A DNA stretch of 64,000 bases, taken from Odiellus spinosus (lineage: Eukaryota > Arthropoda > Arachnida > Opiliones > Phalangiidae). The translations under genes were made by a program, and so were the position numbers. Location of the stretch: contig OY987229.1 of assembly GCA_963920705.1 (NCBI GenBank), positions 21,147,728 to 21,211,727 on the forward strand, given 5' to 3'. Under the pieces are notes generated by a model. That model did not search any database. It was given only the letters and a program-made list of their open reading frames with translations, and was not told the origin of the DNA. This document shows positions 1-64,000 of this stretch, piece after piece (position 1 is the stretch's first letter; each line of letters begins with the position of its first letter).

Positions 1-302
1 CCAACAGGCAAAAAAAAAAAAAAAAAATGTTCTTACCAAGCAGTCATATTTTAAGTTAAGGAACAGGTTAGCTAACACGCGATCGAATGTTTTTAAGAGG
101 CAGGGTGATACGAGAGAAGATTGATTAGAGAATTTATTGAACATTGTATAATAATTTACGAAGATACTCTGTGTGATGGTAATCTTTAATTTTTGATGTA
201 TAGTCCGACGTTACGCCATTCCGTATAACTATTCCTATTACTATTTTACTTAATCTTGTAAGAAGATTGTATGTAAAATGTCTAAGTTTCCTTGCTAAAC
301 GC
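1..302. other. Non-coding AT-rich sequence
   Basis: No supported gene is seen here. A short poly-A run lies near position 10. The stretch precedes the 31-bp minisatellite and is probably upstream intron or flank of the Ser-rich gene, whose first visible exon opens at 2078 with a splice acceptor. Confidence 0.5.
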
Positions 303-1412
303 CTCCCCCGATCGAGAAACGCGTCTCGAAGTTAATCCCCCGATCGAGAAACGCGTCTCGAAGTTAATCCCCCGATCGAGAAACGCGTCTCGAAGTTAAT
401 CCCCCGATCGAGAAACGCGTCTCGAAGTTAATCCCCCGATCGAGAAACGCGTCTCGAAGTTAATCCCCCGATCGAGAAACGCGTCTCGAAGTTACCCCCC
501 GATCGAGAAACGCGTCTCGAAGTTACCCCCCGATCGAGAAACGCGTTTCGAAGTTACCCCCCGATCGAGAAACGCGTTTCGAAGTTACCCCCCGATCGAG
601 AAACGCGTTTCGAAGTTACCCCCCGATCGAGAAACGCGTTTCGAAGTTACCCCCGATCGAGAAACGCGTTTCGAAGTTACCCCCCGATCGAGAAACGCGT
701 CTCGAAGTTACCCCCCGATGGAAAAACGCGTCTCGAAGTTACCCCCCGATGGAGAAACGCGTCTCGAAGTTACCCCCCGATGGAGAAACGCGTCTCGAAG
801 TTACCCCCCGATGGAGAAACGCGTCTCGAAGTTACCCCCCGATGGAGAAACGCGTCTCGAAGTTACCCCCCGATGGAGAAACGCGTCTCGAAGTTACCCC
901 CCGATGGAGAAACGCGTCTCGAAGTTACCCCCCGATGGAGAAACGCGTCTCGAAGTTACCCCCCCGATGGAGAAACGCGTTTCGAAGTTACCCCCCCGAT
1001 CGAGAAACGCGTTTCGAAGTTACCCCCCCGATCGAGAAACGCGTTTCGAAGTTACCCCCCCGATCGAGAAACGCGTTTCGAAGTTACCCCCCCGATCGAG
1101 AAACGCGTTTCGAAGTTACCCCCCCGATCGAGAAACGCGTTTCGAAGTTACCCCCCCGATCGAGAAACGCGTTTCGAAGTTACCCCCCGATCGAGAAACG
1201 CGTTTCGAAGTTACCCCCCCGATCGAGAAACGCGTTTCGAAGTTACCCCCCCCCCCGATCGAGAAACGCGTTTCGAAGTTACCCCCCCCGATCGAGAAAC
1301 GCGTTTCGAAGTTACCCCCCCGATCGAGAAACGCGTTTCGAAGTTACCCCCCCGATCGAGAAACGCGTTTCGAAGTTACCCCCCCGATCGAGAAACGCGT
1401 CTGCAAGTTACT
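303..1412. repeat. 31-bp palindrome-rich minisatellite
   Basis: About 36 tandem copies of a 31-33 bp unit with the core GAGAAACGCGTTTCGAAG. The unit contains three palindromes in a row: CGATCG, GAAACGCGTTTC (12 bp, perfect) and TTCGAA. Variants are grouped in blocks. The first units have ACGCGTCTCG and end GTTAAT. The middle block (about 715-970) has GATGGAG instead of GATCGAG. The last block has ACGCGTTTCG, with the C run growing from 5 to 7 or more. This block structure indicates local unit amplification. It lies upstream of the first visible exon of a plus-strand gene and is probably intronic. The 230-codon open frames across it are repeat artefacts. Confidence 0.95.
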
Positions 1413-2077
1413 TCCTCGCGAATGACGTGTCTCGAATTTGATGCGTTAGGTTTGATAAAATGACAAGCTTAATTACAATCCAGGTATGATTTAACGATCC
1501 GCCATTCACCAGTTTGCAACTCTGAGATGGTGGGCCTGAGAAACGAACATAAAATTAACAATAAATTGAATAATTGCTAAAAAATAATATTATCGTTGTC
1601 TTATCATGAATATTAATATTCTTGCGTGATATATTCGATTTTATCACGTGATTCTTGGAGAGATAAGGGGTATGTGAAATCGCAGGTGTAGCAGCTTCGG
1701 CCACGCGTTAGTCATTTCCATTTTTTCTATACATACACGTTTGTAATGGTTCTCTAATTTGCATTTTAATTAGGTTGGGTGTGTTTGGGTTTTCCTCTTT
1801 TTTTTTTTTTTTTCGAGTAGGACGCGTGTCGAGAAATGAAGATTACTATCTTTCGTTACATTACTTGACAACACCAATTCATCATATTCTCGTTTGCAGT
1901 ATTTTTACTATAACTTAAAATAATGTTTGCCCTTTTAACCTCACAAGCGACACTTTTTCATTAATTTATTTTTGGGGATTAAAACATTTTCAAGTAATTG
2001 TTCTTTAGCCACGTTGTGTTAAGCTTCGTCGTGTACGAGAATTAGTTTTAAATAGCGTTTCCGCTTGTATATTTCAG
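1413..2077 (+). other. Intron sequence upstream of exon at 2078
   Basis: No coding signal is seen. The stretch includes a T run near 1800 and ends in a good splice acceptor (TATATTTCAG, ending at 2077) before an open exon, so it is read as the 3' part of an intron of the Ser-rich gene. Confidence 0.5.
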
Positions 2078-5000
2078 GCTGAACTAAGTTTGCAAGGGGA
2101 TGACTTCGCTCGTCAGATGTGTCACATGTACGCTATCTTCGAAGAGGTGCTAATAGGAGGAACGAGCTCTGGAAAACCACAAGCAGCCCTCGCGCAACCC
2201 CTAAGCCAAAATCCTACTCCGGCATTAGCCAGGTCTTCCGAACCAACGAGAGCTTCGGATGAGAAATTAGAGGTGTGTATGGAGTATTTAAAACAAAGTT
2301 ATTGAATCTTAATACCGTATTACATTCGTCAACTAAAGTACTGACAAAGTTCTCATTCGAGGGGGACTGTTCTTAGTGAATTTATGTTTATTCAATTGGT
2401 CGTAAATTTCGTTCATTTTTTTTTTCGAGCAGTTTTGGGCGCAACCGTCCGCCTCTCCCGGTGGAAACGCTGGCAAGAACGCTTCCGCTTTCGGAAGTTT
2501 GCAACAACGAGCTATTTTGCCTTTGCCGCCTTTGAAACCGCTTAAGGCGAGCGACGCCGAATCTGGCTATCAAGAAGACGTACTCGCAGCCAATCAACGA
2601 CAAGTTCTTCGGGCTACCGCTCTCTACGGATCTCCCGGGGTTAGAAGGAAAAGGATGAATATCGCTCCGCCGCAAAGACCTCCCAGGAGTCGAGACCCAG
2701 GGTAAACGAAGCTCCTTCGCGATTCTTTGTCTTCAATGTATGTATTTCGCGTATTTTCGTGTCTCCAACAGGAGAAAGAAAGGCGAGGAGAAAGTACGCA
2801 ATCACCGTCGAAGTAAATCGGAACCAAATTGCAATCCTTTATTGGAAACCATAAGCGCGTTGGAGTACGACCCCGGCGATTCGGATGATTCATTCGAACC
2901 TCCACCCAGTACCGCCGTTCCGAGCTCGACGCAAGATCAAGACCGCGAATCCGTGGGCTACGCGGGCTCTAATTCGGTCGACAGCGGATACAAGAGTCTT
3001 TGCCCCACGCCGGAAATTCCCGAAAGCTCCTATTACGGCGGAGAACCTATTCTACCTCCGCCCACCGTCTGTGGTTTGACGGGGAGAAGACTTCCGCCTG
3101 TTACTCAGCGGAAAAGCCTTCACCAGGGTTCCGAGGGTGGCTCCAATAGGGCGTTAGAATCGAAATCGAATTCGGCCGCTCAAATGTCACCGAACGCGTC
3201 AAGGAGATCTCCAAACGCGGGTGGTAATTATTCCGGTTGCGCGAACGACTCCTCGAGCTCGAGTTCCAGTCCGAATCATCGGGCGATCGACCACGAGTCA
3301 AAAATGGGCTCCAAAGGCGTGGACTTCCAAAAACATCCCGCTAACGAAACGTTACCATTTCGTATGGCGACATTCAACGCTAGAAACGAGTTCTTTCAAG
3401 GCGAAAAAGAGGCGAGTCGCTTCGAGACGGGTCAAACGCGAGGATCAAGCTTATCGGACTATTACGAAACCGCTTCGGTTGGTTCTCGTAACGCGCCATT
3501 AACCGGCAGACCCGAGTACTACGACGTGGACTTAGACCATCTTATGCGTTTAAGAAGGACCTTAATCACCGCCATTCAAAAATGCGAGGCGAGTATGAAC
3601 GCTTCGATTTCGGCGCGGAAGGATAATTTGGCGGGTAACGCGACTAGCCAGTGTTCGACAACGGGGCAAATGGGCTCGAGAAGCCCGCAGATCCCGAGGG
3701 CTTCTCCCCGGCAACGTCCCAGACGAAGGTCTCGTTCGATCTCGTCCGAAATGCGTCCGAAACGAAAGGAATCGGACAATTCGGATTTTACCACGTCCGG
3801 ATCCGGTGACGGCGATTCTCCAACGTCGCGCAAGTCGGTACGATTCGATACTGATTCGTACTTTTACGCGACAAATAGTTCGAAAAACTTGTCAGTCAAA
3901 TCTCACTCGAGTCAGTATTCGGACAGCGGATGCGGTTACGTAGGCTCCAAACAAGTAGGCCAATTACTAATTAACCCGGGGGTGTTCTTTAATGTTTCGC
4001 CTATTTCAAAATGTTTACCAAGTTATATTAATTGTCCCTGATTCGTAACGCCTCTTCTGGTTCGGTGATGGCTCTTTAGTAATTATTCGTCAAATTTGCC
4101 ACGGTTAATCGATAGAGCTTAGCTTCGTAACATTATACTTCGTGATTATGTCCTGGTTGGTTTTCAGGCTGCTCGTTTCACGCGATTTGGGCCTTTTTTG
4201 CCTAGCTATCCTTTCGAGATTTTCAAAATAGTCCGTCATTATTATTTAATACGGAGTTAATTTTTATTTCAATATTTTCCCAGGGGCCGTACGTGAAAGG
4301 TTCTAAGTCAATTCTGAAAGACCCGTTGTGCGCGGGGATCAGGTCTCGTCTTTCAGAGGGTGCGACCGATAATGTAGCCTCGACGGACTCGACGTTCGAG
4401 GAAGAGATAGACGCCCTGCTATACGGCAAAGCCGAGTATTACGACCTCGAGAGTGTTAAAGAGTTTCCTTGTAGCTACGTCACCATGATCGAGGAGAAGT
4501 ATCGAAGTGGCAAATCCAGCGTAGCCAAAGTCAAGAGATTGAAAGGTTCGCCCTCGCTTATTTACCACGCGCTCCGATCGAAGCTTTTCAATTGTAGAAA
4601 TTTATCAATAATTATTTCAGAACCGAACGGCTCTATAAACGAGCAAACGTCTTTAAATCTAGACTCGGGAGGATATAACGGTAGCCAAGTCTTTCAGGGT
4701 ACGCGTCAAACTGTACAAGCTCAAGTTCACTCGCCAGAAGAAACCAAAGCCAATTCTACGTCATCCAGGTTCGTAATAAGCTAATTACGCTCGGGTTTGT
4801 TTGATTATCTTACAATCGCGACGTTTCTTGTAGCGGAAAATCCAAAAATCGTTTTACGGAGGTTGCACGTTGTATGTTGGAAATATTGGAAGACATACAG
4901 TTTCGAAAAGTCGCCAACGTTAACTGTAGGTCTTCTAAAAGCTCGTAAGTTTAATTTCGATAGTATATAATTGATTTCGAAATCTTCGAATTGTATAAAA

Positions 5001-5815
5001 TTATAATTTGGTTAATTAGCGGCCTCAAGATGTCCGTCGATTCCAGTCAACGCGAGAACAGCGGCGGAAGCGGCATTAACGCCACTAGTTCTTCGGCGTT
5101 CAACGGCTCAATCCCTTCGGGTCGCGTTCGGGAAACCAAAATTGACACGGTGTCGTCGCCCGCTGGCGGCGGTACTTTCCCTCGAAGGTACAAAAGCAAA
5201 AACCAAAAGATGAAAACCGACCACATTCTGCTAACGGGAAATACGCGAGGGCAGGCCCTAGTGTACGCCACGGCCGCCGAGTATCACGTCTACGAGGAAA
5301 TAGTCTACGATTCCATAGCGGGTATGAGCCAATTAGATTTGTCGGCTCCTAATCCGCCTCCGTTACCGGCCAGACCTGACGGAATGTTTCGCGAACATCG
5401 ACGCGTGTCCGTGTCCGATCTTAGGCACGATACGGACTATCACGGTCATTACGATCCGGACGTTTTCGGGGCGAGATCGCAACCGCGATTAAGAGACGAC
5501 ACGGACTTCGTTTACGCCCAAGCATCCACGCGCGCGTCTTCCATTTCCGGAAGTTACTCTAGCGGAAGAAGCGGTGGCGCGGGCGCTTTCAGATCTCACA
5601 CGTACAGCGGGAACAAGCCGAAGCAACGAAGTAATCTCTATTCCTTGTTCGCCGATCAACTCGAAAGGCGAAATCTGTCTCAGTCGTTAGAAAGAGAACG
5701 GAGGTGTACGAACGTCAAGGACTCGGATATTGATCCAACTGCCATTATCGAGGACGATTACGGTTTTCGTAAAAGACGCCTCTACCCGAGCTCCGATAGA
5801 AAACTTTCCAATTAA
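2078..5815 (+). CDS. Ser-rich low-complexity protein, 3' part of multi-exon gene
   Basis: Seven exons join without a phase error: 2078-2272, 2433-2701, 2772-3954, 4284-4545, 4621-4768, 4834-4944 and 5020-5815 (stop). All introns are GT-AG and 65-329 bp long, and the joined frame is 987 codons. The first visible exon opens at an acceptor in phase 0, so the N terminus lies upstream of the window. The first exon looks folded (residues QGDDFARQMCHMYAIFEEVL). The rest is rich in Ser, Arg, Asp and Pro and largely disordered, with runs of serine near 3245 and a PPPLPARP SH3-ligand-like motif near 5360. Tyrosine-bearing EYYD motifs recur (EYYDVDLDH, EYYDLESV). This looks like a cytoplasmic scaffold or signalling adaptor. 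I do not recognise the family, so the role is inference only. The second donor (GTGTGT, 2273) is the weakest splice call. Confidence 0.8.
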
Positions 5816-8500
5816 CGCGCGACAACGATATAGTGCCGTTATAACCAGAGGAAATTGTTTCTACAATCCAAATTACGTACGGCCTTACGAGTACTTTTAT
5901 TAACGTATATTTATAGTACGGCTTCCTTCTTACGAACCAAATGAAACAAATTCGTAGGAAGGCTGCCTCTGATCATCAGTAATGGCCGACAATGACGTGA
6001 CTCGCGAATTTCCTCTTTGCAAACGACCCTCGCGCTAATTTAATTCACTCTAGATGTCTGAAGCGTTTTCCAATCTCAAGTTGGAATCATTTTAGTCAGT
6101 TTTCGCAGTAACGTTTCGATAATATTCTTCTGAATGTGGGTTTAGATGACATTTATATATATATAAATTATCTTTGAATTGTTTTATATATATACAAATA
6201 CAAATATATCAAGTATATTATACTAAACAACGCGAAAAAAATCAAAGTACCACGTACCGTTTGATGGTAATTGTTTCAAAATTTATAGACGTACGAAAAA
6301 TCTTTACCGGGCTTTGCCAAAAATTATCTTTAAACTCGAAGACTTTCCTTCCTCGATATATAATAAGCATCTACAACGCTAAACTGACTTTAAAGGTTGA
6401 CAAGATAGTTTAGGAGTTAAAGGGCAAGTAAAGCGGGGTATGGAGTTCCCGGCCTGTTTTCAGATATCTAGGAAATAATTTGGTTGGTCACGTAACAAGT
6501 TTACAAAGCCTCTTGGGTGCAGAAATGAAAGCTAATCAATGGCCTATTTTTAGACACCCCTCATCCACGCTTTATCTACCATTTAAACTGACATCCTCGT
6601 GCCAAAACCCAAACGAGCGCCGACATCCCAATGAGTTTATGACTTCTCCATCAAAGTACAACCATGGTCCAATGAGAGACGAGTTACTCGCGGACCCAAA
6701 CCTTAGTTAAAAATATTAAATATTCTTGGACACAGACAATATACAGAAGAACTCGAACGGTTAACCTTTGTAGCTCTGCGCTATGACGTCAAAGGTAACC
6801 AGTCATTTCAAGCGCCAGAAACAGAACATAGCCAGTTTAGTTTAACTCGCATCCAGGAGTCCCTGAACAACTTCTGTTTATTGTCTATGTTGGACGTGAT
6901 ATTCTAAGTTTGGGTTTGATCAGGGTATAAATGGAGTGGGGAAAATAATCACATGATAGGGTCACTGCTAGCTTGATTTTTTTTTGTCCCAGTTTCTCTT
7001 CTGGTAGACAAAAATTTTACAACAGTTTAAGCCCGTGTGGAACCAGGAGAGTTTAACCCTTTGTTGTTTCGAAAAAACATTCTAGATAGTTATGACGTCA
7101 TTTGAGGTGATTATATTCCACACTCGGTCTCGGACATGTAAAAAGGGATGATCCAAGATACTCCAAAGCGCAGGCGCAAAAAAAAAAAAAAAAGATACAG
7201 CATATAAAATATAGTAAAAGAAATAGAAGCTTCAGCCTTCTCTCTAAAATTATCATGAGATGAGTTTCATCGAGCTCAAACTCTGGCAACTTTACTTCCG
7301 GTAGCTCTACTATTGCAACCGAATGTCTGAGCAGCCATAGAATAGTCGATAAAAAGAGAAAAGACTAAATATAGACTCTGCTCTACTAGTCTTTGCTGTA
7401 CGAAAAATGTGACACGCCCAATCGCATGGCACTGATTTCCGGAAGTTGAATATACCCAGTTTGAATTGGGACAATTGTCGCCGAAGCTTCTATTTCTTTT
7501 ACAATATTTATTATGGATACAGTGTTTTTCTCATTGAGGTCAATCAAGGTCAATCGAAAGGCTTAGCGTCCATGGGTAACCTCGTCTGATAGGACAATAT
7601 CTGTTGATTTATTAACCGTCAGTGTGATATTATATCTTCCCCTATATCTCATTCGAATCACTTTTAGCGTTTACAATATCCCACTTAAACGAAAGTTAAT
7701 ATACGGAACCATCGAATGAGTTCTCGCCTAACGCCACATATTCAAATAATCCATTTTTACTGAAATATTCCGCGTGTAACGTAATACTTTTTCTATCGTC
7801 AAGAAATCTCGTAGACCGTGAATTTCTGGGTGCTAATTTTGTAGGTAAATGTTACTAGAGCTCTCAAATAATTCGTAGAGAAACAATTATAATTTAAAAA
7901 CGTTTGATTCGCGTAAAAACGACGAAAAATATCACGAAAAATATAAAAGTTTGCCTTATAGATTACTTTTATTGTCTATATCTTTACTTTTTTGCAAAGC
8001 GGGTTGCTCACTGCCTTATAATTCATTATATAATAAGAAAAAAATGTTAAGACTTAAAAAAAGGGATAAGATAAAAATAATTTGAAATTATAAGAAAGAT
8101 CACTGATAGCATTTTTTTCTTCGTGAATAAGATTGAAGGGAATGCTTCAGACCTCTTAAATGTGGTAATTCTCATTGAATTACAATAAGGGTAAAGCTAT
8201 TATACGTCACGGTATCATAACCATCTCATTGGCTCCGATTTTGAAATTGCCAAACTTTTCAAAAAATTTAAAAATTACGAGAACCGTTTTGACCACTTTT
8301 GAATCGTGACCTTTCTTATAATTTAAAAATATTTTTTTTTATCTTGATCTTGTTCTTTAAGTTAATCGAAAAAGTTTATCGTTAACGCGTTTGGTCGTAC
8401 TATTAATGTAAAAGTGGTTTTATTTATAAATGCCAGAGTTTATTTAAATTTTAAAGAGTATATATGGTAATGTTTTGGTCGTTTGTAGGGCCCCTTTACG
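5816..8500. other. Intergenic, no gene recognised
   Basis: AT-rich sequence after the stop of the Ser-rich gene. Short open frames (for example 6480-6710 and 7098-7289) have no recognisable motif and no splice continuity. About 7442-7502 matches 39467-39527 at roughly 80-85% by eye, so it is part of a dispersed repeat. Confidence 0.5.
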
Positions 8501-8720
8501 AATGAATTACATACAAAAGTTTATCTTAATATTATCAGCAAAAGGCCAGGTAAACGTACTAACTCATAAATTAAAAATAGACAAAAAAGTCATCACCCCT
8601 GTCGGGCTCGAGTGATTTGGACTCTTCCTCGATATTGTGAATCGGGAGAGAGGGACGGAATTTAGGCGGGCCGTGCTTCGCAATAATGTCTTCCCCCCCC
8701 CCCCCCCCCCAACTCATGAA
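8501..8720 (+). mobile_element. Fragment of dispersed inverted-repeat element
   Basis: The text ATTATCAGCAAAAGGCCAGG, then GTCATCACCCCTGTC, then ACGGAATTTAGGCGGGCC is shared with 57511-57640 and, in part, with 39528-39901 and 11700-11790. It is therefore a partial copy of a repeat family whose fullest copy is 39528-39901. It ends beside an unusual run of about 19 C at 8693-8711. Confidence 0.6.
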
Positions 8721-8897
8721 TTTCTCCAAACTCGAATCAGAAACTGCCGGTAACTTTGCTGATGGTATTTAACGAAAGATGGTTTACTATTGGTCCTTTG
8801 TTTTAGCTCGACACTATCTTTAAATAGTTGATTTATCGTTAGAGGAAATATTTCCCTTTTCCTAAAATTGAAAATTACAAAGTTCTTAAATTAAAAT

Positions 8898-9233
8898 CAG
8901 ACGCCGATGAAACCCTCCTTTGAAGTCTATTACTCCCTGGTCTTGTCTACCCCCTCTCTGTATGGGTTAGTTTCAAAAAGCGCGATTCGTACGCCTCCTA
9001 ACGGTAGATATTTTCGGAGCGGGAGTTCGTCGAACGAATATCTCTATCAGCCTTGGAGTTCGTCAAAAAAACGTCGTCGTTTGTGGAGAGAGAGAATTTC
9101 CAATTTTGCGTAGACAGGGGGTATGAAGTAAGACCCCTCTGATCTCGTAAAATTGTGAGTTTTACCCATACAGAGAGGAGCGCTAAATCGAACATTAGAG
9201 TAGTAGACTTCAAAGGAGGGTTTCCCGTTTCTG
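8898..9233 (+). mobile_element. 337-bp MITE family, copy 1
   Basis: Terminal inverted repeats of about 37 bp start CAGACGCCGATGAAACCCTC (family form CAGAAGCCGATG) and close with the complement. This is the most diverged of seven copies: its right end reads CCCGTTTCTG and no clean target duplication remains. A second internal inverted pair (CTCTCTGTATGGGT / ACCCATACAGAGAG) sits inside the termini, as in the other copies. No coding capacity. Confidence 0.9.
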
Positions 9234-9565
9234 TAAATAAAATTAAAAGGTGATGCAGGTCTTTATTTAGGGGCCCCAAATGAGGCGCGAATATGCGCTA
9301 TATTTTTACCAAAGTATATTTACTTTTGATTGTACTCGGCATTTAATTAACCAAATGTTTATTAAGCTCTGGTGCTGGCATGCACAATGTAAACTAGAAT
9401 TTATAGTCTGTATATTAAAATATTTATCAATTAGCATTGATAAAATTGTACCAAGTTCAAAATGTTATGATTTTTTTTTTTTTTTTTTTTTGTTCCATCG
9501 TGTTAACTGAAGCTTATTTTTCGCTTTGACAGATCTCTAAACTAAATTCAAAACTAGGCCCAATA

Positions 9566-9847
9566 GTCCTGGTCGATTTCCAAAACCGGAAGTCTAGAGA
9601 ACCTCGCGAAAATTTTGGCGGGGAAAACCTTTTGTCACGTGATCGTCCGCCATCTTTTTGTAGTGTGAAAATAGCTACAGACTAACCAACGCCTCCTATA
9701 CTTTATATCATATAGGAAGCGTTGGACGAACATCTTGAATTTGGTTTGTGGGAAATAAAATTAGAAATAGTCTGGCAGCCTGTTACTACAAAAAGATGGC
9801 GGCGCGGCTATGAGACAAGGGCCCATTTCCGGCAAATCGACCAGGAC
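9566..9847. mobile_element. Tc1/mariner-like MITE
   Basis: Imperfect terminal inverted repeats begin GTCCTGGTCGATTT and end AAATCGACCAGGAC, flanked on both sides by TA (9564-9565 and 9848-9849), the target typical of Tc1/mariner. The inverted homology extends inward to CCGCCATCTTTTTGTAGT and its complement. The centre holds a second palindrome around 9690-9727 (AACGCCTCCTATA / TATAGGAAGCGTT). It has no coding capacity and lies just beyond the 3' end of the DNase II gene. Confidence 0.75.
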
Positions 9848-9885
9848 TATAAGTCGGAATTACCCAACAACCAAGGTGTTAATTT

Positions 9886-9891
9886 TTTATT
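9886..9891 (-). terminator. Poly(A) signal of DNase II gene
   Basis: AATAAA on the minus strand, 39 nt downstream of the DNase II stop codon at 9930. Confidence 0.6.
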
Positions 9892-9929
9892 TCACGCACC
9901 AGTATCCAGTAATATTATTAATATAAAGT

Positions 9930-12900
9930 CTAAAATTTACATCCTTCATATTTATCAACAATAGCGAAGTAGGCTTTCCATACTTCCGGATCTTGAACGC
10001 AGACTGCTCCCCCGCCACGATTTTTTTGAGAATTCTAAGTTACGGATAAGAAAATGAAGGTAAAAAATTATTATTTTTGAAACTGAGGTTAACTGTTGTT
10101 TCGAGTAAATGTAGCGCTAAGTATTAAAACTTCTTACCATTCTATTTATATCAGCGACGCACGCCCATGACCCGAACCCGGTTTGGGTTACCGCCCATTT
10201 ACTGTGATCCACAGTTCGAGGAAAAGAGACCATCTGCGGAGTCGTTTTGCCACGGAATTTTATTTCAACTTCGTCAACGTTGTAGACGACGTACTTGTCC
10301 TTACAGTCCACGTCCAATTTTGTACCGGCGCCATTTCTCCACGTTTCGACCAGCAATGGGGATTTCAAATTAGGGGCTATCGCGTCTTCGTACAAATCTG
10401 TTCAAAGCCCAAAAATTTATGCTAAGTAGGTTGAATTGAGATTACAAGTACTAGGTAAGTTGAATCAAAAAACTTTACGGATTTCGAGTACTCGATTTAT
10501 TCGAGTAATTCTGATTATTCAAATGAGCTCTTATTATTTGTAATCGAGTAATCGAGAAAGAAAATGGGATTCTCGCTTAGCCTTCCTAATCTTCCACTAG
10601 AGCAGGGTGACTACTGAGAGTGTGAAAACCCTACATAGGAAATATACTTAATTTCTTTGCGAAATATAGGAAATTATAGGAAGAATTTTATGTAAAATAT
10701 AGGATAAAATAGGAAGAAATAAGTGTAAAATATAGGATAAAGTAAGAACCATGTTTATTATTACATCACAACTCTCACCACCGGTTTAAACATGGTATTA
10801 ATATGATCCAATTGTTTAAATAGTATGGAATTTTACAGACTATTTTAACTGGAAAATGTACAGTTAAGCTAAAATAATCTTATACAGCCACAGCTGACAG
10901 TATGATTTAGAACTTTACCCTTAACTAGAGATTTTGAGTAGAAATATAGGAGATTATAGGAATTGCCATTAAATTATAGGAGAAAATAGGAAGGAGGTGA
11001 AAATATATGAAAAAATAGGAAATATAGTGGTCACCCTGCTAGAGCTGAAAATATTTGCGATTTTGCTAGCTAGGAAACTAAAATTAATTAATTTCAAGCG
11101 TCCTTGTCAAATTAACTTCTCTTTAACAATTTATACATTGCAAGCCTAATTTATTAAAAAAAAAAAAAAAAAAAGGTTACCTTCTGCCCATTTGGAATGC
11201 TTGGCAAAAGCTAAAAACTTCTTTCCACCCGAACTTTGTATCACTTGGCTGATATTAAAAGGGGGTTTCTTCACGTAAGACGGACGATTTCCACTAAAAA
11301 ATGATCTCATCTCGGGGGTCAATGATTGCATGAATGGTTGACTATTTCTTCCATAAATTTTGGGCTTGTTGTAACGCATCAAAGTCACTGAAACATATGA
11401 GAAATTTTTATTGCAGATCAATTTCAATAGATGAAAATTACGATTTCATTACCTATTTTCGGTATGACGCTGAAGTTGATGGTAATACATAATGCTGATT
11501 GCCCATTACTTTTAGCATTATCCGGAAAATCGTATTTTCCATCTTCGGGCTTGAAAGGATATCTTGGTACGCTATGTACTAGCCAAAATCCAGTTTTACC
11601 ATCCGTTGCCAAAATACCTGGTTCGAATAATTTCATTAAATTTAAAAAGTGATTTTTTTTTGATAAGTATTACCAGACGTCTATCATTTTATTCCATAGA
11701 AGTAAACAACGCCCCATAACTTAATACTATCAGCAAAGGGCCAGGTAAAGGTACTAGCCGAAAAAGTCATAATCCCTGAGTTTAGGTGGGTTACTTAGTA
11801 ACAGTATTTTATAGATGCTTACTTTTACATTATATGGCCTAACCCTTTATTTTGCACCTGGCTGGTACAAGAATCTTAACATTGACGTCACACGTGGCCA
11901 GCGCATAAATAGCTCGTGCCACGTGTGGCAAACTCTCTTACACTTACGCCCCTGGCTGGTCGCTGACCAAGACCTTTTTCTAAGTTGGTCTCCTCACCCA
12001 CGTGGTCCTTCGGGGTCCCGCACTTTTTCGCGTTCACCGAACTTAGAATCTTCTACGCTGACTTAAATTAATATGTGCGCGTCTGTTGCGCGCGTTATCC
12101 CGCTAACTTTCAACGGAAAGTAAAAACTGTAATTATTTTAATATGCCAGCCAGGGTTTTTAAACTTTTAGTGTTTTTATTATTTTTATTTTGTTAGTAGA
12201 TAATTAAAATTATATATTAACTAGCAAAACCTTTATATTCATATTTTATATCTAATGACGACGAGCTTCATATATATTTAACTTTAATTAATACCACTAG
12301 ACATTTAACTGACCTTAACGTTTCACCCTCCCTTTAAACTTAACTAATAACTTTAACTCCCTTTAATTATAAATCTCGTCTCAACTTTTATAAAGTGATA
12401 AAGTGTTGGTATTAGTACCTTTGGTATGACCAAATGTTCCAGCCGAAGAGGATTTGTTAGGTTCTTGATCATTGTAAATAATATAAGCAATCTTCTGTAA
12501 TTGTAACGCGAATAATAAGTGGTTATCATCTTATCAATCTTATTTGAATAATTGTACTGTCACATTCAACTTGTTTGAAATTTTATCTTTAAAGGGAGAA
12601 TGCAACCTAACAATTGATTTTTAATCGATTTCAAATAGGCCTAATGCTATCTCAATTTTTCTCAATCTCAATTTTTCTCAATCTCAATTTTTCTCAATCT
12701 CAATTTTTCTCAATCTCAATTTTTCTCAATCTCAATTTTTCTCAATCTCAATTTTTCTCAATCTCAATTTTTCTCAATCTCAATTTTTCTCAATCTCAAT
12801 TTTTCTCAATCTCAATTTTTCTCAATCTCAATTTTTCTCAATCTCAATTTTTCTCAATCTCAATTTTTCTCAATCTCAATTTTTCTCAATCTCAATTTTT

Positions 12901-15900
12901 CTCAATCTCAATTTTTCTCAATCTCAATTTTTCTCAATCTCAATTTTTCTCAATCTCAATTTTTCTCAATCTCAATTTTTCTCAATCTCAATTTTTCTCA
13001 ATCTCAATTTTTCTCAATCTCAATTTTTCTCAATCTATATTTTTCTCAATCTATATTTTTCTCAATCTATATTTTTCTCAATCTATATTTTTCTCAATCT
13101 ATATTTTTCTCAATCTATATTTTTCTCAATCTATATTTTTCTCAATCTATATTTTTCTCAATCTCAATTTTTCTCAATCTCAATTTTTCTCAATCTCAAT
13201 TTTTCTCAATCTCAATTTTTCTCAATCTCAATTTTTCTCAATCTCAATTTTTCTCAATCTCAATTTTTCTCAATCTCAATTTTTCTCAATCTCAATTTTT
13301 TCTCAATCTCAATTTTTTCTCAATCTCAATTTTTTCTCAATCTCAATTTTTTCTCAATCTCAATTTTTTCTCAATCTCAATTTTTTCTCAATCTCAATTT
13401 TTTCTCAATCTCAATTTTTTCTCAATCTCAATTTTTTCTCAATCTCAATTTTTTCTCAATCTCAATTTTTTCTCAATCTCAATTTTTTCTCAATCTCAAT
13501 TTTTTCTCAATCTCAATTTTTTCTCAATCTCAATTTTTTCTCAATCTCAATTTTTTCTCAATCTCAATTTTTTCTCAATCTCAATTTTTTCTCAATCTCA
13601 ATTTTTTCTCAATCTCAATTTTTTCTCAATCTCAATTTTTTCTCAATCTCAATTTTTTCTCAATCTCAATTTTTTCTCAATCTCAATTTTTTCTCAATCT
13701 CAATTTTTTCTCAATCTCAATTTTTTCTCAATCTCAATTTTTTCTCAATCTCAATTTTTTCTCAATCTCAATTTTTTCTCAATCTCAATTTTTTTCTCAA
13801 TCTCAATTTTTTTCTCAAACTCAATTTTTTTCTCAAACTCAATTTTTTTCTCAAACTCAATTTTTTTCTCAAACTCAATTTTTTTCTCAAACTCAATTTT
13901 TTTCTCAAACTCAATTTTTTTCTCAATCTCAATTTTTTCTCAATCTCAATTTTTCTCGTTTTTTCTTTACAAAGAGACAACGATGACTCGTATCACATGC
14001 TCGTTAGTGAATTCTTTCGTCAACGTCCAGACTGTAATATTGCACGATTTTAACACTAGGCTAATGAGCTTTTAAATAGACACTTCCACAGAAGGATGAT
14101 TTATATAAAATTCTGATATTACTAACAGCTCGGTTATTAATTATTTGCGAATAGGTTTGACCGAAAGCGGAAGTGAGTTGTTCCACACTATCGTCAGAAA
14201 GCACCCATTTCGACTGTGAAACTTTGTTGTTGCCGACATCGAGGTACGAATAGGCTTCCCCTAAGGCGATCAATTTATTTTTTGATCCAGAGTCTTGAGG
14301 TAGCTTGTAGATTATCTGCCTAAAATAAAAAAAAAATCTATTTTTAATGCTTAAGCTTTAAATTCCTCTCGCGAAGCTTAGCAAAGGGTACCAGAATCAA
14401 AATTTCATTGTTATAGAATTTGGACATCAAATTAAATTTTAATCGTTGTTTTCCATTTCGCGTGAGTTATTGGCTTCGTGGTATAAAGGACTCTGACGCG
14501 GTTAAGGAGGTGGGGGGGATCAAATTCAGATATTGTTAAGGAATGTGCGTCTTAAATTAAAGGGTTATTGTTATTTCTTTTCTTGCGTGAAGTAAGGCTT
14601 CGTGGTAAAAAGGGCTATCGCGGAGCAATATGCGCCTTAATCGAATGCAGCTGGAAGTTATGTTTGTATCGTTTTCGTTAGTTTACATTTATTTAATCCT
14701 AGATTCGTGGTAGATCGAGGGGGCGGTTCGAAAGATATCAAGTTTTCTCAATCTCAAGTTTTCTCAATCTCAAGTTTTCTCAATCTCAAGTTTTCTCAAT
14801 CTCAAGTTTTCTCAATCTCAAGTTTTCTCAATCTCAAGTTTTCTCATTCTCAAGTTTTCTCAATCTCAAGTTTTCTCAATCTCAAGTTTTCTCAATCTCC
14901 AGTTTTCTCAATCTCCATTTTTCTCAATCTCCATTTTTCTCAATCTCCATTTTTCTCAATCTCCATTTTTCTCAATCTCCATTTTTCTCAATCTCCATTT
15001 TTCTCAATCTCCATTTTTCTCAATCTCCATTTTTCTCAATCTCCATTTTTCTCAATCTCCATTTTTCTCAATCTCCATTTTTCTCAATCTCCATTTTTCT
15101 CAATCTCCATTTTTCTCAATCTCCATTTTTCTCAATCTCCATTTTTCTCAATCTCCATTTTTCTCAATCTCCATTTTTCTCAATCTCCATTTTTCTCAAT
15201 CTCAATTTTTCTCAATCTCAATTTTTCTCAATCTCAATCTCAATCTCAAAAATCTCAATTTTCCAAATCTCAAAAATCTCAATTTTCCAAATCCAAAAAT
15301 CTCAATTTTCCAAATCTCAAAAATCTCGATTTTCCAAATCTCAAAAATCTCGATTTTCCAAATCTCAAAAATCTCGATTTTCCAAATCTCAAAAATCTCG
15401 ATTTTCCAAATCTCAAAAATCTCGATTTTCCAAATCTCAAAAATCTCGATTTTCCAAATCTCAAAAATCTCGATTTTCCAAATCTCAAAAATCTCGATTT
15501 TCCAAATCTCAAAAATCTCGATTTTCCAAATCTCAAAAATCTCGATTTTCCAAATCTCAAAAATCTCGATTTTCCAAATCTCAAAAATCTCGATTTTCCA
15601 AATCTCAAAAATCTCGATTTTTCAAATCTCAAAAATCTCGATTTTTCAAATCTCAAAAATCTCGATTTTCCAAATCTCAAAAATCTCGATTTTTCAAATC
15701 TCAAAAATCTCGATTTTTCAAATCTCAAAAATATCGATTTTTCAAATCTCAAAAATATCGATTTTTCAAATCTCAAAAATCTCGATTTTTCAAATCTCAA
15801 AAATCTCGATTTTTCAAATCTCAAAAATCTCGATTTTTCAAATCTCAAAATTCTCGATTTTTCAAATCTCAAAAATCTCGATTTTTCAAATCTCAAAAAT

Positions 15901-18900
15901 CTCGATTTTTCAAATCTCAAAAATCTCGATTTTTCAAATCTCAAAAATCTCGATTTTTCAAATCTCAAAAATCTCGATTAAAAATCTCGATTTTTCAAAT
16001 CTCAAAAATCTCGATTTTTCAAATCTCAAAAATCTCGATTTTTCAAATCTCAAAAATCTCGATTTTTCAAATCTCAAAAATCTCGATTTTTCAAATCTCA
16101 AAAATCTCGATTTTTCAAATCTCAAAAATCTCGATTTTTCAAATCTCAAAAATCTCGATTTTTCAAATCTCAAAAATCTCGATTTTTCAAATCTCAAAAA
16201 TCTCGATTTTTCAAATCTCAAAAATCTCGATTTTTCAAATCTCAAAAATCTCGATTTTTCAAATCTCAAAAATCTCGATTTTTCAAATCTCAAAAATCTC
16301 GATTTTTCAAATCTCAAAAATCTCGATTTTTCAAATCTCAAAAATCTCGATTTTTCAAATCTCAAAAATCTCGATTTTTCAAATCTCAAAAATCTCGATT
16401 TTTCAAATCTCAAAAATCTCGATTTTTCAAATCTCAAAAATCTCGATTTTTCAAATCTCAAAAATCTCGATTTTTCAAATCTCAAAAATCTCGATTTTTC
16501 AAATCTCAAAAATCTCGATTTTTCAAATCTCAAAAATCTCGATTTTTCAAATCTCAAAAATCTCGATTTTTCAAATCTCAAAAATCTCGATTTTTCAAAT
16601 CTCAAAAATCTCGATTTTTCAAATCTCAAAAATCTCGATTTTTCAAATCTCAAAAATCTCGATTTTTCAAATCTCAAAAATCTCGATTTTTCAAATCTCA
16701 AAAATCTCGATTTTTCAAATCTCAAAAATCTCGATTTTTCAAATCTCAAAAATCTCGATTTTTCAAATCTCAAAAATCTCGATTTTTCAAATCTCAAAAA
16801 TCTCGATTTTTCAAATCTCAAAAATCTCGATTTTTCAAATCTCAAAAATCTCGATTTTTCAAATCTCAAAAATCTCGATTTTTCAAATCTCAAAAATCTC
16901 GATTTTTCAAATCTCAAAAATCTCGATTTTTCAAATCTCAAAAATCTCGATTTTTCAAATCTCAAAAATCTCGATTTTTCAAATCTCAAAAATCTCGATT
17001 TTTCAAATCTCAAAAATCTCGATTTTTCAAATCTCAAAAATCTCGATTTTTCAAATCTCAAAAAATCTCGATTTTTCAAATCTCAAAAAATCTCGATTTT
17101 TCAAATCTCAAAAAATCTCGATTTTTCAAATCTCAAAAAATCTCGATTTTTCAAATCTCAAAAAATCTCGATTTTTCAAATCTCAAAAAATCTCGATTTT
17201 TCAAATCTCAAAAAATCTCGATTTTTCAAATCTCAAAAAATCTCGATTTTTCAAATCTCAAAAAATCTCGATTTTTCAAATCTCAAAAAATCTCGATTTT
17301 TCAAATCTCAAAAAATCTCGATTTTTCAAATCTCAAAAAATCTCGATTTTTCAAATCTCAAAAAATCTCGATTTTTCAAATCTCAAAAAATCTCGATTTT
17401 TCAAATCTCAAAAAATCTCGATTTTTCAAATCTCAAAAAATCTCGATTTTTCAAATCTCAAAAATCTCGATTTTTCAAATCTCAAAAATCTCGATTTTTC
17501 AAATCTCAAAAATCTCGATTTTTCAAATCTCAAAAATCTCGATTTTTCAAATCTCAAAAATCTCGATTTTTCAAATCTCAAAAATCTCGATTTTTCAAAT
17601 CTCAAAAATCTCGATTTTTCAAATCTCAAAAATCTCGATTTTTCAAATCTCAAAAATCTCGATTTTTCAAATCTCAAAAATCTCGATTTTTCAAATCTCA
17701 AAAATCTCGATTTTTCAAATCTCAAAAATCTCGATTTTTCAAATCTCAAAAATCTCGATTTTTCAAATCTCAAAAATCTCGATTTTTCAAATCTCAAAAA
17801 TCTCGATTTTTCAAATCTCAAAAATCTCGATTTTTCAAATCTCAAAAATCTCGATTTTTCAAATCTCAAAAATCTCGATTTTTCAAATCTCAAAAATCTC
17901 GATTTTTCAAATCTCAAAAATCTCGATTTTTCAAATCTCAAAAATCTCGATTTTTCAAATCTCAAAAAATCTCGATTTTTCCCAATCCCAATTTTCCCAA
18001 TCCAATCCTAATTGTATTTTTACAGGGGGTGTATTTATCGATCGGTCGTTTTTACAGGGGGTGTATTTATCGATCGGTCGTTTTTACAGAGGGTGTATTT
18101 ATCGGTCGTTTTTACAGGGGGTGTATTTATCCATCGGTCGTTTTTACAGGGAGTGTATTTATCCATCGGTCGTTTTTACAGGGGTGTATTTATCCATCGG
18201 TCGTTTTTACAGGGGGTGTATTTATCCATCGGTCGTTTTTACAGGGGGTGTATTTATCGATCGGTTGTTTTTACAGGGGGTGTATTTATCGATCGGTCGA
18301 TTTTACAGGGGTTGTATTTATCGATCGGTCGTTTTTACAGGGGGTGTATTTATCGATCGGTCGTTTTTACAGGGGGTTTATTTATCGATCGGTCGTTTTT
18401 ACAGGGGTGTATTTATCGATCGGTCGTTTTAACAGGGGGTGAATTTATCGATCGTTTTTACAGGAGGTGTATTTATCCATCGGTCGTTTTTACAGGGGGT
18501 GTTTTTATCCATCGGTCGTTTCTACAGGGGGTGTTTTTATCCATCGGTCGTTTTTACAGGGGGTGTATTTATCCATCGGTCGTTTTTACAGGGGGTGTAT
18601 TTATCGATCGGTCGTTTTTACAGGGGGTGTATTTATCGATCGGTCGTTTTTACAGGGGGTGTATTTATCGATCGGTCGTTTTTACAGGGGGTGTATTTAT
18701 CGATCGGTCGTTTTTACAGGGGGTGTATTTATCGGTCGTTTTTACAGGGGGTGTATTTATCGATCGTTTTTACAGGAGGTGTATTTATCCATCGGTCGTT
18801 TTTACAGGGGTTGTTTTTATCCATCGGTCGTTTTTACAGGGGGTGTATTTATCCATCGGTCGTTTTTACAGGGGGTGTATTTATCCATCGGTCGTTTTTA

Positions 18901-21900
18901 CAGGGGGTGTATTTATCGATCGGTCGTTTTTACATGGGGTGTATTTATCGATCGGTCGTTTTTACAGGGGGTGTATTTATCGATCGGTCGATTTTACAGG
19001 GGGTGTATTTATCGATCGGTCATTTTTACAGGGGTGTATTTATCGATCGGTCGTTTTTACAGGGGGTGTATTTATCGATCGGTCGTTTTTACAGGGGGTG
19101 TATTTATCGATCGGTCGTTTTTACAGGGGGTGTATTTATCGATCGGTCGTTTTTACAGGGGGTGTATTTATCGATCGGTCGTTTTTACAGGGGGTGTATT
19201 TATCGATCGGTCGTTTTTACAGGGGGTGTATTTATCGATCGGTCGTTTTTACAGGGGGTGTATTTATCGATCGGTCGTTTTTACAGGGTGTATATTTATC
19301 GATCGGTCGTTTTTACAGGGGGTGTATTTATCGATCGGTCGTTTTTACAGGGGGTGTATTTTTACAGGGGGGTATTTTTACAGGGGGGTATTTTTAAAGG
19401 GGTTTTTTTTACAGGGGGGTATTTTTACAGGGGGGTATTTTTACAGGGGGGTATTTTTACAGGGGGGTATTTTTACAGGGGGTATTTTTACAGGGGGGTA
19501 TTTTTACAGGGGGGTATTTTTACAGGGGGGTATTTTTACAGGGGGTATTTTTACAGGGGGGTATTTTTACGGGGGGTATTTTTACGGGGGGTATTTTTAC
19601 GGGGGGTATTTTTACGGGGGGTATTTTTACGGGGGGTGTATTTTTACGGGGGGTGTATTTTACGGGGGTTGTATTTTACAGGGGGTGTATTTTTACAGGG
19701 GGTGTAATTTTACAGGGGGTGTATTTTTACAGGGGGTGTATTTTTACAGGGGGTGTATTTTTACAGGGGGTGTATTTTTACAGGGGGTGTATTTTTACAG
19801 GGGGTGTATTTTTACAGGGGGTGTATTTTTACAGGGGGTGTATTTTTACAGGGGGTGTATTTTTACAGGGGGTGTATTTTTACAGGGGGTGTATTTTTAC
19901 AGGGGGTGTATTTTTACAGGGGGTGTATTTTTACAGGGGGTGTATTTTTACAGGGGGTGTATTTTTACAGGGGGTGTATTTTTACAGGGGGTGTATTTTT
20001 ACAGGGGGTGTATTTTTACAGGGGGTGTATTTTTACAGGGGGTGTATTTTTACAGGGGGTGTATTTTTACAGGGGGTGTATTTTTACAGGGGGTGTATTT
20101 TTACAGGGGGTGTATTTTTACAGGGGGTGTATTTTTACAGGGGGTGTATTTTTACAGGGGGTGTATTTTTACAGGGGGTGTATTTTTACAGGGGGTGTAT
20201 TTTTACAGGGGGTGTATTTTTACAGGGGGTGTATTTTTACAGGGGGTGTATTTTTACAGGGGGTGTATTTTTACAGGGGGTGTATTTTTACAGGGGGTGT
20301 ATTTTTACAGGGGGTGTATTTTTACAGGGGGTGTATTTTTACAGGGGGTGTATTTTTACAGGGGGTGTATTTTTACAGGGGGTGTATTTTTACAGGGGGT
20401 GTATTTTTACAGGGGGTGTATTTTTACAGGGGGTGTATTTTTACAGGGGGTGTATTTTTACAGGGGGTGTATTTTTACAGGGGGTGTATTTTTACAGGGG
20501 GTGTATTTTTACAGGGGGTGTATTTTTACAGGGGGTGTATTTTTACAGGGGGTGTATTTTTACAGGGGGTGTATTTTTACAGGGGGTGTATTTTTACAGG
20601 GGGTGTATTTTTACAGGGGGTGTATTTTTACAGGGGGTGTATTTTTACAGGGGGTGTATTTTTACAGGGGGTGTATTTTTACAGGGGGTGTATTTTTACA
20701 GGGGGTGTATTTTTACAGGGGGTGTATTTTTACAGGGGGTGTATTTTTACAGGGGGTGTATTTTTACAGGGGGTGTATTTTTACAGGGGGTGTATTTTTA
20801 CAGGGGGTGTATTTTTACAGGGGGTGTATTTTTACAGGGGGTGTATTTTTACAGGGGGTGTATTTTTACAGGGGGTGTATTTTTACAGGGGGTGTATTTT
20901 TACAGGGGGTGTATTTTTACAGGGGGGGGGTGTATTTTTACAGGGGGTGTATTTTTACAGGGGGTGTATTTTTACAGGGGGTGTATTTTTACAGGGGGTG
21001 TATTTTTACAGGGGGTGTATTTTTACAGGGGGTGTATTTTTACAGGGGGTGTATTTTTACAGGGGGTGTATTTTTACAGGGGGTGTATTTTTACAGGGGG
21101 GTATTTTTACAGGGGTGTATTTTTACAGGGGGTGTATTTTTACAGGGGGTGTATTTTTACCTGTATCCCATTTTTCCCAATCCCAATTTTCCCAATTGTA
21201 TTTTTACAGGGGGTGTATTTATCGATCGTTCGATTTTACAGTGGGTTTATTTATCGATCGGTCGTTTTTACAGGGGTTGTATTTATCGATCGGTCGTTTT
21301 TACAGGGGGTGTATTTATCGATCGGTCGTTTTTACAGGGGGTGTATTTATCGATCGGTCGTTTTAACAGGGGGTGTATTTATCGATCGGTCGTTTTTACA
21401 AGGGGTGAATTTATCGATCGGTCGTTTTTACAGGGGGTGTATTTATCGATTGGTCGTTTTTACAGGGGGTGTTTTTATCGATCGGTCGTTTTTACAGGGG
21501 GTGTATTTATCGATCGGTCGTTTTTACAGGGGGTGTATTTATCGATCGGTCGTTTTTACAGGGGGTGTATTTATCGATCGGTCGTTTTTACAGGGGGTGT
21601 ATTTATCGATCGGTCGTTTTTACAGGGGGTGTATTTATCGATCGGTCGTTTTTACAGGGGGTGTATTTATCGATCGGTCGTTTTTACAGGGGGTGTATTT
21701 ATCGATCGGTCGTTTTTACAGGGGGTGTATTTATCGATCGGTCGTTTTTACAGGGGGTGTATTTATCGATCGGTCGTTTTTACAGGGGGTGTATTTATCG
21801 ATCGGTCGTTTTTACAGGGGGTGTATTTATCGATCGGTCGTTTTTACAGGGGGTGTATTTATCGATCGGTCGTTTTTACAGGGGGTGTATTTATCGATCG

Positions 21901-24900
21901 GTCCTTTTTACAGGGGGTGTATTAATCGATCGGTCCTTTTTACAGGGGGTGTATTTATCGATCGGTCCTTTTTACAGGGAGTGTATTTATCGATCGGTCC
22001 TTTTTACAGGGGGTGTATTTATCGATCGGTCCTTTTTACAGGGGGTGTATTTATCGATCGGTCCTTTTTACAGGGGGTGTATTTATCGATCGGTCCTTTT
22101 TACAGGGGGTGTATTTATCGATCGGTCCTTTTTACAGGGGGTGTATTTATCGATCGGTCCTTTTTACAGGGGGTGTATTTATCGATCGGTCCTTTTTACA
22201 GGGGGTGTATTTATCGATCGGTCCTTTTTACAGGGGGTGTATTTATCGATCGGTCCTTTTTACAGGGGGTGTATTTATCGATCGGTCCTTTTTACAGGGG
22301 GTGTATTTATCGATCGGTCCTTTTTACAGGGGGTGTATTTATCGATCGGTCCTTTTTACAGGGGGTGTATTTATCGATCGGTCCTTTTTACAGGGGGTGT
22401 ATTTATCGATCGGTCGTTTTTACAGGGGGTGTATTTATCGATCGGTCGTTTTTACAGGGGGTGTATTTATCGATCGTTCGTTTTTACAGGGGGTGTATTT
22501 ATCGATCGTTCGTTTTTACAGGGGGTGTATTTATCGATAAGTCGTTTTTACAGGGGGTGTATTTATCGATCGGTCGTTTTTACAGGGGGTGTATTGATCG
22601 ATAAATACACCCCCTGTAAAAACGACCGATCGATAAATACACCCCCTGTAAAAACGACCGATCGATAAAATACACCCCCTGTAAAAACGACCGATCGATA
22701 AATACGCCCCCTGTAAAAACGACCGATCGATAAATACACCACCTGTAAAAACGACCGATCGATAAATACACACCCTGTAATAACGACCGATCGATAAATA
22801 CACCCCTGTAAAAACGACCGATCGATAAATTCACCCCCTGTAAAAACGACCGATCGATAAATATACCCCCATGTAAAAATATACCCCCATGTAAAAATAT
22901 ACCCCCCTGTAAAAATACACCCCCTGTAAAAATACACCCCCTGTAAAAATACACCCCCTGTAAAAATACACCCCCTGTAAAAATACACCCCCTGTAAAAA
23001 TACACCCCCTGTAAAAATACACCCCCTGTAAAAATACACCCCCTGTAAAAATACACCCCCTGTAAAAATACACCCCCTGTAAAAATACACCCCCTGTAAA
23101 AATACACCCCCTGTAAAAATACACCCCCTGTAAAAATACACCCCCTGTAAAAATACACCCCCTGTAAAAATACACCCCCTGTAAAAATACACCCCCTGTA
23201 AAAATACACCCCCTGTAAAAATACACCCCCTGTAAAAATACACCCCCTGTAAAAATACACCCCCTGTAAAAATACACCCCCTGTAAAAATACACCCCCTG
23301 TAAAAATACACCCCCTGTAAAAATACACCCCCTGTAAAAATACACCCCCTGTAAAAATACACCCCCTGTAAAAATACACCCCCTGTAAAAATACACCCCC
23401 TGTAAAAATACACCCCCTGTAAAAATACACCCCCTGTAAAAATACACCCCCTGTAAAAATACACCCCCTGTAAAAATACACCCCCTGTAAAAATACACCC
23501 CCTGTAAAAATACCCCCTGTAAAAATACCCCCCTGAAAAAATACACCCCCTGTAAAAATACACCCCCTGTAAAAATACACCCCCTGTAAAATTACACCCC
23601 CTGTAAAATTACACTCCCTGTAAAATTACACCCCCTGTAAAAATACACCCCCTGTAAAAATACACCCCCTGTAAAAATACCCCCCTGTAAAAATACCCCC
23701 CTGTAAAAATACCCCCCTGTGAAAAATACCCCCCTGTAAAAATACCCCCTGTAAAAATACACCCCCTGTAAAAACGACCGATCGATAAATACACCCCCTG
23801 TAAAAACGACCGATCGATAAATACACCCCCTGTAAAAACGACCGATCGATAAATACACCCCCTGTAAAAACGACCGATCGATAAATACACCCCCTGTAAA
23901 AACGACCGATCGATAAATAACCGATCGATAAATACACCCCCTGTAAAAATACACCCCTGTAAAAATACACCCCCTGTAAAAATACACCCAGAGTAAAAAT
24001 ACACCCCCTGTAAAAATACACCCCCTGTAAAAATACACCCCCTGTAAATATACACCCCCTGTAAAAATACACCCCCTGTAAAAATACACCCCCTGTAAAA
24101 ATACACCCCCTGTAAAAATACACCCCCTGTAAAAATACACCCCCTGTAAAAATACACCCCCTGTAAAATTACACCCCCTGTAAAAATACACCCCCTGTAA
24201 AAATACACCCCCTGTAAAAATACACCCCCTGTAAAAATACCCCCCTGTAAAAATACCCCCCTGTAAAAATACACCCCCTGTAAAAATACACCCCCTGTAA
24301 AAATACACCCCCTGTAAAAATACACCCCCTGTAAAAATACACCCCCTGTAAAAATACACCCCCTGTAAAAATACACCCCCTGTAAAAATACACCCCCTGT
24401 AAAAATACACCCCCTGTAAAAATACACCCCCTGTAAAAATACACCCCCTGTAAAAATACACCCCCTGTAAAAATACACCCCCTGTAAAAATACACCCCCT
24501 GTAAAAATACACCCCCTGTAAAAATACACCCCCTGTAAAAATACCCCCTGTAAAAATACCCCCCTGAAAAAATACACCCCCTGTAAAAATACACCCCCTG
24601 TAAAAATACACCCCCTGTAAAATTACACCCCCTGTAAAATTACACTCCCTGTAAAATTACACCCCCTGTAAAAATACACCCCCTGTAAAAATACACCCCC
24701 TGTAAAAATACCCCCCTGTAAAAATACCCCCCTGTAAAAATACCCCCCTGTGAAAAATACCCCCCTGTAAAAATACCCCCTGTAAAAATACACCCCCTGT
24801 AAAAACGACCGATCGATAAATACACCCCCTGTAAAAACGACCGATCGATAAATACACCCCCTGTAAAAACGACCGATCGATAAATACACCCCCTGTAAAA

Positions 24901-27900
24901 ACGACCGATCGATAAATACACCCCCTGTAAAAACGACCGATCGATAAATACACCAACTGTAAAAACGACCGATCGATAAATACACCCCCTGTAAAAATAC
25001 ACCCCTGTAAAAATACACCCCCTGTAAAAATACACCCAGAGTAAAAATACACCCCCTGTAAAAATACACCCCCTGTAAAAATACACCCCCTGTAAATATA
25101 CACCCCCTGTAAAAATACACCCCCTGTAAAAATACACCCCCTGTAAAAATACACCCCCTGTAAAAATACACCCCCTGTAAAAATACACCCCCTGTAAAAA
25201 TACACCCCCTGTAAAATTACACCCCCTGTAAAAATACACCCCCTGTAAAAATACACCCCCTGTAAAAATACACCCCCTGTAAAAATACCCCCCTGTAAAA
25301 ATACCCCCCTGTAAAAATACACCCCCTGTAAAAATACACCCCCTGTAAAAATACACCCCCTGTAAAAATACACCCCCTGTAAAAATACACCCCCTGTAAA
25401 AATACACCCCCTGTAAAAATACACCCCCTGTAAAAATACCCCCCCTGTAAAAATACCCCCCTGTAAAAATACACCCCCTGTAAAAATACACCCCCTGTAA
25501 AAATACACCCCCTGTAAAAATACACCCCCTGTAAAAATACACCCCCTGTAAAAATACACCCCCTGTAAAAATACACCCCCTGTAAAAATACACCCCCTGT
25601 AAAAATACACCCCCTGTAAAAATACACCCCCTGTAAAAATACCCCCCTGTAAAAACGACCGATCGATAAATACACCCCCTGTAAAAACGACCGATCGATA
25701 AATACACCCCCTGTAAAAACGACCGATCGATAAATACACCCCCTGTAAAAACGACCGATCGATAAATACACCCCCTGTAAAAACGACCGATCGATAAATA
25801 CACCCCCTGTAAAAACGACCGATCGATAAATACACCCCCTGTAAACACGACCGATCGATAAACACACCCCCTGTAGAAACGACCGATCGATAAATACACC
25901 CCCTGTAAAAACGACCGATCGATAAATACACCCCCTGTAAAAACGACCGATCGATAAATACACCCCCTGTAAAAACGACCGATCGATAAATACACCCCCT
26001 GTAAAAACGACCGATCGATAAATACACCCCCTGTAAAAACGACCGATCGATAAATACACCCCCTGTAAAAACGACCGATCGATAAATACACCCCCTGTAA
26101 AAATACCCCCCTGTAAAAATACACCCCCTGTAAAAATACACCCCCTGTAAAAATACACCCCCTGTAAAAATACACCCCCTGTAAAAATACACCCCCTGTA
26201 AAAATACACCCCCTGTAAAAATACACCCCCTGTACAAATACACCCCCTGTAAAAATACACCCCCTGTAAAAATACACCCCCTGTAAAAATACACCCCCTG
26301 TAAAAATACACCCCCTGTAAAAATACACCCCCTGTAAAAATACACCCCCTGTAAAAATACACCCCCTGTAAAAATACACCCCCTGTAAAAATACACCCCC
26401 TGTAAAAATACACCCCCTGTAAAAATACACCCCCTGTAAAAATACACCCCCTGTAAAAATACACCCCCTGTAAAAATACACCCCCTGTAAAAATACACCC
26501 CCTGTAAAAATACACCCCCTGTAAAAATACACCCCCTGTAAAAATACACCCCCTGTAAAAATACACCCCCTGTAAAAATACACCCCCTGTAAAAATACAC
26601 CCCCTGTAAAAATACACCCCCTGTAAAAATACACCCCCTGTAAAAATACACCCCCTGTAAAAATACACCCCCTGTAAAAATACACCCCCTGTAAAAATAC
26701 ACCCCCTGTAAAAATACACCCCCTGTAAAAATACACCCCTTGTAAAAATACACCCCCTGTAAAAATACACCCCCTGTAAAAATACACCCCCTGTAAAAAT
26801 ACACCCCCTGTAAAAATACACCCCCTGTAAAAATACACCCCCTGTAAAAATACACCCCCTGTAAAAATACACCCCCTGTAAAAATACACCCCCTGTAAAA
26901 ATACACCCCTTGTAAAAATACACCCCCTGTAAAAATACACCCCCTGTAAAAATACACCCCCTGTAAAAATACACCCCCTGTAAAAATACACCCCCTGTAA
27001 AAATACACCCCCTGTAAAAATACACCCCCTGTAAAAATACACCCCCTGTAAAAATACACCCCCTGTAAAAATACACCCCCTGTAAAAATACACCCCCTGT
27101 AAAAATACACCCCCTGTAAAAATACACACCCTGTAAAAATACACCCCCTGTAAAAATACACCCCCTGTAAAAATACACAACCTGTAAAAATACACCCCCT
27201 GTAAAGATACCCCCTGTAAAAATACCCCCCTGTAAAAATACACCCCCTGCAAAAACGACCGATCGATAAATACACCCCCTGTAAAAACGACCGATCGATA
27301 AATACACCCCCTGTAAAAACGACCGATCGATAAATACACCCCCTGTTAAAACGACCGATCGATAAATACACCCCCTGTAAAAACGACCGATCGATAAATA
27401 CACCCCCTGTAAACACGACCGATCGATAAACACACCCCCTGTAAAAACGACCGATCGATAAATACACCCCCTGTAAAAACGACCGATCGATAAATACACC
27501 CCCTGTAAAAACGACCGATCGATAAATACACCCCCTGTAAAAACGACCGATCGATAAATACACCCCCTGTAAAAACGACCGATCGATAAATACACCCCCT
27601 GTAAAAACGACCGATCGATAAATACACCCCCTGTAAAAACGACCGATCGATAAATACACCCCCTGTAAAAACGACCGATCGATAAATATACCCCCTGTAA
27701 AAACGACCGATCGATAAATACACCCCCTGTAAAAACGACCGATCGATAAATACACCCCCTGTAAAAACGACCGATCGATAAATACACCCCCTGTAAAAAG
27801 ACCGATCGATAAATACACCCCCTGTAAAAACGACCGATCGATAAATACACCAACTGTAAAAACGACCGATCGATAAATACACCCCCTGTAAAAATACCCC

Positions 27901-30900
27901 CCTGTAAAAAATACACCCCCTGTAAAAAATACACCCCCTGTAAAAAATACACCCCCTGTAAAAAATACACCCCCTGTAAAAAATACACCCCCTGTAAAAA
28001 ATACACCCCCTGTAAAAATACACCCCCTGTAAAAATACACCCCCTGTAAAAATACACCCCCTGTAAAAATACACCCCCTGTAAAAATACACCCCCTGTAA
28101 AAATACACCCCCTGTAAAAATACACCCCCTGTAAAAATACACCCCCTGTAAAAATACACCCCCTGTAAAAATACACCCCCTGTAAAAATACACCCCCTGT
28201 AAAAATACACCCCCTGTAAAAATACACCCCCTGTAAAAATACACCCCCTGTAAAAATACACCCCCTGTAAAAATACACCCCCTGTAAAAATACACCCCCT
28301 GTAAAAATACACCCCCTGTAAAAATACACCCCCTGTAAAAATACACCCCCTGTAAAAATACACCCCCTGTAAAAATACACCCCCTGTAAAAATACACCCC
28401 CTGTAAAAATACACCCCCTGTAAAAATACACCCCCTGTAAAAATACACCCCCTGTAAAAATACACCCCCTGTAAAAATACACCCCCTGTAAAAATACACC
28501 CCCTGTAAAAATACACCCCCTGTAAAAATACACCCCCTGTAAAAATACACCCCCTGTAAAAATACACCCCCTGTAAAAATACACCCCCTGTAAAAATACA
28601 CCCCCTGTAAAAATACACCCCCTGTAAAAATACACCCCCTGTAAAAATACACCCCCTGTAAAAATACACCCCCTGTAAAAATACACCCCCTGTAAAAATA
28701 CACCCCCTGTAAAAATACACCCCCTGTAAAAATACACCCCCTGTAAAAATACACCCCCTGTAAAAATACACCCCCTGTAAAAATACACCCCCTGTAAAAA
28801 TACACCCCCTGTAAAAATACACCCCCTGTAAAAATACACCCCCTGTAAAAATACACCCCCTGTAAAAATACACCCCCTGTAAAAATACACCCCCTGTAAA
28901 AATACACCCCCTGTAAAAATACACCCCCTGTAAAAATACACCCCCTGTAAAAATACACCCCCTGTAAAAATACACCCCCTGTAAAAATACACCCCCTGTA
29001 AAAATACACCCCCTGTAAAAATACACCCCCTGTAAAAATACACCCCCTGTAAAAATACACCCCCTGTAAAAATACACCCCCTGTAAAAATACACCCCCTG
29101 TAAAAATACACCCCCTGTAAAAATACACCCCCTGTAAAAATACACCCCCTGTAAAAATACACCCCCTGTAAAAATACACCCCCTGTAAAAATACACCCCC
29201 TGTAAAAATACACCCCCTGTAAAAATACACCCCCTGTAAAAATACACCCCCTGTAAAAATACACCCCCTGTAAAAATACACCCCCTGTAAAAATACACCC
29301 CCTGTAAAAATACCCCCATGTAAAAATACCCCCTGTAAAAATACCCCCCTGTAAAAATACACCCCTGTAAAAATACACCCCCTGTAAAAACGACCGATCG
29401 ATAAATACACCCCCTGTAAAAACGACCGATCGATAAATACACCCCCTGTAAAAACGACCGATCGATAAATACACCCCCTGTTAAAACGACCGATCGATAA
29501 ATACACCCCCTGTAAAAACGACCGATCGATAAATACACCCCCTGTAAAAACGACCGATCGATAAATACACCAACTGTAAAAACGACCGATCGATAAATAC
29601 ACCCCCTGTAAAAATACCCCCCTGTAAAAAATACACCCCCTGTAAAAATACACCCCCTGTAAAAATACACCCCCTGTAAAAATACACCCCCTGTAAAAAT
29701 ACACCCCCTGTAAAAATACACCCCCTGTAAAAATACACCCCCTGTAAAAATACACCCCCTGTAAAAATACACCCCCTGTAAAAATACACCCCCTGTAAAA
29801 ATACACCCCCTGTAAAAATACACCCCCTGTAAAAATACACCCCCTGTAAAAATACACCCCCTGTAAAAATACACCCCCTGTAAAAATACACCCCCTGTAA
29901 AAATACACCCCCTGTAAAAATACACCCCCTGTAAAAATACACCCCCTGTAAAAATACACCCCCTGTAAAAATACACCCCCTGTAAAAATACACCCCCTGT
30001 AAAAATACACCCCCTGTAAAAATACACCCCCTGTAAAAATACACCCCCTGTAAAAATACACCCCCTGTAAAAATACACCCCCTGTAAAAATACACCCCCT
30101 GTAAAAATACACCCCCTGTAAAAATACACCCCCTGTAAAAATACACCCCCTGTAAAAATACACCCCCTGTAAAAATACACCCCCTGTAAAAATACACCCC
30201 CTGTAAAAATACACCCCCTGTAAAAATACACCCCCTGTAAAAATACACCCCCTGTAAAAATACACCCCCTGTAAAAATACACCCCCTGTAAAAATACACC
30301 CCCTGTAAAAATACACCCCCTGTAAAAATACACCCCCTGTAAAAATACACCCCCTGTAAAAATACACCCCCTGTAAAAATACACCCCCTGTAAAAATACA
30401 CCCCCTGTAAAAATACACCCCCTGTAAAAATACACCCCCTGTAAAAATACACCCCCTGTAAAAATACACCCCCTGTAAAAATACACCCCCTGTAAAAATA
30501 CACCCCCTGTAAAAATACACCCCCTGTAAAAATACACCCCCTGTAAAAATACACCCCCTGTAAAAATACACCCCCTGTAAAAATACACCCCCTGTAAAAA
30601 TACACCCCCTGTAAAAATACACCCCCTGTAAAAATACACCCCCTGTAAAAATACACCCCCTGTAAAAATACACCCCCTGTAAAAATACACCCCCTGTAAA
30701 AATACACCCCCTGTAAAAATACACCCCCTGTAAAAATACACCCCCTGTAAAAATACACCCCCTGTAAAAATACACCCCCTGTAAAAATACACCCCCTGTA
30801 AAAATACACCCCCTGTAAAAATACACCCCCTGTAAAAATACACCCCCTGTAAAAATACACCCCCTGTAAAAATACCCCCATGTAAAAATACCCCCTGTAA

Positions 30901-33848
30901 AAATACCCCCTGTAAAAATACACCCCTGTAAAAATACACCCCCTGTAAAAACGACCGATCGATAAATACACCCCCTGTAAAAACGACCGATCGATAAATA
31001 CACCCCCTGTAAAAACGACCGATCGATAAATACACCCCCTGTTAAAACGACCGATCGATAAATACACCCCCTGTAAAAACGACCGATCGATAAATACACC
31101 CCCTGTAAACACGACCGATCGATAAACACACCCCCTGTAAAAGCGACCGATCGATAAATACACCCCCTGTAAAAACGACCGATCGATAAATACACCCCCT
31201 GTAAAAACGACCGATCGATAAATACACCCCCTGTAAAAACGACCGATCGATAAATACACCCCCTGTTAAAACGACCGATCGATAAATACACCCCCTGTAA
31301 AAACGACTGATCGATAAATACACCCCCTGTAAACACGACCGATCGATAAACACACCCCCTGTAAAAACGACCGATCGATAAATACACCCCCTGTAAAAAC
31401 GACCGATCGATAAATACACCCCCTGTAAAAACGACCGATCGATAAATACACCCCCTTTAAAAACGACCGATCGATAAATACACCCCCTGTAAAAACGACC
31501 GATCGATAAATATACCCCCTGTAAAAACGACCGATCGATAAATATACCCCCTGTAAAAACGACCGATCGATAAATACACCCCCTGTAAAAACGACCGATC
31601 GATAAATACACCCCCTGTAAAAACGACCGATCGATAAATACACCCCCTGTAAAAACGACCGATCGATAAATACACCCCCTGTAAAAACGACCGATCGATA
31701 AATACAGCCCCTGTAAAAAAGACCGATCGATAAATACACCCCCTGTAAAAACGACCGATGGATAAATACACCCCCTGTAAAAACGACCGATGGATAAATA
31801 CACCCCCTGTAAAAACGACCGATGGATAAATACACCCCCTGTAAAAACGACCGATGGATAAAAACACCCCCTGTAAAAACGACCGATGGATAAATACACC
31901 TCCTGTAAAAACGATCGATAAATACACCCCCTGTAAAAACGACCGATCGATAAATACACCCCCTGTAAAAACGACCGATCGATAAATACAACCCCTGTAA
32001 AAACGACCGATCGATAAATACACCCCCTGTAAAATCGACCGATCGATAAATACATCCCCTGTAAAAACGACCGATCGATAAATACACCCCCTGTAAAAAC
32101 GACCGATCGATAAATACACCCCCTGTAAAAACGACCGATGGATAAATACACTTCCTGTAAAAACGATCAATAAATACACCTCCTGTAAAAACGATCGATA
32201 AATACACCCCCTGTAAAAACGCCCGATCGATAAATACATCCCCTGTAAAAACGACCGATCGATAAATACACCCCCTGTAAAAATACAATTGGGATTGGAT
32301 TGGGAAAATTGGGATTGGGAAAATTGGGATTGGGAAAATTGGGATTGGGAAAATTGGGACTGGGAAAATTGGTATTGGGAAAATACCCCCCCCCCCCCTG
32401 TAAAAATACCCCCCTGGAAAAATACACCCCCTGTAAAAATACACCCCCTGTAAAAATACACCCCCTGTAAAAATACACCCCCTGTAAAAATACACCCCCT
32501 GTAAAAATTACACCCCCTGTAAAAATTACACCCCCTGTAAAAATTACACCCCCTGTAAAAATTACACCCCCTGTAAAAATTACACCCCCTGTAAAAATTA
32601 CACCCCCTGTAAAAAATACACCCCCTGTAAAAATACACCCCCTGTAAAAATACACCCCCAGAAAAAATACACCCCCTGTAAAAATACACCCCTTGAAAAT
32701 TAGAGAGATTTTTGAGGTTTGGAAAATTGAGATTTTTAAAAATTGAGATTTTTAAAAATTGAGATTTTTAAAAATTGAGATTTTTAAAAATTGAGATTTT
32801 TAAAAATTGAGATTTTTAAAAATTGAGATTTTTAAAAATTGAGATTTTTAAAAATTGAGATTTTTAAAAATTGAGATTTTTAAAAATTGAGATTTTTAAA
32901 AATTGAGATTTTTAAAAATTGAGATTTTTAAAAATTGAGATTTTTAAAAATTGAGATTTTTAAAAATTGAGATTTTTAAAAATTGAGATTTTTAAAAATT
33001 GAGATTTATAAAAATTGAGATTTATAAAAATTGAGATTTATAAAAATTGAGATTTATAAAAATTGAGATTTTTAAAAATTGAGATTTTTAAAAATTGAGA
33101 TTTTTAAAAATTGAGATTTTTAAAAATTGAGATTTTTAAAAATTGAGATAATTTATTTTACTGGGGGTGTATTTATTTTTTTTACAAGGTGTACCCCTTG
33201 TAAAATTCATATTATTTATTTTACAGGGGGTCTATTTATTTTTTTTTTTACAAAATAACGAAATATTTTTGGTAAGTTATATTACTGTTTTTCTCATTAT
33301 TTTAGCATTCTTAATCGATTAAAAATAGGTTTTTTTGGCCTTTTATTCTCCTTTTAAACTCACGCTAAATGGGAGATTACAAACTTGATTTTTATGCGCA
33401 CATTCCTTAATAATAAAACCTTTTTCCGAAGAGCGCATGTAGTTTTAATCAACTAATAAATTTATTTAAATTAAAATAAGTCCCGACGGTACTTGGAATA
33501 TTTTCCCTAGGATGTAATTAAATTTTTTTTTTTTTTTGGTTTCACGTTACTCAATATTCAACATTCGCGTACGTTTTTTGGCATGAACGTGATTCCGAAA
33601 ATAAATTAAAAATGTGCTACATTTTTGGCTCATAGTTCTGTTAAGTTTTGGTGTATAATTGATTGAATTTTACTTCAACTTTAACTTTCTCTTAAATTCT
33701 TATTTTAATAAATAAAAATTACTAATTACCAGTCCATGTCTTTTCCACTTTCATCTTTGCAAGCGAGTTTGGCATTTAAATTCGTAGCACAAAACAAAAT
33801 TACAGATAAAATGTTAACTAATTTAACTGTCATTTTGCACAAAAACAT
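9930..33848 (-). CDS. Deoxyribonuclease II, seven exons, giant intron 1
   Basis: Acid lysosomal endonuclease (DNase II family, phospholipase-D-like fold) that degrades engulfed DNA. Minus-strand exons: 33848-33730, 14319-14127, 12494-12419, 11617-11453, 11387-11181, 10397-10138 and 10034-9930. All are GT-AG and all phases agree. The product is 374 aa, or 369 aa if translation starts at the second ATG (33833), which has the better CAAAATG context. Exon 1 encodes a signal peptide ([16 protein letters not shown]), then the family start [11 protein letters not shown]. Exon 2 continues it with IIYKLP. Exon 3 carries YNDQEP and the first active-site HxK motif (GHTKG). Exon 4 has [13 protein letters not shown]. 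Exon 6 has [11 protein letters not shown] and the second HxK (VDHSKWAV). Exon 7 has the C-terminal RGGGAVC motif. Both catalytic motifs are intact, so the gene looks functional. Intron 1 is 19,410 bp of minisatellite; intron 2 (1632 bp) holds another array. Confidence 0.93.
10603..11038. mobile_element. hAT-like MITE in DNase II intron 5
   Basis: The ends read CAGGGTGACTAC and GTGGTCACCCTG, matching the CAGGG..CACCCTG style of hAT elements. It is flanked by CTAGAG on both sides (10597-10602 and 11039-11044), consistent with an 8-bp hAT duplication that has lost its edge bases. The interior carries many copies of TATAGGA or ATAGGA on the plus strand near both ends, which may be subterminal transposase-binding repeats. 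There is no coding capacity. It lies in the 783-bp intron between exons 5 and 6. Confidence 0.75.
11618..12418 (-). other. DNase II intron 3
   Basis: GT-AG intron of 801 bp. 11700-11790 is a fragment of the dispersed element seen at 39528 (ACTATCAGCAAAGGGCCAGG). Around 11888-11930 there is an inverted pair CACACGTGGC / GCCACGTGTG. No exon is missing here, because the exon phases on both sides close. Confidence 0.75.
12588..12650 (+). mobile_element. Left-end fragment of fold-back element family
   Basis: Begins TTTAAAGGGAGAAT and continues through TTTTTAATCGATT, like the left terminus of the fold-back element at 62024-62511 and the inverted terminus at 33251-33358. It directly precedes the intron-2 minisatellite. 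Similarity weakens after the first 14 bp. Confidence 0.5.
12651..13957. repeat. 16-18 bp CTCAATTTTT minisatellite (DNase II intron 2)
   Basis: Tandem units built on AATTTTTCTCAATCTC. Unit length rises in blocks: 16 bp with five T (12651-13295, with a TATATTTTT variant block at about 13032-13155), 17 bp with six T (about 13296-13787), and 18 bp with seven T and CTCAAACTC (about 13788-13930). It is stop-free on the plus strand, which creates a spurious 479-codon frame of FSQSQFF / ISIFLNLN repeats. It lies wholly within intron 2 of DNase II (12495-14126). Confidence 0.97.
14320..14740 (-). other. 3' end of DNase II intron 1, unique part
   Basis: The acceptor is at 14321-14320 (TTTATTTTAG on the minus strand). 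On the plus strand two diverged copies of a unit of about 120 bp are visible. They share the order GCGTGA, GGCTTCGTGGTA, AAAGG (about 14460 and 14585). A third partial TTCGTGGTA occurs at 14704. A 14-bp word, TTAAGGAATGTGCG (about 14537), recurs inverted at about 33397-33410, just outside the far end of the arrays. Confidence 0.6.
14741..15246. repeat. 16-bp minisatellite, CTCAAG then CTCCAT variants
   Basis: Tandem TTTTCTCAATCTCAAG units (14741 to about 14905), then ATTTTTCTCAATCTCC units (to about 15195), then a few CTCAAT units identical to the intron-2 array. The same monomer family therefore occurs on both sides of DNase II exon 2. Confidence 0.95.
15247..17975. repeat. 24/25-bp minisatellite, TCTCGATTTTTCAAA core
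   Basis: More than 100 near-identical units with core TCTCGATTTTTCAAA and a following TCTCAAAAA. It starts with CTCAATTTTCC and CTCGATTTTCC variants and becomes uniform CTCGATTTTTC from about 15.8 kb. Units are 24 bp except for a block at about 17057-17460, where they gain one A (25 bp). Because 24 is a multiple of three, both strands carry long spurious frames (for example FEKSRFLR repeats on the minus strand). Confidence 0.97.
17976..22597 (+). repeat. Left arm of giant palindrome: 32-mer and 17-mer arrays
   Basis: A spacer with CCCAATCCCAATTTTCCC (17982-18010) is followed by 32-bp units (core ATCGATCGGTCG plus TTTTTACAGGGGGTGTATT) to about 19355. A transition zone of GGGGGGTATTTTTACA units runs to about 19680. 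About 87 copies of the 17-bp unit ACAGGGGGTGTATTTTT follow to 21160, then a second CCCAATCCCAATTTTCCC spacer (21165-21197), then 32-mers again to 22597. A block of about 16 units at 21895-22395 reads GGTCC instead of GGTCG. Some early units read TATCCATCGG (18130-18250, 18470-18600, 18780-18900). Non-coding, inside DNase II intron 1. Confidence 0.95.
22598..32700 (-). repeat. Right arm of giant palindrome: inverted 32-mer and 17-mer arrays
   Basis: The same monomers as the left arm, all in reverse orientation (CACCCCCTGTAAAAATA, and CGACCGATCGAT for the 32-mer). 32-mer blocks (about 22598-22865, 23760-23935, 24790-24985, 25650-26095, 27250-27890, 29380-29610, 30950-32275) alternate with 17-mer blocks. 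The block around 27900-28010 uses 18-mers with one extra A. Near the far end lie TATCCATCGG-type units (31740-31890) and a CCCAATCCCAATTTTCCC spacer (32286-32390, inverted), mirroring the left arm. A final set of 17-mers, several with ATTACACC variants, ends at about 32695. Open frames of up to 2056 codons here are artefacts. Confidence 0.95.
32701..33150. repeat. 16-bp minisatellite, TTTTTAAAAATTGAGA
   Basis: About 27 tandem copies of TTTTTAAAAATTGAGA with a small TTTATAAAAATTGAGA block (about 33001-33065). On the minus strand it reads TCTCAATTTTTAAAAA, recalling the CTCAATTTTT arrays at the other end of the intron. It borders the palindrome on the exon-1 side. Confidence 0.95.
33151..33250. 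other. Degenerate G-arm monomer remnants
   Basis: Contains ACTGGGGGTGTATTTATTTT and TTTACAGGGGGTCTATTTATT in plus orientation, interrupted by ACAAGGTGTACCCCTTGT. These are decayed monomers in the orientation opposite to the adjacent right arm. Confidence 0.6.
33251..33358 (-). mobile_element. Right-end fragment of fold-back element family
   Basis: Reads through ATATTTTTGGTAAGTTATAT, TTTTTCTCATTATTTTAGC and TTCTTAATCGATTAAAAATA, ending CTCCTTTTAAA. It matches 62411-62511 at roughly 90% over about 105 bp by eye. It closes the minisatellite region on the exon-1 side, in inverted orientation to the fragment at 12588. Confidence 0.8.
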
Positions 33849-34245
33849 TGGTTTATTTTCGATAAAATTAGTTTTGATGTATAATCTCCATAGGTTGCGA
33901 CTACGTGAAGCCGAGCAACTCAAGGTTGTGAGTAAATAACGATAATCGAATGAGGAAAGAGAACTAACCTCTAATGACGCCGGTGGCCAGAGACGCCAAA
34001 TATCTAGTTTGGTGACTCCCACATTTTTTTTGAAACAAAAGTCCTGCCTCCTTTGGAAAGCAGATGTTACTGCTAGGAGAATCGTTAGCCAAATTCTCGA
34101 AGATTGGCGGCCTGCACAAAATAAACTTAGAATTTGCTACTAGTACATTGAATAAATTAACTCATTGAAATAATTAATATAATTAGGTTAGCGCAAAGTT
34201 ATATAAAACTATGAAACAGAATTTCAACATATATCATAATTATTC

Positions 34246-34582
34246 CAGAAGCCGATGAAACCCTCCTTTGAAGTCTATTACTCCCGGGTCTTGTCTACCC
34301 CTCTCTGTATGGGTTATTCTCAAAAGGCGCGATTCGTACGCCTCCTAACGGTAGATGTTTTCTGAGCGGGAGCTCGTCGAGCGAATATCTCTAACAGCCT
34401 TGCAGTTCGTCTAAAAAACGTCGTCGTTTGTGGAGAGAGAGAATTTCCAATTTTCCGTAGACAGGGGGGATGAAGTAGGACCCCTTCTAACTCGTAAAAT
34501 TGGGAATTTTACCCATACAAAGAGGAGCGCTATATGGAACATTGGAGTAGTAGACTTCAAAGGAGGGTTTCATCGGCTTCTG
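34246..34582 (+). mobile_element. 337-bp MITE family, copy 2
   Basis: Begins CAGAAGCCGATGAAACCCTC and ends with its complement, with perfect 7-bp target duplications ATTATTC at 34239-34245 and 34583-34589. It lies about 400 bp upstream of DNase II exon 1. Non-coding. Confidence 0.95.
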
Positions 34583-34589
34583 ATTATTC

Positions 34590-35100
34590 GTATATTATAG
34601 TACTTGAAATCTATTTAATTGACGCGTTAGCGTCTAGTGTTATGGGTGTAATACAATTCAATATAAAACTTGCATTGTACAAAAAGCATCGCATTTTGTA
34701 AATATAAATAAAGCTTTTGAATTATAGTGGGACTACCATGTTTTGGAATTTTGTTGATATCTACCTTTAGACTATTCCACTTCGAGTAAGAGATGGATTA
34801 AGCAATTTTGAGACTGGGGGCTAATACCAAATGCGCCCTTTATGATCAATCTAAATCAGAAGCTGTATTAAAAATAAATCTCAGATTTTCCATGAGGCCA
34901 ATTACTTATGTAATTAAGAACATGGGAGCAGAAATATTCTAAAAGCAAAAATTGAAACTATTGGAGTAAAACAACAAGGTCTACCTTGCGTTATTAGCCT
35001 CGGAATAAAAATTAAACTTCAGAGTACGCTCTGCTACAAAGTACGCGAGGATGGTCCCAGATTTGTGTTGAAACAAATAATGCAGAGAATTATAAAGTAA
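34590..35100. other. Intergenic, no gene recognised
   Basis: AT-rich sequence between the DNase II 5' flank and the 3' end of the first zinc-finger gene. Nothing coding or structural is seen. Confidence 0.5.
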
Positions 35101-35105
35101 AACAT

Positions 35106-35111
35106 TTTATT
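35106..35111 (-). terminator. Poly(A) signal of first zinc-finger gene
   Basis: AATAAA on the minus strand, about 90 nt beyond the stop codon at 35202. Confidence 0.5.
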
Positions 35112-35201
35112 TCTTTACATCATCAATTTCCAATTTCTGAGCCGAATACTTTGACCAGGATTGAAACGGTTTAAAGTATTAAGTGTGGCCACTCAACTTC
35201 G

Positions 35202-37721
35202 TTACTCCGAACAATCATTGTTGATGAAATCTATGATACCTTTCAACTCTGGGTTTTCTCCGTCCTTCTCAAGATTTGTTTTGTCTTCGGTCAACTTAGG
35301 AACTTCTTCAGATTCGGCTATCTTGGTCGGTGAACCCCCGTTCGAAACTGACTCCACCTTCTTTTCGGATTCATCTTTAGCTTCGTCGTTTGATGATTTT
35401 TCCAAAGTAGCCGCGGCAGGTGCGTTTGAATTAATAACGGGTGCAATTTTGGGAACGATAATCTCTTCATCGTTTATGGGAGCTTCTAATGGTATAACGT
35501 CGTCTGTTCCATGAACGGATTCTTTATCGACAATGTCCCCAATTTCAACTTCCACTATATCGATCGAATCTTCCACCGTAACGATTTCCAAATCGCTGGC
35601 GTTCTTGATCATATGAATGGGGCTCTCAACTATTTCACCGCAATCTTGGGCAAATTCTTTTTCAACGACAATTTTGTTGGACTCTTCAATTTCCATGGGT
35701 ATTTCTTCACCAGGTTCCTTTTTCTCGTCTTTTTCCTCTTTACCATTGACCAAATTTTCATCGGGTTCCAGTTTACCAGTAGCTAAATCTTCGGGTCCCT
35801 TAACTTCGTCATTATCTAACTCTTTTTCTTTGATTTTACCATTTTCCACTACGAAATGTATTGGCGCGATGATCTCTTCAACAACCTGAGCATCTTTATT
35901 TTTGCCGCTAATTTCAGTATCCATAATTTCATCGTGACTCGAACTATTTTCCGATTCCGAAACTGCCTCATTCCCAGCTATCATACGTACCAGTTTATCG
36001 TTCAGTTTTTCAACCAAGACAACGCTTTTTTTACACTCTTCCGAGTTTACCACCGGGGTTTTAACTTTACATAGACTTTTATACTTCTTGTGAAAATGAT
36101 ATCTCGAAATTTTAGCGAAACTCTTAAGGCAATCTTTGCATTTGTAGGGAAACTTTATCTTATGAGCCTTTACCTTAAGGCCAATATTCCTCTTTAAAGG
36201 ATAAGGCTCTCCAGGATGTTTCATTCTAAGATGGTGTGAGAATGAAAGGCCACGATTGAATTTTTCTTTGCAAACGTGGCAACTGATAGATTCAAACGAT
36301 GGTAGCTTTTCCATTTCCTGCTTATTCTTTTTCGTGATATTAATTTTCATGGCTTTAAGATCTTCAGTCTCTTTCAGGGTTTCTTTCTTTTTCAGGCCTT
36401 TTAAAGATTCATTCTTTTTCGAGACTTTCACGGGTTCATTCTTTTTCGAGACTTTTACGGGTTCATTCTTTCTCTGGACTTTTACGGGTTCATTCTTTCT
36501 CTGGACTTTTACGGGTTCATTCTTCAGATCTTTCACCAACGTTTTCTCGGTGTGGATTTTACTCTTGATCGCGATAGCTTTTTTGTGTTGGTTATTATTT
36601 GGTTTCTTTTCTTTATTTTCGTGAACTCTAGAGTGATTGGAAAGGCTCAGGCGGTTATTGAATTTGATTCCACAAAATTGGCATTTATGGCTTGAAGTTT
36701 TGGAAAGTTCTAGACGTTTTGAATTTTTGAGACGTTCCTCGTAATATTCGTCATCGTCTTCGTCTTCTTCATCTTCATCGTCTTGGTCCATTTCTTTCGA
36801 GCAACTTTTGTTGTGTAAAATAAGGGCCTTATCGTTATTGAAAACCATGTCACAATTCTCGCACGGGATCGCGCCTTCGGGTCTTATATTATCAATTTCA
36901 GACATATCCTGTCCTCTATGCGACTCCCTAATGTGCTTAGTTAAACCTCTTTCCTCGAAGAAGGTCTTTTTGCAAAGTAAACACGCCATCGTTGTCCCGG
37001 CCATCTTAGTTTTTACATCCTTTTTATTCACGTATATCCAGGTTTTACTACTCTTCGCCGGTGGCGGCGGCTCTTTATGCGATCTCGCGTGAGAACCTAG
37101 GCCAAGTTTTCCAATGCAGACTTTGTCGCATATTTTACATCTATATTCGCCTTCCGTTAGTAGAACTCTCTTCTTCGGAGACATTATATTATTGATGCTC
37201 TTGATCGTATTGGAGATGATTTTGGTTTTATTAATTTTTGTAGTGGCCTTAATTTTAGCGATAAGTAGGGTATTTTTTGTAGCGGATTCAGTTAGTTGTC
37301 CGTGGAATTTAGCTTTTTTCGTAGGAGATTTAGACGTTCTTGTAATGGACTCTGACGTTCTTGTAGGGTATTTTGACGTTTTTACGGGGGATTTCGAAGT
37401 TCTCGTAGGGGATTTCGACGTTCTTGTAGGTGAATTTGAAGTCGCGGTTGTGGTAAAGCAATGAGTTTTCTGATGAGCTCTCAAATTAATCAGCGAACTA
37501 AAGCGCTTGTTGCAATTGGGACAGTCAAAGATACAATCGCGCCAATGAATTCGCTTATGAACTGAGAGGCTAGTTTTACTGTAGAAACAGATATTACAAA
37601 CGTCGCACACTTCGATGCCCAAAGTACCGGCTCTTTGGTCTCCTCTTCTAGTAGACGGACCTTGGCTTTGACTTTGAATATTTGTAATTTTTTTCGTTAT
37701 TCCTTTACCAAGACGTCGCAT
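35202..37721 (-). CDS. C2H2 zinc-finger protein, paralog A
   Basis: Single-exon frame of 839 aa from the ATG at 37721 (MRRLGKGITKKI); the frame stays open further upstream but has no earlier ATG. Eight C2H2-type fingers are visible: CDVCNICF, CPNCNKRF, CKICDKVC, CLLCKKTF, CENCDMVF (C2HC form), CQFCGIKF, CHVCKEKF and CKDCLKSF. They are scattered rather than tandem, separated by basic or acidic linkers. Between fingers six and seven lie in-frame NEPVKV repeats (about 36415-36535). The last 250 residues are very acidic, and the protein ends GIIDFINNDCSE. It is likely a nuclear DNA-binding factor; target unknown. No ZAD, BTB or KRAB domain is seen. It is paralogous to the gene at 40151-42628 over the first fingers and the C-terminal motif. 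Confidence 0.9.
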   Translation of the reverse strand: MRRLGKGITKKITNIQSQSQGPSTRRGDQRAGTLGIEVCDVCNICFYSKTSLSVHKRIHWRDCIFDCPNCNKRFSSLINLRAHQKTHCFTTTATSNSPTRTSKSPTRTSKSPVKTSKYPTRTSESITRTSKSPTKKAKFHGQLTESATKNTLLIAKIKATTKINKTKIISNTIKSINNIMSPKKRVLLTEGEYRCKICDKVCIGKLGLGSHARSHKEPPPPAKSSKTWIYVNKKDVKTKMAGTTMACLLCKKTFFEERGLTKHIRESHRGQDMSEIDNIRPEGAIPCENCDMVFNNDKALILHNKSCSKEMDQDDEDEEDEDDDEYYEERLKNSKRLELSKTSSHKCQFCGIKFNNRLSLSNHSRVHENKEKKPNNNQHKKAIAIKSKIHTEKTLVKDLKNEPVKVQRKNEPVKVQRKNEPVKVSKKNEPVKVSKKNESLKGLKKKETLKETEDLKAMKINITKKNKQEMEKLPSFESISCHVCKEKFNRGLSFSHHLRMKHPGEPYPLKRNIGLKVKAHKIKFPYKCKDCLKSFAKISRYHFHKKYKSLCKVKTPVVNSEECKKSVVLVEKLNDKLVRMIAGNEAVSESENSSSHDEIMDTEISGKNKDAQVVEEIIAPIHFVVENGKIKEKELDNDEVKGPEDLATGKLEPDENLVNGKEEKDEKKEPGEEIPMEIEESNKIVVEKEFAQDCGEIVESPIHMIKNASDLEIVTVEDSIDIVEVEIGDIVDKESVHGTDDVIPLEAPINDEEIIVPKIAPVINSNAPAAATLEKSSNDEAKDESEKKVESVSNGGSPTKIAESEEVPKLTEDKTNLEKDGENPELKGIIDFINNDCSE

Positions 37722-39440
37722 TTTTTGGTGAATATATGGAAAACACAAAACACGGTAAACTGTCGATTTGCCAACTTTGGGCTAAATAAAATTAATCCTT
37801 CACGATCTATTACCATATGCTAATTGATTTAAAACGCGATAATACAATTCAAACTCGTAATTTAAATGGAAAATTCGATGGCTTCAAAATAAAAGCAATG
37901 ATTTGAAGTTTCAGGTCCAATTGGAAATCCAAATTCCAAGATGAAACTAAAAATAGAAAGATGCGTGAATTGGTTAAAAATAGGTTTTAAAAACCAACGT
38001 TTATAATTAAAAAAACATCTAATTTAAAACTAAGTTCGTTAGCTTAAGTACACCTTTACATTAACCAGTCTATAAAATTTATACTTCATAAAATTAAATA
38101 TATTTTACCCAACTTTTATTTTAGTTTTGTACCTAGTATAGAATTCGGATTTCCTTTTTTTTCAACTTTATCAATGATTAAATGTTATTTTTTTGTAAAA
38201 AAGCAAAAAAACATCGGGTATTTCGGGGAATATTTTCAAATGTGTCGATGAAGAGATTAACTTCCACACCTTTTTAAGGAAATAAGGTTTTAAAATAAGC
38301 ATTGATCGTGGTAACAGGTTTCCTGCCTTAACTCAACTCAAGGGGAATGCATTTACATAAATGTGGTGTCACTGATTGGCATGGTAAACCAAAATTAGTA
38401 TTGAAATTTACTACCGAAAAATTAATTTATCACCTATATCATCCAACCTAAATGATTAATTATCATTTAGAGAATTATAAAGCCCCTTTAGTCTTGTTGC
38501 TAAGTAGACGACGTTGGCCATAGCAAAACTTTGTTGTTGTCGAAGCAGGACACTTACCAAAACCCCGTACCCTTTCACGGCAATGAAGTCTTTACCAAAT
38601 ATACCTTAGAATTCTTAAAATCTTGAAATCACATTAATAATTGGGTCAAAAAACCACAAGGAGCCTGTCTTTGAGTCTTGAAAATCTCCTCGGGAATCTA
38701 ATTTGGGCTTTAAAGACAATTTCAAATATCTAATGACATGCTACAATGAAGAAGACTTCCACTGGAGAAAGAGTGTAGCTGTGGCGATGTAGTTGCGAAA
38801 AAAATGAATTTCTAGAAAATTTGCTTCATAGGCATACTTAGGGAGAATTATGCTGCAATAATATGATTGGTCCGAATTTATATTTACTTTTAGAGATATT
38901 TTACCAAAATAATTAATTTAAATACCAAAAAACGTGTCTAAAAATTATAAATATTCAAATTATGTTCCATCGTTACGAATTTTAGAAAAAGAACTTTTAC
39001 TTCATGGATATTTAAAAAGTGTCTAAAATTTGTTTGAATATTCTCGAATACGTTTTTAGTACTAGTTCAAAAGCTGTTAAATTTTTAGCTCCAATTTTCC
39101 CTTTAATGTGAGGCTGTCACAAATGTATCATGAATTTGACTAAGATGTTCGTTAAAAAAGGTTTAAAATATATACTTATATTATTGTAACAGTGACAATT
39201 ATTTTTTATGTTTGTTGAAACAAATACGGTTGCTTTCTAAAACGTAGTGCAGAAAATTCTTTTAGGCTTTTAGCCACAGTATACTTTGTTCTTAACTTGA
39301 GCAAATATTTATATTAGTGCTTAAGATGCTCAAAATTTAAATATTCAACAGCTATATCATAAACAGTCAAACAATACTCGATAGTAAAAATTTGAATTCT
39401 TCGACTCGGCCTCTATTTGAAATTTTGAAGGGATGATTAC
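37722..39440. other. Intergenic between the zinc-finger paralogs
   Basis: AT-rich upstream region of paralog A. 38490-38525 (AAGTAGACGACGTTGGCC) shares a word with 53170-53192, so a short dispersed repeat is likely. No gene is seen. Confidence 0.5.
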
Positions 39441-39527
39441 CCAAAAGCCATGGAAGCTGCTTTCCGTAGGTTGAATAGATCCAGTTTGGATTGGGACAGC
39501 TATCGATGAAGCTTCTATTACTTTTAC

Positions 39528-39901
39528 CAAAAGTCTATCACTTTTTTAAATAAAAGTAAACAACGGCCCGTACCTCAATACTATCAGCACAGGTCCAGGT
39601 AAATGTACGGGCAGATTCTGATTCGAGACACTCTAGCGGCCGCAATCGGTGTAAATAGTGAAATCGAAAGCGCCACTCTTTGGAGAAATTCCAGAGTTGG
39701 AAGGGAAGCGTTACCAGCCTAAATTCCATACCTCTCTCTCTCTCTCGCGACTCAAAAATATCGAGGAAGAGTCCAAATCATTCGAGGCAGACAGGGGTGA
39801 TGACTTTTTGCCTAGTTTTTTTTTTTTTACCTGGCCCTTTGCTGATAGTATGAAGCTAAGTGACGTTGTTAACTTTTATGGTATAAAGTCATAGACTTTT
39901 G
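39528..39901. mobile_element. Inverted-repeat element of about 374 bp
   Basis: Termini are CAAAAGTCTATCACTTT and AAAGTCATAGACTTTTG, with inverted homology running about 75 bp inward to CTATCAGCA and GGCCAGGTAAA-type words. The flanks CTTTTAC (39521-39527) and ATTTTAC (39902-39908) agree at six of seven positions, suggesting a 7-bp duplication. Related fragments lie at 8501, 11700 and 57470. A (CT)n tract is near 39730. No coding capacity. Confidence 0.75.
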
Positions 39902-40056
39902 ATTTTACTAATTATTATGATGCAGGGACATAAATTATATCATCATGCATGTTCTTCCCACTCATTCCAAGAGAATCTGACCTGACAATCATCAACATGA
40001 TAAGAATATTTGCTTTTTACAATTTCAAAACGAAAAAGCCAGATAAATCTAAAACA

Positions 40057-40062
40057 TTTATT
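40057..40062 (-). terminator. Poly(A) signal of second zinc-finger gene
   Basis: AATAAA on the minus strand, about 90 nt beyond the stop codon at 40151. Confidence 0.5.
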
Positions 40063-40150
40063 TCATATCAAACAGATTTAATATAAAGTGATCATGATCG
40101 GTTAAAAAAAAGTTACGAAAAAAAAAAGAAAATAAAGAAAGTGGCATTCT

Positions 40151-42628
40151 TTACTCGGTACAATCATTATTAATAAAATCAATAATTCCCCTCAATTCAG
40201 AATTTTCACTGTCAGTTGGGTCTGTAATCATTTGTGGACTATTTTTCTTATCTTCAGTAGCATTGCCATTCAAAATCGTAGATTTATTTTCATCTGAATC
40301 CTTAACTTTAGCATTTTCGGTGATATCTTTAATAACCTGCGGAGGTGCATTTGATTGTTCTTGCAAAATGGCTGTATTTGAAGCATTTTCAGGTGTATCT
40401 TTAACCTCGCTAATAGAAAACCCGTTCAAGACAGAAATTGAGCTACCAGCAGAATTTTCGCAAAGTATTGTTGGTTGTTTTTGCAAAGTTTCCTTATTAT
40501 GATCAGGTCCCGGCGAATCATTTAGATTTTCTATATAAGGTGCGGTTGATTTTGAAGCAACTGACACCGGATGTGGGGTGGAAACATTTTCTTCCACGTG
40601 TTTAGGAGTCTCAACGGGTAAGGCTTCATGGATGGGCTTGTCACCATCTTCCATTTTAACCTCAACTTCACCCAGACCAGCCAACTCCAATTTCTCAGTA
40701 GTGATTTTATTAGATTCTTCAACTACTAATTTTTTATCCTTCTCTTTCAATTCCATTTGAACTGGAGTACCAACGTCTTCAACAATGGCGAGTGTTTTCT
40801 TTGATACAATAGCTTTATTGTCAAACTTAGTGGGAATGGCATTTTTTGCTACTTCAGAAACTGCTTCCGCTTTTAGTTCCTGGCGCTTACTATGCTGTTT
40901 CATATGAACATCCAAGGACATTTTACTTTTGCATATTTTTCCACAATCCTGGCATTTAAATGCTTTGTTAACCAGAGGAGTGTTACTCTTCACCTTACTA
41001 GCAACTATTATTTTACCCGTTGTTTTTAGTGACTTTTCGTCTAACTTTTCAAGAATTACGACGCTCCGCGGCAAGGTTCTTTCATGCAGATTACGAGTTT
41101 TATCAAACTGGCAAAGCTTTTCCTTTTTGTGTAGCTCGTATAGTTCCATTTTTTTAAAACCTTTGTGACAAATGTCACATTTTAAGACCATCTCCCCCTT
41201 TTGAGTACTTTTAACTTGGCATTTGTTTTTCATATGAAGAGCGCGTTCGTTTTGTTTAGAGAAGCTTTTGCGACACCACTTGCATTTAAAATGAGACTTC
41301 ACGTTTTCTTCATGCGTTTGACAACGGTGACCATCCTTGGAAAATTTCTCTGGGCATGAAACTAACTTCGGGGTTTCTTTGGCCAAATCAACTTTCTTCG
41401 GGGTTTCTTCAGGAACCAAAACTTCCTGCGGACTTTCTTCGGCAACAACAACTTCCTGCGGACTTTCTTCGGCAACAACAACTTCCTGCGGACTTTCTTC
41501 GGCAACATCGACTTCCTCCGTACTTTCTTCGGCAACAACAACTTCCTCAAGTCTTTCTTCGGCAACAACAACTTCCTGCGGACTTTCTTCGGCAACAACT
41601 TCCTCCGTACTTTCTTCGGCAACATCAACTTCCTCCGTACTTTCTTCACCAATATCAATCATCTCCGGTGCTTCTTCACTAACGTAAACATTCTTCGGTT
41701 TTTTAACAGGATTAATTTTCTTCCACCGTGAATTCTTTCGTTTCCTGTTTGGATTGTGCATAGAGGACATGTGTCCACCTAAAGAATACCTATTATTCAA
41801 AATTTGATCGCATTTTGGGCACTGGAAGGGTTTTGCCTGCCATACTCCTCTACTATCTACTAGTTCAGTATCATCTTCGCTATCATCATCATCATCATCA
41901 TCATCATCAATGTCTCTTGGTTCGTCGTAACAAGTTTTAGCGTGTTTTAAAAGAGCCTTTCCACTATCGAATACCATGTCACAATTTTCGCAACGAATCG
42001 TGCCAGTAGGTAGAATAGTATCAATAATTGACATGTCCTGTCCTTTATGATCCTCCCTAATGTGTTTTGTTAACGCTCTATCTCCGGGGAAACTTGCGGA
42101 GCAAAGTAGGCAGGACATCATCGTACCAGCCATCTTAGTTACGGCCTTATCCTTACTAACGTAATAATGTCTTTTGTGATGAAGCATCAATTTTGGTTTT
42201 GTCGGTAATATATTTGGACTTATTTCAGAAGGAAATTCATCCTTCTCGGGAGCTTTTTTCTTCACTTTGCGTGGATTTGAAGTAGATTTGATTGGAATTA
42301 AGGTCGGTTTGATGGCTTTTTCCGTCTCAACATTTTTCTTGGTCGGAGTAGAGAGTAGCGACACATCAGTCTCAAAATTCTTGGTTGGGGTAGAAAGTGG
42401 TGAAATGGTCTCCACGTGCGCTTTTTGATGTTCTCTTAAATTTATCAACGAACTGAATCTTCTGTTACAAGTGGAGCAATCGAAAATACAATCCCTCCAA
42501 TGAATTCTCTTGTGAAGAGAGAGACTGGTTCCACTGTGGAAACACATGTAGCAAATGTCACAGACATCAATTCCCAAATTATTAGCTTTATCGTCGCCTC
42601 TTCTTCTTCTACTACTCGCGATACTCAT
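40151..42628 (-). CDS. C2H2 zinc-finger protein, paralog B
   Basis: Single-exon frame of 825 aa from the ATG at 42628 (MSIASSRRRR). Fingers: CDICYMCF, CSTCNRRF, CLLCSASF, CENCDMVF (ending C), CPKCDQIL, CKWCRKSF, CDICHKGF and CQDCGKIC. The first two are nearly the same as in paralog A (SLHKRIHWRDCIFDC, RFSSLINLREHQK). The acidic C-terminal half ends GIIDFINNDCTE. In the middle lie about nine in-frame repeats of the type EESPQEVVVA (about 41380-41650) and a D-rich run (about 41885-41910). It is a nuclear DNA-binding protein by family; target unknown. It is transcribed in the same direction as paralog A, 2.4 kb away, indicating tandem gene duplication. Confidence 0.92.
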   Translation of the reverse strand: MSIASSRRRRGDDKANNLGIDVCDICYMCFHSGTSLSLHKRIHWRDCIFDCSTCNRRFSSLINLREHQKAHVETISPLSTPTKNFETDVSLLSTPTKKNVETEKAIKPTLIPIKSTSNPRKVKKKAPEKDEFPSEISPNILPTKPKLMLHHKRHYYVSKDKAVTKMAGTMMSCLLCSASFPGDRALTKHIREDHKGQDMSIIDTILPTGTIRCENCDMVFDSGKALLKHAKTCYDEPRDIDDDDDDDDDSEDDTELVDSRGVWQAKPFQCPKCDQILNNRYSLGGHMSSMHNPNRKRKNSRWKKINPVKKPKNVYVSEEAPEMIDIGEESTEEVDVAEESTEEVVAEESPQEVVVAEERLEEVVVAEESTEEVDVAEESPQEVVVAEESPQEVVVAEESPQEVLVPEETPKKVDLAKETPKLVSCPEKFSKDGHRCQTHEENVKSHFKCKWCRKSFSKQNERALHMKNKCQVKSTQKGEMVLKCDICHKGFKKMELYELHKKEKLCQFDKTRNLHERTLPRSVVILEKLDEKSLKTTGKIIVASKVKSNTPLVNKAFKCQDCGKICKSKMSLDVHMKQHSKRQELKAEAVSEVAKNAIPTKFDNKAIVSKKTLAIVEDVGTPVQMELKEKDKKLVVEESNKITTEKLELAGLGEVEVKMEDGDKPIHEALPVETPKHVEENVSTPHPVSVASKSTAPYIENLNDSPGPDHNKETLQKQPTILCENSAGSSISVLNGFSISEVKDTPENASNTAILQEQSNAPPQVIKDITENAKVKDSDENKSTILNGNATEDKKNSPQMITDPTDSENSELRGIIDFINNDCTE

Positions 42629-43120
42629 TTTTGAACCCTTTTATCTTGGTAAAAATTCCAAATTGAAGAATATAACGGTAAACACAAAAAATGCAAGAAC
42701 TAATAAAGATCTTATTCGTCAAAATTATATCCCAATCGAGTTTTAAAACTAAACAAGACACTAAAGATAACAAACAAAACTAGGGTTCGAGTTTTTCCAA
42801 CGTAAAACAAAATTGGTTTAAAATGGAAAAAGTTTCACAATCGAAGATGCAAGCAGCGGTACTTCTAGTTCTAATTGATATCCAAGTTCCTTGGTAACGA
42901 AAATGAAACTAAAAATAGAAAGATACGATGAAATTTTAATTATAACGTATTGTTTTAGTTCATATTTTTAAAATTAAAAATTATTCACCGGCTGCTGCTA
43001 TTTTAAATGATTGAATAATATTTTTTTTTTTTTTTTGGATAAGAAACGAGTCATAACATAAGTCCATCGAACTTGTAATGAATTTTAACAATAACAGACT
43101 AAGTTTACAGAGTGTTAAAG
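42629..43120. other. 5' flank of paralog B
   Basis: AT-rich sequence with a T run at about 43021-43036. No gene is seen. The words CTAAAAATAGAAAGAT and ATCCAAGTTCC at about 42890-42925 resemble 37930-37965 upstream of paralog A, so some upstream sequence may have been duplicated with the gene. Confidence 0.4.
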
Positions 43121-43127
43121 CTTAAAT

Positions 43128-43464
43128 CAGAAGACGATGAAACCCTCCTTTGAAGTCTACTACTCTAATGTTCCATATAGCGCTCCTCTCTGTATGGGTA
43201 AAATTCACAATTTTACGAGATCGGAGGGGTCCTACTTCATACCCCCTGTCTAAGGAAAATTGGAAATTCTCTCTCTCCACAAACGACGACGTTTTTTTGA
43301 CGAACTCCGAGGCTGCTAGAGATATTCGCTCGACGAACTCCCGCTCCGAAAATATCTACCGTTAGGAGGCGTACGAATCGCGCTTTTTGAAACTAACCCA
43401 TACAGAGAGGGGTAAACAAGACCCGGGAGTAATAGACTTCAAAGGAGGGTTTCATCGGATTCTG
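43128..43464 (-). mobile_element. 337-bp MITE family, copy 3
   Basis: Perfect 7-bp target duplications CTTAAAT at 43121-43127 and 43465-43471. The termini are CAGAAGACGATG and CATCGGATTCTG, opposite in orientation to copy 2. Non-coding. Confidence 0.95.
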
Positions 43465-43613
43465 CTTAAATGTAGGTTTCACGGGGGGTTTTGTTGTCAT
43501 AATGCCTTCTCCTTCGCGTAACAAGCAAATATTCAGTTTCCAAATGACACACTAACCTCTAACCTAACCTTAATGGAAGATAACAAACGAGTATAACCCT
43601 TCCTCAAACTATG

Positions 43614-44110
43614 ACAACATCATTTAAAGTTGAAGGTTTTGAAATATTCAGTTTCACAAATATAAGATAGATTCGAATTAAACAACTAGGGTAACTAAAG
43701 TTACAAAATAAAAATTCGACACGCCAAAAGCTAAATTAAAAAAAACATCCATCAAACAAACTATGAAAACATCTAGATTTAAATGTTTTGGAATATTCAG
43801 TTTTAAAAATATAAGATATCAGATTCGAATACATAGTTTTCACTAAAGGGGGTAAGTGCCGTTCCCCCCATGTTGCCAACCACTTGTGAGTGCAGAGGGA
43901 AAGGCTAGAGTTCAGTTTTGAAACTGATCTGTTCTGAACTGCACTCACAAGCTCCTGGCAACCTGGGAATGAAAGCAAAGCTGGGTAAGAGGGGTGGAAT
44001 TATCTTTTGCCCCTTTACTGAAAACTATGTATTAAACTTTTGTTGGTAAACATTAACTAGGGTAACTAAAATTTCAAAATATAAATTCGACCCGCCAAAA
44101 GCAAAATAAA
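43614..44110. repeat. Diverged local duplications, AACTAGGGTAACTAAA type
   Basis: AACTAGGGTAACTAAA followed by AAAATTCGACACGCCAAAAG (43684-43740) recurs as a diverged copy at 44053-44108. The stretch GAAATATTCAGTTTCACAAATATAAGAT-like (43640) recurs at 43792. The later copy is split from the first by the MITE at 43832. Confidence 0.6.
43832..44029. mobile_element. 198-bp TA-flanked MITE
   Basis: Termini are CATAGTTTTCACTAAAGGGG and CCCCTTTACTGAAAACTATG, flanked by TA on both sides, so it is Tc1/mariner-like. The interior folds further: TTGCCAAC...CTTGTGAGTGCAG pairs with CTGCACTCACAAG...GGCAAC. A related inner sequence occurs at 50335-50385. Confidence 0.75.
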
Positions 44111-44726
44111 AAATTCTGAGGTCTTAGTTCGTTTTTTTAGGTGCTTCAATAGTAAAAGGGAAGCTTGCATACTTCCTCCTATTTACTTCTGTCTCTAGAT
44201 GTTCGCGTCTAACAAAGATTTTTGGAGGTTGCTTAATCTTTCTATTGTCACCCATTCACAAAAGAAAACAGTAAATATAAATTCGGACCAATCACATTAT
44301 TTCAGCCTTGAACAGCGCTTGTAATGCCGAAAATGCTAATCCATTTTTAGCTACAAGTTTCCCTTTAAACTTTTCGAAACGTGGATCGCAGTAGCTATTT
44401 TCTTTAACAATAACAAGTGTCGTAAAACTGTTCTAGACCCCATACTAAAAACTCCCCCCTTTTTCAGATAAGGTCAACCCTGACTCCCTGAGGGTACGAG
44501 GGTAGGGCTACCAATCTTTTAGATAGAGGAAGATGCAACAGAAGCTGTGGAATGTTTTTTTTTTTTTTGTTGGTTTTCTATAATAAAACCTATTATCCCG
44601 CCTCTGATTTTAAACAATGGACTATAGCGAGTATAACCACTCCCTCTATATCTCTCGATTCCCATTCCATTACTTGACAAAATATTAGAACCACCTCATT
44701 TGGCGAAATAAGAAAATACGCGCAAG

Positions 44727-45067
44727 CAGAAGCCGATGAAACCCTCCTTTGAAGTCTATTACTCCATGGTCTTGTCTACCCCTCTCTGTATGGGTTAGTT
44801 TCAAAAAGCGCGATTCGTACGCCTCCTAACGGTAGATATTTTCGGAGCGGGAGTTCGTCCAGCGAATATCTCTAGCAACCTTGGAGTTCGTCAACCAAAC
44901 GTCGTCGTATGTGGAGAGAGAGAATTTCCAATTTTCCGTAGACAGGGGGGGTATGAAGTAGGACCCCTCCGATCTCGGAAAATTGGGAATTTTACCCATA
45001 CAGAGAGGAGCGCGCTATATCGAACATTAGAGTAGTAGACTTCAAAGGAGGGTTTCATCTACTTCTG
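44727..45067 (+). mobile_element. 337-bp MITE family, copy 4
   Basis: Perfect 7-bp target duplications GCGCAAG at 44720-44726 and 45068-45074. The termini are CAGAAGCCGATG and CATCTACTTCTG. Non-coding. Confidence 0.95.
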
Positions 45068-48000
45068 GCGCAAGCTACAGACTCCCCTTCTTTATTGTAA
45101 GGGGATGTCTCTATCTCGTTTTTACAGTGATTTCTCCTCTCTAACAGATTTTCCTTTTTCCCACTTTTATAAGTATATGGGTTTATACTCTTCAATGGTC
45201 CAAAACAACTAATACAGTCAGAATCAGGCTGAAAATGCATCACGTACAAAGCTAGACTGCTTCTTATCTCTTTTAAAATCAAAGGGTATATAAAATAATC
45301 TTAGAAATGTCCCTGATATTGGATAAATTTTTAAATATATATATATATATATATATATAAATCTCGAATGTCCTTATAAATTTTGGACAAACCAGTATTA
45401 AGTGGCAATTTGATTGGATTCTTGGGCTTCTGCCATTCCAAAAAATTTTGGGGACCATATAAATATAAAATTAGTGTAAATAGGGAGTTAGCAAGGGAGA
45501 AAATGATACGTCAGATGTTTCTATCTCTCACCTCGGTGTCATCCCCCTTAGTGAGGGAGTTACAGTATTAGCCATTAGAAATGCTCCCCCAATAAGGGGG
45601 TTCCATGACGTCAGGCTTTCTTTCCCCCTTGGCTCTTTGCTGTCTCCCTTATAGGGAGACCCCAAAAAAGGTCTCATTTTTGGATTTTGCTAACACGAAA
45701 TAATCTTCCACAGACCACCCATTCAAAATTAACTTCTTTTTGACAAAATGCATACTCTTAAGGTTATTTGCTTTTTACGAATAAAATTGTAAAAGTGAAG
45801 TTTGGGTCAGTTAAAAAATTATTATAGCCTACTATCTAAACTGACAAGCCAAGAATGAAGTTCAAATTGAGCCAAAGTGGGTCAAAGATATTTATCTTGG
45901 TTCACTTTTATATATTGAATCCTGTCATTATTTACCATTTTTAACCAAATTAAATGTTTCTTAATTGGGAAACCAGATTTCTTTGGTTATTTTAGGAGAG
46001 CATATTGAAATGAAATGTAAAACCTAGAGATCGGGGTTTGGATAAGATAATTTCTGTTTGTTTTATCTTTATTCATATTTTGAAATTATTCACGGGGAGT
46101 CTACGATAAATGCAATGTAATCGCGAATAATTAACAAATTATTTTTTTGATTAACTGATTAACCAAATATTTGTGGATAATCTTGTTAAAAAACCCCAAC
46201 CTCTAGTAAAACCACATCACGTAAAAGTAAAAAGGCCTCGCGAGGTTTTTCAATTTCTTGCGATTAAATTCGTAAGATTAATTTGACAAGGCCCGAATCG
46301 AGTCAGGTTTCGTGTCTACTTTAAAGGGAAGATGAAAACCGACATCATCGATTTTCTAATGATTACTTAATGTTAAAATAAAATAAAACTAATTTAATAG
46401 TCTCGTTATCAAACTCTCAAGGGATGATAAAAAATAGATTTCTAGCTTAATGTTGGTTTATAAATTTTTTTTTACTAGTAGATTACGTCTATTTAAACAA
46501 TAAGGAAACGACGGAAAAAATCTCTTCCATTTAAAAAGGTCAACTGACGTAATTAGGCAATTAGAAGTTGGCAATTAAACCAGAGGTTTTGTTTGCGTTA
46601 AAAAAAATTTAAAGTCACAAGGGAATCATACCAACAATGGTACATGGCATATTATGATTGGACAGATCTGAAAGTTGTTACTTCTGATATTTCACGTGAC
46701 AAGAGAGAAAAATCAAAAATTTGACCATGAGCGCGACACAGACTTAGAAATAGAACTCTCTAGCGGTCAAGACTGGTACTAAAGTAATTGGGGTTAAGTT
46801 TACGGGAGGCTTTTGGGTCCACAGGATCAAATAGGGGACGTCATTGCCCCCAATTAATCTTATTTAAGATGTATCCATAAAAAAAGGGTTTTATTTTCAC
46901 TGAACAGCATCTGAAATTTCGCTATTTCTTTGCCATTCAATAAATAGAGGGAATCCAACTACATCAGTTCCACCCGATTGTAGATGTTGGCCAATACGCC
47001 ACCTGTAAATTGCATCCCCCAAAATTTTTTTGTCGAATGACGTTGGTTGTGGCGTAAGATTTATCTAAAGAACCGTAGCTGTCTGAAGGTTGGCATCAAA
47101 GAAATGGCTGAAAAACTATTTAGAACATCGGAAGTATAGAGAAATACTGTCTGTTGTAAATTCATGTATTGAATAATGAATGTAACAGTAACAACTTCAG
47201 AATTTCTATTTTAGATCTTTACTACTTTTAAGAAAAGAATATTTTCTAAGCGTAAGGTTTTGAAACCTTGCTTTTCTTGGAAAACCAGCCTCCCTAATCC
47301 AAGTCAGGTATGGAAACCTGGGGATCCCGATTTACCGGGTTGTATGATACCTATTTAGCATGGGTGCTATAGGCCCCAACCGGTGTGACGATTATTGCCC
47401 CCAAACGATACTTAATTAAAAATACATAATTTTAAGAGTTATTTAAGGCCTATTTTTATTAAGATTGTTCTCAAACAAAGCACTCCCGCTTGACATATAC
47501 GTATTATTTCATTCTTAAAACAAGAATCAACATAACTATAAAAAATAAATTCACCTTCAAAGTATTTTTCCCCGAGAAATTTTCCGATGTTACATCTATC
47601 TTCATCGAAGGAAATCCAAAAACGATGATTTAGTTTCGTACAAACACTTCAAGGTCCACCTGTAAAAAAAAAATTGTATTTTATAAACAGTAAGATCCAT
47701 TCCATGATCCCCCCACGATTCAACCACCTTTGTGTAATAACTGATACTTGAAATTGTCTTAAAAGTAGTTTCAAAAATGGCTAAATATCCTCGATTGAGG
47801 TAGACCAAGTCATTTTCAACCAATATCTGATCACTCCTGGTAATCGGAATACAATCCAACTGTACATACGTGATTACGTAATTATGTACATATTTAGCAT
47901 TACCAAAGACTTAATGAGTTATGTAATCGTGTAATCGGTGTACGTATTTAAATGGTATTATCAACACATAATAAACTTCATTGTGAGAGGTTTTAAGAGT

Positions 48001-49211
48001 GGTATGAATAGTATGAAATTTCTGCGATTTGTCTAATGTCTCCTCAATAGATAACCCTTCCATTGAGGCTTTGAGGATATAATTACCTTCTCAGAAGGCG
48101 GTAGATTTTAAGGGTACAGTCATAGTTTACGAGCAACTACATAAAAAAAGGTCCAGTTTCGAGCTGGAACTGATGAACATAGTTAAATTGTCTTTATCAC
48201 ATTTCCCATTAAAATTGTTTATTTGTCTATCGATTAAAGTGAGCTAGGCCTAGGTTTTTAATTTTTCACGATTATTCTTTTCTAGTCAATGTGTAGGATA
48301 ATGCAAATTGTAAATAATGAGTGTTTGTTATCAAAAACTCGGCTGATTAAAACATAAATATTATCAAAAATTAGAACTACCTAGTTTTGTTTGGGGTATT
48401 TTAGGAGTTTTACGAAATTAAGGCACCGAACAATGAAAGATTTGTAGAAAACTTTAAGCCTTGGGAAATAGGCACTAATGGGCAATGGCTTTGGACAGGG
48501 GCCGGTATCTCTGAGAACTCAAAGAGAATTGATATTAAAAAATTAATATTACTCACATTTTATGAAAAATAACACTTTCATAATTTCACCCGACACAAAC
48601 TACAGATTTTAATTATCATTTTTAATAAAAGAAAATCATTTTAGCATATACGTTTCGCCAATCGCCATGACGAAGCGAGTAGGGGCAAGGTTAGGGGGTG
48701 GCGGCCGTTAAATACAGGAAGGGAAATATTCCTTTTTTTCATTGAACACGATTGTAAACTGTAGATGCTAAACCTAGATATAGTAATGGACTAGATATAT
48801 AACATTTTTTAAAGTCGAACTACAATAAAGAATATTTTTATATGACCTTCCACTGCACCATGGTTGACGATAAAAAACATGAAACAAAGAATTGAGGGAT
48901 GTTCAGGTTCACGACGGAGATACCACAAAAAAAAAGCGGTAGTCTACCAGACGCTTTGGTATGCGCCACTGAACGCAAGTTTTAAAGGGGAGCCTAATAG
49001 TTTTCGAGGGGGTCAAAATAAACGCAAGAGGTTTCTTTTTCTGGAAAACTTTGTGTACATAATTTTACTTAAGTCATATTTTCACTTTAAGTAAAAAAAT
49101 AAAATTATTATAATTTTAAAATAACTGTCATAACCCATTTTTTTCACCAGATTATTTAATGATTAAATGACATGATATAAAGTTAATAAAATTGCAAGAT
49201 GACAATAATAA
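45068..49211. other. Intergenic, no gene recognised
   Basis: AT-rich, with short frames only. A minus-strand frame at 47602-47859 has a somewhat protein-like composition but no recognisable motif and an apparent stop shortly after any splice I could propose. I did not annotate it. Confidence 0.45.
45335..45358. repeat. (AT)n microsatellite
   Basis: About twelve tandem AT dinucleotides. Confidence 0.9.
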
Positions 49212-50034
49212 TCATGTTGCTGGAGCATCTGGTCTGTCTCCAGGACCTCTAACTCTTCGAAAACTATTAAAGTGTTCAATATATTGTTGTATCGTATCAA
49301 CAGGCTTATAAATTTCATTCATTCGACTTTGAAGGTATTGAGGGGGAGAATGAACGATGTTATTTCCTAGAAAGCCCTGCATAAATTCTTTCATAAGATC
49401 CCAACAGTTTGAGGGAACTATACACGGGAGATACTCAACCTGAAAAATGACGAATTACTTATTTCACATAAGACCTACAAATTCCCAGTTTATGATATTA
49501 CCTCTATCAACAATCCTCGAAAATTAGGACCCATACTGACACTTCCAATTTTAACCAAGAAATCTGATACTTTGAAGCGAGTACCTCTAGACTCTATTTT
49601 GGTAGATTTTTTTGACGAATAAACTGTCGTCATCTTTAGCATCAGCATTTCAAAGTTCATATCTGCCACTAAGCAGGTTGAAGTATCAAGAACAGCGAAG
49701 CAAGTCGCTGGATGCTCACTATCGTGAATTATATTAATCGCTCTGGCTGGATCTGTAGGAATGTATTGATAATTGAAACCGAGAGTAGAATGTTACATGT
49801 TATTAAAGCCTACTTATTTGAGGAGCCGAGTAGAAAGTTTCGCAGTCAACACTAAATACACCAGCTTTTGTTCCTCCTAATGTCTCCAAGCGTTTCTGGA
49901 GCATTTCAGTAGTTTGGGGTCCAGTATTTCCATCCGGAATAGGAAATGGGTGAATACTTAAGATGATAAATTGATGTTTTTGTATTTCCTACATGGTAGA
50001 GATCAAAGGATAGAACTTACCTTACAACACCCAT
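49212..50034 (-). CDS. MED20: Mediator complex subunit 20
   Basis: Mediator head-module subunit, acting in the nucleus in RNA polymerase II transcription. Four minus-strand exons: 50034-50021 (only MGVV plus two bases), 49956-49814, 49752-49502 and 49439-49212 (stop). The introns are 64, 61 and 60 bp, all GT-AG with agreeing phases. The product is 211 aa; human MED20 is 212. Family landmarks in order: TTEMLQKRLETLG, VFSVDCETFYSAP, IIHDSEHPATCFAVLD, KIESRGTRFKVSDFLVKIG, VSMGPNFRG, VEYLPCIVPSNCWDL, and a C-terminal IQQYIEHFNSFRRV. The acceptor of exon 2 (CATCTTAAG) has a weak pyrimidine tract but gives the right phase and sequence. It is divergent from GLE1, whose ATG is 510 bp away, so the two may share a promoter region. 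Confidence 0.95.
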
Positions 50035-50159
50035 TTGGCTACAGTTAGTAAAATAGCAATAGGATATTTAACGAACGTACTTGTTACTCAGAATAATAAT
50101 AGTAAAATAATGAGAATATGTAAATTTACATAAAACTGTAGACGATTACAACGCAATAC

Positions 50160-50400
50160 AAAAGCGATTCACTGTCATAATTCTAGCAGACAAGAAAATT
50201 CGTCTGCAACTCTGCATTCTGCAAGATTTTCTTTTCATCGGACAACTGTCCAGTACAGGGTTTATTACTAAATTTATTCGAATTGGAACACAAGGGCGGC
50301 TTCGAAAATACGGGTTCTCTTTGTAAATATTTGTTCTCTTCTGTAACTGATCTTTTCTGAACTGTGCTCACGAGCTCCTGGCTCAAGGTGTACACCCAAG
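50160..50400. repeat. Dispersed repeat between MED20 and GLE1
   Basis: GAACTGTGCTCACGAGCTCCTGG and the preceding AACTGATCTTTTCTG correspond to words inside the MITE at 43832-44029, so part of the shared promoter region is transposon-derived. Short inverted words GCAGACAAGAAAATTCGTCTGC lie at 50187. Confidence 0.5.
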
Positions 50401-50543
50401 TGATCCAACAGCTTTATGTACAGCTCGAGTCAACTATGACCTAGATTACGTCGTCTGCTTTAATCTGTTGAGGATCGAGGTCCGAGGATGTTGTACATCG
50501 TTTGGAATTAAAATTAAATAGACATAACCGAAGAAGATGCAAA

Positions 50544-52688
50544 ATGATAGAAGTTAAAGAAAATACGATTTTGGCGTTGAAAAAATCCAGTAAAGGACAG
50601 TTACGATATGACAGAGAATGGCTTAAAGAAGGGAGATCTAAGGAGCTTCTTGAATTTGTTTCACAATTAAACAAAATCAACGTTCCTAAAGGATTCAGCT
50701 TAGTATGTGTTACTGACCAAGAATCGTCATTCTCCGATCCTAATTTGGGAAGCTCGTCGAAAAACCACGAAATATTGAATAGTACGAATTTTAAAGAAGG
50801 TAATTTGGACATATCATCTGATAAGAATGGAGTGTCTAGTTCCAGTGAAGAGTCAGTTGTGTCTGATTCAAGCTGTGTTAGTGAAACTAGCTCTTCTAGT
50901 AGCGATGATGATTCTAGAGAATGCTTCTTGGAAATTGGTCACGATGCTTGCAATGATCTTGTTATGTATGAGGAAGAAAGAAAACGACAGGTTGATAATG
51001 CTTTGAAGGAAAGAAAATCTAAAATCGATCAAAATGAAACTATGTACCTTAAACAACTTACGAATCAAATTGAGTTGTTCAGAGAAACATTGCATTTGAA
51101 ACAAGAACTACAACAGACTCAGTTGAAGAAGCTTAATGAATCGCAGCTGCGAGAAATGGAAAAATTAAAACTGGAAATGAAAAACAATCAAAGACACAAG
51201 AGATTAGACAATAAAATCAAGGAAGTTGAACAAAAAAATATAGAAGTAGCCGAACGCAAACGAAAAGAGGCTCAAGTTAATGAAGATGCCCGTAAAGTAT
51301 TGACCCAACATTACAATACTTTCCACGGTATCACGGAAACTCTAAATGTCATACTCTCAAAATGTTCATCTCCTCAGTTCCTCGAGGTCTCCCCAGATGA
51401 AAGAAAAAGACAACTGCAAGATATTCAAGATTCGCTGTTGAAGATTTTGAATAATTCCGTGTTTACGGATGTTGACTTCTTGGAAACTCAAAAATTGTCC
51501 CAAATGGCTAGAGATATTTTAGGCGAAGTTAATCAAGATATTAATAATGCTAAAGTAAAAGAGCAAATTTTATTGCAAAACACCATTGCTGAAACTACTT
51601 CTATACAAACAAGTCAAGCTGAAACTCCGCAAGCTGAAATTCCTCAAGTTGCTAAAACAGAGAGCCAACCGAGTACACCTTTAATTGAAACCCAGGGCTC
51701 CGGAGATAGCCAAACTATAGCCAGACCTGTGCCATCAAAAAATTACTTTATAGAACTATACAAAACCTTACGACAAAATCATCAACTATGGGAAAACAAA
51801 TATTCAGATTTTGTTACAAATTCGGGAAACAAAAAATATATATTCAACTTGCAGAAGGTGATTAATATATCGCTAAACAGTATATCAACCGTGGGAGGAA
51901 AAGTTCACGAAAAAATTGAAAAACTAACCTCATTGTTGATTGGACGTTCAGTATCAGTTGGTGCCACAAACATATCGATGAGAGAAAATCCAGCAGCAAT
52001 TTATTTTTGCGCAGACATCATTGCCAAGAAATTTGTACATCTAGCTGAGGTTCAAGTTTCGTCGAAGCATACTGACGCTTTTCCACTCGCAGCCGTCGCT
52101 ATATCACTATGGAGTCAATTTCCGAAACTGGGAGAGTTGATCCTTTTTCATCTGTACGATCGTTGCCCTTATTTGAGACCGGGTTCAATAATGATGCCTA
52201 AAGATAAAAATGATACAAACGGATTTTTTAAAGCTCTTGGTTATATATTTAATGACGATAAACCGGAGGAAGATGAAGAATTTGTTAAAAGAATGTCTGG
52301 AATTGTCCGTTTTTACGCCGCAATTTTGATTACTTTACCATCTCCTTCGCACAGAAGAGATTTTGACCCTTACGGATTGCAACACGGATGGAGATTTATG
52401 TCAATGCTGCTTACAACGGAGCCCTGGGAGGGCGTAACATCAACTCTGCTGTTTGATTTCCTCGAAATCTGCGGCCATGATTTGTTTAAAATCTACAATA
52501 AACAATTTAAAAAAATACTTTACATATTATGTAAAGATTATTTTCAAATATTGAAGAAACAAGAGACGATGGATGGAGCTTTAACCCGTTTGGAAATGTT
52601 TTTACACGCTACACTTCGAACGGGAAATATACCAACTCCGCCAGGCTTGCTAGAAGAAAGTTTTTGGTATTCATTGCAGAGATATTAA
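50544..52688 (+). CDS. GLE1: Nucleoporin GLE1, mRNA export factor
   Basis: GLE1 sits on the cytoplasmic side of the nuclear pore and, with inositol hexakisphosphate, activates the DEAD-box helicase DDX19/Dbp5 to release exported mRNA. The frame is a single 714-aa exon. I chose the ATG at 50544 (MIEVKENTILALKK, context CAAAATG); the open frame extends 14 codons upstream but without an ATG. A six-codon out-of-frame ATG lies at 50536. Order: N-terminal region with RYDREWLKEG, acidic Ser-rich stretch (about residues 95-140), long coiled coil (about 150-270), linker, then the C-terminal helical-repeat GLE1 domain (about 410-714). That domain includes FPKLGELILFHLYDRCP, YGLQHGWRFMS and RTGNIPTPPG. 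Its length is close to the human protein (698 aa). It is intronless, unlike its neighbours, but intact, so retrocopy origin is possible though not shown. Confidence 0.95.
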   Translation: MIEVKENTILALKKSSKGQLRYDREWLKEGRSKELLEFVSQLNKINVPKGFSLVCVTDQESSFSDPNLGSSSKNHEILNSTNFKEGNLDISSDKNGVSSSSEESVVSDSSCVSETSSSSSDDDSRECFLEIGHDACNDLVMYEEERKRQVDNALKERKSKIDQNETMYLKQLTNQIELFRETLHLKQELQQTQLKKLNESQLREMEKLKLEMKNNQRHKRLDNKIKEVEQKNIEVAERKRKEAQVNEDARKVLTQHYNTFHGITETLNVILSKCSSPQFLEVSPDERKRQLQDIQDSLLKILNNSVFTDVDFLETQKLSQMARDILGEVNQDINNAKVKEQILLQNTIAETTSIQTSQAETPQAEIPQVAKTESQPSTPLIETQGSGDSQTIARPVPSKNYFIELYKTLRQNHQLWENKYSDFVTNSGNKKYIFNLQKVINISLNSISTVGGKVHEKIEKLTSLLIGRSVSVGATNISMRENPAAIYFCADIIAKKFVHLAEVQVSSKHTDAFPLAAVAISLWSQFPKLGELILFHLYDRCPYLRPGSIMMPKDKNDTNGFFKALGYIFNDDKPEEDEEFVKRMSGIVRFYAAILITLPSPSHRRDFDPYGLQHGWRFMSMLLTTEPWEGVTSTLLFDFLEICGHDLFKIYNKQFKKILYILCKDYFQILKKQETMDGALTRLEMFLHATLRTGNIPTPPGLLEESFWYSLQRY

Positions 52689-53722
52689 ATTGAAATATAT
52701 ATATTTTCATTAATTAATATGGTTTAATAATTATCTACCAAAAATTGTTTCTGACAAAAAATTCGCGATTTCTCTTCAAAAATTAAAACTTACACTCAAT
52801 GACATTAAAATTATTAAAACTTAATTTTGATCATAATTTGTTTTTATTTTATTTTTACCTATAAGAAAAATAAGTAATGGCATAATAATAGGATAGTAGC
52901 TAAAAATCTGTAATAAAGGGAGTGTGACACGCTAGTTCTGAAAGGTTTAATAAAGAGAGGGTGACACACTTTTTTGTTCCATAGTCATTATAAAGCTAGG
53001 GTCCTATCATGTAGGAAAATCTAAGACAGGACTACACATAATTGGTTAAAATAACCTAACAAACAGAGGATGATGCTCAGTTTCTGCAAAATTTAATGGT
53101 AAGCAACCTTGCTTAAAGGGACTATCTGCGATTTTTAAATCCCCTTTAAAGTCGCCTTCTTTTCTAGCTTAGCAGACGACGTTGGCCATAAATTGTACAG
53201 TCAAAGCTAGGCTGTGTACGTAAGCGAAGAGCATTTTAAAGGGGAAAATTACAGAGCAGATAACGCCTTTAATGGGCGGTAGGCCAAAAAAGTTTGTGTA
53301 CCTTTGCTTTAGGCCTTGTAAAGCCGGATGCACACGCCTTTCGTTCTTCTGTTAAGGCGGATGCACACAGACAACTGGTCTGTGTGCATCCGCCTTTATA
53401 TGGACGCGCCTGATTGCATAAAAATATGTTTGTGCATACGCCTTTAGCTTCCTAACGAAACTAAACTCTGTAGTACATGCTGAAGGTAACAAAAAAATAA
53501 TAAAAAGGTTCTGGCTATTTTATAACTTTTTGTCAGATGATCAAACATTGACTAAAAACTAAACAAAAAAAAAATCGAGGAAACATTAAACGATAATAGA
53601 AACGGAAACAACACATACATTTAAAAGAAGGAAATTGGTCGGAAAACCTTGGAACGCGTACACGCCGATTACACGCGTGATAGATGCTTATTTCAGCTTA
53701 GATTCCAGAGAATCTAGTCAAA
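52689..53722. other. Intergenic between GLE1 and MCFD2-like gene
   Basis: Contains short direct repeats (GGGAGTGTGACACGC and GAGGGTGACACAC, 52919-52970). A region with AAGGGACTATCTGC and CAGATAACGCCTTT (53116-53272) looks like the ends of a small inverted-repeat element. It also holds the hairpin at 53354-53396. No gene is seen. Confidence 0.5.
53354..53396. repeat. Perfect 19-bp stem hairpin
   Basis: AAGGCGGATGCACACAGAC, a five-base loop, then the exact complement. The words GGATGCACACGCCTTT and TGTGCATACGCCTTT flank it, so it is probably the core of a small MITE. Confidence 0.85.
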
Positions 53723-54791
53723 ATGTTTACCAAAATGCTCGTAATTTGGCGCTTTTTCTTCGTGGCCACCTTATTAGCATATCTCTCTGCGGAATCCATT
53801 GATTTTGGTCACCATTTAGTAGCACCCGATTTTGATGAAAGCGCTTTGCACGACGACGATTTTATCGAGGATAGTGAGTACGTTTTACGAAAACTATTTT
53901 AAACTCTGAGGGTAACTGGATTAAGATACACTAAAAATTAGATTTAAACTAGCGGGTGTAACACGTAAATTAATTAGTCATGTAATGCTACAGAAGGTTT
54001 CACGAATCTAGGTATGTGCGTAAGTTCATAAAAACCATCGAGAGTGTGTTTCTCTCCAACTACCGACATCTTGTTTGAGGGGATATTTTGCAATCAGGTG
54101 AAAAATACCTCCAATTTGTAAAAGGGAGTTTAAATTAAGTTACAGATTAACATTCCTGCCACTACGTCTAACGAACGTCTTCTAAAGTTGGCGCGAAATA
54201 CGTTAGGAAACGGGACTTTCCATTCATGTCGACACATCTGGCTCAATTCTCATGTTGTTATATTTTTAATTTACCTATTTCAGTCACATGAGAGAGGATA
54301 TTGAGAATGCTTTCGGATTTTTCTTTGGATTTACAAAGGATAATCTCGAGTTTTCATTTTTCGTGTAAGTTTTGGCGCTTAAACTTCGTTTTCTCGATTT
54401 ACCTTAACTCTTTACATCTGTTGTTTTACGTAGTATTCACGACTATGACAACAATACGAAATTAGATGGCCTCGAACTCTTGAGCGCTTTGGGCCACACA
54501 CATCATCACCACAAAAAAGACAATGACAATAATCCCTCAACGGTGATAGAAGCTGTAAAACACGAAGATATAACCAAAATGATTAACAAGAATCAAGGTA
54601 TAGGGTTTTAGGCAACTCTCAAGAATTTTCAAGCATTTACAAATATTTTTTAATTGATTTCCAAATAAATTTTAGAAATTGTAGATCGAATATTAAAGGA
54701 GGATGACGTTAATCACGACGGCTATATTTCGTACCCCGAGTACAAAATAAGCAGACAAGCTAAAAAGTTGCTTAAAAGCAAGGATACTTAG
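53723..54791 (+). CDS. MCFD2-like EF-hand secretory-pathway protein
   Basis: Four exons: 53723-53877, 54284-54364, 54434-54597 and 54676-54791 (stop), all GT-AG, 171 aa. An N-terminal signal peptide (VIWRFFFVATLLAYLSA) is followed by two canonical calcium-binding EF-hand loops: DYDNNTKLDGLE (exon 3) and DVNHDGYISYPE (exon 4). The arrangement (signal peptide, short acidic linker, HMREDIENAF helix, two C-terminal EF hands) is that of MCFD2, the luminal cofactor of the cargo receptor ERGIC-53/LMAN1 in ER-to-Golgi transport. A His cluster (HTHHHHKK) lies between the two hands. For exon 1, a nearby GTGAGT donor (53874) would give a stop, so GTACGT at 53878 is used. Another two-EF-hand secretory protein cannot be excluded. 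Confidence 0.85.
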
Positions 54792-54883
54792 TCAATTTGT
54801 ATTATATAATTAAATTTTGTTAGTTCATTTGAAGTTTATTAAAAATATTCCTGGAGGGACTACTCTATTGTAATGATTATAAT

Positions 54884-55209
54884 CAGAAGCCGATGAAACC
54901 CTCCTTTGAAGTCTACTACTCTAAGTGCGCCTCTCTGTATGGGTAAAATTCACAATTTTACGAGATCGGAGGGGTCCTATTTCATACCCCCTGTCTACGG
55001 AAAATTGGAAATTCTCTCTCTCCACAAACGACGACGTTTTTTTGACGAACTCCAAGGCTGCTAGAGATATTCGCTCGACGAACTCCCGCTCCGAAAATAT
55101 CTACCGTTAGGAGGCGTACGAATCGCGCTTTTTGAAACTAACCCATACAGAGAGGGGTAGACAAGACAAGGGAGTAATAGACTTCAAAGGAGGGTTTCAT
55201 CGGCTTCTG
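54884..55209 (-). mobile_element. 337-bp MITE family, copy 5
   Basis: 326 bp with perfect 7-bp target duplications TTATAAT at 54877-54883 and 55210-55216. The slightly shorter length is a small internal deletion near the left end (about 54910). Non-coding. Confidence 0.95.
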
Positions 55210-55314
55210 TTATAATGAGTTGCTTGGATTTCTGGTGGACTAGCGGCGTAGGGTTAGGTTTTTACAAACGAGTACCGTTTAGGTTAAAAAGCATCAATAC
55301 AATTTAACATAAAT

Positions 55315-57106
55315 CTACCAATAGATTTTCTTTATCACTTGCTTTCTAAAAGCGCGTAAAAATGATCGCCAAACGTTCCTCAATCCAATCTTCAAAGTTT
55401 TGCGAAAGTTCTGACTCATACAATAATATATGAAAAATGTCATACAGTTGCACACAAGAATGCCGAATCGAGATCTAGCAAACTGGTTAAGCCAACTGGA
55501 TCCGATTTCGCTATCAGGATTGTATATTAAAATGGCGCTAACTACAGAATCAGGGATGTAAGCGAGGAATAAGAAAAACAGAACAACGAGCATCGTTATG
55601 GTTATACGTTCTTCATTCTCTCCGCAACTATAGCGAACTTCGCAATGTTCTTTCGTGCAAAGAAGTTGAGTTCGTTCTACCCGCGCTTTCCATAACCCTC
55701 GTAGCAAGACGATAGTTAGAACTCCGGTACACAAACACGGTACGGACGTAACTAGTATCATGACAAAACCAGCTATCTTCCCTTCCATATACTCGGTAAC
55801 CATGTACGTGTCGTTTCCTCCATGGACGACATTCCTCAAGAAGAACGCGCTGTCGAAATCCATGTCGTCGAACAGATTATTTATAGCGAGAACCCTAAAC
55901 AAAACGATTATCTAATATCAAGAATCCATTCAGGTTCCATAAGAATATGGGAGCATAGCTTTAGCTTCTGATACCATCCTCCCAAACTTTGTAACAAAAG
56001 ATCGTCTGCAATTTTCGCAACATTTGTACGCTTAGTTCTTTTTTCGGTCGGCTCCATTTTTATTGCCCAAAATATTATGTCAAGGTCGTTAGTGGCGCGG
56101 ATTAATAATAGATTTCAGGAGCGATTTACTTGAAAAATCGATTCGAAGCAGACGAACTTTTGCTACAAAGTTTGGGAGGATGGTTATTGAATCGCGGCCC
56201 TCCCATATTCTTATGGAACCTGAATGAATTCTTGCTAATATGCGTTGATATTTAAACCTAACTAGTCAGAAATAATCAAAAGCCATTAAACAATGCAACC
56301 TATTTAAAAATTGTGGCACATTGAACAATTTATTTGTGGAGCAAAACAAACAAACAAACAAAAATCCAGATTAGAAACCAACAAGGGCTTTATTCTTACA
56401 TAAGGAGATCAGGTGCATTACCCAGGATTTCAATCACGTGAAAATACCAAAACTAAGAATGACAAAAACAACATTTTTTTCCTAGAAGCTTAGTTGAACC
56501 CAATTACCGAAAACCCAACCCATTATATTCATAAGACGGTTAAACTAATTGGCATTTGATTATTTCGGTCTATATGTACCTGTTACAATAGCCGTAGATC
56601 ACCAGAAACAAAAAAGACGATAACATCACGAGAAAAAGTGCCAGTTTAGCTCGTTGAATGCTGCACCATTCCTGTTTTTCAAAAGGAAAAGATATGGCTA
56701 TGACGCGAAAAGTTCCAATGGTAACGGTTAACCAATTGGACATGGACAAGGCTCCGACCAAGGTAACGATTATGACGAAATTGCTGAAGGCGTATTTGTG
56801 CAGAATGTTCAAATCGGGGAAATAAACCGCGATAATTTCGGGAATAAACGAACAGAATATCACTATGTTGGTAGTTTCGAGGGCTGAGAGAAGGAAATTT
56901 AACGGAGATCGCATTCGGGGGTTAGAAAATATGATGATATTAGTAACGTTACTTAAAATACCGATAACTGTTAGCAACGCGTAAATACACGTTGGTATCT
57001 TCAGGCTTAGAATTAAAATACTTTTAACCTTCATTCGTTTACTTTCAAAGATCGTCATCAACGTGTCATTGTAATCGTAAAAGATAGCGCCATTAAATTG
57101 CATCAT
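55315..57106 (-). CDS. Rhodopsin-like G-protein-coupled receptor
   Basis: Two minus-strand exons: 57106-56580 and 55894-55315 (stop), joined in phase 2 with GT-AG, 368 aa. The start is the first ATG (MMQFNG); the upstream extension of the frame lacks an ATG. Seven hydrophobic segments: TM1-TM4 in exon 1 (from ILSLKIPTCIYALLTVIGIL to LALFLVMLSSFLFLV) and TM5-TM7 in exon 2 (IAGFVMILVTSVPCLC, ITITMLVVLFFLFLAYIP, FGILVCNCMTFFIYYC). The N terminus has an NDT glycosylation site. The general pattern resembles invertebrate FMRFamide-receptor-like orphan receptors. The DRY position reads TFR, and TM7 lacks NPxxY (FFIYY instead). The ligand is not inferable. The 685-bp intron contains a transposon. Confidence 0.8.
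55919..56234. mobile_element. 316-bp inverted-repeat element in receptor intron
   Basis: The ends are CAAGAATCCATTCAGGTTCC and GGAACCTGAATGAATTCTTG. Inverted homology runs about 85 bp inward (CTCCCAAACTTTGTAACAAA and its counterpart). Perfect 7-bp duplications CTAATAT lie at 55912-55918 and 56235-56241. It has no coding capacity and is unrelated in sequence to the 337-bp MITE family but has the same duplication length. Confidence 0.9.
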
Positions 57107-57980
57107 TTTAAGGTTTTTTTTGTTAAAAAAAGCTTTACACGGGATATCGGACTTCCAGGAACATGCACTGGTCAACTCTGTAACTCAATTCCTTTTAGAA
57201 ATAGATTTCAGCGCTACATTGCGATTACGATGGGGATTCTCTTAACCTCGTAAACAAAACACACCCTTCATTTAATAAGATTAATGGATAATTGATGCCG
57301 GCCATGAATGCAAATGATCTAGGATTGTTTCGCGTAAATTACGTACTTTGCAAAACAATATTTTAATCATATTAGGCTCGTAATTACGTAACCAATCTCG
57401 GGAGAGTCGTTAAAACACGACTATAAAAATTAAGTTACACGCACGCGTATAGTAGGCCCTGTTCAATTAACGTGTTAAGTTATTACGTTAAAGCCCATAA
57501 CTTAAAAAAAAAAGCCAAAAAAGTCATCACCCCTGTCTGGCTCGAGTAATTTGGACTCCTCCTCCATATTTGGAGTCAGGAGAGAGAGACGGAATTTAGG
57601 CGGGCCACGCTTGGCTAAATTGTCTTCACCCTAACTTTAGAACTACTCCAAAGAGTGGGGCTTCCGATTTACACCAACTTCAGCCGCTAGTACCTTTGAC
57701 CCGGACCTAGATTTACTGATAGTATTACGCAACGGGGCGTTCTTTATTTCTACAGAATAATGAATAAAGAGAAAGACTTGATATAACGTACAGTTACTGA
57801 CCTTTAAGTTTTTTTCACATTTCATTCCTTAAGTTACTCGATCATTTTTAGTTCTTTGCACGGAAACACCCTAATTTTTCTTCGCGGAAATTAACGCCGA
57901 GCCATTTTAAATTCCTGAGAGACGACATTTGGTCTATCAACGAACGCACAATCCTTCGTACTACTCTAGATACCACATGG
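57107..57980. other. 5' flank of receptor gene, transposon-derived in part
   Basis: No gene is seen. 57470-57770 carries a copy, in the opposite orientation to 11700, of the dispersed element of 39528 (GTCATCACCCCTGTC, ACGGAATTTAGGCGGGCCAC, CTGATAGTATTACG). Confidence 0.5.
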
Positions 57981-59355
57981 CAGAAGCCGATGAAACCCTC
58001 CTTTGAAGTCTACTACTCTAATGTTCCATGTAGTGCGCCTCTCTGTATGGGTAAAATTCACAATTTTACGAGATCGGAGGGGTCCTACCATAGATATCGT
58101 ATATATAACTGGCTAGATACATTTCCCTGGGTTAGGCCCGAAGAGTAAAACGCGGAGGGGACAAATAGCAGACGACGGCTATTATCTGGGGAAAAATCTG
58201 AACAGCGCCATCTATATTAGATACCTGGAACCTCTAATTAAGTGCTTTTTCAAAAACCCGCGGGAATTTTTGTTTCTTTTGTAAAGAAACTATAAGAAAT
58301 AAAGCTCGGCTATTTTTGAAGCAAGTGTTTTTTTTTAATACAAAATGGTTAAAACCTGTTCGTTTTCACATTGCTGTAATAAGTCAACCACTAGAAAAGA
58401 AATATCTTTTCACATGTATGAACAAAACTACTCAAGAATTAAGTAAATTAATAACAAATATCATGCAAATTTATAGATTTCCCATATCCAACCCGGAATT
58501 ACATGCCAAATGGATTGAGGCTGTTGATTCAGCCACCCTTGGATTCAGACGACATAAGTTACAATAACAAAAATAGTTTCCCTCTCTTGATGGTGGATGG
58601 CGGTAAAGCAAATATTTTTTATTCCGCGGGTAATTCAAACTTTATTCTTCAACATTGAATCTATTTGAAAAGGATTACGCTTCCCTTGTCATGCAAAGTC
58701 AAAATATTCACCCATTTTGCTCGTCTTGTAGTCAGTTCTAGAACTTGTATCGTAATTGTAAGCAGAGTTAAACTGAAATTCCATTATAGAGAAGGCCAAG
58801 GGTTAGCGAACCAAATTATATTTATTGATTTAAATAATAAATATGTTATATTTACCTTTTAAAAATTGATGGATCATGTAAAAAACAACTTTTTTAACAC
58901 GTTTTGAGCCGATTTCATTCTCTTCTCATTTTCTGGCCGAAGCGGGAAAATTAAACTTCTCGCATTTTGAGCTTTCCATTTTCGGGTATAGATGGCGCTG
59001 ATCTGATTTTTCCCCAGCATTGTAGGTCTCCATAGCCGTAGTCTGCTATCTATACCTCCCGTATTTTCCCTCGATTTAATACGGTATCTAGCCAGTTATA
59101 TATACGATATCTATGGGTCCTACTTCATACCCCACTGTCTACGGAAAATTGGAAATTCTCTCTCTCCACAAACGACGACGTTTTTTTTTGACGAACTCCA
59201 AGGCTGCTAGCGATATTCGCTCGACGAACTCCCGCTCCGAAAATATCTACCGTTAGGAGGCGTACGAATCGCGCTTTTTGAAACTAACCCATACAGAGAG
59301 GGGTAGACAAGACCCGGGAGTAATAGACTTCAAAGGAGGGTTTCATCGGCTTCTG
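57981..59355 (-). mobile_element. 337-bp MITE family, copy 6, split by P-like insertion
   Basis: The outer ends carry perfect 7-bp duplications CACATGG (57974-57980 and 59356-59362). The MITE is interrupted after 58088 by a 1027-bp element; without it and one 8-bp duplication it would be about 340 bp. The insertion therefore postdates this MITE copy. Confidence 0.95.
58089..59115 (+). mobile_element. P-superfamily element with broken THAP domain
   Basis: 1027 bp with a perfect 32-bp terminal inverted repeat beginning CATAGATATCGTATATATAA, flanked by 8-bp duplications GGTCCTAC (58081-58088 and 59116-59123). Inverted homology continues inward about 145 bp with mismatches (GCAGACGACGGCT, GGGGAAAAATC, CAGCGCCATCTAT). 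Inside, 58345-58415 and 58477-58567 join across a 61-bp GT-AG intron to give a 53-codon product. It starts MVKTCSFSHC and continues to ISFHIFPISNPELHAKWIEA, the N-terminal half of a THAP DNA-binding domain as in P transposases. The frame then ends, so the second Cys/His pair and the whole catalytic domain are missing. It is a non-autonomous, internally deleted element. Confidence 0.85.
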
Positions 59356-60799
59356 CACATGGCGAAAGAAAAAAAAAAACTTAAATAAACATGTGAAGGA
59401 TTTACTTTTAATATTTCATTCATTGGCTGTTTCAAAAGACAATAGATATACACTTACATAATGCGACTGGTAAGATGATATGGCGAGGAAAAAACCGCGC
59501 GAACCCCATTTTTTTATTTTTATTTGTCAACGACAATTTTTTGGGGGTCGCGCACGAGTATTTTTGGTTTTATGTACTTTTTTTTTTTTTTCTTCAAATA
59601 CGAGTTAATACAAGAGTGAAATCAAATTCTACTATAGTTGGTTTCTTAGCGTTTTTTTTAAACTAATTACAATCATTTAATAGGAATGCCTAAGTCCCTA
59701 AACCGTGTAGGATCTGTACAAAACGTTTTTTTTCTCTCAATTATAGGAACGAAATTTGTTATCTTAACAAAATAAATTATTTTTTCATTTTTTTCCTTTT
59801 TGCACTAAAAATTATTTTCGCATTTTCGGTGACAAAAAACCCACTTTTTTTTTAAGCATCGGCGGGTATACCGCTTTTTTTTATCTAATCAATTTCCACA
59901 TATATATTTATCCTGTTCCATAACTCCCCAAAGATAAATTCTAAACTTTAACTTTGACAGCATTTGTTTTTTTTTATATATAACAACTCAAAACTATATC
60001 ACAAATGTTTAACCATTTCATTTCTTATTATTTCCCTTAATCTAATTTATTAGTTTATAATATTTAGCGTTCGTGGTTGATATAATTCAAAAAATCAATG
60101 TCTTATTCATGCCTTAATTAGCGCGTTAGGCCCAAAACCATTTCTTCCTATCATTTACAATAACGGCGAAATTTGCGCGTAGATATTATTACATTTGTTT
60201 ATATTTATAACCAGTTAACACTTAGGATAAATTCATTCGTACTATCATGTCACTATTTGTTTAATTTTCGTAGTAACAGAGATAAACCACATTTTTTTCT
60301 TTCAATTATTTTTTTTTTTTTGCTTAGTTTTTACATTTTAAGAATTTTACGGGAAATACGAATTTGTTGGATGAGTTATAAGGTTGAACAATAAACGACA
60401 TTCAGCCTCAATCTTCTATATTTTCTAACGCCCCCATTAATCTAAATTGGTCGATATAGTTTAAGATAAGATAGCGCGCTTAAAATTGAATTAAAAAAAT
60501 TTCCAATTTGGTTTCTGTTAATGAATTTCTTAATTAAAAGAGATATTAGCAGAAAAACCTTAAGTTAAGAAAACTTTGATAAAATTGAAATTAAAATTTA
60601 CCAGCTGATCAATAAGCAATCAAACTAACCTGAATCGATAGGAAAAGGCTTAAGCTCATTTTTCAAAATAAAAAAAGCCAAAATATTGATCATTATTAGT
60701 TTTAAAAATACTATTTTTTTTGAACTTAAAAGGTAATCAACTTGCTTCGGGAAGTTAACAAAAGGTGATAATCCACCCCTGCTGGTTGATGGATTAAGA
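59356..60799. other. Intergenic, poly-T rich
   Basis: Very AT-rich with many T runs and scattered short frames. No gene, RNA or inverted repeat is recognised. Confidence 0.5.
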
Positions 60800-61136
60800 C
60801 AGAAGCCGATGAAACCCTCCCTTGAAGTCTACTACTCTAATGTTCCATATAGCGCTCCTCTCTGTATGGGTAAAATTCCCAATTTTACGAGATCAGAGGG
60901 GTCCTATTTCATACCCCCCTGTCTACGCAAAATTGGAAATTCTCTCTCTTCACAAACGACGACTTTTTTTGACGAACTCCAAGGCGGCTAGAGATATTCG
61001 CTCGACGCACTCCCGCACCGAAAATATCCACCGTTAGGAGGCGTACGAATCGCGCTTTTTGAAACTAACCCATACAGAGAGGGGTAGACAAGACCCGGGA
61101 GTAATAGACTTCAAAGGAGGGTTTCATCGGCTTCTG
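60800..61136 (-). mobile_element. 337-bp MITE family, copy 7
   Basis: Perfect 7-bp target duplications ATTAAGA at 60793-60799 and 61137-61143. The termini are CAGAAGCCGATGAAACCCTC and the complement. Non-coding. Confidence 0.95.
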
Positions 61137-62023
61137 ATTAAGATAAAACCACAGACTATTAAATGAAGAATAAGAAAAGGAATGAAATTACACCTGAGTT
61201 AAGCGTGCGCTAAAGTACCTTATAAACTTTAAATTAAATAATTAAATTAAAAATATAGATGCAAGGGCAATTGTTTTTTCTCTAAGGTATTGCTTACTGT
61301 ATTTTACTAGGAAATATTTTGGGGGTGAGGTGTTTAATGATTTTGTAGCTTCAATTTTTTTAGGGTTAGAACGGACGATGAATGCGTTTTAGGCACCATG
61401 ATGAGATACGCGAAAACACACTGAATTTCTAATTGATTTGGTTATTTTTTTTCCTTTTTTTTTTGTTACAAAAAACAGCTTGATTCTAAAGGCTGATTGA
61501 AATATCGAACGAGAAGGTACCTAATACACAATTATAGATGTTTTCACGCGACCTAGTGCCTTTTGTTTACTGATTTTTAATAATATCATTGTGGTTTTCA
61601 AATTATAAATTATTTAGAGCTTGAACTTTAAATTTAAAATTCATCCGATATTAATTATTGAAGGAGATTTTGTCAAATTTTAATAGCTTTTTTCCCCCAA
61701 TTTAAAAAGAAACGTTTTGAAGAATCGTACGGTTTACAAGATTAACAGAAATTTTAGTTTCTAAAATATATATTATAATTTATTAATTTAAGTACTATTG
61801 GAAGTATCACTTAATTATAATTAAGTGATCTGGCTGGCAAAAATCGTGTTACCACAACCTTAATTTTTAATCAGCTTTCATTTCCGGCATTCTCACGCAA
61901 ATACTTCAGGTCTTAATTTAAAATTATGTATCGCGGATATTATTAACATTAAAACTAATTAATGTTTAATGAACCATAACAATAAATCTAACAATGTATT
62001 TTGGGTTAAAAAAAAAAGCTAGA
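61137..62023. other. Intergenic, no gene recognised
   Basis: AT-rich; nothing coding is seen. A short palindrome TCACTTAATTATAATTAAGTGA lies at about 61808-61829. Confidence 0.5.
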
Positions 62024-62511
62024 TTTAAAGGGAGAATAAAAGGTCAAACCAACCTATTTTTAATCGATTAAGAATGCTAAAATAATGAGAAAAACAATAA
62101 TATAACTCACCAAAAATATTTCGTTATTTTATAATCAATTTCCAAAGTTCCGAAACTTGCGGATGCTAAGCCTTGGCTGCCTAGCTCGGCGAACTAGGCG
62201 AGCACGAGCCGTATTTTTTTTTTTTTAATATTCCCGTCTGATCTAGTCGCCAATCACGAGCGAGTACGCGTATTTTTAAAATACGCGTACTCGCTCGTGA
62301 TTGGCGACAAGAACAGCCGTGAATATAAAAAATACGGGTCGTGCTCGCCTAGTTCACCGAGCTAGGCAGCCAAGGCTTAGCATCGGAACTTTGGAAATTG
62401 ATTATAAAATAAGAAAATATTTTTGGTGAGTTATATTATTGTTTTTCTCATTATTTTAGCATTCTTAATCGATTAAAAATATGTTGTTTCGGCCTTTCAT
62501 TCTACCTTTAA
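62024..62511. mobile_element. Fold-back transposable element
   Basis: Inverted repeats fill almost the whole 488 bp. The outer ends are TTTAAAGGGAGAAT and ATTCTACCTTTAA. The arms run through TTTTTAATCGATTAAGAATG, GATGCTAAGCCTTGGCTGCC and GTCGCCAATCACGAGC. The centre (62246-62308) is a perfect 31-bp inverted repeat around a single T. There is no coding capacity. The left and right termini also occur, separately, at 12588 and 33251 around the DNase II minisatellites. The target duplication is not clear. Confidence 0.85.
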
Positions 62512-64000
62512 GTAATTAGACGCTATTTAATTTATCAAATTTCCAATATTAAATATTTTTAGCAAATTGTGTGTAAGGTTTGTTTTATATAGAAAATTTT
62601 GAGGGTTCGCAATAGAGTGTGAAATTAACCAATCGGGATCTATTGTTTCTTGTTGTGTCGCGAATTCATTATAATATTAATATTACCAAGGCTTACTCGT
62701 GATTATTATAAATTAAAATTAATATTAAACAACCTTAAATATTAACTAAAATTTAACGTCTCGATCCCGATGATATTCACTCCATAATTACAATTTTTAT
62801 CAATCCATTTCCGCTCGGGTTAAAATTTTACCGAGATGATTAAAAATTATTTATAGCTTACGTTAATTTGAAGACCTAATCTAAATAGTACGTTAAATTT
62901 GGGGAGGGGACCACGCTTATCACAAGGCATATCTCGGGAAAGTGTATTACTATTTACTAGACAATCGCGCCTGAAAATTTCATAATATTTTTTATATATG
63001 AGGTTCATTTTTTTAAGTAATAATTGAATTTTTGTTTTTTTTTACAATATTCATTTACAAGTATTTTATGTATAGTAAATCAACCTTTGGCCTACAATTA
63101 GCACCTAAATTTTTATATTTTCCTTATCAATATAACGAAAGATAGCGTTATTTCAATTTAAAGCCTAAATAATAAATATAATTTCATGCCCAATATTATA
63201 GAGACGTATACAGTGACGCGTGGAGATGATCAAAAGCTAATATAATTATATATAGCTCATGATTTAACCTAGTATACAATGGCACTTTTGTTCAAATACT
63301 CTAAATATACTTACAACACTGATTTGTTTTGTTTCATAAGAACTTCACCACCAAAAAAAAAGTGGCTATTTAATTTCTCTTGTGTTTATTTTATGAGTTA
63401 TTTATCACCGATTATAGCTGGCAGTTGATTTTAAAGTCTATATATTTAAACCTTTTGTTAAATTTCTTTCCGTTTTCGCTTCTCGCTAATTTGTAATAAT
63501 TAGTTTTTTTTTTGCATAGTTCCACTAGAGGGCAGCTTATGCTTAAACAAGTTCAGTGCAGCGATTTGCAGAGAACGTACCGTATACTTTCATTTGCGCA
63601 TAAACGCCGTTGAACTGCGTAAGACGTATAACCAGTTTCAGACAAATTAAATTTCGATTTGAAATTTAAAATTAATATTTTAAATAGAATATCATGAAAA
63701 TTAGATACAACTGATAAGTTATTAAATTAAAAAGGGTGTTAAAATTTCTCTCGTGTCTTAGTTTAAATTAATTAAGCAACTTTCTTCAAAATCAATGACT
63801 TTGTTAATTAGTAAATCTGTAGTTTACTGAGGGAAAGCACTCCAAATTAATTTATAAAGTATGGAGGATAGCATCTGAAGTCATACTAAAATACAATCGG
63901 CCCATAACATTACACACTAACGCGTCTACTGAATACTAAAATTATTATTGGTTTTTTCGTGACCTTTCATTAACATTTCGTTTAATTAAAATTAACTGGT
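62512..64000. other. Intergenic, no gene recognised
   Basis: AT-rich, featureless apart from the CTCF-like motif at 63522-63536. Confidence 0.5.
63522..63536 (+). promoter_or_regulatory. CTCF-like binding motif
   Basis: CCACTAGAGGGCAGC matches the CTCF core consensus (CCASYAGRKGGCAS) at every core position. The match is direct; occupancy is inference, and the motif alone could occur by chance. Confidence 0.4.

Follow-up and report, generated by a model that had tools for sequence, protein, structure and literature searches.

The window, by which we mean the whole 64-kb stretch of DNA analysed, harbors on its minus strand a seven-exon gene for DNase II, a DNA-digesting enzyme, accompanied by zinc-finger, GLE1-like, and chemoreceptor-type reading frames and by several inverted-repeat elements. 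The exons of the DNase II gene are arranged as follows:

33848-33730, minus: exon 1, with the start codon and a signal-peptide-like stretch, ending in TG of a Trp codon
14319-14127, minus: exon 2, encoding QIIYKLP...IINNRA
12494-12419, minus: exon 3, with the first HxK motif GHTKG, whose last Gly is completed by exon 4
11617-11453, minus: exon 4
11387-11181, minus: exon 5
10397-10138, minus: exon 6, with the second HxK motif DHSKW
10034-9930, minus: exon 7, with the RGGGAVC tail and the stop codon

All six introns (19410, 1632, 801, 65, 783, and 103 bp for introns 1-6) have GT...AG borders, and the joined coding sequence of 1125 bp contains a single, terminal stop codon and encodes 374 amino acids. 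The inner exon borders were picked by eye for frame and homology, and were then joined and checked by script. Because the borders were chosen in this manner, the open frame is no independent test of the model, while the match to the family profile described below is independent. A second, in-frame ATG of exon 1 is located at 33833 (residue 6) and may represent the true start. A preliminary description of this DNA had joined seven minus-strand exons from 33848 to 9930 into a full DNase II in frame, with both HxK motifs and the RGGG tail, and this seven-exon gene is confirmed here. The donor at 33730/33729 and the acceptor at 14320/14319 are likewise as described. The same junction had been said to restore GKDMDW-IIYKLP; its coordinates stand, but the actual sequence is GKDMDW-Q-IIYKLP, which is one residue longer.

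The preliminary description had also named a PF03265 search of the joined translation as a check, and this search returns a match at E 2e-99 with 333.3 bits against a cut-off of 23. The Pfam domain (DNase_II) covers residues 30-372 and positions 2-326 of the 326 in the profile. At E 0.001, PDB sequences yield a single match, chain 5i3e_A ('Putative deoxyribonuclease-2', E 1.1e-39), which has the same sequence as 5unb. This alignment runs gap-free over the exon 1/exon 2 junction and places both HxK motifs opposite their counterparts, which read GHTKG and DHAKW in 5i3e_A. The 5i3e / 5unb protein of Burkholderia and the protein encoded here are alike in the whole domain, the two HxK motifs, and the RGGG tail. 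Further, PMC4148230 gives DHSKW as the proposed catalytic 5-mer of DNase II, lists a reference (number 13) with the two HxK motifs of DNase II in its title, and ascribes an N-terminal signal peptide to many DNase II members, with exceptions named.

The sequence features by which a DNase II is recognized, a full-domain profile match above the curated cut-off together with two HxK motifs, are both present. Exon 1 contains a hydrophobic N-terminal stretch, recognized both visually and with a simple residue-count rule, and likely encodes a signal peptide. Compared with known DNase II proteins of PF03265, the protein is unremarkable; its N-terminus looks signal-peptide-like by eye, and the enzyme is probably an ordinary animal DNase II. 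No account of this DNase II gene was found in the literature, of which the search covered a part. Among viral contigs, a single-protein search, which finds close relatives only, returned no relative of the protein, and in prokaryote contigs none of 12 pattern matches proved to be a relative by tblastn, neither collection being suited to judging the gene. Additionally, the 64-kb window yielded no tRNAs and no RNA families at gathering score.

Exon 1 lies unusually far from exon 2, and DNase II families can be large, with 125 members predicted in Trichinella spiralis according to PMC4148230. Both points would agree with exon 1 being the remnant of a tandem paralogue, the rest of which was lost during repeat expansion, in which case the first exon proper to exon 2 would be missing or located elsewhere. 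We regard such an origin as highly improbable, since the phase at the junction, the residue spacing, and searches of the window all argue against it. Exon 1 carries the first 11 residues of the DNase II domain and raises the PF03265 score from 314.7 to 333.3 bits, a gain of ~18 bits; for the exon 1-2 part alone, the score is 43.1 bits with exon 1 and 24.9 bits without it. Residue 30 corresponds to profile position 2 and residue 42 to position 14, leaving no net gap at the junction. Thus, the extra Q fits the family, as the profile spacing calls for one residue at this place. Searching the window on both strands for first exons of the same kind, defined as ATG exons 25-90 residues long that contain a hydrophobic stretch, carry a Cys close to their end, and finish in a phase-2 TG|GT, returned a single match, exon 1 itself, and no alternative. 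Moreover, tblastn of the DNase II protein against the window recovers only the seven exons at values better than E 1.2, which gives no hint of another DNase II copy in the window. These data point to exon 1 as a genuine part of the DNase II gene, and sequence analysis supports a complete gene split by a 19.4-kb minisatellite intron.

The repeats of introns 1 and 2 are arranged as follows:

14320-33729, minus: intron 1, 19,410 bp, 94.5% tandem array
32723-33149: outer array, right, 16-bp unit AAAATTGAGATTTTTA, ~27 copies
22603-32692: inner array, right arm, 17-bp and 32-bp units, AAATACACCCCCTGTAA orientation on the plus strand
22550-22650: orientation flip, a near-palindrome about 22599/22600
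18016-22602: inner array, left arm, 17-bp and 32-bp units, TTTTTACAGGGGGTGTA (17-bp unit) orientation on the plus strand
15242-17991: outer array, left, 24-bp unit AATCTCAAAAATCTCGATTTTCCA, ~114 copies
14743-15235: outer array, left, 16-bp unit TTTTCTCAATCTCCAT, ~31 copies
12649-13957: intron 2 array, 16-bp unit ATCTCAATTTTTCTCA, ~79 copies, GAGATT-type

Tandem Repeats Finder assigns 18,347 of the 19,410 bp of intron 1 and 1,309 of the 1,632 bp of intron 2 (80%) to arrays, a count that bridges two gaps in its output (21161-21200 and 22603-22858). The second gap consists of 32-bp units by eye and forms the first 256 bp of the right inner arm, which continues as the row 22859-32692. At the two ends of intron 1, 581 and 424 nt fall outside the arrays. 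An intron of 19,410 bp made up almost entirely of tandem repeat, as previously described, is therefore borne out. The accompanying statement that nearby introns often measure 60-75 bp holds for the only two viewed, which were read by eye in one neighboring plus-strand gene (4769-4833, 65 bp; 4945-5019, 75 bp). The DNase II gene itself has one intron of 65 bp, and intron 1 is far above the range of its other introns (65-1632 bp). A separate tandem array at 305-1411 contains 35 copies of a 32-bp unit and is open in three frames on the plus strand.

The inversion of the intron 1 array near 22600 and the related array in intron 2 are new relative to the preliminary description. At 22599/22600 the orientation of the units flips, and the two sides mirror each other with 1 mismatch over the first 50 positions and 23 over 100. 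Related outer repeats of 16-24 bp flank both inner arms in opposite orientations. Thus, on the plus strand, 190 of the 191 occurrences of AATCTCAA lie between 12,000 and 18,000, and 26 of the 27 occurrences of TTGAGATT between 32,000 and 34,000. The intron 2 array has the same orientation as 14743-15235, and its RNA is complementary to that of 32723-33149. The outer 1.4 kb of the inner arms, compared in inverted orientation, are 95.4% identical over 1,373 aligned positions with 264 gap positions (MAFFT), the best blastn piece being 94.7% identical over 1,439, and the inner-arm edges share AATTGGGATTGGG-type flanking sequence, likewise inverted. The arms are unequal in length (4.6 versus 10.1 kb) and differ in block order. 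With its perfect 17-bp periodicity, their longest exact complementary stretch (1,219 bp) reflects homogeneous arrays and is by itself no proof of a recent copy. The repeat core is also matched singly elsewhere in the window, at 9114 and 44942 and, reversed, at 43238, 46995, and 54983; these matches were taken as chance.

More than 10 kb of 17-bp units are hard to assemble, and the array may be mis-sized or mis-assembled. Both the near-palindrome at the flip and the 1,219-bp stretch, which occurs identical and inverted in both arms, could be taken to indicate that collapsed, chimeric, or foldback reads misled the assembly, either in the array length or at the inverted join near 22,600. This is unlikely in our judgment, given that the arms are not mirror images but differ in the lengths of the 32-bp blocks and in the order of 17/32/28 spacing. 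Furthermore, a read artefact should yield near-identical arms, whereas their outer 1.4 kb are ~5% apart. The 1,219-bp identity, being perfectly periodic, is alone no mark of copying, and the window is free of any N.

The inverted layout also resembles that of Foldback-type DNA transposons, which include FB and Galileo of Drosophila and Tm1 of root-knot nematodes (PMC3169594, PMC3573991). According to these sources, Foldback elements have inverted multi-domain arms with tandem repeats, and the array shares with FB, Galileo, and Tm1 its inverted arms with tandem sub-repeats and its composite domains (PMC3169594). In addition, the edges of the inner arms are matched inverted copies. Even so, it appears improbable that the inverted composite array represents, or arose from, such a transposon inserted into intron 1. 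Comparison of the flanks 14691-14760 and 33141-33330 reveals no convincing target-site duplication; the longest word common to both flanks is the 8-mer TTTTCTCA, a repeat unit on the left side. Two degenerate unit copies lie beyond the right end (33160 and 33223), and the arms are unequal. No transposase match was obtained for the array ORF scanned (15279-15968), which belongs to no Pfam family. The scale differs as well, as one Tm1-like copy measures 1,080 bp in all in PMC3169594, compared with 19.4 kb for intron 1. The origin of the array is explained most simply by its plain growth together with an inversion or inverted duplication.

The 17-bp unit lacks stop codons in all three frames of the gene's sense strand. 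Array ORFs reach 2056 aa, e.g. at 25217-31387 on the minus strand. Since the unit is open in all three gene-sense frames, these long ORFs are most likely false, and an ORF such as that of 2056 aa might tempt gene finders.

RNA pairing was predicted for eight array blocks, each represented by one 240-nt sample, and every pair was compared with 5 base shuffles. For the inner arms, the predicted duplex reaches -450.7 kcal/mol between the 17-bp blocks (shuffle mean -115.6) and -418.1 kcal/mol between the 32-bp blocks (shuffles -98.5). Within intron 1, the values for the 5' outer array against the two 3' outer arrays are -174.1 (shuffles -57.4) and -144.9 (-56.6), the latter being that of the 24-bp array. 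Other same-side pairs gain less; for example, the 24-bp array and that of intron 2 give -74.2 versus -34.7. The 24-bp outer array also pairs with itself (-203.0 versus -55.8 for shuffles; single-strand fold -96.4 versus -35.9), as does the 5' outer array (-84.8 versus -8.3), and consequently the outer arrays need not pair with each other. For the 5' outer array, exact complementarity is short, at 15 nt within intron 1 and 13 nt with intron 2. From these predictions, intron 1 pre-mRNA could fold on itself, most surely via the inner arms. In intron 1, acceptor-like TTTTTACAG occurs 458 times in the gene's sense, compared with 176 times on the opposite strand, and AATAAA occurs 9 times in the gene's sense. 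For normal expression, these possible false acceptors and poly-A signals would have to be bypassed. A duplex might hide the acceptor-like sites.

Exon 2 is flanked by mutually complementary arrays in introns 1 and 2. For the RNA of 32723-33149, which forms the 5' outer array, and that of 12649-13957, the predicted duplex is -199.7 kcal/mol, compared with a mean of -61.1 for the 5 shuffles. Pairing of these arrays over exon 2 would promote circular RNA by back-splicing, or skipping of the exon. PMC8516420 describes host genes of circular RNAs as featuring long introns with reverse-complement sequences, and the complementary arrays around exon 2 conform to this pattern. They differ in being tandem minisatellites rather than dispersed transposons. 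We consider this outcome decidedly unlikely for the DNase II transcript, as the 5' array also pairs with the 3' arrays of intron 1 and with itself, and pairing inside intron 1 would favor ordinary splicing. The short exact complementarity speaks against it as well, and a circle of exon 2 alone would comprise 193 nt. We also regard as very unlikely a further scheme in which the inverted arms would serve as an RNA switch for DNase II. Here, pairing within intron 1 would loop out ~18 kb, mask hundreds of TTTTTACAG, and join exon 1 to exon 2, while pairing between introns 1 and 2 would circularise or skip exon 2. If this scheme were true, array length would set DNase II output.

Our preferred reading, to which we assign a probability of about 0.85 on the sequence data, is that of one intact animal DNase II gene with an intron enlarged by array expansion and inversion. 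It draws on direct observation of the exon borders, the frame, the family match, the array content, and the inverted layout, together with the predicted pairing of arm samples. Exon 1 would be joined to exon 2 by removal of the 19,410-bp intron, whose growth probably involved both the expansion of short tandem repeats and one or more inversions or inverted duplications. The resulting order is outer GAGATT-type repeats, inner 17/32-bp units, the flip near 22,600, reversed inner units, and reversed outer repeats. We infer normal splicing of the pre-mRNA and no separate function for the array. Pairing of the arms would bring the exon ends effectively closer, with 581 + 424 nt outside the arrays, and would mask acceptor-like TTTTTACAG within the repeat. 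Counting against smooth splicing are the 458 TTTTTACAG and 9 AATAAA that intron 1 carries in the gene's sense, and the self-pairing of the outer arrays, the unequal arms, and the differing block order weigh against folding from end to end.

The layout is unusual, yet genes with repeat-filled introns are already known. The Drosophila Y-chromosome genes kl-3 and kl-5 have large introns of simple tandem repeats (PMC6508621, PMC11207136), and their exons are likewise parted by tandem-repeat introns. Their introns, however, reach megabases and the genes are Y-linked, whereas the intron of the DNase II gene measures 19.4 kb and its array is inverted about an inner point. The locus provides a clear small case, an enzyme gene in which a repeat intron of 19.4 kb stands next to introns measuring 65 to 1,632 bp; repeat masking and ORF calling could break such a gene model. 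Moreover, its inverted layout offers a cheap test of whether foldback arrays help or hinder the splicing of long introns.

Further genes and elements in the window are listed below:

10589-11052: inverted-repeat element in intron 5 of the DNase II gene, with ends GCAGGGTGACYACT and TCCTATA-type repeats within
35202-37781, minus: C2H2 zinc-finger ORF
40151-42640, minus: C2H2 zinc-finger ORF
50472-52688, plus: GLE1-like ORF, 738 aa from stop to stop, intron-free
55315-57184, minus: two pieces matching chemoreceptor-type GPCR profiles (Srx/Srsx; Srw)
55913-56240: MITE-like inverted repeat between the two GPCR pieces
8909-9224: MITE-like copy
34246-34582: MITE-like copy
43122-43470: MITE-like copy
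44727-45067: MITE-like copy
54884-55209: MITE-like copy
57980-59356: MITE-like copy
60800-61136: MITE-like copy

Pfam searches with 12 sequences from the window matched six, namely DNase II, the two zinc-finger ORFs, the GLE1-like ORF, and the two GPCR pieces, and gave no match for the other six. Together, the matches mark the DNA as animal, and the GPCR profiles give a hint, short of proof, of a nematode. The zinc-finger ORFs look like a tandem pair, and both end in (K/R)GIIDFINNDC(S/T)E. The MITE-like inverted-repeat element with ends CAGAAGCCGATGAAACCCTCC is present in at least seven copies in the window, six of which span 316-349 bp and one 1,377 bp. By eye, and with the elements trimmed to CAG...CTG, a 7-bp target duplication is seen in six of the seven. 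Two copies lie near the DNase II gene, one ~400 bp before exon 1 and one beyond the 3' end.
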